This document shows, piece after piece, positions 1 through 64,000 of a stretch of DNA of 64,000 nucleotides. How positions within the stretch are numbered: the stretch's first letter is position 1; every line of letters starts with the position of its first letter. The position numbers and the translations under genes were made by a program. The notes under the pieces were generated by a model. The model saw only the letters and a list, made by a program, of their open reading frames with translations. It was not told the DNA's origin and did no database searches. Origin of the DNA: Nymphaea colorata (taxonomy: Eukaryota > Streptophyta > Magnoliopsida > Nymphaeales > Nymphaeaceae); NCBI RefSeq assembly GCF_008831285.2, contig NC_045146.1, positions 20,949,149 to 21,013,148 on the forward strand. The letters are read 5' to 3'.

Positions 1-993
1 ATCAGGCCAAGCTATCTTTGATGGCAATATCCAAGTCAACAAGTATGTTGCGTTGATTATTCCCTATAATTGAAAATTTTGAATTTCTGATGCACGACAT
101 AATGTTGTCTGCTTATTCCACCAAGCTACTTCATGTGCTTCCTGGGATGGCTTGTTTAGTTGTTCTTAGTTCCTAGTACAGTTGCATCACTGAAATGACA
201 TTATCTGCAAAAACATAATAAGCATGGTCGTTGCTAACCGATTTTTGTATTTGACGTATATGTGGTACTTGAGCATAGATAAGTTACTCCGTCTCCTTTT
301 TCTGTGGATGGGAAAGGGAAATGTGTTTCAAATGACTGAACACTAGGAACTTTTGGGACATGTCATGGATCTGACTGGTGGCTGTCCAAATTTTATGTTT
401 CTGAAGATTGCCTGACTTAACTGATGTTGTAAGAATACATTGTTGAGAACATGGAAGACCCTAGCTCATAGTTGGTGTATATTGAATCCCCTGGCATCTT
501 ATCCATGTCTCTGGAACTTTCTTTCATTGTGCATCACCATGACCTTTTCATTGTTTCTTACATGCTTCACCTTCTGCTTTTGCATTTTAAATATGGATGC
601 AGAAACCGGTTTTGTTTGAGAAAGTATCTGGTTATCAGTACTTCTGTAGAACCAGTTTGTCATGTTACTTTTTTCACAGTACACTCCGGTACATATTTTA
701 ATTCAGCTACATCTTCGACATTTGAAGGTATGCACAGCAAACGGATGCAGGTCAACTAACAAGAAGCCTCCTTCTGGCTCCCCGTGCTACAGTCAATGTT
801 AAGCCCAACCTGCAAATAGTTGCTTATGATGTGAAATGTTCCCATGGAGCTGCCATAAGTGATCTTGAAGATGACCAGCTTTTCTATTTTCAGGCACGTG
901 GTGGTGATTGAACGACTACCTTCCTCCCTCCTTCGCAGGAAGGTGGAGGATAATGTCAAAAGTTTACTTGCAGCTAAAGGGGCCATCTTATAA
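1..993 (+). pseudogene. ABCI7: SUFD/ABCI7 3' end, last exon damaged
   Basis: SUFD is a scaffold subunit of the plastid SUFBCD iron-sulfur cluster assembly complex. The window opens inside an exon (1-42, reading GQAIFDGNIQVN), followed by a GT-AG intron (43-727) and an exon starting at 728 that reads YAQQTDAGQLTRSLLL, then NVKPNLQIVAYDVKCSHGAA and DLEDDQLFYFQARG. These are core C-terminal SufD blocks, and the splice phase is preserved across the intron. After QARG the frame runs into TGA at 909-911. The expected C-terminal tail (VIERLP, then KVEDNVKSLLAAKGAIL and TAA at 991-993) is still present but in the +1 frame from 904. About 18 codons that normally lie between QARG and VIERLP are missing. 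The break is therefore a frame-changing deletion that would truncate the protein. Identity is from recognised family motifs. Whether the upstream gene is otherwise intact lies outside the window. Confidence 0.82.
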
Positions 994-1544
994 AAGTTCA
1001 AGAAATAGCAGATCTCCCTAGTGTATACCTATTTTGTTGATGTTGAAAATGTTCGAAAAGAAAATTGTTGGATTTTCAAGCTTTCAAGTGTACATCTATT
1101 TTTTGGTTGAATAAGAGTATGTATTTCTGGAAGAATATTTAGCTTGAACAAATGAGGCTCCAGGTGCATTTAATTTCATACTGGAACAGAAAAAAGATGG
1201 TTGAGACTTTTTCACGATAGGAGAGCCTTATGCAGTTAAAACTTCGTTACGTGGAGACACAAATTCTTTTTTGGTTCCTTGTACATCAAAAATAATTCAA
1301 CAAACTGAATTGGGCTGTTTTACTCTCGTAGCAACTTGTGCTGTTGCTCAGAGGAAAAGTGAATATACAATTTCAGTTCAAAAGTTTCAACTGTTGGAAA
1401 TCCATGTATATATATATCAGTGTATATTTTATTATGTATGTGTCTATACAAAACTGTATAACGCATATGTATATGTATATATATATGTATGATAATGTGT
1501 GTGCGCACACATATAGATATAGGAATTTATTTATATATATAGGA

Positions 1545-1576
<32 letters not shown>

Positions 1577-3708
1577 TGTTATTTTTATTATCAGTCTGTT
1601 CGAGTTTGGCCTTTGACCAAATTTTGACTATGGACTGCTCCAATTGCTCTATTTTGAGCCGTTGGAGCTGGTCCAATAGCTAGCCTTGGCCTCTTTGTTT
1701 TGTGTTTTACAAGGGATTTCTCCTTCGTTGTATTTGTTCCTTGATGGATTGTTATTAATTTTCTTCTTAACAATATTCATGGTTTATGTGCCTTGGTGCA
1801 TTTTTCATGTTAAGAGTGATTTCTCTTGAACTTTATCATTGTGAGCTGTTTTCTTGAAGATATTATCCCTGTCACTTGGACTTGATTTATAAGATTGGTG
1901 GAGGCTTTTACATCAATGGCTCTTACATTATATATGGAAACCCATGCAGACAAGGAACATAATCACGGTTGAAGAGTTTATTTTATACTTACTTCATAGC
2001 CTTATTTGTCGAAATCACTGTCACAAATATCGTTCTTGGAAAAATCTCGGCAAGATTTTTCTTGCTATATTTTGGTGAGGTTGTTCTTCTTGGATAAATC
2101 TTAGGAAAATCTCGAAAATTTTTAAAAAATTAAAAAATAAAAATCATACAAAACCTTAAAAATTCAAAAATATTTTAAAATTCAAAAATATTAAAATCAC
2201 GGGAAAAATTTTGAGAAAAATGGCAGAGATTTTCATTTTTGGCGAGATTTTCCAAATCTTGCGATTTTTCCTATTTTTTTTGTTTTATTTTATTTTCTTG
2301 TAAATATCGAAAAAATTTTGAAAATCTCGCGACATCTTTGAGTCGACACTGGCCCGAATGCCCATTTCGAGCTTTTTAATCATACACCATTATTATAGAT
2401 AGTGTTTTCTTTTAGGGCCATTTTACTTGAAATTTTATGTTGACCCTTTGCTAGAGCTTCATTCTGTTGCAATAAAGTTTTTTAGTAAACAGGAAATAAG
2501 ATGACATATCTCTCCTTGAAGCTTATCAAAAACAGATGAGAGTGAAAACAAGGGAGTGCTTTGGTCAGAGGAATACAGGGCAATAATAGTTCTATACTAA
2601 GTGTTCTTCACAGATCCACTTGTCTGAACATTTTTGGTGCACTTGAGGTATGATAGTGTTGCATATAAACTTAAGGAAATTATAAAACAACAGTTATGAG
2701 GATTGACTCGGATTCTATTTTTATTTTTTTTTTCGGCTAACTTTTTTGACATTCCGCTTATTTTTTGGATCCCACCTGACTTTGGGGTAAAAGTAAAAAT
2801 TTGGTTACCTGAATCCATTGAGGAGTTTTCAAGGGTCAGATTATGTTGGATGGGATCGTTTTCTTGTCCTTGGCTCCTCGCATGCTAAAAGCTGTTGGGT
2901 ACAGAATATTGGATTTGGATGGAGATCGTCCATCCATTTCCACATTTTTTTCGAGAGTCTCAGACATCAACTGAGTTCAAAGTTCAAACCAGTCCTTCAG
3001 ACGTCAACCGTTCTTCTTCATGGCATGTCACTAGAAACCATCAGAAGGAAGAAGGATTGAGTATTATCTCTTTCCTCAGTATCCTATGGTGTCCTCTCTC
3101 TCTCTAATATATATATATATATATTATGGGCAGAACCTGTCAGTTGAAATGCCGGTCGTGTAAACTGAATGCTGGGCAGTAGTAGATATTGTTGGTTGCA
3201 ACTTCAGTCTAGTGAAATATAACTGAAGCATTATGAAGATGGGTAAGAAAGAAAAGATGCAGATATTGAAAATAAAATATGATGCATAAATTAAGCTCAT
3301 CATCTGAGTATATGAATGTTGTGCGGAAAGGATTTAGTTGTCAGGAATATGTTGGTGGATGAAAAAGACATGAAGAGGATGATGAAGACTGTACAACACC
3401 ACTCAGTGAATGAGACACGAGTAATTCCAGAATAACGTTTTGGGGGATTGGGAGCTAAGGAATCAAGTGTTGCTTTTAACGACAGATAAATTTGATGAAG
3501 CAAAAGAAACTTGATAATATTTAAAGAAAATGCATGTCAACCAATTAGACTTGAAGATATTGATTGCATCGAGATTAGAGGACTAAGGCAAGCAGATGAA
3601 TCTATCTAGCCTTTTGTGCAAAAAATTTGAGGCTGCCAGTGTTAGCCTATGTGTGAGTACATTTATGTATATACGTATATATGTATCACCTCATATATTA
3701 CATATCCA

Positions 3709-3759
<51 letters not shown>

Positions 3760-5051
3760 TCTACATGTATTTGTTTTCTTCTTTATTGTTCTTTGTTCTT
3801 TACTCCTTTTTTATTTTCTCTTCTTTCTCAGCTGTTTGTATTCTAGCAGTTGGAACCATCCAGTCTGTGTGTTGGATTGTGTTTTTTTGCTGTTGAAGGG
3901 ACAGAGCTCTTGTTTAATGAGGCAAAGATCTTGTTTTCAGTCAGAATATCTGTTTATGATGCAAACTAATAAAAAGTGTAGAAAACATAAAGGATTTGTA
4001 GAGGTGTAGGAACCTTGAAGCTGAAGCAAAAAAGCAACAAGCTATTGATTTACTGATAACTATGAGGACTCAGTAGCATTTCACATCGCTCTACCCTACC
4101 ATTCATACGCTCAAAAAAATATTTATTTTGTTGGGTGCAAACACAAATAAAGAATTGAGTTATGGGCTTCCAGTCTGGAGTATAAAAATCCAAAACCAGA
4201 TTGCATTGACAGAATCACAATCACTTGCAGTAAACACATAAAGTAAAATAGGGATAAAGTTATGATTTTATGCAAAATTGACAGCTTTCTTCAGTTCCTA
4301 ATACTAGTTAACCCAAGAGGCAGACTTGTTATGGTCACAGTCACAAATATCTGTAATATTTGAAAATATTATGTTTTACTTTCATAACAGCATAAACGTT
4401 TTTGTAAAGGGAAAATTTCGTGATATGATCAAAATATTGTTCAAAAGTATTTCTTGTGATAAACCACAATATCTTCCATTTTCCTATATAAAATCTTTTT
4501 CAATCTGTTTTTCAGAGTATTTGCAAAAGCTATTCAGAAATTTAACGATACATTTTTAAGAAAATTAGTAGAGAAGAACTTATTTAATAATTTTTTGTTC
4601 TCATTTTTTTTTATATAACTTTGAATTCTCAAGGTTTTCCTGAAAAACAACTTTGCAGAAAAAAAATACCTGACACGAACCTTGCCAGTAAAACCCAAAA
4701 ACTTTATATATTTTTTATATTGTCATGGTTAAGGGAAAGATACGTTCTGAAAATCCACTTTGACAAGGACAACTGAAATTTGATGAAAAAGAGGACTTTG
4801 AAGACAATTCATTCCTTTAAGAAGGCTCTTGTGCGTTCCAATTTCTGTTCAAGCAGGTGCTTCCCACCATTCAGAGTGGGAATCGGTTGACCTGAACTTG
4901 ACTTACTTTTGCATATTTTAAGTAGCACCTTCACCCAAATGTGGCTCCATCATTATGCCTAGGCAACATAGGTATGGACAAAAAGTCCAAAGTGATACAG
5001 GTCTAGGTTATTCACCTGTCAATCCAAATATGAAGGTAGAACAAATGTATG
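994..5051. other. gene-poor AT-rich stretch with microsatellites
   Basis: No coding region is supported here. There are (TA)n tracts near 1545-1576, 3108-3124 and 3711-3756, and a duplicated 20-bp motif around 1524-1556. An LTR-like remnant lies near 1658-1690. Around 2090-2340 there is a run of short imperfect repeats rich in AAAATTT and AAATCTCG words. CHLD exons expected downstream of the minus-strand exon at 10499 were looked for here and not found. Confidence 0.6.
1658..1690. repeat. LTR-like remnant related to LTR-1
   Basis: The block reading GCCGTTGGAGCTGGTCCAAT then AGCTAG closely matches the second half of the palindrome in the 475-bp LTR (5315-5342), with about two differences, and is followed by a similar TTTACAA word. 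No full LTR or target duplication is seen, so it may be a decayed solo LTR or a shared motif of a related family. Confidence 0.4.
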
Positions 5052-5526
5052 TGTAAATCAGGCCTGATCTTGAGAATACAAATGCTTCAAGAGATACACT
5101 CTTGAAGATCCCAACAACTTCAATAGGTAATACACAACCAAGCCTCAAACTTGAGGAGAAGATACCAAATCTATTAATCTCAAGAGAAGAATACACAAGA
5201 GAGGCCTAAAAGCCTTAACCAAACAAGGGACAACAGTCTCATATATATAGTACAATGAAAGGGAGAGAAGAAGGAGGAGTTGGCTGTTGGGCCAGCTCCA
5301 ACGGCTAGAAATCTAGCCGTTGGAAGCTGGTCCAACAGCTAGTTCCCTTTTACAAAAAGGAAAAGGTAAAAATAGAAAAAGAAAAGAAATAAAAAATACA
5401 TAAAAAAGAAAAGGAAGCAAATAAAATAAAATACATAACACCTATGCATACATAGATATTCATATATACAAATCATATATGAAACATATGTATACTTACA
5501 TAATGTCTAATATTTAAATTCTAACA
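5052..5526 (-). repeat. LTR-1 3' LTR
   Basis: 475 bp, TG...CA ends, and the 3' LTR in element orientation. It contains a near-perfect palindrome at about 5292-5330 (CCAGCTCCAACGGCTAGA, two bases, then its complement with one extra base) that could form a strong hairpin in the transcript. The three differences from the other LTR fall near 5063, 5109 and 5238. Confidence 0.95.
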
Positions 5527-5535
5527 CCCCCCCTC
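5527..5535 (-). other. LTR-1 polypurine tract
   Basis: The minus-strand reading GAGGGGGGG lies directly against the 3' LTR, as expected for the plus-strand primer. Confidence 0.9.
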
Positions 5536-5656
5536 AAACTTACGGTGTGATCACCGAAAGTTTGCCAAGAAGAAACTGAAAACGTGCTGAAGCAAGTGCT
5601 TTGGTGAAGAAATCTCCAAGTTGATATTCGAAAGGGACAAAGGATATATCGATTGT

Positions 5657-7398
5657 TCAGCTAAGATATTCTTCTCTCACATAGTGACAATCCATTTCAA
5701 TATGCTTTGTCCTTTCATGAAAAGTATGATTGCTAGCAATGTAGATGGCACTTTTATTGTCGCAGCAGAGCTTGGTTGCTTCATTTAAGTCAATTCCAAT
5801 GTCCTTCAATAAGCTTTTTAACCACACAATCTCCATGGTGGTGCTGGCTATAGCACGATATTCTGCTTCAGTTGATGATAGAGAGACTTTATTTTGTTTT
5901 TTGCACCTCCACGAAATAAGAGAGTCACCTAGAAAAACACAAAAACCGGTGGTGGAATGCCTGTTATTAGGATCTCCACCCCAATCAGCATCAGTATAGG
6001 CAATCATATTCAAGTTTGATGAGGATGATAGAAAAAGTCTTTTAGTGATTGTGTGTTTGACATATCGAACAATCCTCAATGCGGCTCCCATGTGTACAGA
6101 AGTGGGTCTTTGTTGAAACTGACTTATGACATGTACCGCATGTGATATGTCAGGCCTTGTGATTGATAGATATGTGAGAGCTCCAACCAATTGACGAAAT
6201 GGAGTGGGATTTTCTAGAATTTCTCCATCACCAATCTTCATCTTTACTCCTAAGGCTTCAGGAGTGTCTACCACCTTGTCATCAGTGATACCTGATCTGC
6301 TTATAATGTCATTGGCAAACTTTATTTGTGAGAGTAAGTATCCTCTTCTACTATAAGCTACTTCAATACCAAGAAAATAGGTTAGTTTACCCAAATCAGT
6401 CATTTCAAATTCATTCTTTAGAAAGTCTTTTACCTGCATAATTCCGTTGGCATCATTACCTGTAATAATCATATCATCTACATATAAAAGTAACACAATT
6501 ATACCTATAGCAGTATTTTTAACAAACATAGCAGTGTCAGAATAACATGATTTAAAACCTTGTTTGAACATAACATTGCTAAACATGTCAAACCAAGCTT
6601 TTGGAGCTTGTTTCAAGCCATATAATGCCTTTCTAAGATAAAGAACTTTTCCTTGAGGTAAATCAAGCCCAGGGGGTGAATCCATGTATACCTCTTCATT
6701 TAAGTATCCATTCAAAAAACATTTTTGACATCCAATTGATATATAGACCATTGTTTAATGGAGGCAATGGCAATAAGAGCTCTAACAGAGGTCATACGAG
6801 CAACAGGGGCGAAGGTTTCTTCGTAATCAATCTCATATTCTTGGGCATATCCTTTGGCAACAAGTCTAGCTTTATACCTTTCAAGTGATCCATCACTTCT
6901 AGTCTTGACTTTGTAAACCCACCTACATCTTATTGTCCTTTTCCCTATAGGAAGAGACACAATGTCTCAAGTTTTATTATCTTCAAGGGCTCTAAGTTCA
7001 TTGTTCATTGCTTCAATCCAATGTGGGTTAGTTTTGGCTTCAAGATAGGATGAAGGTTCAACATGAGAGTGAATAGCTAATAAGCAAGCTCTATGTTTTG
7101 GGGAAAAAGACTCATAGGAAACAAATTTTTGAGGTGGATGAGAATCTCTTTGAGATCTCCTAAGAGTAGGTTGAGACTCTTGGATGTTTTGTTGAGACCT
7201 TCTCTTATAAACTATAACTTCTCTTGGTGATCCATCACTTCTTGGTGAAGATCTATCAAAAAGAGTATTCGCAACCTCATTTTGAGCATCATTATGTGAA
7301 GAAGGCAAAACATCATCATCATTATCAACATCATCATCATTTATCCATAAAAAAAAAATAGTCATCTTCATGCTTGGGTTTATTTTCATTAAAGCCAT
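5657..7398 (-). pseudogene. LTR-1 reverse transcriptase and RNase H
   Basis: Three pieces in changing frames. 6967-7398 is the linker between integrase and RT and ends at LEDNKT, where the expected Trp codon is TGA. 6712-6960 carries the RT start (CRWVYKVK, then RLVAKGYAQ). 5657-6751 carries the RT palm with YGLKQAPKAWF and the catalytic YVDDMIITGN, then RNase H with YTDADWGGD and SSTEAEYRA. Between the last two pieces a T-run of six where seven are expected shifts the frame near 6718. The tail after REEYLS has another stop, beyond which the terminal DFFTKAL motif is still readable. Confidence 0.92.
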
Positions 7399-7405
7399 TT
7401 TCTTC

Positions 7406-9352
7406 TTATAAAAATATCACATTTCTTGAAACATACACCTTATCTTTTTCAATATCATAGCATCTATACCCTTTTTGAGTTTCGGAATAGCCAATAAAGA
7501 CACATTGAATAGCCCTAGATGAAAGTTTATCATTTTTGTCATTTAAAATGAAACATTTGCAACCAAAGACTTTGAATCTTTTATAAGTTGGCTCCAAGTT
7601 AAAAAGTTTTTGAAAAGGTGAAATATTTTCTAAAACTTTAGAGGGCATTCTATTAATCAAGTAAATGGATGTTAAAATTGCTTCACCCCAAAAATTTTTT
7701 GGAACATTTTTTGATATAAGAAGAGCTCTTGTTGTTTCAAGAATATGTCTATGTTTTCTTTCGGCGACTCCATTTTGTTGGGGGGTTTTGGGACAAGATT
7801 TTTGGTGTATAACTCCCTTTTCTTTTAGGAATTCTTCAAATTCATTGGAAATGAATTCTCCCCCGGAATCACTTCTAAAAATTTTAAGGTTTGCATCAAA
7901 TTGAGTTTTGATCATGTTGTAAAAGCTTTTAAAATTCATAAAGACTTCCGATTTGCATTTAAGAAAGTAAACCCAAGCATATCGAGAGTAATCATCCACA
8001 AAAATGACATAATAAAGCAAACCACCTTTAGACATAATAGGAGCGGGACCCCATACATCCGAATGCACTAATTCAAAAGGTGCTTTTGCAACAAAATTTC
8101 TATTTCCAAAAGGTAAAGCCTTAATTTTGGCTTTAATACAATCATCACAAGAGATCATTTCTTTACATTTCTCTTCCAAAAAAGGGATACAAGACATTTT
8201 TCCTAAACTTGAATGCCCAAGTCTTTGATGCCAAACTTGAATGTCACTCTTCTTGACTATATTGCAAGTAGGGTTGGAAAGATCCAAATAGTCAACATAG
8301 TAGAGATCATTTTTCCTAAAACCTTCCCCAATCGTCTTCTTGGAAAGATGGTCCTGTATCAAAAATTTATTTTGTGAGAAGACAATATCACATCCATGAT
8401 TTGTTATTTGAGAAACCGACAAGAGATTTAAGTTAAGTTTGGGAATAAATCTAACTTTTGGTATTTTAAAAACTTTTGAATTAAAATTTTGATCAATATT
8501 CCCAACACATTTGATTTCAAGAGGAGTTCCATCGGCGGTTTTAACAAATGGGCACGATTCTTCCTTAGTGCATTCGGTAAGCAAAGAATTACAAGGGGTC
8601 ATATGAAATGAAGTTCCGGAATCAAGAATCCAAGAGTACTTACTTGATGATGTAGATGCCACGGTTGCTCCGGAGATTGGAGAAGTCCCTCCTCCTTTGA
8701 AAAGCGGTTGAAGAGCATCAATAAGCTTTGGTTGGAGGGCACTTACAAGTTTGTCTAGGTCAAATTGATTGCTTTCTTCATACATTGTCCCAGCCACACT
8801 TGTCTTTTTATCAAATCTCCTCAATTTAGGACATCTAAGTTTGGTATGTCCTTCTTCTTGACAATGGAAACATATAATCTTCTTGTTGCCATTATTGCTA
8901 TGCTCATAGTTTCGATTAAAGTGAGGAGGCCTATAAGTTCTCATATGAGCACCGGGTCTTGAGGTAGCAAGAACACTTTCACTCTTGTCTTTTGAAAAAT
9001 TGAGTCTATTCTCCTCCATTTGAAGTTCCGCTATGGCTTCGTTCATAGATGGCACTTTATGCCTATGGAGCAAGGAAGTTTTGACTCCATCATATTCCGA
9101 TCTAAGACCAAGAATGAATTTATAAAATTTCTCCCTTTGGATTTGTTTTTCTCTAACTCCAATGTCTCTTGGATCATACCATTCGGGTTCAAATAGAGCA
9201 AGTTCGTCCCATAATTGCTCCATTTCTCCAACATATTCTTTAATGGACTTGTCTCCTTGTTGGAGACTTGCAATCTTCATTTGAAGATTGCACATGTAGG
9301 CCACATCCTTCATGGTGGGTTTTCTTGAGGAATTCCCAAGTTTCATGAGCAA
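7406..9352 (-). pseudogene. LTR-1 gag C-terminus, protease and integrase
   Basis: One 648-codon open stretch. It holds the rest of gag, a CCHC zinc knuckle (CFHCQEEGHTKLRC, about residue 160), the aspartic protease motif LDSGTSFHM (about 245), the pre-integrase HQRLGH block (about 375), and the integrase core. The catalytic acidic residues are seen in HSDVWGP, RSDSGGEF and NGVAERKH. The stretch ends at the conserved VYVSRNVIF block with a TAA stop, then continues in frame for about 22 codons before a slip in a T-run near 7350. Integrase itself looks intact, but it lies downstream of the gag frameshift. Confidence 0.92.
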
Positions 9353-9671
9353 AATTATGTTTTGCTATTTGGCTCATGGTTGTAGTATCAACACAAGCAA
9401 TAATCCAAGTGATAATCTTGTGGTGTCCTATCTTCCACTCTTCCCATTTTCTCTCATATTCATTCATAGCCTTGTCTTTTTCAACTCCATCTAGTTCTTG
9501 AGCTTTACCATCTATGGTCTTTGTGAGGACTAATTGAGGTTCACTTTTTGACCCATCAACGAGTCCCCATAGGCCTTTACTTCTAATAAAATGTTCCATA
9601 GTTTTTGCCCAAGAAACATAATTTGATGAAGTTAATTTGGGAAGAGGTGTAGAGGAAGTTCTTTCATCCAT
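9300..9671 (-). pseudogene. LTR-1 gag, N-terminal part
   Basis: The likely gag start is MDERTSSTPLPKL at 9671, just inside the primer site. It continues with the copia gag signature NYVSWAKTMEHFIRSKGLW. The frame is lost near 9300-9315. There the continuing gag text (KDVAYMCNLQMKIASLQQG) moves to another frame, which marks a small indel. Gag forms the virus-like particle in the cytoplasm. The ORF extends upstream to 9728, but that part overlaps the leader and is not needed. Confidence 0.85.
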
Positions 9672-9956
9672 AATGTGTACCTTGTAAAAGAGACGTTGAG
9701 GTAGTGCTAGGATGAAAAACAGCCACACAAAAAAGAAGCTTTCGACGCGTCAAAGACTGCCACAATCTTCACCACCAAGGGAGCTTTATCCCGTCACAAA
9801 TATCACCAAAAGAGGCCAGCAAAATAACAGCACCTTCTTGTGTCAAATTTCAGCCAACAATATATCGAACACTTGGAGTGCTTCACAGCTCCAAGGAAAG
9901 AGTAATAATTGGATCTTCCAAGCTTGAAAGACAGCAACACAAAGAGCCAAAACCTG

Positions 9957-9968
9957 GCTCTGATACCA
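9957..9968 (-). other. LTR-1 primer binding site
   Basis: The minus-strand reading TGGTATCAGAGC starts immediately after the LTR end and is complementary to the 3' end of initiator tRNA-Met, the usual primer for plant copia elements. Confidence 0.93.
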
Positions 9969-10443
9969 TGTAAATCAGGTCTGATCTTGAGAATACAAAT
10001 GCTTCAAGAGATACACTCTTGAAGACCCCAACAACTTCAATAGGTAATACACAACCAAGCCTCAAACTTGAGGAGAAGATACCAAATCTATTAATCTCAA
10101 GAGAAGAATACACAAGAGAGGCCTAAAAGCCTTAACCAAACAAGGGACAACAGTCCCATATATATAGTACAATGAAAGGGAGAGAAGAAGGAGGAGTTGG
10201 CTGTTGGGCCAGCTCCAACGGCTAGAAATCTAGCCGTTGGAAGCTGGTCCAACAGCTAGTTCCCTTTTACAAAAAGGAAAAGGTAAAAATAGAAAAAGAA
10301 AAGAAATAAAAAATACATAAAAAAGAAAAGGAAGCAAATAAAATAAAATACATAACACCTATGCATACATAGATATTCATATATACAAATCATATATGAA
10401 ACATATGTATACTTACATAATGTCTAATATTTAAATTCTAACA
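9969..10443 (-). repeat. LTR-1 5' LTR
   Basis: 475 bp, same ends and palindrome as its partner. In element orientation this is the promoter-bearing 5' LTR. It is followed on its right by the target duplication GTATG. Confidence 0.95.
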
Positions 10444-10599
10444 GTATGAACAATATAATAGTGAATGTTTTTCAAATAACAGAGGTTTCAAAACGAACCT
10501 GACAACCACCTCTTAGAGCCTCGATAACGAGATACTTCATTTGGTCCCGACTGACGGTCACATCTTTTAAATACGCTCTGGCCACTTATCTGTTCTGCA

Positions 10600-12624
10600 A
10601 GAAATCATGTGAAGAATAAGCCTTAGAGCAGCAAATTTGCAAAATAAGAAGTTTACTTCCTTTTTTCAGAAATAAATTGAATAATACACATCATAAGAAA
10701 AACTTATCATAAAAAAAAGAGGAAAGATAAATCAGAATGTCAAGCAACCAACAGCCTGCTGCTACGCATAACAAAATAGTATGCGGACTATCATGAGGAC
10801 TTTCAAAAAGAACGGGTAACAGTTTTTCAGAAATTTCACACTACTGAAGAGACAGCACGTTTCCAGTCATTGTGATCTAAAACTAAAGAAAAGCAGGCAA
10901 ATAAAAACATCAAAGTGAATAACATCCTCTGACGGTCTGACCTGCAAAATCAGACAATGTTGTAGCTCTCATTGAAGGATTCGTGGTGAGATATAGACAA
11001 AGAATTTACTAACTTACTAGGAAAACTAATGACTTGAATATTTTTCTCTATATTTGACCTGAAGAGTTGGTCAATAACCATATTTTTCAGTTAATATAAT
11101 CCAGTAACTTTGAATTTCCTTGCAAAGCAATCAAAGGTCATCCTTAATTTCAGAACATTGAAGGTTTAGCTAATGCAGGAATGAAGCTGCATATTAGTTA
11201 TGTTTTTCAAGTTTACCAAGAAGCTCTTGGGTGACCTTGTATACCTAAATAAATTTATCTTGATTCATGCACTGCAGGATAAGTCACTGCAAAATCAGAA
11301 ACAAGACAACCTCATTACATATAACCAAAATAACAAAAAGAATAGCAGGTCTCCATTATGTAATGCTGCTATATGGTAATGAAAGAGCCAATCAAGAACT
11401 TGACCGACTTTGACCATATATTGTCCTTGTCCATGGAGTCATGGACATTAATGCCAGTAATACAGTAACAAACAATTAAATTTATGAAGAGAAATGAACA
11501 GATGGGTATAAGTAACAAGTTTTAAACCTCTTTGGCTAGATCTTGCTAGACTTGTTTCTGTATTGTCTAAAGACTAAAGCTAAACTGACCTAATGTGATT
11601 GGGGTTCTAGAGTAACAAAAAATCAAAGGAACCCATGCAGGTGGTACAAATTGCATCAGGTGTAAATGCAGTCATCTTAGGTAGCACAATTACAAATTTA
11701 GAACCCAAAAACAAAGTGGTCTCATTCAGGCTGGTCAAGCGTAACTGAAAATTTCAGACCTATATAGGTTCAAAATCACATTCAACAAAAGAGATGGCAA
11801 TTGATAATTTGACACATTCCAGAACAGAAAAAGTGAACATAAAAAAGTCAGTATTCTTATGGGTCTTTTCTGGACATGGTTTATGTTCTTTTGATAAGGT
11901 TATGTCAACAAACACTATGCTTATAACAACTTATCAGAATCACAAACTTAAAGCAAAAACATGCCAAAATCTGGCACATTTTTTCATAATTCTGTTGTGA
12001 CAGTTTAGCTGTTGTAAGTTGTAACTGATTTGAGATTCAGATGACATCAGCTCTAAAAGTATTCTATATTGGGATTAAATGGGTTTGTTTCAAGGAAGTT
12101 CACATATTAACTCATTTGCATACAGAATGTTCAGATAGTCCAAGTCAGTTCAGCCATAAATTTTACAGAATTCATTGGCTCAGATACTAAAACAGGTTTC
12201 AGAAATGTGTCCAGTATAAAACATATATAGATATGCATAAGCTTCGGGTTTGGGTCAGTGACCAGTACACTTACAAATTTTGCATGGTCAAAACAAGTTT
12301 AAGATTTAGAACCACCATGATCACAGGTCTGTCGATATCAAGTTAGTTGGACATCTATTTGGTTACGGTAGCAGAAGCATAGGTTTCAAAGGCCTTTTCA
12401 AATATATGTCATCACAGCACTCTATCATTCAACAAGGGACAACCATACAAATATTAAAACATTTTCACCATGAAATTCACAGATATGATAAATGACTGCT
12501 CAAAACAATTAGGAAATGGACAGACCATTCTTTCGTGTAATCTATCTTTGGAAAGAACTATATTTCCATTATCATTTATCAACTACTCCAGTAAAGGAAA
12601 AGAATAATTATCTCCAGATTTTAC
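10600..12624. other. long CHLD intron, no other gene seen
   Basis: This lies between two recognised CHLD exons on the minus strand. It is AT-rich with no long ORF of recognisable content. The 68-residue plus-strand ORF at 11794-12000 has no family signature. Confidence 0.55.
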
Positions 12625-12925
12625 CTATGTTTTTGCAAACTCTGTTTCTTCCTGAACCATTTGGAAGACACCCTCACTGGACTCCTGAAATTTGGTTGCT
12701 ACATCGACAGCTGCAATACGATCATCAAAACTCATTGGAAGATATGCACTGAAAAAGTAAAAAGGGAAATTTTAGATTTTCTAGTGTTTTTGGCAAGCAT
12801 ATGAAGAATTTTTTTGTTAATTTGAGCAGCCAACATGGCACTTCAAAGAGTGAATGATAAACAAATAATGCAAGATAAGACTATTAAGAGATTGACTGAT
12901 AACTTTTGAGGAAATGACTGCAAAC

Positions 12926-13242
12926 CTTAAATTGATTGCAATTCTGTCCAGTAAATGTTCTCGTACAGCACCTTCCTCTGGGTTGTAGGTAGCAATTAGA
13001 AGTGGTTTGCATGGACGGCGGAAACTTATACCTTCACGTTCCACAATATTAACTTCTTCTGTCAACACATTCAACAGCAAATTGCTAATCCCTTCATCCA
13101 ATAGATTTATCTCATCAACATATAGGACACCTCTGTGAGCTTCAGCGAGTAGTCCTGGCTGGAAAACAGTCGTTCCTGTCTTAACAGATTCTTCAACATC
13201 AACAGAACCAATAAGTCTGTCTTCTGTTACACCCAGCGGGAT
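12926..13242 (-). pseudogene. CHLD: CHLD AAA+ core exon, well preserved
   Basis: A 317-bp exon with clean acceptor and donor. It encodes the Walker B region (VLYVDEIN) and the sensor-like ATYNPEEG block with no frame damage. Its good state shows that decay of the locus is recent. Confidence 0.9.
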
Positions 13243-14318
13243 CTAGGAAAACATACTTTAAGTCAGGTATTCAGAAAGATAGGAAGGAAAAAAAAAAGTT
13301 TCTGTTCAGCTGCTACCTGAATGAAAGGAGATCTAACTACTTGAGTTTTAACGTTGCCATCAGCATCATACTGTAGTCTGCTGGCTAAACCATCTTCCCA
13401 CCTAGAGAATGCAAATATTATGACAAAAAAGAAGAAAAGCTAACTCCGCAGGTTGATCAACCACACCTTCGCATTTAAGTGTGTTGGGCCTTGCGTTGAT
13501 GCCCATGCGTCCAAGCAACGGAGCTAACTGGACTAGGTGAAAGAGGATGGCTGATGTCATTGGCATAGAATTGGCATCTAGAGATCAATTTGTGCAGTCA
13601 TGTAATGAGCATGTCATTGGCATTTTCAAGAGGGCGAACCAACTTTCAGACAAAAATGTGTGGTTCGCATGATGTTCGAGCATGTAAACTGCCCGTTAGG
13701 CCAAATGCAGAAGTGAACCGAACATAACAAACAGTAACTATTACACGAAAAGGTATGTCTCTCAGTAAATTCCACAGGTACCGTGTATGCCTTAACGACG
13801 ACTGCTGACAAGAGTTCCATCTAAAAATAAACAATGTCACTGAATTCGAGGCTTCCTGCTACCAGAGTCCGGGATCAAATTTTCATATTGATAATAACGG
13901 CTTCGAAATTACATTTACAGTATTTAATAAATGTATGGGACGGTAATATTCCTATGCAGCTCAACTCCGAACTCCAGCCAGCATTAAAAGTTAGAGGAAC
14001 TTGAGCAGAACTATGCGATAGCAGCTCAAGTTACTAAGCTTACTCTTCAGGGCACAGTGGGTCCGCGTTGGATATGGAACCGACGACCACCTCGATGGGC
14101 GGGAGTATGGCGTGCAACCCTCTGGCCATCACTGTCTTCGCCGTCTCTCGCTTCCCAGAGATTGCAATTCCGCCAATTTCGCGATCGATAGCACCAAGCA
14201 GCAAAGCGGTCTTTATCACATCCTGCCGGCGATCATTGACGGAAGGAAAACATCCATCAGTTCACATATAGAGAAACTCGACACCAGAGGAGGCAGGGAA
14301 AGAAGAGTAAGGAAAGAG

Positions 14319-14735
14319 TCTAAAAGAGAGAAAAAGGAGACTAAGTTTTTTACGTGGTTCGGTGAAGCACACCTACGTCCACGAGAGAGGCTCTTCCACC
14401 GTATGTGGTGTTGAGGTTCATTCTACTACTATTTATAATGTTACACCGTGTGAGATGTACATATACATTTCATGTTGCTAATGTTTTGGGAATGACTTTC
14501 CCTATTGAGTCGTTGCATTCTTGGATCCTCATTTGTAACCGTGGCCTGATTCCCTTCATCGTCATCTTCTTTAGTAACTGCCATAATCTGTAATCTGGCT
14601 GATTTATCATTTTGTGTAAGGGTGGCATGATTTCTTTCATCATTGCTAACCGTGGCCTGATTTCCTTTGCCTTGTTGTTTAGTAACTGACATAATGGCAG
14701 CCTGGTTGATTTGTGATTTTGTGTAACTGGCGCGG
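14319..14735 (-). repeat. LTR-2 left (3') LTR, border approximate
   Basis: The first 150 bases align with the right LTR. The rest holds the internal tandem units. No clear polypurine tract is visible beside it. The pol ORF runs into this region as far as 14679. Confidence 0.6.
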
Positions 14736-15765
14736 GACGTTGGTCAGACCCAGTTTGTCTCGAAGTGAATTAAAGAGGGTGCTAGACAATGCCTTGGTGA
14801 AGATATCAGCAAGTTGTTGAGAGGAAGACACAAATTGCGTGGTAAGTTGTCCAAGCGCGATCTTTTCACGAAGGAAATGATAATCCAACTCAACATGTTT
14901 CATTCGAGAGTGAAAAACTGGTTTGATAGAAACCTGTAGGGCTGACATATTATCACAATATAAGATTGGAGCATGGGCTAGATATATTCCAAGATCTTTC
15001 AATATATATTGAATCCATGTAAGTTCGGCGGCGGCAGAGGCCATAGATCTATATTCTGCTTCTGTCGTAGAACGAGCGACAGTAGGTTGTTTCTTAGTTG
15101 TCCAAGAGATACAATTTGTACCGATGAAAGTGCAATATCCAGTAGTTGAGCGTCGAGTATCGTGACATCCTACCCAGTCTGAATCAGAGAAGGCATGAAG
15201 TCGAAAATCAGGCTGGGGAGAGAGAATACAACCATCAGAATTAGTTTCGTGAATGTAGCGGAGTATATGTTTAACAAGCTGGAAATGGCTATTCTTCGGT
15301 GTCTGCATATACTGATTGACATAATTAACACTGAATGAGATATCGGGCCTGGTGAATGTTAAATATTGTAACCCCCCAACTAGACTGCGAAACAGTGTTG
15401 GATCTGAAAAAGGTCCATCATCAAGAGGTGATTGATAATGTTGAACTAAAGGGGTGATGGCTGGTTTACAGCTAAGCAATTTTGCACGTTCGAGAAGACT
15501 AAAGGCGTAACGCCGTTGATTTAAGAACAGTCCAGATTTGGTTTTAACAACTTCCACACCTAAGAAGTGATGAAGATATCCAAGATCTTTCATGGCGAAC
15601 TCAATACTCAACTCTTTGATAATCTGTTGAAGGAGGATACTATTGCTTCCCGTTAGTATGATGTCGTCAACATAACGTCAACATAAAGAAGGAGAAAGAT
15701 AGTACCTTGAGCTTCTTGATAAACAAACAAAGAAGAGTCTGAGATGCTGGCGTAAAAGCCTTTGG
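14679..15765 (-). pseudogene. LTR-2 RT palm and RNase H
   Basis: After the 15790 frameshift the RT text (SFLLTKGFYASISDSSLFVY) continues in a second frame to LLLYVD. There an 11-bp tandem duplication (TTATGTTGACG twice, minus strand, around 15662-15690) interrupts the YVDD catalytic motif and shifts the frame again. From 15611 a 310-codon open stretch carries FAMKDLGYLHHFLGVEVV and RNase H with FSDSDWVGC and STTEAEYRS, ending past LADIFTKAL. Confidence 0.88.
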
Positions 15766-18700
15766 TTAACAAGAAGGAGCCAAACCGATCGTAGGAGCCT
15801 GGCGAAGTCCGTACAAAGGTCGGTGAAGTCGACAGACATGTGTGGGTTTGGAAGGATCAACAAATCCTGGTGGCTGTTCAATGAATACAGTTTGATCCAA
15901 GTTGCCATGGAGAAACCCATTTTTGACATCGAGCTGCTTAATGTCCCACTTGTTGGTCAAGGCAATAGTAAGAACAATGCGAATAGTAGCCGGTTTTATG
16001 ACGGGAGAGAAAGTTTCCATGAAGTCAACACCAGGAATTTGGTTGAACCCGCGAGCTACCAGTCGTGCCTTCAAGCGTTCCAAGGTGCCATCGCTTTTTA
16101 ATTTGGTTTTAAAAACCCAACGCGTGCTTACCACATTCATGTTTGGTTGTCGAGGAACTAGAGTCCAAGTTTGACAGTGGTGAAGTGCGTGTAATTCTTC
16201 TTTCATCGCCGCGACCCAGCCATCATGCAGGAGAGCATCTTTCACTGTTTTGGGTTCTAAAGGAATACTCATAGTGAGAAAGTAGCGAGGATTAGGCTTA
16301 ACGACACCAACCTTTTCTCGAGTAATCATGGCATGAGAGTTTGATGATGGAGGCGGAACCTGAGTTTCTGCGGCATGGAGATCGAGAGATGGTTCAGCTT
16401 GAGGCGGAAGCTCGTCACTAGACGATGGTGAGACGGCTGCAATAGGGGATAGCACAGCTTGTTGGATCATGGAGTATTCGTGAGGAGAAGATGCAGTAGG
16501 GGTAGCTAGTAACATTTCTGGAGTTGGGATCTCTTCATGATGCATACACGGGGAGGAGCCAACAACAAGCTGTCTATCATCCACATTCTGAGTATTATTA
16601 GGGGGCTCGGTCCAATCCTTGAATGTTGTAGGTTGCAGCTGATGTTCAACTTTGGAAAACAATATGTCAGGCTTGTGATACGGAAAGTTAGCTTCATCAA
16701 AAACCACATGTCGTGAAGTATATATACAACCAGTAGGAGGGTATAAGCAGCGATAGCCTTTGTGAATGGAACTATATCCCAAGAAGACACAAGGTAATGA
16801 TCTTGGTTCAAATTTATGCTTGGCATAATCTTTCAAGTAAGGGAAGCAACGACTTCCAAAAATACGAAGGCATGTATAATCTGGTTTCTTCTCAAAAACA
16901 CATTCAAATGGTGATTTCATTTGCAAGGTGGGTGTAGGCAACCGATTGATTAACCATGCAGCAATCAAGAAAGCATCGACCCAATATTTCATGGGTATAT
17001 GGGCATGGAAGAGCATGGTGATGCCCAACTCAACTATTGACCGATGACGCCGTTCAGCCAGTCCGTTTTGTCGTGGCGTTTTGGGGCATGATTTAATATG
17101 TCGGATGCCATGATTTCTCAAATAATCTTCTAAGATCCGACTATTAAATTCACCTCCTTCATCGGTTTGAAAAATTTTTAGTTTTGTTTCAAATTGACGT
17201 TCAACTAGTTTGTGGAAATCCATAAACACTTGACAAAGTTCAGATTTGTGTCGAAGAGGATATAGCCAAACAAATCTTATAGCTTCATCAACAAATATAG
17301 CATAAAACTGAAATTTTTGTGTAGACGTGATAGGGGCTGGTCCCCATAAGTCACAATGAACACGTTCAAGAAAAGTTTGAGAATGCTCTTCTACAGGAAG
17401 AAATGGAAGCCGACACATTTTGGCAAGCTGACAACTAGAACAAACTGACAGTCTTGATTGAGGTCTACTCACCTCAATATTATTTTTGCTAGCAAAAAAA
17501 TCAACTATCCGATGATGAGGATGACCCAAACGTTGATACCACGTTTCTTTATTGACTGACCAAAACCTGCTGGAAAAGAAGACTGCATGCTGCCGATCCT
17601 TGAAGTTTTCTTGAAATGCATAAAGATCTCCGGTTCTACTGCCCGAAGCTATTAGACGATTGTCCCTCTTGTCCTTAACAGAAAAACTATCAGCAGAAAA
17701 TTGAAAAACATATGGATATTCAGATGTTAACTGACTAACAGAGACTAAATTCTTTTTAATTTGAGGCACCACTAGAACATTATTGAGGGGTAGGCATCTT
17801 TTTCCGTTTTGAATATCAGCATTTCCAATATGGGTGATACTTAACTTTTCACCATTTCCCACCATAATTTGATCATTACCATGATATTCAGTATAGTTTG
17901 TAAGGTTACCTGGATCAAACGTTATATGTGTGGACACCCCCGTATCAGGAAACCATTTGTCATCATGTCCATCAGCTATCTTCATTGCTGCCAAAGCGTG
18001 TGGTACTTCCTGCACTTGGAAAGCGTGATTGAATCGATGCCAACAATTAGCAGCATTGTGATTCATTTTGTGGCAGATTTGACATTGAACACTTTTGTTC
18101 TTGTTTTGGTTATCTCCACGTCCACCATTCTTGTTTTGATTGAGCTGAAATTGTCGTCCTTCTTGGGCCGACTGAAAATGTCATCCTCCTTGGGCTGACT
18201 GAAAAACTCCTCCTTGGGCTGCTTGTGTGAATTCTCGCCCCTTTGAGTTAAAGAACTGACTTCTATTTGATTTAAACTTGGAATTTGAATATTTCTTGCT
18301 GTAAAAAGCAACCTGCTGACTAGTATCCTCATGATACATACTCCGCATAGTTTCATGACTCTGGAGTAAAGCTACCACATCTATGTAAGACGGTGTTGGG
18401 GGTTTCATCATAGTGGTGGTAAAGGACTCGTATTCCTGTCCCAATCCACTAAGAAGCCAGAAGACTTTGGAATGGTCTTCTATAGGCTTGCCTATAGCAG
18501 CAAGCTCATCACATATCTTCTTGAACCCACAAATATAATCAGCAATAGACAGATTTCTTTTCTTATAAGTCTGAAGCTTTTGCATAAGCAAGTGTTCCCT
18601 CTCTTGACATTTATGAGAGAAATGTGTCATAAGAGTATGCCATACCTCTTTAGATGTTTGAAGTCAAATGACGGTACCCATGACTTCTTCTGCAAGAGTG

Positions 18701-18981
18701 CCGGTGATCCATCCACGCAATAGTCGATCTGATTTTTGCCATGCTTGATAGATTGGATTCACTCGTTCCTCCACCGTACCGTCTTCTTTGGTGTGCTGGA
18801 CCGTAGGTTCGGGCGCAGCTGTCTCTCCTTCAATGAACTCAATCATATCTTGGCTCTCAATGAGTCCAAGCAATTGGGTTTTCCATATCAAAAAGTTGGT
18901 CTGGTTCAATTTAATGGTCACAAAGTTTGCAACGTTTAAGTTGTAAAGGTATGGGTAAGGAGAAGAGAAGATGGAAGCCAT
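15766..18981 (-). pseudogene. LTR-2 gag, protease, integrase and RT start
   Basis: A single frame runs from MASIFSSPYPYLYNLNVANF (18981) to 15766, interrupted by only two TGA codons (near 18669 and 18180). Both are consistent with CGA-to-TGA changes. It holds UBN2-type gag (NLSIADYICGFKKICDELAA), the CCHC knuckle CQICHKMNHNAANC (about 18080), a protease DTG triad (WFPDTGVSTHITF), HQRLGH-like YQRLGHPHH, an integrase core (HCDLWGPAP, QTDEGGEF, NGLAERRH), and the RT N-terminus through LYGLRQAP. A small deletion after RQAP destroys the frame at about 15790. Confidence 0.9.
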
Positions 18982-18985
18982 TGAG

Positions 18986-18988
<3 letters not shown>

Positions 18989-19074
<86 letters not shown>
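18989..19074. repeat. (TA)n microsatellite in LTR-2 leader
   Basis: About 86 bp of uninterrupted TA, between the gag start and the primer site. It probably expanded after insertion. Confidence 0.95.
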
Positions 19075-19079
<5 letters not shown>

Positions 19080-19115
19080 AAACTCATGGCACAAGACCCT
19101 AATGCTCTGATACCA

Positions 19116-19334
19116 TGTAAAAGAGAGAAAAAGGAGACAAGTTTTTTACGTGGTTCGGTGAATCCACCGTGTGTGGTGGAGAGGTTCATTCTACTATTTA
19201 TAATGTTACACTTGAGGCTTCTCCTTCATTATCATGATTGCTCTTGTGAGCTGTACATATACATTTCATGAACTGGCGCAACAATCTTCATTCTAGCTGT
19301 TTGATGATATTGATTATATTCCTTTACCATTTCA
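19116..19334 (-). repeat. LTR-2 right (5') LTR
   Basis: About 219 bp, starting TGTAAAAGAG right after the primer site and ending TTCA before the candidate duplication AAGAG. It is shorter than the left copy because of deletions. Confidence 0.65.
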
Positions 19335-19347
19335 AAGAGTTGAGCAC

Positions 19348-19638
19348 CTGGCCGACGACGGCGGCGAGAGGAAAGAATTGTCAGCCATAAAGAGTGGCAT
19401 CGAGGCCTTCGTTTGGTGGCAAGGCCGCTCCATTGGGAGACGCTTGGACAGTGGACTCGGTGGAAACGGCGCGAATGCAGGACGACCGAGCACCCCATCT
19501 GAGAGGCCTGGACGGAGGGAGGATGAGGGCATTGGTGCCGCGGAGGAAGGCCGAGGTGGACGAGGACGAAGGACTCTGGTGGTGGCGGTGGTGCTGAAGG
19601 AAGCGACTGAGGGAGAGGGCGGACGGAGCGGAAGCCAT
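19348..19638 (-). pseudogene. CHLD: CHLD exon 1: transit peptide and N-terminus
   Basis: The ATG at 19638 opens a Ser/Pro/Arg-rich, acid-poor leader (MASAPSALSLSRFLQHHRHH) typical of a chloroplast transit peptide of about 50 residues. It then reads NEGLDATLYG, TGA (19381-19383), and QFFPLAAVVGQ before a GT donor at 19347. The family has YGRQFFPLAAVVGQ here, so CGA to TGA is the simplest cause of the stop. It removes everything after residue 85. Confidence 0.88.
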
Positions 19639-19946
19639 GCTCCTGCTGTCAGAGAGAAGCGGGTTCGCTTTGCGCGCGAGCAGACGCGCGTCACAGCTAC
19701 AATGTTCCTTTTATTGCCCATACTTTACTAAAAATACAGAATTACTTTTATTTTTTATCTTATGTTTTAAAAAAGAAATTGTTAATGCAATCGATGAGAT
19801 TGGGTGGCGCGTTGTAGCTACCTCTTTAGTTTAGATTCCTCTAAAGTGCTATCTTAATGATATCAATGAATAATGTTCTTCCTGATATTAATATCTTAAT
19901 GATATTAACGAATAATCTTGTTCTTGATATTAAGGAGATCATTAAG

Positions 19947-20661
19947 ATGGCCATGCTGTACACTTCATACCTGCACTGCATCTAAGCGACTTAGGTTATG
20001 GACTCTCCTGCCATGAACTCCTTTTGACAAATGAAAAAGGGGAAATTTTAAATATTATGGCAATACTCAATCTAAAAGCCACCATATTAATTGTTGTATA
20101 ATTATATATCAACACTTTTAGAACTTATCTTCTTAAGTGTCATAAGTTCATATCCATTTCTCAAATTTATTGTTATAAAATATTAAACTTTTCATCAAAA
20201 TAGAAGTCAAAAGTGTCCCATGGACGTGAGTCAATTTGGAAAAAAGAAGGCATGATGGATTCTCAAAACCACACCACCGCAAAGAAATTTCACATAGAGA
20301 CTGTGATGAAGAATAAAACCTTAGTACATGAAGACATGAAAAGTGGAAGGAATCTCCCTGTTCAAATTTCCACTGTAAGATGCAAAATTTTTTTGGCGAC
20401 AAGGTACAAGATATTTGAAAGATGGAAGAAATCCATGACCATAATCTTGCCTGCCATACAACGTAAATGGTCAAACATCGAAGGGGTTAATGCAATCTCC
20501 GTAACATGACAAGTTCTCTATCAACAGTGAACTATCCAAATTTGAAGCTAATTTACGCGCTTCTAGCTTTTCGGATTTCAGCTGGCTTAGCCAATTTTCT
20601 ATTCCCAACCTAATGAAGCCATATCTAACCCCCTATATTTTTACGTTTTTTACCCAATGCA
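19947..20661 (+). repeat. 715-bp inverted repeat, left arm
   Basis: This arm is the reverse complement of 21707-22421. It has the same length, and the one mismatch I saw is at about 20580 (GCTGGC versus TCTGGC in arm sense). Outer ends read ATGGCCATGCTGTACACTTC. The arm has no recognised coding. ORFs of 108 and 98 codons appear in both arms only because the arms mirror each other. It could be the long terminal repeat of a non-autonomous DNA transposon or a recent inverted duplication. Confidence 0.93.
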
Positions 20662-21706
20662 ATTGGAGCTTAACTCTTTAGTTGTAACTGAAGCACTTAG
20701 TGGCGAACAGATTTGATTACGTGGGCTCTTCTTTATTGAACCCGAATGTTGCCAAATATGCTGCCGTTGTTGTTGAAGAATTTTGGATCTGGTTCATGCA
20801 GGAACCGTGTCCAGTTTCAATCTAAAATGAGGACTCTGTAGTATATTTGTTTGGTCTGATCAAATTTTATTTGTTTGAAGCGTTAACAAGACAAATCGAT
20901 CCATTGGATCCAAACTGATCTTAACTAGGGCCCTGGTGATCTGTATAGGACTGAACGTTGGGTTTTGTGATGGAGGGGTTTGATTGTTACTGTTTATTTT
21001 ACTTTCCTTGATGCGTACTTTGAACTAGATTTTCATGTGACTGGCCATCTCTCTCTCTCTCTCTCTGCCCTGGTGTTTTTTTATTGTAGTGGCTATTAAA
21101 CGAAATATGAGGATGGGAGGCGGCGATTTTTTTGATTTCTGGCGATCCTTTGCGGCGTTTGCTTTCATTTGGTTATCGACTTTGTGTGTGTTTAGGTCGT
21201 TATCCTTGGAACTAGTTTCTTGATTATGGGAAATAAAGACGAGGTAATTGTATGAAATAGTCAAGGACGGTGTGTGGTTGGTAAAATAGTTTGGGATGCG
21301 TTCATTCGCAATTGTTTGGCTTCGTCAATATTGGTTTTGGAGGTGTCACTCAGAGCTGAATAATGAGGGTGCGGTTGGTTGCAGGAAGCAACAGGGATTG
21401 AATTTCTTTTGGTGTAACTGTCATGGTTGTTTACGGATGATGACGAATAAGGCAATGTGGTTGGGAGTTCTGTGAAATACCTGACGGGTAAGCTGAGGAT
21501 GAATGGCATCGTTAGACATTTTATTATGAAGTAAGACCGTGAATAAATACCTGGATTTCAGTATGGCATTGGAGCTCTGTTAATAATCTTTACGTCTATT
21601 CTTGATTTGGTGGGAATATAAAGTGTCAACGTTATACGCATAAAAGGGAAAGTCCTATTTGTGTCCTGTGTTGATTTAGAGATGCACTTGCTTGTATTCA
21701 AGCAAA
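20662..21706. other. 1045-bp spacer of the inverted repeat
   Basis: Single-copy within the window, with a short (CT)n tract at about 21049-21066. No recognisable protein motif. Transcription through spacer and arms would give a transcript able to fold into a 715-bp duplex. Confidence 0.7.
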
Positions 21707-22421
21707 TGCATTGGGTAAAAAACGTAAAAATATAGGGGGTTAGATATGGCTTCATTAGGTTGGGAATAGAAAATTGGCTAAGCCAGATGAAATCCGAAAA
21801 GCTAGAAGCGCGTAAATTAGCTTCAAATTTGGATAGTTCACTGTTGATAGAGAACTTGTCATGTTACGGAGATTGCATTAACCCCTTCGATGTTTGACCA
21901 TTTACGTTGTATGGCAGGCAAGATTATGGTCATGGATTTCTTCCATCTTTCAAATATCTTGTACCTTGTCGCCAAAAAAATTTTGCATCTTACAGTGGAA
22001 ATTTGAACAGGGAGATTCCTTCCACTTTTCATGTCTTCATGTACTAAGGTTTTATTCTTCATCACAGTCTCTATGTGAAATTTCTTTGCGGTGGTGTGGT
22101 TTTGAGAATCCATCATGCCTTCTTTTTTCCAAATTGACTCACGTCCATGGGACACTTTTGACTTCTATTTTGATGAAAAGTTTAATATTTTATAACAATA
22201 AATTTGAGAAATGGATATGAACTTATGACACTTAAGAAGATAAGTTCTAAAAGTGTTGATATATAATTATACAACAATTAATATGGTGGCTTTTAGATTG
22301 AGTATTGCCATAATATTTAAAATTTCCCCTTTTTCATTTGTCAAAAGGAGTTCATGGCAGGAGAGTCCATAACCTAAGTCGCTTAGATGCAGTGCAGGTA
22401 TGAAGTGTACAGCATGGCCAT
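21707..22421 (-). repeat. 715-bp inverted repeat, right arm
   Basis: Partner of the left arm. The palindrome ATGGCCAT occurs at both outer edges (19947-19954, 22414-22421). It can be read either as the tip of the arms or as an 8-bp target duplication, because it is its own reverse complement. Confidence 0.93.
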
Positions 22422-23733
22422 TTCAACTTTTTTTTTTTTCTTGGAAGATATACATATATAGTTTCCCATTTTGCCTCCTGTGTCTGCCTTCCAATGTTTT
22501 AAGTTGTTTTCCATAAATCTAACCTTATAGATGGACACAACACAAAAAAACCATGAAAGTTCAATGTTTAGATCAGATTTTATGAGTAGACAAAACTAAG
22601 ACCCTTGTATGTAAAACTTTATAAAATCTGATATGCATCCGCTTTTCGTGATTTTCTTTTGAATCCCATAAATCTAAACATTTTCCATCCATCTATACAG
22701 TTGGATTTGTGAAAAATACTAGTACTCAATGCGGTTCACAAATTAGGTTCCACAAGTCTCATATCATAAATTCATAATAGTTATGAAAATATTTCTGTAA
22801 CTCGACTAAATCACATATATTCTACATATTAGAGCAGTAGGAGCTCGTTAGATCTATTGTACTAACCTATTGGACAAACTGAAATCAGGAACAGTATGTT
22901 TGGAAAAAGTTTAGAAACAATATATTGCACAAACTGAAATGAGAAACAATCAAACTGAAATCTTGTTGAATTAAAAAATAGGGTTTTGGAAGGAAAAATG
23001 AGCCAAAATTACTGCCAACTAGAAAGCTTGAAAAAACATCAAAATCTCGTTAAAGACAGAAATGATTGGAGGAAAACCTCAAAACAAATGTTTAAATGAA
23101 AACAATAAAGATTTATGCAGAATGGTGAGAAGATCTACCTACAATAGCAGACAAGTTCGTCTGTTTTCTAATGTGCTTGTGAGTTCTGCACATTAATTTG
23201 AGCTGAATTCTGCTTTCGTGACATCAATTGTAAAGGTGGTTAGTTCCCTTTTTTGTGTGATTATCACCAGCCATCCTCTTGCTTTTCCTCTTGAATAAAC
23301 ATGAAGAGATTCCCAGTTACAACTGTACTAAAATTATGTGTATGAACTAGAAGTTTATTCATGTATTGGACTTCACTTGGATAGGGATCAGATCCATGAG
23401 TATCACATATGGAGTTTCAAGCACATAATTAAAGGGAAAAGAAAAAAATCAATCGTCAGTTAATGTGGGTACCTGCATGTGCGACTAATTAAAAGAATAC
23501 AAAGTCATATGCGTCTCAATGCTTTGGACTTCAACAAACATCTGATCCAAATCTGGATCTTACCGGGAAAGACTCTAGTTTATAAATTTTGGAGCTGAAT
23601 GGTAATTACATCTGTATCCTGTACCTCCCCCCAAATCCAATATCCATCAGATCCAAGCAGATATCCAAATCCATTCGCATGTTACTGACGTTACTGACTT
23701 ACTGTAATGAAGTCTTTGTTTCAGTGCTCCATG
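22422..23733. other. gene-free AT-rich stretch
   Basis: No ORF with recognisable content. A poly-T run directly follows the inverted repeat. Confidence 0.5.
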
Positions 23734-24535
23734 AAAGCATTGTTCATGGATGAGATCTCATGCCAAAATTTTTTTCTTCACGGGAGATGTTAGTAGGACC
23801 TTCCAAAGCATTGTTCATGGATGAGATCTCAACTGGACTTGACAGCTCCACCACCTTCCAGATTGTGAAGTTCATTGGGCAATTTGTTCGTGTCATGGAT
23901 GGAACCATGCTGATGTCTCTTTTGCAACCTGCACCTGAGACATACAATCTATTCGTTGATATAGTTTTGCTTTCGGAGGGATACGTTGTCTACCTAGGTG
24001 ATCGAGAACATGTGCTTGAATTCTTTGAGTCCATGGGCTTCAAGTGCCCTGAAAGGAAAGGGGTTGCAGACTTCCTGCAAGAGGTAACATCGAAAAAGGA
24101 CCAGGACAATACTGGAGTGATAAAGATGCACCCCACCGCTATGTCACAGCTAAAGAGTTCTCAGAAGCCTGCAGTTATTAACGAGGTGGCCAACAACTAG
24201 CAGCTGATCTTAGGATCCCATATGACAAAACAAAGTCTCACCCGGCAGCATTAGAAACAAAGAAGTACACAATGAGTAACTGGGACCTATTCAAGGCCTG
24301 TTTTTCAAGAGAATGGTTACTCACGAAGAGGAACTCTTTTCTTTACATATTCAAGACCACCCAGATCACTATCATGTCTTTGATCACCATGACCCTATTC
24401 TTGAGGATTAAGATGAAGCATGAAACTATTGCAGATGGTGGAAAGTACTTTGGAGCTCTATTCTTTAGTTTGATTAATGTGATGTTCAATGGAATGACAG
24501 AGTTGGCAATGACTGTTATCCGGCTTCCTGTATAT
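23734..24535 (+). pseudogene. ABCG/PDR transporter fragment
   Basis: PDR-type ABCG proteins are full-size ATP-driven plasma membrane exporters. This piece encodes the first-NBD Walker B and following region ([20 protein letters not shown]), the PDR-typical [20 protein letters not shown], and [20 protein letters not shown]. After a frame change it reads [10 protein letters not shown], then MSNWDLFKACFSREWLLTKR and KYFGALFFSLINVMFNGMTE, the first membrane block. A one-base deletion at about 24105 shifts the frame and a TAA follows near 24180. The N-terminal Walker A part and everything after RLPV are absent. A 27-bp segment (23734-23760) is repeated at 23805-23831. It is a dead, rearranged gene fragment. 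Confidence 0.9.
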
Positions 24536-24553
24536 AGTAATATTTCTTTTAAT

Positions 24554-24681
24554 ACATTGTGTGGTGGATTATGTCGAAGTTGCTGCTGCTCCGAGCCTTT
24601 AGTGTCTGGGCTCCTGCTTCCAACTTTAAAATAAAGCAGCCCTCGTTGTTGATTAACTTCTCTCCTATGCAGACCGCGTTG
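24554..24681 (-). pseudogene. 128-bp copy of DUF620 exon 3
   Basis: The reverse complement matches 35436-35563, inside exon 3 of the DUF620 gene in this window, over all 128 bp with only two differences (both G:C to A:T in the copy). It starts and stops inside the exon, is joined directly to the broken end of the PDR fragment, and is in the opposite orientation to its source. It is a recent gene-fragment duplication with no function of its own. Confidence 0.95.
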
Positions 24682-24689
24682 CTTTCCAT

Positions 24690-25930
24690 TTGAAACTCTC
24701 AGCCATGTGGTATGTGATATATATATATATATATATATATAACAAAAACCAAAGTTATTAAAATTAATTGTAATCTTCTTTAAAAAATTAATTAGATATG
24801 ATCTTAAGAGTGATTTGGTGAGCAGCATATATAACCGTTTTCGTACTTGCTCTTATAACATTAAAATTTTAATAGTATAAAAATCAATTACTTTTACAAA
24901 AATGATATGAACTAGAACATGATTTATATCAAAACATTTTGCTCCAAGTACTTCTCGACATGCTTTTTCTAAATTTTCGATACATTTTATAATATTTAGG
25001 TCATGAATTGACAAAAACTATTAGTATATACATTAAAAGAAGCATAAGCAAATATCTCAAATAAAAGATCAGAAAATATATCCCCTTCTGTTGGCTGCAA
25101 AGAAACGGATTTGCCGTTGATTGGCTTCAAATTAGACGGTGGCCGACAGACGTTGTCACGCACTGATCGCTCCTTGTCATAAAAAGATGGCACATAAACA
25201 TTCACGCATACTTAGTTTGTTTCACAAACTATTCTTTTAGTTAAAAGACAAAATTTTGGTGCGCTTTATTCGTGAAGTAAGGTGGTTTTCTAATATTCTA
25301 ATGCTTAGCTTTTTTCTACTTGAAGCATGTGCTGGGCATGCTTATCACCAATCCCCCGTCACGTCAATCTGCCATTGCCTTCTCCTACCATGCACTATGC
25401 CATAGTGCATTCACAGTCTAATTATGGCACATATGACAGACTCCAGGTACTTTTTGCCTCCCATGAGTAACCGTTTGCTCAAAATTTGCACACTTAGTTT
25501 GTTTCATGAACTATTATTCTAGTTAAAAACAAAATGTTGGATTCCTTAGAATAAATGCATCAAAATATTTTTCTCTTTTCAATCAACTCTTTCACAAAGC
25601 AAACTTAATAAGAGGCAAATGCAATTCAATAATTTCTCTGTATGTCTAATTAAGTTGTCTATCTCTTCCGCGGTTTTGCACCAAAGGCAGGCAGGCTCAG
25701 CGAGTAACAACTATTGTCTTCACATGGTTAGAACGGTTGGTTACGGTGCTTGCCGAACATACTTGTCCAACTCTAAGGCAATAGCCTTGACCAATTGGCC
25801 CAAGTGATTATCCTGAAACGGCAGCTGCTAGCGACCTGACTTTAACCTTAATTGTTGGATTGGACAGGCCACCCCGGCTCCTTCAGCAGCAGCAGTAGGA
25901 ATGTTAATGGATTGTATTATATATCCTTAA
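24690..25930. other. gene-free AT-rich stretch
   Basis: There is a short (TA)n at 24719-24741. No supported coding region. Two related words TTAGTTTGTTTC(A)TGAACTATT occur near 25210 and 25496, suggesting a decayed duplication. Confidence 0.5.
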
Positions 25931-25936
25931 TCATAT

Positions 25937-26275
25937 TTGTTTTTTCAAATATTCACATGTTCATATTCGAATTCGAATAAAGAAAAGTCATATTTGAATC
26001 TAAAATCCAATTTTATAATCCGAATCCGATTTTTATATTTATATCTGAATCCAAATCCAAATTTTAAACCAGATTTTACCAATTTTCAAAATTTAGAAAC
26101 ATCATATTTGTCTAAAAATGAAACTGATCCAAATCCATATCCAAATTCGATCGGATATTTATGTATATCCGAATTTGAATCTGAATCCAATCATATGTCA
26201 TTTATCAAATCTGAATCCGATATTAAATTTTTTTCATATCCAATTTTTTCAAATCAAATATGTTGAATATCGGTA
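25937..26275 (+). repeat. dispersed repeat, copy 1
   Basis: An AT-rich block dense in AATCCGAAT/AATCTGAAT words. It is homologous along its length to 40650-40975: both contain GGATATTTATG and the tail ATCTGAATC(C/A)GATATTAAATT followed by ATATCCAATTT. The similar translations (SESDIKFF...YPI) reflect nucleotide identity rather than selection. The class is unknown. Confidence 0.75.
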
Positions 26276-26540
26276 ACTCTAAAAAAAATAAAAAATAAAG
26301 GCTTTAAGAAGGATAAAAAAAAGAGAAAATTTTAAAAATAAAAAAACTAAAAAATACACATTAATATCAACAATTTTTTAAAGTACTCCAACCAGTTTTT
26401 CTTTTATCGAGGAGTGTATATTGGTTGCATGCATCTTGACGTTTGTACCATCCAATTGGGCTCCCCAAAGAAACATATGGCCCCTCTGATGCTGATGTGC
26501 CATGCCAAGCCGTCAAGTATGACTGGCAAAACGAGCAGAG

Positions 26541-26669
<129 letters not shown>

Positions 26670-26732
26670 AGCTGTTTGCATAGAAAACTATATATGTTGA
26701 ACTCTAAATATGTGGGAGAGATAGAGTCTCAC

Positions 26733-26818
26733 CTTTAGCTGGCCATCGAGTTTTCCAGCAAGTGCCAACAGCAATGTTGTCTTCCCCGAGCCTGGAGGCC
26801 CCAGTAGAAGTGTCATCC
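26733..26818 (-). pseudogene. ABCG/PDR Walker A exon fragment
   Basis: The minus strand reads [20 protein letters not shown], then GKLDGQLK and a GT donor at 26732. This is the first nucleotide-binding domain P-loop (GPPGSGKT) of PDR-type ABCG transporters, and the donor is where many such genes have an intron. No acceptor is seen upstream and no neighbouring exon. It lies 2.2 kb from, and opposite in strand to, the PDR fragment at 23.7 kb, so the two may be scattered pieces of one gene. Confidence 0.85.
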
Positions 26819-26829
26819 CAATAAGATAT

Positions 26830-28415
26830 TGATGGTCACTCATTCAAAGTCATGAGATAAAGTTGATACATATTGATCTATGTATTAACAATATGTCCCT
26901 TAAAGTCTCTATAAGAGGTTGTTTGGTAATAACTGTAACGTACTATTTAATGGATATGTAAGATAAATTCATGGGATAGTAACACTATGTTACTAATGTG
27001 AAACATTCATATGCCTTGATGGATCCCCTTTTAACAAAGTTTTACATTGTCCACATTATGATACATGACCGAACCATTCCAAAAACTAGCTAGCTTTCTA
27101 CAACACAACCCATGAATCAAGCTGACGGACCGCCAGTGTCTGCCATTGAACCAGTCCATCCCATTCCAAGGACTTCTATCGGTTCCAGCTCAGGCACGGG
27201 CAGATTCAAGCACATGGCGGGAACTCTCACCCATACACTTGCAGTCTCTCTTTCTATTATATAGATAACATGGATTCCTCCAGCTGTGAGAAGAATCCCC
27301 CTTACACACGCAGCCCAATGTATTTATTTTTTGTTTGGGTTGTGTTAATGAGGCGGTATATATATATATATAGATTGAAAATCATTTGTATATAAAGAAT
27401 TTACAGATTTCTCCAATCTAAGTTTAGACTGAAAATCTTCAGTATTCAGCACACCACTCGATACAATGTACATGTACATTCATTTTCTCTTTTTGACTAG
27501 TGCACAAACAAGGGAAGTGTAAAACAAATTTAATAGCCCATGCCTGAGAAAATCTGAATATTAACAGTGTATCTATTAATTCTCCAACTAGCCGCTCTCC
27601 CTAGCCACTCACCCCCAACTTCCAAAATAAAAATTCAAAATAAAATTAATTTTGACTTTAAAAATAAAAAATGAAAAAAGAAAGCAAATATTTCTAATTT
27701 CTTCCCAAAAACTTCGATCTCTTCACTCAAACTTTTTAGACTAAAAGTAAGTACATGAGCATCAATGACTCAGCTTGCCCCCTTGAAAAAATCAATTAGA
27801 GGTGCTTCTTTTCCTCTATTTTGCTTAAGCAAACTACATTATAAATTAAAGTTGCTTGACAATTACGTGTGCTAAAATTAAAATATGGAAAAAAATACCT
27901 TCTTTTTTTCTTTTTAATTTAGCAAGCCACCACCAATGGAGCCGATGCCTCCATCATATCATCGAGTTGTCACAGTCAGCTTACCAATTAAAAGTAGAAC
28001 ACTTTAGAAGAAAAAAAAATATAAAAAGAGCAACTCAACACTGCTGAAAAACAGGTAATCTAGATAGACAAGTATTGCTCCATATATATTTTCCTAACCT
28101 ACAAGTCATTTCTTTGCTATTGAAACGAGAGTGTGCGAATGACAATAAATCATACACAACTTTTAACAAACAAACATGAGGAAAATGCAACACATGGTTT
28201 TAAGCCTGACATTTAAATTCTCAGCATCCCATTATAATCTCTTTTATTCGTTAACACGTTTGTTGTCAAATTCCAATTCAGATGAAGAGGCTCTCATGAG
28301 TGGATTTCTTTCACATGTACTCCCAGATTTTCCTTTCCCAATTTCACATTTTTGATGCAATTAACAAAAACTTAAGCACATCGACATCAAGTTTTTGGTT
28401 GTTAAAAAAAGGATA
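26830..28415. other. gene-free stretch
   Basis: AT-rich with a short (TA)n near 27356-27372. No supported coding region or structural RNA seen. Confidence 0.5.
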
Positions 28416-28556
28416 CAGAATGGTCATGTGTCTTTAAAGCATATTGAGACAAACTATATGATTGCGGATCTGCTTACCAAGGGTTTAACACATAAGGTCT
28501 TTCACGAACATGTTGTTCGTATGAGGGTGTTAGTCTTGGATGATGTGCTGATTTAG
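28416..28556 (+). pseudogene. copia pol C-terminal fragment
   Basis: Reads QNGHVSLKHIETNYMIADLL, then TKGLTHKVFHEHVVRM and a TAG. This is the extreme C-terminus of copia RNase H (usual form IADxLTKGL). The bases after it (28557-28790) may be LTR remnant. It faces the opposite way to the copia debris at 28.8 kb, so it is a separate insertion or an inverted piece. Confidence 0.85.
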
Positions 28557-28804
28557 TGAGAGTTTGTATTTTGTTTGCTCTTATGTATAGAACATATTCA
28601 GTTTTTCTGCAGAATATAGTTTAAAGTTCTTTGGTTTCATTCTGTGTTTGTATTTTTGATCTGCATAAGATTTTAAAGTAGGGCCAGTTGAGAATAGACA
28701 TGTTGTAATTACATTACATGTAATGATCATGTTATACATCCATATCAGATCTATGTCATTGATTGTGTTAACATTTGTGATCATTGAAGGTTTAGCTAAT
28801 TTTA

Positions 28805-30062
28805 ATACAGAGTAAAAGAGTGACTATGCCCTCTTTTTTCTTCACAAATAGAGTGTGGTCTCCATTCCCTTGATTGTACCTATGATGTTGCATTATTCGT
28901 CTGAGTCGTTCAAACGATGCTCTAGGTGACTGCTTGAGGCCATATAAAGTCTTTTTCAGTTTACAACATTTCTCTGGTTCTTCATATCCTGGGGGCATAC
29001 ACATATACACTTCCTCTTCGAGATCACTATTGAGAAAAACATTCTTAACATCGAGTTGGTACATCCTCCATTCCTTCATCACAGCTAGGGAAATGACAAC
29101 TCTAACAGTCTTCATTTTCGCAATTGGAGCAAAAGTCTCTAAATAATCAATCTCATATTTTTTACTAAACCCCTTGGTCACAAGACGAGCTTTGTATCTT
29201 TCAACACTTCCATGAGGTTTGTACTTAATGGTATACACCTACTTGGAACCAACCAAGTGAGCCGCCTCAGGAATCTCCACAACTTTCCATGTCATGTTTC
29301 TTCTCAAGGCTTCCATTTCTTCTTTCATAGCATTAGCTCACTTGGAATCACTTTGAGCTTCGACAACGGTCCTGAGAATCACAACCAAAGAAAGAGAAGA
29401 TACAAAACACTTGTAATCTTTGCTAAGTCTAGAATAAGATACAAAATTACCAATCGAGTGTGGAGTACATGACCTGACACCATTTCTCAGGGCAATGGGA
29501 AGATCTTCATTTTTCTTTTCAACCCCATCTTGAGTCTTCAACGTAAGACTTGGTTCATCCATGGAAGGAATGACATTGGGATTGGAAGTAGATCTCGCAC
29601 CACAAATCACCTCCTCTGTCCAAGCACCTCGTCTAGAGTAGACCTGTCCAAACAAACGATGACCTTCCTTCTTATTTCCAGTGTCACACCCTTCCTCCTT
29701 CTCAGGTATATCAACAGCTGTGAGAGGTTCTTCTTTCTTGTAGTCCAAAAAATCTGTAAATCGAATATCTTAACTCTGAGAATACTCTTCCCTAACCACA
29801 GACTTCTCTCTCTGAAGAAGATTCTCACAAAAGTAAGAGACATGTTCCAAGAAGGTAACATCTTGTGTAACATAAACTCGACCACAAAAGTAAGAGACAT
29901 GTTCCAAGAAGGTAACATCTTGTGTAACATAAACTCGACCAGTGGTAGAATCAAGACACAGATATCCTTTCTGAGTAGGAGAATACCCAACATACACACC
30001 CTTAATAGACCGGGGATCAAGTTTCTTAACAGTGGAACTGCGATCGAAAAGTGGTATTTTTT
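28805..30062 (-). pseudogene. copia fragment: integrase tail and RT start
   Basis: A single frame from the integrase C-terminus (VYVGYSPTQKGYLCLDSTTG) through the linker to RT (ERYKARLVTKGFSKKYEIDY, MYQLDVKNVFLNSDLEEEVY, LYGLKQSPRASF), with three in-frame stops: after SQS, after SDSK, and at the Trp codon before VYTIKYK (TAG). It stops just before YVDD. A 57-bp exact tandem duplication lies inside. There are no LTRs or primer site, so it is truncated at both ends. Confidence 0.9.
29826..29939 (-). repeat. 57-bp tandem duplication in copia fragment
   Basis: 29826-29882 and 29883-29939 are identical. The unit is 19 codons, so it repeats VYVTQDVTFLEHVSYFCGR in frame in the decayed polyprotein. 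Confidence 0.96.
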
Positions 30063-30064
30063 TT

Positions 30065-30860
30065 TTTTTTAAAGTAATGTAATGCAAGTAAAAGAAATTT
30101 TCACGTTAACCTTTTCTTCCAACCAAACAATGAACGTATCTATGGTTGTAATACGCCAGACTTAGACCTAGGCCCGGTATAAGTATGACTCGATCCGAGC
30201 TTCAGACCATATAACTAGCACCAAGCTCTGCTCAATGGTCTGAGCCGACCTGGTCCAATGGGCCGGGGTCCGTTCACGAGCCTGGACTCAAAAGATCTGA
30301 TTGTGCTCAACTTTCATGTACCAAATAATTTTAAGAAAAAGATGTTTCGCAGTAATTTAAATGGTTTAATGACAATTGCCATGCCTGCATGCTTTCTAAA
30401 TTTTAAATTTTTGACTCGGCAAACAAACTTTGGGTCTGGGTGGAGACTATTAGGTGGAGCCCAACCCGGACCAGGCTCGTTCCCTGCCTCCGTCTAAGGG
30501 TGCGTCACCGTCAAATATTTTGCGCAGGGCGTGGATCTTGAAATGGATTTTCGGGCCGACCCGACCTAAAACCCAAAAATTTTATGTGAACTAGAGCCCT
30601 TTCGGTCGTCAAGTTTTTGCATCGGGTGAAAAAACACAAGCGGGGGGAATGGTACGCTACAACTCAAGGAGCGTCAGATCTTTTCATCTGACGGTCCATA
30701 CACAGACAAGCGCGTCCACACGGATCGACGTAAATCACCGTCGATTTCTGCAATCGGACGGCCCGCATTTCCTCACACGCGACAGAGAAATAGAACGAGG
30801 GAAGAGGAAAAGGAAAGCGCAGCACGAAGATCCAAACTTGGCGTCTCCGCGGGATTCCTT
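30065..30860. other. intergenic, upstream region of histone H4
   Basis: No coding region supported. GC-rich words such as GGCCCGACC and GGGCCGACCCGACC near 30240-30570 look like degenerate repeat DNA. The final 200 bases form the H4 promoter. Confidence 0.5.
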
Positions 30861-30863
30861 CAC

Positions 30864-30871
30864 TATAAAAG
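30864..30871 (+). promoter_or_regulatory. histone H4 TATA box
   Basis: TATAAAAG, 78 bases before the H4 ATG, preceded by CCGCGGGATTC and, further up, CACGGATCGACG. The latter differs by one base from the plant histone octamer CGCGGATC. Position and context fit a replication-dependent histone promoter. The octamer reading is tentative. Confidence 0.75.
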
Positions 30872-30908
30872 CAGTGGCCTGCTTTTCTTTTCTTCGTCAG
30901 CACGTTAA

Positions 30909-31253
<345 letters not shown>

Positions 31254-32660
31254 CTTGGTCAAAGGGTTTTTTAGGGTTTTGTTCTATTCGGGCTTCTGGT
31301 GCGTTGGGTTCTCGGTTCGCTATGGTCGGATGGCGGCCTTTAATTGTGAAACGATGTCGAATCGTGAAGTTGTACACTTAGAGTAGAAATTTGAATCGTC
31401 CTTCTATTCCATTGGAACATGTGCTGGCTTCCACTCTTTTGTGCATCTTGTTCTGAGTGTGGATTTTTTGTTATATAGGGAAGCGTTGATGGTCTGATAA
31501 TGCGAATCTGCACGGCTATCTTAGTTCGTACCGTATTCCTACTACGGTGGCCTTTCTGGTGAAAGGCGTCGGTGGTTGTATGAGATGGATTTGTGATCTC
31601 CTCTTTGAAATTCTTTCTTTTATCCTCTTCCTGTTACTTCTCCTACTGGTTGTAGGATAACGAACGTGTCGTTTGTTTTTGATATATAGATTGACGTTAG
31701 GTGATTGATTGACGGCCGTTTTGTGCCTGTTCTTTTATCTTCGTTTCGTTTATGTGCAAGTTGTATTCTCTGTTTTCTGTGGAGTTGTGATTGGCAGACT
31801 GGGGGTGTTGTGATATGGATTTGGTCGTGTTCTGTTTCAGACCAGCAAACGCTACCGGCATTAGTTTGTCACGATCGGAAGGTGGCGTTGAGTTTTCCCC
31901 TTTCCTTTTGCCGTTTCCTGTTATCCGTGAGTTTCTTTGAGTTCAGCATCAGTCTTTGTGTTCATTTCCGATTGAGAAAGAAGCGTCTTGTTAAACGAAC
32001 CCAGAATCTCTAAAATTAGTTTCAATGTGCGGCCTTCGTAATCTTTGAATTTTATTTTTCGGCAAGTCTTTATTTTTGTGTTGCGATCGACAAGAAGGAG
32101 TACATGGAATTAGATAAAAAAATACCATGAATTAGCTAATCTGTTGGATCTCTTGGTTGAATGCGATGTGTGCATTTTATTTTATAAATGGTATATGATT
32201 ACCAGTTGACGTTCATTTGTCATTTACTCATATTTTACTATGGCAGCATGTCTGGTCATCGCCAGGATGTGTATAGATGATATCTGTTTGCACTACATCT
32301 GACCTCCACATTAGATCACCAATTCTTTCATTAGTTGTAGGGAAACGTCAGAGCAAAATTCAGTTTTCACAAGCTTCGGGATAAACTTTTTTGTTTGTAG
32401 AGTCCTCTGATACATTTAAATTGTTAAAACTTGGAAAACCCACATCCCTCAATAAAATGTGACAACGATTACATTAGCATTTGGATGATACCGTTCAAAA
32501 ACTTGGTTTGGTGAAAACACCACATAAACGGTGTGTTGGAAACACCACACCGTTCAAGCAAATTTTTCTCAAACCTGTTCGTGTGGTTTGTGCATTTCAA
32601 TGGCAAGACATTCAAACCAGGCTTTTATTTGGATGGCAAAAATGACGTCGCCGTTTGAGC
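31254..32660. other. H4 3' flank and intergenic
   Basis: Plant histone mRNAs are polyadenylated, and no animal-type histone stem-loop is evident. No coding region is supported in this stretch. Around 32500-32580 ACGGTGTG and CACACCGT words form short inverted repeats. Confidence 0.5.
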
Positions 32661-32670
32661 AAAAAACCAT

Positions 32671-32705
32671 GTACACCACGGAGTGTTACACTCCGTGACG
32701 TGTAC
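32671..32705. repeat. perfect hairpin, MITE-like
   Basis: CACGGAGTG, TTA, CACTCCGTG (32677-32697). It is extended outside by GTACAC and GTGTAC with a 2-base bulge on the right. It lies near other short inverted words and may be the centre of a small foldback element. Confidence 0.7.
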
Positions 32706-32927
32706 AAACAAACGTGAATTCTTGCCTCAAGGCAGTTCAAGAGGCAAAGATATGTTTTTAATTCAATTTTAGTGGGTTTTTTAATTCAATCTTAGTGGGT
32801 GATATGTTCTTTTGTTTTAAAGTGGTAAAGTAAAACAAAATGGTAAAGTTCGTGATAAATAAAAAGTGGTAAGTTAAAGGGTGCATCATTATTATCACTG
32901 ATATCGACACAACCTAAGACCTTGAGG

Positions 32928-33175
32928 CAAAGGGAATGCGGGGGCTTTTGGGTATCCCTCAAACAGTAGGATAAACCTCTCCCTCTAAAAAAATGTGTCC
33001 CTACCTCTCCCTCTAAAAAATATCAAAGGGAACGCGGGGGCTTTTGGGTATCCTCAGACCCCTCTAAAAAATATCAAAGGGAACGCGTGGGCTTTTGGGT
33101 ATCCCTCAGACCGTAGGATAAACCTCTCCCTCTAAAAATTATGTCCCTACCTCTCCCTCTAAAAAATATGTGCCT
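32928..33175. repeat. imperfect tandem repeat, about three copies
   Basis: The words GGGCTTTTGGGTATCC (three times), CCTCTCCCTCTAAAAA and AAATATCAAAGGGAACGCG recur with differing spacing, which shows nested tandem duplication of a segment of about 60-120 bp. Confidence 0.85.
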
Positions 33176-33894
33176 AGAGAGTTGGCATATGTATTTAGCT
33201 CATGGTTTGTGCTACTCCATTTAATTACCCAAGTTTATTATATGTGTATAATTATGCAACTCACTAAACCATGTCATTTAGAAGCGGAGTGAGGATTTTT
33301 TTTAGGCGGGCTAAATGGTTCGCAGGTCGGGCCAAGAGAAATGACGGATCAAACCAAACTAAAAAAAAATTGATTTTTTCAATATAATTATTTTTTCTTG
33401 CACCCATGGGACCATGGCCCAGGCGGGCCTCCCACTCCCTCCGCCCCTGACGTCATTTATACATGCAAAAGTCGAAACTAACTATATTGTCCCACTCCAA
33501 ACCAAAAAATATATGCAACAAAAGCCCCTATACAAGCCAAGGGAAAAACAAATTGATATATATTTATGAATAGCGATATTTTATTACATTTTTATACATT
33601 TATCATTATAAATATTATGTTTATATGTTAAATTATTATGTGTTATTTATTTATTGTGTTATAATCGGGTTTCTCCCTGTAACTTGGAAATGTGGACACG
33701 TTTAAATGACTCCCTAAAACCATGGAACCGATCCACTTGACTCTCCACCCATTCAATCTCATAGGACCTTAAAATAAGGGGAGCCGCATGAGTACCAAGA
33801 AGTGTCCTCTTCCCTTGCCTTTCCATCTTGGAAGGCGAAAAACAGAGGGGAGAGGAAGGTGGTGGTGTTGCCGTCGACGGTGCGGGACGTTCCG

Positions 33895-34440
33895 ATGAGG
33901 AAACTGCTCCCAAACCTCGACAGAGAAGATGGACTTGACACAGTCCTTGAGGTTCCCGTTCCAGAGGAGATATTCAACCCAATGGACGGGTCCACGAAAT
34001 CAAATTCATGGAGCAACGTCAAGACGTGGATGAAATGTTCACAAGTCTCTGCGGTTAAACCGGCAGCATCTCTTCCTGGTGCTGGTGGTGGCGGCAACTC
34101 TGAGCTCCCACTTCTCCTCAATGTTGTTGGTGCGCCGTTGATCCCGCTGCCGGTTCAGAACGAGCAACCTCCCAATGAGTCTATAAAAAATCATCCCATC
34201 GTAAGAATTTCATCAGTTGTCTTGCTTTCTGAATAAGGTTGAATATTCACAATGTTGCTGTCCGCGGTTTATGCCAGTGATTGTGGTTTAGTCTTCTGCA
34301 TGAATGTCGATTATAAAAACTGGGCAGGTCTTTTTGTGTGACTGCAGTTTGCAGCTTCTGATTTTTTCTTGTGTTTATTTTTCGCTACGGATCTGAGGCA
34401 TAATTTTACTCAAACGTTTGGACGACAGAGCCTTCATTTG

Positions 34441-34484
<44 letters not shown>

Positions 34485-35895
34485 TAAACAAGAATCCTCC
34501 AAATTGTTTAATTACTAACAGCCTTCAAATGCGAAGTGCTTAGAATGAGACTGATTCCCTATCAGAAGCCAGTATTTGGTTGATTTGGGCGTTAAGGCGG
34601 AAGGGTAGAGAGCTGGGAGATGCCTGGAAGGCTATGGTGGGAGGACAAACGGACACAGAAATTTGGAACTGCTGACATCTTAAGTTGGCAAAAATTCCTA
34701 TTGGAATCAGAATAAACTTGTCGCTTTTTAGGAATTATGTAGTTCTATTGAGGGATAAATTGTTTGATAATCACTTGTAAGCCGCAGTCTTCCTTGCCTA
34801 GTGGCACCAATATTCCTAGCTTCACGGTGACATTTTCTTTGTTAGATTTCTGCCCTGTTTTGCGAACTGCTTTATTTCTCCGTTTTTTGCTACTGATCTA
34901 TTTTTCGTGGGATACTTGCAGGAATCATCAACTGCCAAGTACATTGTTCAACAGTATCTAGCTGCCACTGGTGGTTTACAGGCAATGAACTCTGTGTCCA
35001 GTATGTATGCGATCGGCAAGGTGAGGATGACAGCTTCAGAATTCCATCCAGGAGACCAGTCGATCAAAGCGAGAAGCGCCGGTGAGGTTGGAGCATTTGT
35101 CCTCTGGGCCAAGAACCCGGACCTTTGGTTCTTGGAGCTCGTGTTCTTTGGTTACAAGATGAGTGCTGGAAGTGATGGGAAGGTAGCGTGGAGGCAGACA
35201 CCGTGGCACCAGTCCCATGCACTAAGAGGACCTCCGAGACCTCTCCGCCGCTTGCTACAGGTAATATGACCACGGACTATGTTTTCTCGCGATGGTCAGA
35301 GCAAAAACACGCACTATGGATGCTCACATCACATGTAAAATATACAGCTTTTTGCTAGCAAACTCATGTAAGATGTTGGCCTGTGTAACTTGTTCTGCAG
35401 GGTCTTGATCCAAGAACCACGGCCAGCCTATTCTCCAACGCGGTCTGCATAGGAGAGAAGTCAATCAACAACGAGGGCTGCTTTATTTTAAAGTTGGAAG
35501 CAGGAGCCCAGACACTAAAGGCTCGGAGCAGCAGCAGCTTCGACATAATCCACCACACAATGTGGGGTTATTTCAGCCAAAGAACAGGTCTCCTCCTCCA
35601 ATTCGAGGACACCCATTTGCTCAGAATGAAAGGGAAGGGGAAAGGGAATGACAGTGTGTTCTGGGAAACAAGCATGGAGTCCTTGATAGAGGACTATAGA
35701 TTTGTTGATGGGGTGAACATTGCACACAGTGGTCATACCGTGGTCACCCTTTTTAGGTATGGGCACTCTTCCACAGGACACAAAACGAGGATGGAGGAGA
35801 GTTGGACAATTGAGGAAGTGGACTTCAACGTATGGGGGTTGTCTACAGAAAGCTTCCTTCCTCCGGCTGACCTCAAGAAAGAGGATGGAGAGTAG
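33895..35895 (+). CDS. DUF620 family protein, three exons
   Basis: Exons 33895-34200, 34922-35260 and 35401-35895, all with GT-AG borders and intact phase, give about 379 residues. The family is plant-specific with no established biochemical function. Diagnostic text includes MRKLLPNLDREDGLDTVLEV at the start, LLLNVVGAPLIPLPV, STAKYIVQQYLAATGGLQAM, GSDGKVAWRQTPWHQSHALR, GPPRPLRRLLQGLDPRTTAS, and the end FLPPADLKKEDGE. I chose the ATG at 33895 because MRKLxPN is the usual family start. An in-frame ATG at 33802 would add 31 residues of unrelated sequence. Intron 1 (721 bp) has a (TA)n tract at about 34451-34482. A 128-bp piece of exon 3 is duplicated at 24554-24681. It looks functional. Confidence 0.93.
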
Positions 35896-35999
35896 GAGGT
35901 GAGCAGCAGGAACTTGCGGCACTTCTCTGTGCTACAGCCACCGTAAAATTCAATGTTCTATAGCTCTTGATTATAATATAACCAAGTGCACAGTTTTGA

Positions 36000-36001
<2 letters not shown>

Positions 36002-36038
<37 letters not shown>
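36002..36038. repeat. (CT)n microsatellite after DUF620 gene
   Basis: A pure CT tract about 110 bp downstream of the stop, probably in or just after the 3' UTR. Confidence 0.95.
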
Positions 36039-36042
<4 letters not shown>

Positions 36043-36099
36043 CCTCCCTCTTTTGCTGAAAAACCAGGCAGGTGAGACCTACCATCCCTGCAACCCATG

Positions 36100-36730
36100 G
36101 CTATTTTAAAGAGGAGATCGCTCTCTGTGTTTCTCTACGTTAAAACAAAATTTTCGATGACACTCCCTTAGATTTTAATTCGATCGTCTCCTTTCCATTA
36201 CTAAGCTGGAAATTAGATTTTAATTCCATTGGACGCCTTCTTTCAGTTCTGTAATTGCTAACAAGGTGAACAGAGTTTCTGCTGGCGATTTTCTTATGGG
36301 CGTAAAATGGTTCAAGCTATAAAATAGTTTAGGCAATCATAAGATAATTGCCCTTTAATTTTTAGTGCTATTATGAAAACTTTCGAGGGAACTGATTTAC
36401 GCTCCGAAGGTCGTCCGCGAGGACCAAGTAGTGAGCACTAAGCAGAGGGCGTTTTCCGCAAACGGGTACACGTGGAACCAAATGAATTTGTGTGGAGTTT
36501 TCTTGTGCTTCAAAACCAAATCAACTCTTTGGTGGAGTTACATTCGTTCCTCCCATGCTAAGAAAAAAAAAGTTTTGTTCTTTGTGTTCCAAATAACAAA
36601 AAAAATCAAACGCTGATGTATAGTTTCAAGTGTATAGGATGTCTCCAAAGAGACAAACGAACGCCTGCTAAAAATGAAATTAAGAAGAAACGCCTTATGA
36701 AAAGGTGAACATGTTAAGCGAACATAAACA
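36100..36730. other. intergenic, nothing recognised
   Basis: AT-rich DNA with short ORFs of no known family. Confidence 0.5.
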
Positions 36731-37438
36731 GTTGTGGCCGACCGACTATGTCTGACCAAGCCAAGCCAATTGTATGTGATGCTGCTTGGTCAGTTTGCGC
36801 ATTGCTCGGGAAGCATGTGGAATACACTAAGTCAAACAAAGAACAATACACTTGAAATGTGCAGTGCTATGGCGCAACGACAATGTGTATAAGTGCATCA
36901 TGGTCTCAGTCAATTTAGAAGTACAAATCCATTATTGGGGAATCGGAAGGGTTCCCTACATGTTGCGTTTGGATGCGCACGGAGGTGCGCATGGGTTAAG
37001 GGCAATTCCTTCGGTGGACGCATATCCTGTATTCATAACCGCGTAGAGTCACGCGAGGGCGATTAAGTGAATGCTCGTCGTTGAATAGGGCAATGGTCGG
37101 CCGCCTTGCTTACTGACATATAATTGGCATCTAGCTTTGGTTGGAGAGTTCTTCCAAAAGAAAGTCTGCCCCACCCAGATTTTGTATGGAAGTAGATAGA
37201 CACTTAAAGGAATGACGATGTTCTGATAGGGCCTCACAACTATGGGTTGCCGATGGCCTACATGTGAGATAATCTTGCGTGATGGTGTGCCGAGTGTGTA
37301 ACACTTTTCGTCTAGTCCATAGTCCTAAAAGTTCGATAAAGCTTTCGCTAACTTAAGAATGAGTCAGGCTGGCCAAAAGCTTGAATAACGTTCAGCACCG
37401 TGCATATCAAATAGGTTTGAAAAAGTCAGCCCGTGACA
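36731..37438 (+). repeat. 5' LTR of the small LTR element
   Basis: Direct repeat partner of 38049-38760. Its start is estimated by alignment and its end is the shared TGACA just before the primer site. Confidence 0.75.
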
Positions 37439-38048
37439 AAGTGGTATTAGAGCAGAACAATATCTCGGAAAGAACTTGAAAGATGAGAACCTTGCAAAGA
37501 TACAATCAACAAGTTGTTCTGAAAAACATTGGCTTGTTGTTAGTGCCCCATAATTTGAGCATGCTCATCGGACATTGGTTCAAGTGACCGCGTTGGTGTT
37601 GGCCAGATGGAGATTGCACATTCCGAGGATAGTATTTGGTTGTCAGGAGCAGAAAGGCCAGGATAGCCGCTCACTGAGGTAGATAGGGTGAGAGGCTCGA
37701 CGTGAAAAAGGATTGTCCAGGATGGTATATGCTCTTAAGTGTTGACATGACTAAAGGAAAAGAGCATATAGAGCACAAATTGGCAACACATCTTGAAAAT
37801 TTAAGACTTAATGATTGTCGAATATGTTCCGAATTATACTAAAGAGAAGTGCAAACAATGACAGAAAAATGAGAAGAATCAAAGATGGACTAGAGGCAAA
37901 ACACTCGATAAGGCAGATAGCCGCAACGTGGCAGGTGCGTCAATTAGACGAATGTTGGCATAATTGAAGGAAATGAAGGGAATGACTGCACAATTTCTCT
38001 CGTCCGGAGCAAGTCACTGAGGACAGCGACGATTTTGTGGTGGGAGAA

Positions 38049-38760
38049 TGTTGCATACCGAATATGTTTGGCCCGACCAAGCCAGGAGTATGGGATGCTA
38101 CTTGGTCAGTTTGGGCATTGCTCGGGAAGCATGTGGGACCCAATCGGATGCTAAGTCAAGAAGAAAGCAATATACTTGGAATGTGTAGCACGGTGGTGCA
38201 GTGACAAAGCGTATAAGTGCATCATGATCATCAGGCCGTTTAAAAGTGCAAGTCCGTCGTTGAGGAATCGAAAGAGTTCCCCATGTATAACATTTGGATG
38301 CGCACGGAGGTGCGTGTGGGTTAGGGGCAATTCTCTCTGTGGATGCATATGCTCTATCCACAACCGCGTAGAGTCACGCAGAGGCGAGTAAGTGAATGCT
38401 CGTCATCAAATAGGGAGATGGTTGACCGCCTTGCTTAATGACGTATAGTCTGCAACTAGCTTTGGCTGGGGATTTCCTTTAAAGGGAAGTTTACCTCCAG
38501 CCAAATTTCGTGTAGAAGTAGATAGACATTTGAAAGAATGACGATGTTTTGAAAAGGCCTCATGGCCACGGCTTGCTGATGGTCTACATGTAGGATAATC
38601 CTAGGTGATGGTGTACAGAGTGCGTAGCACTCCTCATCTAGTCTATAGTTTTAAAAGATTGATGAAAGCTTCTGCTAACTTAAGAATCAGTTTGGCCAAA
38701 ATCTTGAGAAACCTTCGACTATGAGTGGACTAAATTGACTTGAAAAAGTTAGCCATGACA
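38049..38760 (+). repeat. 3' LTR of the small LTR element
   Basis: A 712-bp repeat preceded by a purine-rich tract. Many base and indel differences from the left copy point to an old insertion. Confidence 0.78.
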
Positions 38761-39246
38761 CATGTAATGGCCGACGTTAATTGGAAAGGTCCACAACACG
38801 GCAAAACACAATTATTTGGAAATGAAAGGCAAATCTTTCGTTTGGATCAATTGTCCCACTTTCACACACCACCGTCGTTCATATTCTGATAGCATTTTCA
38901 AATTTAAAATTAAGACAGAGTTACAATTTCAGCTGTGATACCTTGTGAAGCATTTTGTATTTTTATATATTGGCACATTTTATACAGTTTAACAGGCTCG
39001 TCAACGTGGAGTTTTCTCAATTTTTTCGTTCCTTTTCCATCTCAGATGGCTATATTACCAAAAGCCATAACAAGGAGCCAGAGCCAATCTATTCTTAGAC
39101 CAAAAACAAATAGAGAGAAACAAAAAAAAAGGAGATAGATGATCCTCTGACATAAAAAAAGGTGATATATGATCCTCTGACATACATATACACAGAGGGA
39201 GGGAAGGAACAAAAATTCAAACAGGGGAAGGAAAATGGCTTCAAAA

Positions 39247-39519
39247 TCATGGATGGTCGGCGCAGGCCAGCCTCGACGCAATGGCGGAGTGGTACATCGC
39301 GTCGTGCCAGCTATCCATCGCCCGGAACTTCCTCCTTAACAGCCTCGCTTTCTCTGCCGTGAGCCTTGACCTGTTCGACCTCCCTTCCCCGTCGTCTCCT
39401 CTATCAGGCGTCGGATTCTTCGAATCTGCCCTGCCGCTCCGACCTATCCCGAAGACCGGCGACCACCAGGAACGCTTCGCATCGGGGTCCATGGCCACCG
39501 CGGGGCGCATGCTCATCAT
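39247..39519 (-). CDS. small plant-specific protein of unknown function
   Basis: From MMSMRPAVAMDPDAKRSWWS (ATG at 39519) to the stop at 39247, about 90 residues. The C-terminal half, RSRLTAEKARLLRRKFRAMD then SWHDAMYHSAIASRLA, resembles a small plant family that I recall as ending with an EKA-R-LR block and a YHSAIASRLAS motif. The recall is not exact and no function is known to me. The frame stays open upstream to 39708, so a longer start (153 residues) or an upstream exon is possible. The plus-strand ORF across the same bases (39281-39589) has no such motif. No transit or membrane segment is obvious. Confidence 0.5.
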   Translation of the reverse strand: MMSMRPAVAMDPDAKRSWWSPVFGIGRSGRADSKNPTPDRGDDGEGRSNRSRLTAEKARLLRRKFRAMDSWHDAMYHSAIASRLACADHP

Positions 39520-40640
39520 CGTCGGCCCATCCCCTGGCCTCGCCTTGGCGACAACTGGCTGCCGCTTTGCGGCGGCCGGTTGGAACTGAACGAGGGGAGG
39601 GAAGCGAGAAGAAGTGGGAAGAGTGGAAGACAGGATGGAGACCATGGGGTTGCCTGCTGCAGTGGGAAGGTGGGGAAGTCCGGGGCGAGGGACTCCTGAA
39701 TATAACAAGGCGGTGGGTGCGAATGTGTGGGTCGGAGAGGGCAGAGCATATTCGGTCTCCGCGGAAGGTTCGGTGGAGGGAGGGAGGGCGTCGCGACGGA
39801 CCTCCGCTCCTTTGTCTCCTTCTCCGTCGAGAGTGGCGTGGCGGAGAGGAAAGGGGGCGTGGCGACATCCCGACGGGTCGTGAAACTCGGACCACCGTTC
39901 TCAACGTGGGACCGCTTGCAAAATGTAGCCTTCCAAATTTACGGCCACGTTTATCGACCGGATATGCATCGGAGCTTTGTACAACGCCACGTTGTACGTT
40001 CCATCCAGAACTCTCTCTGCGGATATGCCTTTTGGCATCCCGAAGGTTTGACTGACGTGAGGATTGGAGGTGCCGACTGCCTGCATGAGCGGGAGCGATG
40101 CTTCCCACCACGGCAGCATGGCCGTTGAGGCTTACCTTTTAAAACAATGAACCCCTCTGACGTGGACCATGCTGACCCCAATATGGTTGGATCCAAGTCA
40201 GACCCGACCCACCCACATTGCCTTTGCCTTTCACCGACTCTCCACGTCATTGTTAGGCGATATGAGACATCCGCTTCCCTGAACAGAGTGCGGTCAAAGA
40301 GGGCCCACGAAGCATTGCCTAAGGTCGGGTAAACATTGTCCTTTCAAGGCAAACAGGGTAGGCGGTGCATGAATCCGAATCTAGCATTATTGTATCTGGC
40401 TTTGCGGATCCTGTTTTGGATCTGATGAACTATTTGTTTTGGGCTTCACAAAATCTGGGTGCTTACTATCTAGAGTTGAGCTCATGGATCGGAGATTCAT
40501 AGCAGATATCCAAAGTGGTGGAATCCAGAAAGGCGCATGCTCACCCAAGTTTCAACCAATGTAAAGAACAAAAACAAAAATTGACGCCTTTAGGGATGTC
40601 AATGGATTAGATTTGAATCAATACAGACTTAATTATATTC
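39520..40640. other. GC-rich flank, no confirmed gene
   Basis: The locally GC-rich DNA gives several long overlapping ORFs on both strands (for example 39366-40055 plus, 39404-40111 minus) with Arg/Ser/Pro-rich, low-information translations. These are probably chance ORFs. Part may be the promoter and 5' UTR of the minus-strand gene at 39.2 kb. Confidence 0.45.
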
Positions 40641-40649
40641 ATTTTTTTT

Positions 40650-40975
40650 TTTCCAGATACTCATGTGTTTCGGACTCGGATACAAATAAAGAAAAATCAT
40701 ATCTGCATGCATCTGAATCTGAAATTGATTTTTAAATTCACATATGAATCTGAATCAGATTTTAAATCGAAACTTGGCAATTTTCAAAGTGGGAAAGCTT
40801 TGGATTTAAAATATTTATTTAAAACTAAATCTGACCCAAATTTATATTTGATTGGATATTTATGCATATACAAATCTGTACCTGATTGGACACCATTTCT
40901 CAAATCTGAATCAGATATTAAATTTTTTCTATATCCAATTTCTTCAAAACAATTCTATTAGATCTCCAATCCAAA
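40650..40975 (+). repeat. dispersed repeat, copy 2
   Basis: Same family and orientation as 25937-26275. It shares the ATAAAGAAAAxTCATAT start, the TTGATTGGATATTTATGCAT-like centre and the ATCTGAATCAGATATTAAAT tail. The two copies differ by many substitutions. Confidence 0.75.
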
Positions 40976-41924
40976 TAGAATACATTGACATCCCTCGACA
41001 CCTTATCCATTTGTTTACAGACTCGATCTATTCCACTGCCAAGTATCAGATTGTGGCGTCATAAAGAAGCTGAGAGCTTAGGCATATCTTTACCAGCATA
41101 CGCCCAGGGAAAATGCATTCTGGCTTTTGAATTCACTGTCGTTTTGGAATTCTTGACCATGCTTCAAATTGAAGGCCCGAAGTTTGTGGCTTTGTGCCAG
41201 TCAGGTGATGAGAAAGCTCATTACTATTATAGCTTCGATTTTGTGAAGTTTCATAATAAAGGTCGGGAGAAAACTTTGAAGCTCTCGTTCTTCTACGATT
41301 AAGATGATATTATACGCATTTGTTATTTGAGAAATTTTACATCTAGCTGGCTTATTTTGGGAATTCTCCCCGGTAATGTTCGACTAAGGGAATTCAATTA
41401 CTTAAGTTCTAAGTTCGTGAATTATATGTTGCTTCTGATTATGAAGAACCTGCAGAAAAGGGTCTCTCCCTCACCACAAACTTTACAAATAATTTAAGCC
41501 TAAAGCCTTGCACCGAGAATGAATTAATGAAAAGGAGAAGCCAAGAAAAGTTAAAGAACACGACCACTCAGCAAAGGCAGCGGATGTTGATTACACTCTT
41601 TCCTTTCACTAACGTCTACTTTGGTATCCCCTAAATTCTACAACCCTTTCCTCTCCTTGACCAGATGCATCATAAAAGGTTGCCAAAGAGTCCTCAATTA
41701 TTATATAAAACAACCTTCTATTCGCATACTAATAAGTTAACACCACATCGTTGTCCTGTTCTCTGCCTTTTTAGGTCTCTCCTTTTTCTTCCTTCCTCCT
41801 GCTGCTCAATTCAAAGGACAAAAACTTTCTGCATCACTCGCTCTCTTTTTTCTGCGCTGCTTTTCCTCGGCATCCCACCACCGCCCTCCCCTGCTTTTCA
41901 AGCCCCACTTAAATCCTTGAATCA

Positions 41925-42623
41925 ATGGCGGAGGGAGGAGAGTCGAAGGCAGATGAGAAAGCACCACAGAAAGAGAAGGAGTCTGACTCCTCCTCCTCCA
42001 CTACCACGACCACCAAGGGCAAGATGGCAGACAAGGACGAGCGACCGCTGCACCTCCTCGGCCAACTCGTCTGCGCCTTCCTGATGGTGCTCCTCCTCCT
42101 GTTGGGAATCACCGCCCTCGTCGTCTGGCTCGTCTACCGCCCCCACCGCCCCGGCTTCAACGTTCAAGCGGCGGCCGTCTACGCGCTCAACACCAGCGGC
42201 CAGACCACCATTACCACCAGCATGCAGTTCACCGTCGCGGTCCGCAACCCCAACAAGCGGTCCGACGCGGAGTACCGCGACCTTAGCGCCTTCGTCACCT
42301 ACCGGAACCAGGTCATCACGGTACCCACGCCGCTGCCGGATCTGCACCAGGCGCGCAAGAGTACAGTCATCATGTCGCCCGTGCTCGGCGGCGATTACGT
42401 GCCAATCTCCCCGGAGGTGGCGAGCGGTTTGGCGATGGCGGAGGCCTACGGGCTTGCTTCTATGAGGTGGGTCTTGCAGGGGAAGCTGAGATGGAAGTCC
42501 GGCGTGTTCAAGGGTCGGTTCAATGGGCTGTATGTCAAGTGCGATGTGGTGGTTGGCTTGAAGTCTGGAATGAACGGTCCGGTGCCTCTTCTTGGCTCGC
42601 CTGATTGCAATGTGGAGGCATAA
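41925..42623 (+). CDS. NDR1/HIN1-like LEA_2 membrane protein
   Basis: A single exon of 232 residues. The N-terminus is charged and cytosolic (Lys/Glu/Ser/Thr, 1-42). One transmembrane helix follows at about 43-70 (LLGQLVCAFLMVLLLLLGIT). The rest is an LEA_2 domain with the family motif VRNPNKR at about 107, then DLSAFVTYRNQVITVPTPLP, and a C-terminal LRWKSGVFKGRFNGLYVKCD with closing Cys (DCNVEA). NHL proteins sit at the plasma membrane with the LEA_2 fold outside and include defence signalling members such as NDR1. A more exact role cannot be read here. The start is strongly GC-rich. A second member of the family lies 7 kb downstream on the same strand. Confidence 0.92.
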   Translation: MAEGGESKADEKAPQKEKESDSSSSTTTTTKGKMADKDERPLHLLGQLVCAFLMVLLLLLGITALVVWLVYRPHRPGFNVQAAAVYALNTSGQTTITTSMQFTVAVRNPNKRSDAEYRDLSAFVTYRNQVITVPTPLPDLHQARKSTVIMSPVLGGDYVPISPEVASGLAMAEAYGLASMRWVLQGKLRWKSGVFKGRFNGLYVKCDVVVGLKSGMNGPVPLLGSPDCNVEA

Positions 42624-42699
42624 ATTAAAGCAATAGAGAGGCTTCTCTTTCGTATACTAGTTCGTGCTTGGTGAAGGAAAATGAGAAGGAATGGTGCGT

Positions 42700-44500
42700 T
42701 GATCTGTCGAAGATGGTGAAACACTGAACTAAATACTGTTAAGATAAAAAGTATGAGGGTTCTGGGTTTGTTATGTATGTTTTGTTTCGCAAGTAGCTTG
42801 TACTTGAAGAAAATGTCTGCTGCCGATAGCAAATTTGAAGGCGTTTTGAAATGGTAGCTGTCTAAATTTTATTGTATGAGGTGTCGAGCCTCTGTAAACT
42901 TGCATCCGTTGCTTCTTCTTCTTCTGCGAGAGAGAGATAAACCCTTCATTTTTGGATCTAAACACACTAAAACTGCAAGGGTAAAAGAAGAATAAACTGA
43001 AGGTAGATCTGAATGCGTTTTGTTGCTTTGTGGCCACGTGTATAGTGGAGCTCAAAAAAGGACGTTATCTGTCATGGAAGATTTCATGTCAGGAAAGAAT
43101 ATAAAGAAGCTAACGCAACACTTTAAACTCGCCGTGTATGGGAACTTGAAGTACAGAAAGGGGGGCGAATACTATATCGCATGCGGTGATGCTTCTCTCT
43201 ATAAATTTTTTAGCTTCCAGGTAAATTCGGAGCCCAAAAGGAGTGAGAATAAGTAGTCAAAAGTATGGAGTAAAAAGTGTGGATAAGAGGCTGGAGTAAT
43301 GAAAGAAAAGCTTTGTGCTGATGGAAGGGTCTAGTAGTGGCCAACAAGGTCACATGCAAATCTGGCGATGGAATCAGAACAACTGTTATTGAGCGTCGGC
43401 ATCAGTAGATTGTGGGCTTTCTGGAATGTGCCGAATTTGGATTCATGAGGTAGGAAACATGGACATTTATTGAATCTAGAAAAGTTGATGCGAACAATTA
43501 TTGGCCACCCATCTCTCTCTCCTTCTAACTGACAGATCTTTTATGGCATTTTTATTCGTTTGGTTTGGGAAGGCTTTGATCCGTACCAGATCTATATCGG
43601 ACATTGGTCGGTTTGGTTTGGTAATATTTTCTTACAAAGTTGTTCAGCTTGTAAGTCCAAGATTCTTATTGTTATCCTACTAATAAAACTTGGGGACTAC
43701 TTAATTAAGTAGATATTGAGCATAGCTAGTCGAGTTGGTGGACCAATACAAGTCTAATAACCACATCAATTTTTATAAACTATTCCTCTAAATTATAAAC
43801 AGTGAATGTGTGATACTCTAATTGATGGGTGTCCTACTCATTGAAGTGCATCTTGGTGCAAAACTATTCTTTTATTTATGAAGCATCCTTTTGTTCTTTT
43901 TTAGCAACAAACATTTGAGAATTTATACTAAAACTTCTAACTTGTCCATATATGCTTTGTTGAAACCACCTAATTTGTTTTTACTAGTTGGGTTCCTATG
44001 AAAGAATTCAGTTCTGAATATGGCAGAATTTTGTTGGGGCTTTCATATACTGTGGCGCTAATTTCTTTTCGGGATACCTAGCATAAAATATTTTTACCAT
44101 GTATAGCATTAAAATTTTCTTAATACTTGCACCTTTGGGCGTAGGCTCAAAACATTTTGCGGATACCTACACCACGGGCTTGGCTTTGATGATAACTTGC
44201 CCATATATACTTTGTTGACAACACCAAAAGCTACGTGCAGAACAAAATTTGTTTAAGAAAATTGGCTCAAAACATATAGAGGCAAAAACTAAAATATAAG
44301 TATGCCTGCTTTCTGGGTTGCCATCAAGGCAAAGTCTTTCTAACCTGTTTATTATGAAAGAGTTCCTCCATTTTAAAAAAATGAATATTAAAGTTTTAGG
44401 AATAAAACAAGGAGGATGACCTTAATTTTCTTATGATAATTGGTACCCATGTTTCCATAAAAACAAAACTTCTTAACCAACCTTTTCTTTCTTTCTAAAG
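42700..44500. other. intergenic, nothing certain
   Basis: The 78-codon ORF at 43020-43256 and others have no recognised motif. The word ACTTGTCCATATATGCTTTG near 43940 returns with changes near 44200, which suggests a decayed tandem duplication of about 260 bp. Confidence 0.45.
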
Positions 44501-44504
44501 CACA

Positions 44505-44667
44505 TGTTTGGTAATAGTAACAAGTTGTTGTTACTGTGTCTCATAAATTTGTCTCAAAATTTTTGAGACAGATTCATAGGACACTATATTATCATAGTTT
44601 ACGAATCAATCATGATCTTTAGATTAGATTGACAGCACATGAACAACTTGTTATTGTTGCCAAACAT
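44505..44667. mobile_element. MITE copy A
   Basis: Terminal inverted repeats of about 26 bp: left ATGTTTGGTAATAGTAACAA then GTTGTT, right ending AACAACTTGTTATTGTTGCC then AAACAT. The flanks show TAAAGC on the left and GCTTTA on the right, so the inverted repeat may extend further with a small indel. 163 bp with no coding. The class (hAT-like or other) is undetermined without a clear target duplication. Confidence 0.78.
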
Positions 44668-44815
44668 GCTTTAAAGGCAAAATGTCAGTTTTCTTGTGAA
44701 AATTGAGACTTTCATTCGTGTAAAACATTTTTGCTTCTTAGTATATATTTTATTCACCCGGAAGTCATTCTATTGGGTGGGTGCTTGGTAGAAGCCCCCT
44801 AAAGATCTTTTAACT

Positions 44816-45011
44816 GTGGGAATTCTAACGGAAGCGGCGAAAATTGAGTATGGACAAAGAAAGCAGCAGGAAAAATGGACAATGAATGTGCTGGAGGAAA
44901 AAGACCAGCTTGGCATCTTCGTGCATGAGATCTTCAGGAACTTGACTGTAAAAGATCTGATCGAAGAGTCCAAAATATGGAGATTCCATAAATTAACAAG
45001 CAAACAGGTAC
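44816..45011 (+). other. unidentified exon-like ORF
   Basis: An open stretch encoding EYGQRKQQEKWTMNVLEEKD then QLGIFVHEIFRNLTVKDLIE, ending LTSKQ at CAG followed by a GTACGG donor-like site. The composition is protein-like (charged, helical), unlike the neighbouring low-complexity DNA. I do not recognise the family. It may be an orphan exon of a lost gene or chance. Confidence 0.3.
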
Positions 45012-45247
45012 GGACTGGGCCAACATTCCTCACAATGTGAGCCCCCTATGGTTGCAATCTGATCCTTATTCTTTCTAGGGTCCATCCCCAAAACACTGCT
45101 CCGAAAACTGTAACGTAGTAAATCGTTCATGTCCCTGCTGATTCCAGCTCTGGTTCAGAGTTCAAGATATGTCGGGCCATCAAGAGAGAAGGGTGCGCCC
45201 CCACCCTCTTCTCTTCGTTAAAACGTGGAATCGCGTTTCCCCAATGT

Positions 45248-45475
45248 CGTTTCTCTGGTCATGAGAGACGCCGAATTGCAGAATCAGACGCTTGCCCGAT
45301 GATGGTTGCTCGGAGCGGAGATTGTGTAACCCAAATCTCTTTCCATGCAATTTCGTTTCTCTGGTCATGAGAGACGCCGAACTGCAGAATCAGACATTCA
45401 GACGTTTCTAAAATTTAGCCCGACGATGGTTGTTTGGAGCGGAGATTTGTGTAACCAAAATCTCTTTCCATGGTC
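45248..45475 (+). repeat. tandem duplication, unit about 106-122 bp
   Basis: TTCTCTGGTCATGAGAGACG, CAGAATCAGAC, GATGGTTG and AAATCTCTTTCCATG recur in order at 45248-45353 and 45354-45475. The second copy carries about 16 extra bases. Confidence 0.9.
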
Positions 45476-46605
45476 CTTGATTCTGATGGCTGTCATTTCC
45501 TTCCCATTAAAATCTTCGACCAAACGCCGTCCGTAAGATGGGTGCTTTTTATTTTCAATTCCAGAGTAAGAAACTACTTTCCATGCTTCGGGTCGTCCTA
45601 CCTGTTTACTATTTACTTTCTGCTCGAGTGGGTAGTTTTTTTTACCAAGAACACTAATGTTTGTTGTGCGATTGGACCTTCCTGTGACGGCTTATGTTCT
45701 TTGAGCACATCTTTTTAAGAAGTATGGCAATGTAGCCCTAAAAGCAGCCTTCGTAAAACTACAAATGGCTATGTTAGCGCTCATTTTTTGCTTGATGGAG
45801 ATCACAATTACCAACCTTCCAATCGATGGCAGATTCAGAAACCAATGGCCAATCCAGAAATTTTGGGTTACCGATAAGGGTGGACATGAGGCCAGGCCTG
45901 TTACGTCTATGGAACTAGTGAGTTGATTCGGTAAAAAAAGAAAAGCTGACAGTGAAAACTAAATGGTGACATTAGGGCCACGCCAAACAAAGGTATAATT
46001 ACGTTACGACTGTGTTTCCTTTCCAACACTCACGTTCTTTTGATAATTCCGCGTGGTTCCGCTGTTTTCTACTATGTTGGAAACTTGACATATGCAGACG
46101 GATGATATCATTGATCTCCGCGATGCAATTTTCTTATTGTATTGTAGCTTAGAATAGGACTGCTAGTAGCATTTTCCCATTCGTTACACTTAGGAGGCAT
46201 TTGCATTTAAAATCGTGTATGCATTTATTTAGTGCTTGTTTTCGCCGGTAGATCTTTCATAAGCGTTCTCCCCTTATACCTGACAAGAAGCAACGCAAAA
46301 GGGAGGAGGATGACCTAGAGTAGGTAGGACAACAGCAGAGACACTCGGAGGGGTGTTTGGTTTCGATTACATACTGTTTTGAGAACATTATGTCCTAAAA
46401 AATGTGTGATGCCCTCAAACACTGGGGACACAACGTTCTTCTGAAACACAAAAATGCGTTCTTACCTGAAACGGCCCTACCCCTCGGACGCTGAGGGGGA
46501 GTTCATTTCATTCCAAAGCCTCGAGTCATCGAGCTCCAAAGTTTCTCTCACAGTCTTGTGCCCTTTTTCTCTCTCATCGTTGTTGGTCTAATGCAAAAAG
46601 CATAT

Positions 46606-46756
46606 GTATCTTCTTCTTCTTCTTCCTCTTTATTATCAACCTTCTTTTCTTCATTCACCATCCTTCATCTTCTTCATTATGTGTTTCTCTTCTTCTTCTT
46701 CTTCTTCTTCTTCTTCTTCAGTCACCCTTTCTCTTTTTCTTTCTCTTCTTCATTTT
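46606..46756. repeat. (TTC)n pyrimidine-rich tracts
   Basis: Two TTC/TCC microsatellite runs separated by about 60 bp. ORFs of poly-Ser or poly-Phe across them are artefacts. Confidence 0.9.
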
Positions 46757-46929
46757 TATTATTTCCTCATTCTTTCTTGTCAATGGTAAAAACTTATCAT
46801 TATTCAGTAAAATCAACCATCTCATCTTCTCAATCTGCAGGAGAGAAGAATCTTCCCTACCATGCAAGTGAATGATAAACCAAAACAGAACAAGAAAAAA
46901 TTGGGAAATAAATAAAAATAAAAAATAGA

Positions 46930-47139
46930 TCAAAAGCCTTGTGGGTTATCGACTGTTGCCAGAAATGAATGTAATTTGCAGCCCTGAAAACAAGACAAGG
47001 GAGGGAAGAAAATAAATTTGTACATGATAACCATAACAATAACCATAATAAAAGAAAAAACTATCACCATGGGTTTAACTGGTGCCGCGTGCTGCTGCTG
47101 CGGCGCCGGTGGCCGGAGCTGGTGGCCAGTAATGGACAT
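46930..47139 (-). other. possible small membrane ORF
   Basis: 69 codons: MSITGHQLRPPAPQQQHAAP followed by a hydrophobic run (VIVFSFIMVIVMVIMYKFIF). A single start and one membrane segment are seen, but there is no family match and the C-terminus is unremarkable. It is listed as a candidate only. Confidence 0.2.
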
Positions 47140-47716
47140 ATGGAAGATTCAACGGTGAAGGGGAAAGAAAAGGAGACGGAAAGAGGGTTTTGCGCAGTCG
47201 TGGGTTGCATTTGCACCCAATTTAGAAAAATTTCAAAATAGACACAGAATTTTCATGAGATGTTCAAAAACATGATTAAAAGTTTTAAGTCTTTATTTGA
47301 ACCACATTTTTCAATATTTTATTTGCATAAAAGGGTTTTTAATATTTCGTTTGCAATATTTGTATGATGTCTTACATGTTTCCAAGTTCACATTATATAT
47401 ATATATTGCGAATGTGAGTGTAGAGAGAGAAAGAAAGAAAGAGAGAGAAAAAACACTCAAGAAAGAGAAAGAGAGAGAAAGGAAAATAACATTAACATAA
47501 CCTCAACAAAAAGTTGAACTTGAAAAAGATTACATATACAAATCTATACAAATCAGCTCTTAATGCTTGTATGAGGTTGAATATACTAGTATTTCCCCAT
47601 AGGTTACCGAAAATTAACCAAACGTCATACAAAATGGTCCACTAATTTGACTAAATGTTAAACAAGACGATTAGCAGACAAATGCCAAACAAAATTGCAA
47701 CTTACTTGGTTTGATG

Positions 47717-47840
47717 TGTTTGATAACAGTAACAAATTATTATTGTTTTGTCTCAAAAATTGGGGCAACTTTAAGAAATATTGTGCCATAATTTTTGAAA
47801 CACGTTCATAAAACAATAAAAATTTATTATGGTTGCCAAA
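47717..47840. mobile_element. MITE copy B
   Basis: Same family as 44505-44667. Left end TGTTTGATAACAGTAACAAA, right end TTTATTATGGTTGCCAAA, and shared interior words (TTTTGTCTCAAAAATT, ACACGTTCATA-like). It is shorter and more decayed. Confidence 0.65.
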
Positions 47841-47849
47841 AGGGAGCCC

Positions 47850-49700
47850 TAGAGATGTTATTTCATTAGATTTCTTTTGATTCGACATATGGGTATTTAA
47901 CTTTTGCCTTAAAAGACAGTTGAAGTTGAAAGACGGCAGATTTCTTGTGCATGCAAATGCATGAAAATTGTGTTTGTGTTAGGATGATAAAAACGTTGCC
48001 TTGTGAAACATGCTTTATGTGTTCGTTGTGGCCCGAAACTCAGAGACCGTTTACATGAAAAGCTCGGGGCAAAGACCTTTTACATGAAAAACTCGGGGTA
48101 GGGATGAGTAATTAATGACCTTTTGAAAGCCTCATTTTGTTAAATTATATTTTTCACAAACCCAATTTCCATTGTTACCAAAACAAGCCTTAAGCGCTTT
48201 TTTGGAGGCAAAAATGCCGGTAATCCAAGCACACACCCCTTAAACCCCAAATGAAAAGAAAAATGAAAAGAAAGAAAGATGCAAGGATGATAAAGAAACA
48301 CCTAATGAGAAAAGACAAAAGATAGCACACTGATGTGGCCGCTTGTTAAGGGGGTCGAACTCAAATGGACGATGGAACACACACCTAAGATTGGTTTAGG
48401 GTTCAATGCCTAAACGCTCAAGAAAAACAAAAGAAGAGCTCATTAAACTTTTGCATGTAAGTGGGGACTCTAAGCCCTACAATTATTTATTGACTCGGCA
48501 GGATGATTGAAATGGCTCGCTGTTTACATCGGCCTTTAGTGAGTATTCATTAGAAAAATGTTTCGCAAAGCAGCACTATATGATATTGCACAACTTTTCA
48601 CATCCATCCAACGCACAAAAGCCCAAGAAAACAAGTAGTTTATCGCAAGGATGGAAGGGCAAAAGGTTGGAACTGACATCGGATTTCAGCACCAACCAAT
48701 CTTGTAGTTTTTTTTTTTTTCCCATTATTAGAGTAACTTGCCGGTTTCATCAACCTCATACAAGTTTCCAAGCGCTCGAGACACCCAGCTTTTCTTCTTC
48801 TTCTTCTTCTTTTGTTTCCTGATGAATCTGTTTTCAAGAAGGCTCCCAACTTTCAATGCAATGATAAAACAAACTCAAGTTTGAAAGCATAAGCGGAAAA
48901 TCCAGTGACAGGTGACAGCAGCACTGGGTAGGAAATGCTCACAAAAGCTGATCAGTGCTCCTAAATGCGTCCTTTGTACTGTCTTATGGTAACTAACAAC
49001 CCATTCCATACGTGTAATTGCTAAGGAAAGAAAATATAATTATTCATTTGCAATATATTCTTCTAACAACAGATGCATTTCTTTCATAATGAAAAAATCT
49101 CTAGATTGTCTAAAGTAATTTCTCTCAGGTGGTGTCCATTTTTGTCGTCTTAACACACGAATCCGTGGGCTGAAGCTTGATCTGCCTGTTGGATGACCCA
49201 CTGTTACGTGGTTCATCTCCAGCCATAGATCGGTGGACAAGATATGGCAATAGCCGTCCATCCATTTGAGTACTTTCGATAATAGTATGATGCCATAGCG
49301 GCTCCCAATGCCCTCTATCTTGCATCTTCTGCTACTCCCTCCACAAAAAGCATGCATTAGTGCTTTACCTCTTTCTCAGATAATCTAAAAGAGCCTCCCC
49401 ACTTTATTCCAAGACCAGATATCCCAGCATCTTTTAGTATAAACCGCATTACTATTTTCAAAAAGACCCTAAATCCCATCAGATTCTTCGGGAATTCAAC
49501 AATTACGCTAATCAAAAAACCTACTTTTTGGAACCGGAGGTGCCGGTTGAAAGTAAGGGCCAAATGTTTGTTGCTTTGCCATATGAATCTTTCTATCGCT
49601 TTCTTTTTTTTTTTTAAATCTATCAGCCACCATCTCTCTCAACTGCAACTGTCCATTGTTTTCTCCACCTTAATTTTCTCCCAACCCATCTCTCTTCCTC
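47850..49700. other. intergenic, nothing certain
   Basis: A short direct repeat near 48050-48105 (ACATGAAAAxCTCGGGG twice) and a (TTC)n at 48791-48810. No supported coding region. Confidence 0.5.
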
Positions 49701-49705
49701 AACCT

Positions 49706-50338
49706 ATGTCAAACTATCTGATAAGATCTCCAAAGCCTTGCTCCAGCAAACAAATCAACCATGGGAAGCTATTCAAGAAGGCCACCCTCTTCATCTCTGT
49801 CATCGTCTCCATAGTCATGATCATTGTTATTGTCCTGTTTACTCTGCATCCTTCCAAGCCGAAATTCTCTCTCCAGGAGGCTGACATCTATAAGATGAAC
49901 CTCTCGAGCAACCATCTTCTCTCCTCAGTCATGCAGGTCACGGTGGTGGCGAAGAACCCGAACCAGAGAGTTGGAATCTACTATGACAATCTTGAAGCTT
50001 ATGTTGTCTACAGGGGACAGCAGATCACTGTGCACTCATCCTTCCCTCCTTTTTACCAAGGCCACGATGATGTCAACGTTTTGTCTTCGTGGATGTCTGG
50101 CAACTCAATTCCGGTATCTCCTTCCTTTGGTGATGACATAAGCATCGATCGGTCGGCCGGAAAACTGCAGATGAATGTAAAGCTGACGGGAAGGGTGAGA
50201 TGGAAAGTGTGCACCTGGGCTTCTGGTCACCACAGTCTGGAGGTAGATTGCGACGCTTTCTTGGCTTATAACGCAAATAATGTCTCCGGTCGGTATGCCA
50301 GCTTGATCCCTGGTTCAGAATGCCACTCAACAGTTTGA
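49706..50338 (+). CDS. NDR1/HIN1-like LEA_2 membrane protein, second copy
   Basis: A single exon of 210 residues from the ATG at 49706 (MSNYLIRSPKPCSSKQINHG). The ORF is open upstream to 49547, but that part is low-complexity and unlike the family. There is a basic cytosolic stub, a transmembrane helix at about 26-47 (ATLFISVIVSIVMIIVIVLF), then LEA_2 with AKNPNQRVGIYYDNLEAYVV at about 82, TVHSSFPPFYQG, and a C-terminal GRVRWKVCTWASGHHSLEVD with paired Cys (VDCDAF, SECHSTV). Domain layout matches the gene at 41.9 kb, but sequence divergence is high, so the pair is an old duplication or two subfamilies. Confidence 0.93.
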   Translation: MSNYLIRSPKPCSSKQINHGKLFKKATLFISVIVSIVMIIVIVLFTLHPSKPKFSLQEADIYKMNLSSNHLLSSVMQVTVVAKNPNQRVGIYYDNLEAYVVYRGQQITVHSSFPPFYQGHDDVNVLSSWMSGNSIPVSPSFGDDISIDRSAGKLQMNVKLTGRVRWKVCTWASGHHSLEVDCDAFLAYNANNVSGRYASLIPGSECHSTV

Positions 50339-50339
50339 G

Positions 50340-51590
50340 TATGGGAACGGTTGGTTTCAACTTGTTGTTAACGTGTGCTTTGTGCTGTTTAATATTGTTG
50401 GTGTGACGGTCCTGGTTCTAATTCTGTTGTGATTGACACCAAGCTTCTGTATGAAGAAGAGACCTCTAGGTGTTGAATAAGAAAAGAGTGGAAGAAGACA
50501 ATTGTAGGGGATACAGACTCAATGTAACTGTATTAACAAGAAATTCTCATTGTTGGCCACATGTCTACTTGTGCTTGCTCTTTAACACCATACCATGATG
50601 ACGACGATGATGATAAATATACAATTAGCAACTTAATCTTTGAAGAGCATGCAATCAATAGAGTTAATTAGCAGGAAGGAGATGAAACTAATAGGGGGAG
50701 GAAAGGGGATGAGGACCGCTGCGTGTGGCTTTTAATCTTTGTGATGATAAGATTCTCTCCAAGTAAATAAAAGCTCTTGGAATGAACTTCTCAGAAACAG
50801 TTGCCTTCTTTTACTTTGGTAGCAGGGAATCCCTTAAATTTCTATGACCTTTTCCTTTAACTATTGGATAATTGCAGCTTCTTACGCGATTCCTAAGCCA
50901 CATCGACCACAAAGGTGCAATAGTTAGCAGACAATATCACGTTCTGCTGCAGCCCACTCAGAAACCATCGAAGCAAGAAGATTAAGTGGCGATAAAGAAC
51001 ATATTCAACATCTAAAAACTTAGCTCCACATGGACAAACTTAGACTCTAGTTGGATAGCTAAGGCTGTTCAACAATAGGGTTTCACCAGGCTGAGCTACT
51101 GCAAATACTGGATTCATCCACGTCATTGCAGAAACATGTAAATTAGGTCCAGGTTTGGGCATCAGAACAAACAGCACCAGTACTTCATGTGTGTCATTAT
51201 TTATCCGTGTGGTTATGTTAATGTTCGCGGTCGTGGGCTGCCTGAGATGGCTTGTATGCAGAAGCATGACGACCACTAAAATCTTTTTGATGCCAAATAT
51301 GCCATGACTTGTTCCTCAATAGAATTATTACACAAAATAAACAAATCAAACTAACTAAAAATAGGTTGCTTGTGTTCAGCAGCTTGACATTTGGGAGAAA
51401 AAAGAAATCTTTCTATGATGACCTGCGAAACGAAGAAAAACTTCTGAACCTGATTATTAGAAAAGCTTACTACTAACCTCAGCTGAGTTACTGAACTAAA
51501 AGCAAAAAGTGGGAAAAGAACCTCAGGTCTGTTGCTTGTGTATTATGAAACATTAAAAGTAACTTGATTAATCTTAAAGAAAGCTTCAAT
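50340..51590. other. 3' flank and intergenic
   Basis: No supported coding region. The 78-codon minus ORF at 51040-51276 has no recognised family. Confidence 0.5.
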
Positions 51591-51595
51591 AAGCG

Positions 51596-53640
51596 TAGCT
51601 TAGTCAGTTAGGTGGACCCTGGACGCCTCTCTTTCGTGCTTGTCTCGCACTGCAGAGGCTGCCTGTAGAGGTGGCTTTTCGAGCGTATTTGCTCAATAAC
51701 GACAAGATTTACGGGATTCTAGCTTTGAGCATGTTACCCCGTCTCACCCGCATTAACCTTTAACGAGTCCATATGAATGAATTAGTTAGGAAGGTGATCA
51801 TAAGGTGCAGCTTAATTTAAACAGACATTCAGAAGGGCAGGTCTCCTGCTTTGAGATGTGGAAGATGAAACTGTTTATATCAAGCGACTGGTTAACACAT
51901 AGGACAGATGAAAAGAGCATCAACTTTCAAGTTCTCGTAATCAGCCAAATAACTGTATCGTTTCCCTTTAAAGTGCATCAAACTCTCCTGATTAGGAGAT
52001 AGGAAAAAATCACGCGCATAGCAGGAGCGATGAGATAAAGAGTTGCTCCACCAACTGGAAAGCTATGTGATTCTTTGCTGCTTTCCTGCGGAGTGGTTCA
52101 ACATGTGATTCCCGATAAAGAAAAGCAATCGGTCTAGTCGGACCCATCGTTCATCCTATCAGGCAAGCCGGACTTGTCCTATTGAAGAGCCTGAGAAAAG
52201 TCCCTCCTTAAGGAACTAAAAAGAATCTCAGAAAGAAAAGAAAGCTACCGAGATCATGATAGTGGACAAGCTTTTGTCAAGGATCAGGCAAGCCGGACTC
52301 GTCGCCAAACGAACTGTTTCAACCAATTTGAGGCAACTTCTTGTGGGGTTAAAGGCATCAACTGTTACTGCTGGAATCAGAATTCTCTCGAGCTTTTATT
52401 GAAGCACTTTACGTTATCCTAGTGAACGGCAAGCCTCACATACAAAACGTTTCCAGGCTTGCGACACGAACAGACAGAAAGTCCTATAAGGAACTTGTTT
52501 GCCTGGCCTTCAATTCCTCCGATGGCCATCAACGTCCATGCCGATATACTAGTTCAACAATTCTTCCATTGTTGAACAATTGCTATTCATTTTGTTCACA
52601 TTCCTCTACAGTGAAGGGGCACATTTCTGAGATTTCAAATATGCACTGCGGATGTGGCTGTAGGTTTTCAATAAAAAAGGAGATGTCATCAATATTTGCC
52701 TATCGATTAGTTCTTACTAGCTACCCTTCTTGTCGCGAACACGTCTTCCTTCACGGATGCGACTATATGTTTCTTGATGTTCTCCAGTGATCATTTTGCC
52801 ATGTGATGTGCTAAGGAGTGGGTTCACAATTTTCTCTGTCTTGCGGAGGGATAATCCTCTAGGCGTTACAATCTGCAGTGGATCAATTACTTGTTCTTCA
52901 TGGAAATTGGTATTGCTCTGGTACCCAGAAACAGATGTTTCAAACTGTAAATCGAACCTCACTCCACCAATGTCCAGTTCGTCGGAGATTAATTATGGTA
53001 AACTTCTTGAGATACAGTTCTATCGTAAGCTTCATCAAGCTGTACGCCGAAAAGTATCACCCTCATTCCCCATCTTACGTAGATTGCTCGGCAAATGGTT
53101 CTGTAATTTCTCCCCTTCTTCCATACTACGCCGCATGACCCTTCAGAGTAACTGTTCTTTGATTGTCCCAAGTGATCTTACATATTTTGGCGAACCGATT
53201 TATCTCATTTTGACCAAGTTAGCTCTTCCTGTTTGTTCATTACTGTATACAGATTGGAAACCACAAAAAAGCTATAAAATCATTCGTCCTGCTATTTGTG
53301 GCGTGCGAATCAACAACTACCGACCACACTCAATGAGGCCCTGTCCTCCAGAGTGCCGGAAAGGGAAAGATGATGTGAGAAATTAATGGCAAAAGTTCTT
53401 GTATGTTCCTTCCAAAATGAAATTCCTCTCGTCATTTATAACAATCAGTTATTCAAAATTTTGTTACTGAGAAACACCGAAGCAGTAAAAGAAGAAGGAA
53501 ATATTTTTCTTCATTTAAGTAATGAACACAATCAATACCGAAGATTAGATAATGATTACAATTGTTATCGAGGATTCTACGCAAATTTTCATCTGGATGT
53601 CATTTACGTGATTCGGAAATAATCAGAAAGAGAAACATGG
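51596..53640. other. unidentified block with long dense ORFs
   Basis: The base composition is more even than in the surroundings. There are overlapping ORFs on both strands: plus 52422-52790 (122 codons), plus 52787-53386 (199 codons) and minus 52717-52962 (EEQVIDPLQIVTPRGLSLRK, then IVNPLLSTSHGKMITGEHQE). Around 52140-52300 AGGCAAGCCGGACT occurs twice (one with T, one with C next), with AAGAAAAGAAAGCTACCGAG between, a texture common in plant mitochondrial DNA. I could not match any frame to a known organelle or nuclear protein. It may be organelle-derived DNA, a decayed transposon or a pseudogene. Confidence 0.35.
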
Positions 53641-53720
53641 AACTTCCATACAACGATTTGAAACGAGGAAGAGAAAATTCCCAGCAGAAAAATCCGCACC
53701 ATGCACCTAGCTTGAACCTG

Positions 53721-54380
53721 CTAGGCATCTTGCTGAGGAACCCACTTCCAAAAATGCTTTCTGACGACAACGGCGCCCTTTGCAACCTCGCCGCCGCTCC
53801 CGGCATACTCGTCCTCCTCCTGCGTGGAGAAGTCTCCTTCCGGCAAGCTTTCCTTGATGATGACATCCACCGAATGCAAGATGTAGCAAGAAGGCATCCC
53901 CGGGTAGGAGCCGGAGTCCCTCTCCTCGATCTTCCTGGAATACGAGTCCATAAGCACCCGAACCCCATCTGGGGAGACAAGGACAGAGCCCAATTCCTCT
54001 CGAACGGCCCGGATGGCAGCCTCTCGGATCGTCTCCCCTGCCTTCATCTTCTCCGAGAGCGGGCGGCAGCGGCTCCGGACGCTCCCGTCGCTGAGCTCCT
54101 GGTGGGATTCGATCAGGACGTTGCCGGCGAGGTTGCGGATGTTGACGGTGGCGACATTGACGGTTCGCCTGGGAGGGATGGTGTCCTGGAGGACCGTCTC
54201 GCCGTGGGACAGCTCAAGCCAGAGGTTGGAGACGTTCTTGGTGCCAGGCTTGACTCCCCATGTTGGTAGGTCGTGGGGGAGCCTGGGCCTGAGCCAATCG
54301 GAGAGGGCTTGAGGGGATGGGAAGCTCTGTGCCGTGAGGAAGGCGTTTGTCGAGCTGCTGGTGGTGGTGGTGCAGGACAT
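53721..54380 (-). CDS. Nudix-like protein, intact single exon
   Basis: 219 residues from the ATG at 54380 (MSCTTTTSSSTNAFLTAQSF). The frame is open to an ATG at 54509, but that extension is less likely. The body reads WLRPRLPHDLPTWGVKPGTK, NVSNLWLELSHGE, ESHQELSDGSVR, then PLSEKMKAGETIREAAIRAV followed by REELGS, and DSGSYPGMPSCYILHSVDV. The AAIRAVREELGS stretch (about 121-132) is a Nudix-box-like helix that keeps the EE pair. It lacks the leading Gly and has Ala for the first Glu of the REUxEE core, so hydrolase activity is doubtful. A plant family of this type is recalled without a set function. The N-terminus is Ser/Thr-rich and may be a targeting peptide. High GC. Confidence 0.78.
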   Translation of the reverse strand: MSCTTTTSSSTNAFLTAQSFPSPQALSDWLRPRLPHDLPTWGVKPGTKNVSNLWLELSHGETVLQDTIPPRRTVNVATVNIRNLAGNVLIESHQELSDGSVRSRCRPLSEKMKAGETIREAAIRAVREELGSVLVSPDGVRVLMDSYSRKIEERDSGSYPGMPSCYILHSVDVIIKESLPEGDFSTQEEDEYAGSGGEVAKGAVVVRKHFWKWVPQQDA

Positions 54381-54519
54381 GGAGATGGCAATGGCCGGGT
54401 TGAACCCTAGGAGGTGCCGGTGAGACTTGTTTACGGCCACCAGCGCGAGGGTCGCTAAAATATCTGCGGGGGCTGGGGAATTGCCTGGGATCCACAACGT
54501 GAATCCCACTCTCCACGTT

Positions 54520-56390
54520 GAATACCGGTGATCGGAAATTCGCTAAAATATCTGGCGGGGCCTGGGGGATTGCCTGGGATTTCCGCTCCGCGGATTGATT
54601 GGAAATTCGGAAATCTAACCAAAATTTGAAGTGCTGATAAAATATTGTTCCGTCCTTAGCCCATAGTTTTGTTTAAACAAGCAAAATAATCTTTTGTTTG
54701 GTAAAATTATTTCTCAAACTAGTCTTCGACCAAAGGAATTTTAGTTATGCTAATGTTGTGCATGTTTTCGAAGAAAAAGAAGGGAAGAGGTGTGACTCCA
54801 CAAAGGTCTGACCATAATTGGTAAAGTCGTTGATCCAGGTCATGAGTTGCCCAAGTCAGCTAGGATCATCTATTTACTAGGTCATGAATCAGGGTTCTAC
54901 GAGTTAGGTGGGATCGTCAAATAATTACATTTTTTGTCGTACATTGTTAAATACTAAAGTTAGTGATTTTTTGAATCGTGAAATATCATAAACTTTGTTA
55001 AGTATATACAAATACCCATATTACATATTATTTAGTTTTAGTTCATAGAAAGTCAATCATTAAGTCCCTGTTTGCCTCTTCTTCTCTGTTTATATTGCGT
55101 TTTGTTTTGTAATCTTCATGTTTTGTAGCTTCATGTGACTTCTTGTCACAATTTTTGCTATTGCATTTTCCATCTTATCGGCTAGTTATAGAAAAAATAC
55201 TATATAAAAGATTATGACCTGAATCGCCAAATCAACGCTCTGACCTAGAAACCGAGTGTTCGTCTGGTTTGAGTCCTAGACTCCCAGTCACAGATTTACC
55301 AATTATGGGATTGGCTGTTCGTTTTTCTCTTATTGTTGTGCACCTTATAACTCGTACCCCATTATATTTTTTGGGAGCACCAAACAACCTCTTAAAGAGA
55401 GGGGGGCATGCAGGTAGCCGCTCTCGGCATCAACGCAAAGTGGTCCATCTATTTCCCTAATGAGCTACGTAACCATTACCAGGCCACTACCCCAATAAGA
55501 TAAAGTCCATTGAAAGCTTGACAACAATGTTTGAGAGAGACCGCTCAGTATAAACTATAAAGATATTAAAGGAGACTCTAAAACAATTTTTGAATATGTA
55601 ATCCTTCAATTTCTTACCTCGTCATTCTGCACCTCAAACTTTTCTCAGTAAAGACCTTGTCGCAGTGATCACGTCTTGCTCGAGTTTTATTTCTAAGAGA
55701 GCATATTCATTAAGAAGTTTGTTTCTTTCAGTGTGTTTATTTCTCATGTTTTCCTGATAAATCAGGCAATTTCGTCAGAAAAATTGCAAGTTTTCCGCTG
55801 TTGAGGATGACGAACGAAGCTCTCATAATAAGAGAAAGTGAGAGAGAAGAGAAGCTTTGGCAGTCGGTAGAATTATTGTTTCCGGTGAATAATTATCAAC
55901 TTGGTAGTTGGCGAAGACCAATGAAAAATCCAGGGAAGAAGTCGACTTCTTAAAGATGCTTATGGTGTTCCGGTCGAAGTAATCAGCCATCCCTGCTACC
56001 CCTTGCAACCAATTTAGTGGATGATTGTGAAATCATCCATGGATCTGCCGACATCATTGACTGTGGCTTTCTCCTCTTCATCGTGACAGGTCTAATCATA
56101 ATGTGAATATGTCCTTCACGTTCTCTGCCAAGATAAGACTTGACAAACTGTTAAAATATTTCATATTCACCTCCAGGATCAGAATGGAAACCCTTGATTT
56201 TAGTAGAGGCACTGCATTTTAATCACGCTACTAAATTCCATGAAAATTTGGAAGATTAGATTGATGAGACCATCCTTAAGTTGGGAGAATACATTGCAGA
56301 ACAGCCGGTTTCCCTGTTCCAGTAGGACTTCTTTCAGTCTAGAGTATCTTCGTGCTTCAAGTAATTTGGGAAAGAACCTTTTTTTTTTTT
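54520..56390. other. intergenic, nothing certain
   Basis: AATTCGCTAAAATATCTG-like text at 54538 repeats part of the Nudix 5' region (GTCGCTAAAATATCTGCGGG at about 54450), together with GGGATTGCCTGGGAT, so a short tandem duplication spans 54450-54580. No other supported gene. Confidence 0.55.
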
Positions 56391-56399
56391 TTAATGTTT

Positions 56400-57823
56400 G
56401 CACAAGTAAGCTCAAGCTTGCCTGTTCAGAAGATCCTGGCCAGTCTGATTGATGTAAATCAAGGCGCCTTTTTGAAGAACCGGCACATTCAACATCAGTC
56501 TGTATTGCTGCAGGACCTAGTGGACTGGTTCTCCTCAAAAAAAAAAAAAGAAATATTGTGCTTCAAAATAGACATGTCAAAAATATATGACAGGGTTTCA
56601 TGGAAATTTTGAAGCATAGTTTACTTGTGCTTGGCTTCCATGGGGACTGGGTGGCAAAATTCTCAAATGTGTGGCTAAGTTTCAGGTTTCAGTTCCCATC
56701 AACAGAGAGGAGGGAAGGAGTTAAGGCGTTCTTCGGTCTGAGGCAAGGTGCCCACTATCACCTTACCTCTTCATATTTGTCATGGAAGTGGTGGCATGAT
56801 TGCCCTAATTTTGTCACCTCTAATTTAACATTACTGCACTAATTAACTATTAGATGCAGGTTCTGAAAGCCCCTAAGAATACTCTTAGGCATATAAAGAG
56901 AAGCATGATCTGGTTCTTATGCGCAGAGAACGGAGGGACAAAGATAACACTACCCATTCCTTTTGGAAGCAGCTGTGTGAGCCAGTTAAGGGTGGGTGGA
57001 GTTGCGTTCAGATTGTTGGAAGTATGGAAGCAAGCTCTCATGGTTAGTAGAGCATGCCACATCATAAATGAAAACTCCTATGTATGGGAGTGGATGCACT
57101 GCATGTATCTACGAAGATGTAAAGGATTATGGACCATGAAAACTCAATGCAACTGGTGCAGAGTATGGGAATTCATCTCGGACAATGCAACTGGAGTGAT
57201 GCACAAAAGAGCAGAAACATATCTATTAACATTACACAAGAATGCCGCATCCTAACAAAAAGTTAAGAGCAGAAGGTACAAAAATAGGTAAAGGAAGTAT
57301 GACAGACAGAGGCTTCCAAAAGAGACTGGAGGTGCAGAGAAATGGGACCTCCATGTAAGGAAAGGTTCTTAACTAAAGAAGTAACATCACACTTAATGCG
57401 AGTGGTAAGAAGACAAGGATCTACCGCAACACCACGGAAGAAAGGGTGAAGAGGCTGAAGGCAGGAGAAATATTTGAAGCAACAAGGAACTCGGGGTATT
57501 CAAGAGAACTGGAGATCAGATATTTGGAAGAGCAAGTCTCCTTTCAGGTCGTGCTGGTTTGTTTTTTCAGCATGTTCCGGAGACTTCCAACTTTGGACCC
57601 ATCGAAGGAACAAGGAATCTTGACAGCCAATTGCTGTTCTTTATGTAGGCATAACTCCGAAGACAGTGATTATGTAATTATCAGATGCATGATTGCAAAA
57701 GAGGTACGGCGATATGTGATCAGGCAATTTGGTAAAGGGAGACTGTCATGGCAATGTATTCAAGAAGAATTCAAATTTTGGATGAAGTCCAAATTTCCTT
57801 ATAAATGGCTCACAGTATATTAG
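56400..57823 (+). pseudogene. L1-type LINE remnant
   Basis: Non-LTR retrotransposon RT pieces: ILASLIDVNQGAFLKNRHIQ, CFKIDMSKIYDRVSWKFLKH, FFGLRQGAHYHLTSSYL. Then come a downstream part (WKQALMVSRACHIINENSYV, WEWMHCMYLRRCKGLW) and the C-terminal zinc-knuckle-like RVT region (FRRLPTLDPSKEQGIL, CCSLCRHNSEDSDYVIIRCM). The catalytic FADD/YADD block between GLRQG and the tail is missing, and frames change several times. There is no intact 3' poly-A tail or target duplication that I can place. It is an old, dead, plus-strand insertion. Confidence 0.87.
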
Positions 57824-58112
57824 AGAATTACTTTGCACATAGTTTTGTTGGAAACTATGGTGGAGCCGTAATATGATTTTCTTTGGCGATTGGAATGGAG
57901 ATCGTTCTTCCGTTTTGCCTCAGATAATATGGAGGAATTGTCACTTGTCAGGATAATTATAAAGCCAGTAAATGGAGAGCAACAGAAAGAGCTTGTTACA
58001 ATTTGGTTATTGTGTTAGCAATGACGGTCGATGCTGCCTGTTTTTTTGAATGGCTGAGGCATGGTATCCCTTCATTTTCTGCCTGTACATAACATTTTTT
58101 GGCAATAAAGGC

Positions 58113-59157
58113 TGGAAAGCTACAAAAAACGACGGATTCACCGATGCATACTGGCTTTAAATGTCAGTGAAGATTAATTTTTACAACAAGATGTCGGTAA
58201 ATGTAGCTTTCACCGACACTTGCCACCAGGATGTCGTTGAAGTTGAGCATTTATCGGTGTCCGTTAAACATCGATAAACATGTCACTTTTCTTCTTCTTT
58301 CTTTTCCTTTCTCATTCATCTAGGGTGTTTACCGAAGTGTTTTTGGCGATTGTAGGTTTTTGTAAAAAGGTAGGTTGCTGGTACTTATTGTTAAGTTTTT
58401 TCTATTTATGAATGGTTTTAGGTTGTGATATTATTTGAGAGTACTGATTTTAGGTTTTTTGCTTGAAGTTTTTCTCTTTTTTTTTGGTGCTTTTGCATTC
58501 TAATCTTCTGCTCGTCTTCTTCTCCAGCGGCAGATTTTATGATTTTGTTTGAGGGTAAAGATAATGCTGCAAGGTTTCATAAATGGCTTACGGAGGTGAG
58601 TTTTGAAGAGATCAAGTTAGATAAAACATTTAACAGTCCACTTGGGCATATATCTATATGTTCAACATTTTCGTTTTTCGTTTTAGAGAAAAGAAAGAGG
58701 AACTTGGCTCAAGAACCTTCAGCATCGTGTCTTCAGTATGGGCAATAGACGGTATGAGCATTTCAATAAGGTTAGCAATGACATTCTTCTTGTCTCATTC
58801 CATCCCATTGGTTTTTCTTTCAGTCGTTAATTTTATTTTTTCTTTTTGATAACTCTTCAACATGAACTTCCACCTGTATGTCGATAAAATGTTTTACTGA
58901 CGTCCACAACGTGTGGATAAAATTTTACCGACGCCTGTCGCTTATCGGTAAAAATTTTATTACCAATGTCCGATAATAATTTTATTTACCTACACACATG
59001 ACGACGCGTTGATGCAAAATTCTAAACCGACAAGAATATCAGTTTTCACCGATATTATCTTCACTATCGACCGCCTTGAACGTCGATAAAATGTTGACAT
59101 CACCATGTTTTACCGATGTTTTTCAGCCGTCGGTCAATCCGTGGTGTTTTTTGGTGG
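58113..59157. mobile_element. CACTA-like non-autonomous DNA transposon
   Basis: The left end reads CTACAAAAAACGACGGATTC then ACCGATG. The reverse complement of the right end reads CACCAAAAAACACCACGGAT then TGACCGACGG. Both are followed by many subterminal copies of the words TCGGTAAA, ACCGACG and ATCGATAAA in both senses. Such terminal repeats and subterminal arrays are typical of En/Spm (CACTA) elements. The exact CACTA tip is degenerate on both sides. The interior (58300-58860) has no transposase motif. Confidence 0.65.
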
Positions 59158-59159
59158 TG

Positions 59160-61000
59160 AAAGCCTTATTTCCCACGCAACTTTCCATTGGAAGCTTTGC
59201 CTATTCAGGCTAGAGCTAGTCATGTGGTCCGGCTCAGCTTATCATTATTAGAACTGAGCTCGACAAAATTCATTCACTGAACTTTTTACCGCATCTAATT
59301 GACGCTGAACCAGTCATCAAGGTTGTTTCAAACGTCTTGGTGTCACCAGCAAGAGCTCCACGCAATAATGGAGTTGGTTTAACAATAAGGACGTCGACTG
59401 TTCCGAGTATGATTGAATTTGTCTAACTATTTGCAGCTTAATTTATTCAAGAATTTCAAATTGCAGGTCCGAGTTTGAAGCCAAAGCATTTTTGTTAATA
59501 GAATCTATAATTGGTCTCTTTAGATTCATGCTTTTTAAAGGAAAAGAAGAGAAGATCTTTGACAATCATTGACTCTCTAAACTTGCGCGGAAGATTGTAG
59601 AAGCCACATGGTCCACACGGCCTTCGCCTGCTGGCTACCAATGAAATTATGGAAAGCTTCTAGCCATCGTGAGGAACAAAGGGCACACGTAGCAAACGGC
59701 CCCATCCAAAGCTGTGGAACGAGTCACTTGCCGGTGGCAAAGGCTGAGGGAAGGGGCCGGCGGCGGCGGGGGGCCTTGCTTCTTTTTTTTAGATTTTAAA
59801 AACTTAAAAAATTTATATATAAATCTAAAAAAATTTAGTTTAATATATACAAAAATTTAAAAATTTCTATTCTGATTGTTGTTAAAATTTTAAAACTATA
59901 ATTTGACCCATGCAACAAAAAAATTTTGAGGTCCTTGCATGCAGCCAAAGTTGGGACGAAGAGAACATCGGTCTCATGCTTTATACGTAATCGCTGGATA
60001 ACATAAACCTGCCATCCTGTGTTCTGAAAATTTCTATGGTATTGTCGCGAGATTTCTCACGACAGTCTTCTGGCCGGTAAGACATTGGTGGTTAGAGACC
60101 AGTGAAAGTTTATCTGTTAGGCGAACCAACTGTCATTCAATTAAGTAGTCTAGATCTTGGAAGTTTGCTTCAAAACAAAAAAACAGAAAAAGAAGTGGCA
60201 TGAAGCATTAGATTCTCGCATAACAAATCGCTTACATGTGGCATTGCATCAGCAAAAGTTGTTATGAAGAGAATTTATTAATTTGGTCGGCCCTCACCGC
60301 CAATAAGACTTCTTGGGTTTCATGAATTAATTAGTGCTCATAATTTACATCTGAGTTGGTTTTAGATGTCCATCCACCTCAAGATAAAATCAAAGAGGAC
60401 GCATCATAATCCCTGATGGCAGTCGGAGCTTAACTAATAAAGAACGGGAAAGCATGCAGTTCCTTGAAAGTAAGAGCGCATGTGGACGACCGAGAACAGC
60501 AAATGTTCCACTAGCCACATAAGGCATTCAGTATCCACCTCAATTACCGAAAAGAGAACAACGGACGTCATGCCCAAGGAAGAGCTAATCCTGGTGGTTA
60601 ATCAAAAGCCTAGGAATGGAATACTTTTGCTGGTTGAAGGCTTTCAAGACAGCTAGGTGAACAATGAGTAGTAACAGATCAAATGGTGCAGAAGCGAGAA
60701 AGGCAGGGATAGGAAGATGATTCACATTAATTGAAAAACTGGTCAGCGTCTGAACTTTTGATCGCATAATCAGAGAGTCCATCTGAGGTTTTGCCTAAAT
60801 TATAAATATCAGAGAGACAAATATCTGGATTTCATTAGCAAAGTCAAACTAACAATCCGTAACATGTTGGTATTTACAGTAACCCCAAAAAATCCCACTT
60901 CCGTCTGTTGCATCAATATCTATGGCTCTGTATCTCATGTATGGAAACAAATAGCACTGAAAAAATTCCCACAAAGATTGTCCCTATTTCAAATGATCTA
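59160..61000. other. intergenic, nothing certain
   Basis: A GC-rich patch at 59740-59780 is followed by AT-rich DNA with repeated AAAATTT words. No supported coding region. Confidence 0.5.
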
Positions 61001-61020
61001 GATAGAAAGAAGAGGAGAGA

Positions 61021-61515
61021 TCAATTCTCTGTGAACAAGTCCTCGCCAAATAGGTACGATATTCTATCGATTAACCACGAATCATCATCATCGGATCTCC
61101 CCGTCGACAGAGGCATCAAAGGGGATCTGCACAAGGGGCAAGTATACTGCCCTTGATCCACCCATTTATCCAGACATCCCTTGTGGAACACATGACTGCA
61201 GTTGTACAATTCCCTTATTTCATGTCTTCTCTCTAGGCAGCACAAGCAAACCGCACAGGTCGTCTCCTCTTTTTGGCACTCAGCAAACTTGTCAAGAAAA
61301 CTGCCGAATTCAACAACTGCCAGAGCCTTCTTAATCGTTTGTGAGCTAGCCGACGGCGCTCCACGGTTCTTTGGCTCGTCATCCGCATCTTCCAGAAGAT
61401 CAAGAAGGGAGACCACCCAAGTGATTAACAGCTTGATCTGCACCAGTACGTAAAAGGAATCCAGCACAAGGCTTGGGATTCGGATGCCATAAATGGCAGC
61501 AGAAGGGAAGCCCAT
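61021..61515 (-). CDS. RING-H2 E3 ubiquitin ligase, BRH1-like
   Basis: 164 residues from the ATG at 61515 (MGFPSAAIYGIRIPSLVLDS). The ORF is open to 61746, but the extension runs through a pyrimidine-rich 5' UTR. It has an N-terminal hydrophobic segment at about 15-40, an acidic linker (LEDADDEPKN), then a C-terminal RING-H2: Cys87, Cys90, Cys106, His108, His111, Cys114, Cys126, Cys129 (CAVCLCCLERRHEIRELYNC, SHVFHKGC, YTCPLCRSPL). All eight zinc ligands are present with canonical spacing and the Trp after the sixth ligand is kept (CLDKW), so E2 binding is plausible. Layout and size match the brassinosteroid-responsive RING-H2 (BRH1/RHA1) group of small membrane-anchored ligases. It looks functional. 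Confidence 0.92.
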   Translation of the reverse strand: MGFPSAAIYGIRIPSLVLDSFYVLVQIKLLITWVVSLLDLLEDADDEPKNRGAPSASSQTIKKALAVVEFGSFLDKFAECQKEETTCAVCLCCLERRHEIRELYNCSHVFHKGCLDKWVDQGQYTCPLCRSPLMPLSTGRSDDDDSWLIDRISYLFGEDLFTEN

Positions 61516-61749
61516 GAAAGAATCAAGAAAAAGAAGATGAACTTGATAAAAGCACAAACAGAAATAAGTGGGAGGAGGAGGAGAAGGAGGAGCAGAAACA
61601 GGGGAGAAGGGAAAGATGTATCTTTTTAGTAGCTCAAGATAGAAGGGGAAGCAAGACGCCGTTTGAAGAATGGGTTGATTTCCGATTGTTTTATAGGGAA
61701 CAAGGTGGGCTTCGAGATAAAAGAAAAGGTAGTAAAACGAGGACATCCA

Positions 61750-64000
61750 TCGGGGTCACTGTCTCAGCTTTTGAGTCATACTTGAGCAGCTTTTCCCGGT
61801 TCGGGCCGCCTACAAATTGTCGGACCGATGTTTCAACTTCGAGTCAGACTTGAACTTCTTCGGCTAATTAAATCCATACAGAAATTTATTTATCACCAAC
61901 TTGCTATATTCCGGGTTCCTTAAATCCTATATCAATGCCTGAATTCATTTCTATACTAAGGAATTCTTTGCTCGATTTAGATATTCCAGACCATGCACGT
62001 AAAATTTCTTGTCCGGTCTCCGGGATGGTCGAGACCTGCCCTCAAGTTGAGCCAAGATCCGGCTACAGCTTATGCTATCCTTATTGGCTAGACGGCCGCA
62101 GTGGAGAACAGAAAAGCTCCGGCCATGGTGGCATCCACGCGTCATTGACAAGGCATGACATGTTGTTAAATCATAAATGTGTTCGCTGACTCCGCAACGT
62201 CGTTGCATGCTGACGTTGACTGTAGGGACCGCATAGGGTAAGGAAGAACCAGCAGCCATCGTGCGGCTTCCACCTTCCTCCTCCCTTCCTCCCGGTGACG
62301 GTCTCCACTCGGTGATGTTGGGGAGAACAAGAACAGGCCCTCTGCGTCAACTAAAGGTGCTTAAAATTTCAAAGATTTTAGGCCTTAGTAGAAGTACACC
62401 TCATCCGTGGGTCACGCCAAGAAGTTGCTAGAAAAATCGGTAGCTGAAGAAACCTTTCACCCTTAGCAAGGGCTTATCTTCATCAGCATACTCAAACTAA
62501 ATTAAAAAAATTAACCATATGGCGCTAAAAACTTCTCCTTTTCTTTTCATTCGTCAAACAAATACTTTTGAACTCTTAATCAGAACAATTATCAAACCAG
62601 AAGCTGTACACTTTGGGCTTTGCAAACAGAGACACCCACAGGATTTGAGCGACAGTCAAGGCTTATCCCACGGTAACAACACGTTTGGGTCTGAACCTTC
62701 ACGTTTTCATTCGCACTTGAAGGTTTTCCCATTATTCTTAGGTAATTCAGGAAATTGAGTTTTTTTTTTTGCAGGAAGTTGGCCGTCCACTACATATATT
62801 AAACTTGGTGATTACGAGTTGGTGACATCGATATTTCTGCAGATCATTGGAAAAAAAAGGCTGAAGGCACTCGAGGATAGCCTAATCCTTGCACAATGCT
62901 TAAATTATAGGGCATTAGCTGCGTAATTCTTCGGGAACCTTACCGTAATTTTGTGAGGATGACAACATGGGTATCCAAACTTATTGTGGTAGTAAAAAGG
63001 TCCTGAACATGTATGCTGGCACCTGTAGAAAGCAAATCAAAATTGTGGATTTAAATCAACCTCCAGAGCGCCTGCTATCGATGATGACCTCCTGAAATGA
63101 CAGGCTTTACTTTGAACAGACTTTTTTTACACTTGCTCAGAAAGTCCGCAGTATGAAATTAATGAAGGTAAACAGGAAAATAATTCAGAAGGAGATGGAA
63201 AACCGACCATTAAAGCCACAGTGGACCCCATCCCCTTTAAAAGATTCCAATAAACTATTCTTTGATCAACAGTCCTTATCCTAATCCTTAGTGGAAAGAA
63301 AATGATCAATAGAAAGTCGGAATAAAATTACAGCCTCCATAAAGGACAAGTTCAAGTTGAGTTCTCCCTTCAAACCAACTCCCTTTTTCCTTTTTCTACA
63401 TCTTATCTGTCATCCGTTATTTTTTTTTTTTAAATGATCATACGTTCTTAAGATCACGAACCGTTCAATCCAACCATTTCTAATACAGATGATAGAAACC
63501 ATCAGAGTACATTAATAATTCACTTACAGACGACCGTTTGTCAGAGAATATCTCTCTTCAAAAATATCCTTTGAGAGATTACACAACCTTCTCTTGAGTC
63601 GCCAGCATGACCTGATTCCAGAGCTCCATCACCATCTTTGCTTTTCTAAGATGCGTTTTTTTCTTTTTGAAGGATAAAATTTGTAGAGGAGCACCACCTA
63701 GACTTTATTGCATTTACACAACTCATTTCGTGTAGCACAATCTTTGCAAAACTGGCCAGCTGCTCGTCATCAAGCCAAAGTCCAAAGCAAGCTGACCATT
63801 TTAGATGCCACTGTTGAGCTAAAGGATCAAAAGAAAAAAGGGTACGTACGTAGATCTAAGCGTAGAGTTCGATTTGGTCGAATCACAGACTTCCAGTTCA
63901 GTATAAACACGGCAGCTGCAGAGACTGGATGTAGACCGGAACGTCGTACGATTATGCATGCAATTCTAGGGATTGAGAAGCAGGCAGTGTCAGGTAAGTA
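61750..64000. other. RING upstream region and window end
   Basis: The promoter of the minus-strand RING gene lies at its left edge. No supported gene further on. At the very end, MHAILGIEKQAVS (from 63956) runs into CAG followed by GTAAGTA at 63993-64000, a near-consensus donor, so a plus-strand gene may begin here and continue outside. Confidence 0.4.

Follow-up and report, generated by a model that had tools for sequence, protein, structure and literature searches.

Mg-chelatase is reported to have one isoform per subunit in monocots, with CHLD single in most dicots and present twice in soybean (PMC6018531). Among heterotrophic plants, two mycoheterotrophic orchids are reported to conserve most of the genes of chlorophyll synthesis without the full set, and a third to have all of them (PMC8220222); the holoparasite Aeginetia is described as retaining part of the pathway (PMC7206726), and the transcriptome of the mycoheterotroph Monotropa hypopitys has no Mg-chelatase transcript (PMC5123295). 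Redundant copies left by genome doubling are another point of comparison; fractionating maize homeologues are described as typically carrying short intra-exon deletions (PMC2893956), and a survey presents pseudogenes as rare or transient after doubling (PMC7775554). Among the titles and abstract openings listed in a literature search, none concerns a CHLD pseudogene family.

We analysed a window of 64,000 nucleotides (C9:20949149-21013148) containing a broken CHLD locus, here called copy A, and compared it with the remainder of the assembly. Copy A resembles an unprocessed, or duplicated, pseudogene in that its introns and 5' flank were copied, it contains two stops and a frame-shifting 2-base deletion, it is truncated through the absence of exons 7-15, and a parent gene with all exons, complete-looking when read block by block, is found elsewhere in the genome, on contig C2. 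It is unlike a plain duplicated pseudogene in having company: at least four partial copies, each cut differently, are spread over about 1.6 Mb of a single contig, and three of them carry one missense change in common. With the maize homeologues (PMC2893956) it shares short deletions and the partial loss of a redundant gene, but it is a small segmental copy with a break inside an intron and not a homeologous chromosome.

Methods

The genome-wide search covered an assembly of 407.8 Mb in 783 contigs, with matches accepted at E<=0.001. The ChlD profile used on the window combined 58 cyanobacterial ChlD with two provisional plant sequences, rice and Arabidopsis. The cyanobacterial set derives from 80 fetched loci, the best 80 of 451 relatives, from which we kept those with a frame of >500 residues and the expected motif and dropped 22. 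Splice borders of exons 7-15 of the C2 gene were chosen by script; junctions 10/11, 11/12 and 12/13, if not others too, are visibly misplaced by a few residues. The label CHLI-like on contig C1 was assigned from 39% identity to CHLD together with a Mg_chelatase match. Dating assumed between 6.5e-9 and 1.3e-8 substitutions per site and year. Below, copy C is the CHLD gene on C2 (minus strand), and copies B, D and E are further partial copies on C9.

Structure and lesions of copy A

The six CHLD exons of copy A lie between 19638 and 10499 on the minus strand of the window, with AG/GT borders and a single frame through exon 5; exons 1-5 joined amount to 996 nt, in which codon 86 is TGA and the final codon TAG. 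Exon 1 (19348..19638) keeps its ATG and has the TGA at 19381-19383 in place of Arg86, for which copy C has CGC and copy B CGA. Exon 2 (14044..14222) carries Ala98Val (14217-14219) and a change of the P-loop Gly123 to Glu, written GAG (14145-14147). No disabling change is seen in exon 3 (13317..13401). Exon 4 (12926..13242) carries Gly248Glu, common to copies B and D, and His261Arg, found in copy A only; exon 5 (12625..12748) carries Asp293Tyr and ends in TAG for Gln332. The start of exon 6 (10499..10589) is two bases short relative to copies C and E and has a neighbouring substitution, while the other possible acceptor leads to TAA; this exon also carries Glu338Ala. A preliminary description made from the window alone had reported both stops, the P-loop change and the broken start of exon 6, each of which is present as described, and to these the comparison adds the substitutions at residues 98, 248, 261, 293 and 338. 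Its view of Arg86 as invariant does not hold outside plants, the commonest residue at this codon in cyanobacterial ChlD being Ser (15/58).

The ChlD profile, with its two provisional plant sequences, recovers exons 2-6 in the window, pieces of 29-32 residues included, scores the last 10-11 residues of exon 1 at only E=0.2-1.7, and finds no exon 7-15 in the window; the absence of the C-terminal half, remarked upon earlier, is thus borne out here, and extends to C9, where no match passes residue 354. Exon 4 alone scores slightly better against the cobaltochelatase family of NCBIfam (TIGR02442, 3.5e-49) than against BchD-ChlD (TIGR02031, 1.2e-45), and we call the gene CHLD because the full-length paralogue on C2 shows it to be so. 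A functional CHLD has an open frame from the AAA+ module to the integrin-I domain; copy A lacks the C-terminal exons and its frame is broken. Neither Rfam nor a tRNA scan matched anything in the window.

Several of the missense changes fall on positions conserved among cyanobacterial ChlD. At 115 sites invariant in 58/58 cyanobacterial ChlD, there are five departures in the window only (G123E, G248E, H261R, D293Y, E338A), none in rice only and one in Arabidopsis only, the plant sequences being the provisional ones. Expressed as a share of the unique changes in exons 2-6, 5/16 in the window fall on such sites against 1/31 in the provisional rice and Arabidopsis sequences together (Fisher p=0.013). 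The contrast is much weaker across 136 sites kept in >=57/58 cyanobacterial ChlD when changes shared among plants are also counted: the window then departs 17 times, provisional rice 13 times and provisional Arabidopsis 11 times. Overall amino-acid change on the window branch is not raised, at 16 unique changes against 14 and 17 in the provisional rice and Arabidopsis sequences, which is expected with recent decay, yet lends it no independent support.

A complete-looking CHLD gene elsewhere in the genome

The genome search gave 29 matches, of which 14 lie on C2, 14 on C9 and one, CHLI-like, on C1. Those on C2 together cover query residues 79-754 with no gap, exon 1 having been read separately, while all 14 on C9 end at or before residue 354; every match past that residue is on C2, save the CHLI-like match (query 73-386). 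On C2, exons 1-6 lie between 26622338 and 26617971 and form 1080 nt free of stops, and exons 7-15 (26607888-26601119) contribute 1206 nt, open to a terminal stop, giving about 761 residues over all 15 exons. The gene carries the expected residue at every lesion site of copy A and is complete-looking, its exon blocks being open one by one in what is a predicted gene structure. Four stop-free CHLH-like matches are found on C13, and the CHLI-like sequence is an open frame of 351 codons.

These results bear directly on the two readings offered by the preliminary description, in which the locus was either a decayed second copy or a sign that the plant, being non-photosynthetic, no longer needed CHLD for chlorophyll. 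Losses of the latter kind do occur, as the transcriptome of Monotropa illustrates (PMC5123295), and the incomplete but mostly retained pathway summarised for heterotrophic orchids (PMC8220222) means that CHLD, CHLH and CHLI alone do not prove photosynthesis. A plant on this course would nevertheless be recognised by a genome without intact CHLD, CHLH or CHLI, and here one genome has all the exons of a CHLD together with CHLH-like and CHLI-like sequences free of stops; we therefore consider it extremely unlikely that CHLD is decaying for want of chlorophyll. Since CHLD on C2 looks complete, the window locus gives no reason to infer lost chlorophyll synthesis, and it is the decayed second copy that agrees with the wider search which the description had itself proposed. 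The whole-genome check thereby overturns a reading based on one window and removes a false lead, the loss of an essential chlorophyll gene. It also indicates that a survey relying on the N-terminal domain to count CHLD genes would arrive at too high a number in this plant.

Extent of the copied block and later insertions

Copy A is collinear with copy C in exons, introns and 5' flank, in six blocks of 79.8-94.2% identity. Collinearity runs from 19947 in the window down to 1376, interrupted by two copia elements, by sequence that copy C alone has (about 5.4 kb and 0.2 kb), and by smaller gaps. At the upstream end the copied 5' flank (19639..19947, minus strand) reaches C2:26622690, its upstream part being 80% identical; at the other end the remainder of intron 6 (1376..5051, minus strand) corresponds to C2:26608768-26609348 and 26614778-26617920. 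The former C2 interval is the last block, and lies inside intron 6; about 0.9 kb separates it from exon 7 (26607888). As both introns and 5' flank were copied, copy A arose from genomic DNA, as had been proposed. An early reading, that the 3' half had been deleted, was replaced on account of the end of C2 similarity within intron 6; exons 7-15 are absent and, given where the similarity stops, were probably never copied, loss after copying being a possible alternative.

Both copia elements noticed in and beside the locus are confirmed, and both were inserted later than the copying. That in intron 6 (5052..10443, minus strand) has LTRs at 5052-5526 and 9969-10443 and a target duplication GTATG, at a site which is empty in copy C; its LTRs are identical at 472/475 positions, and the three differences correspond to about 0.24 million years at the assumed rate of 1.3e-8. 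The other, in intron 1 (about 14319..19334, minus strand), has a target duplication AAGAG, and neither copy B nor copy C has an insertion at its site.

An inverted repeat (19947-20665 and 21703-22421) lies some 0.3 kb upstream of where CHLD starts; its 719-base arms are 99.7% identical, and no target duplication was seen by eye.

Partial copies on C9 and their age

Partial 5' copies of CHLD on C9 number at least four (A, B, D and E), a lower bound, and each is cut differently. Copy B (C9:21036693-21039059) lies on the opposite strand to copy A and retains exons 1-5, its exon 1 being longer by one base; copy D (C9, about 21721680-21722641) retains exons 2-4, and copy E (C9:20118018-20121962) exon 6 and a portion of exon 2. 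B and D share a deletion that removes the end of exon 2 and continues into intron 2. Copies A, B and D carry G248E and copy C does not, copy E being without that exon, while R86*, A98V, G123E, H261R and D293Y are confined to copy A among the copies that hold the site. Copies A and C differ at 180/4156 aligned bases (4.3%, exons and introns together) and copies A and B at 57/2333 (2.4%), from which ages computed by hand with the assumed rates are about 1.7-3.4 million years for A-C and 0.9-1.9 million years for A-B.

Errors of assembly or base calling could in principle make an intact CHLD look broken. The recurrence of G248E at three separate places, the spread of the differences from copy C over exons and introns, and the open frames of neighbouring genes (histone H4, DUF620) all speak against such an error, and we give this explanation almost no credence.

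Copy A is very probably an unprocessed, truncated and decayed segmental duplicate of the C2 gene. A genomic block reaching from just upstream of CHLD to the inside of intron 6 would have been copied from C2 to C9, a direction that rests on the completeness of the C2 gene, and exons 7-15 probably never came along. A single founding C9 copy may then have gained G248E before being re-copied and whittled into at least four pieces; without selection, copy A would have acquired its stops, missense changes, 2-base deletion and both copia insertions by ordinary mutation. None of the C9 copies is likely to make a functional protein. Copy A is in these respects a young, truncated pseudogene of the ordinary duplicate kind, and belongs to a small local family that provides a tidy, datable case of local copying and decay. 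That the repeated 5'-half copies, some of them inverted, yield antisense or hairpin transcripts which tune the single complete CHLD is an idea to which we attach very little probability.

Two segments of the window recur beside other copies, 27058-28807 near B, D and E and 33459-34163 near B and E, which points to local duplication on a wider scale in C9.

Mutational spectrum

The lesions had been described as all of the C-to-T class where legible, a class said to fit deamination of methylated cytosines. Read against copy C, and against B and D where present, R86*, A98V, G123E, Q332* and the shared G248E do belong to this class, but H261R (A>G), D293Y (G>T), E338A (A>C) and the 2-base deletion with its neighbouring substitution do not. 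At sites where B and C agree, 20 changes are specific to copy A, ten of them C>T class, including six in CpG; copy B has 22 specific changes, eight of the C>T class. The proposed fit with deamination holds in part, the C>T-class half of the copy-specific changes and their CpG share favouring it, and several disabling lesions of other classes counting against it. A special C-to-T process was rejected, as the other ten copy-specific changes are of other classes and the CpG observed/expected ratio is 1.0 in exon 1, 1.06 in exon 2 and 1.12 in exon 6, though it is 0.27-0.52 in exons 3-5. CpG deamination contributes to the lesions of copy A and is neither their sole nor a special cause.

Neighbouring genes

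The C9 neighbourhood also contains broken pieces of SUFD, a PDR-like transporter and DUF620. The 3' exons of a SUFD copy (plastid Fe-S assembly) occupy 1-993 on the plus strand, with a frame-shifting deletion near 904, and further SUFD exons lie to the left of the window, one with a reported TGA. A longer copy (C6:8953486-8957891) matches more of the family (positions 8-232), and is not called intact, one of its three matches having a reported TGA.

Broken SUFD beside broken CHLD was at one time read as a homeologous block, an idea dropped once the SUFD peptides gave no match within 60 kb of the C2 gene. That copy A is a homeologue undergoing fractionation after whole-genome duplication would fit the short intra-exon deletions outlined for maize (PMC2893956). 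The C2 stretch common to the window is, however, only about 14 kb, apart from short scattered matches; PDR-like and DUF620 peptides of the window likewise lack a match in the 60 kb around C2 CHLD, the longer SUFD copy is on C6, and the C9 pieces are several and rearranged. Pseudogenes are, moreover, outlined as rare or transient after genome doubling (PMC7775554). We regard the homeologue explanation as very unlikely, and retain that of a segmental duplicate.

An ABC-transporter remnant (23754-24550, plus strand) is continued by 128 bases of an inverted DUF620 exon copy, the two together occupying 23754-24681; the copy is 98% identical to the exon at 35436-35563 and is possibly filler DNA from break repair. 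Further right in the window, histone H4, DUF620, two LEA_2, one NUDIX and one RING gene have open frames. We take the remnant to be PDR-type and the histone to be H4, Pfam giving only ABC2_membrane-type and weak histone-fold matches. A partial DUF620 copy with an internal stop lies to the left of the window (C9:20929415-20929882), and inside the window a direct repeat of about 0.7 kb (36733-37431 and 38049-38754) has 76% identity between its two units.
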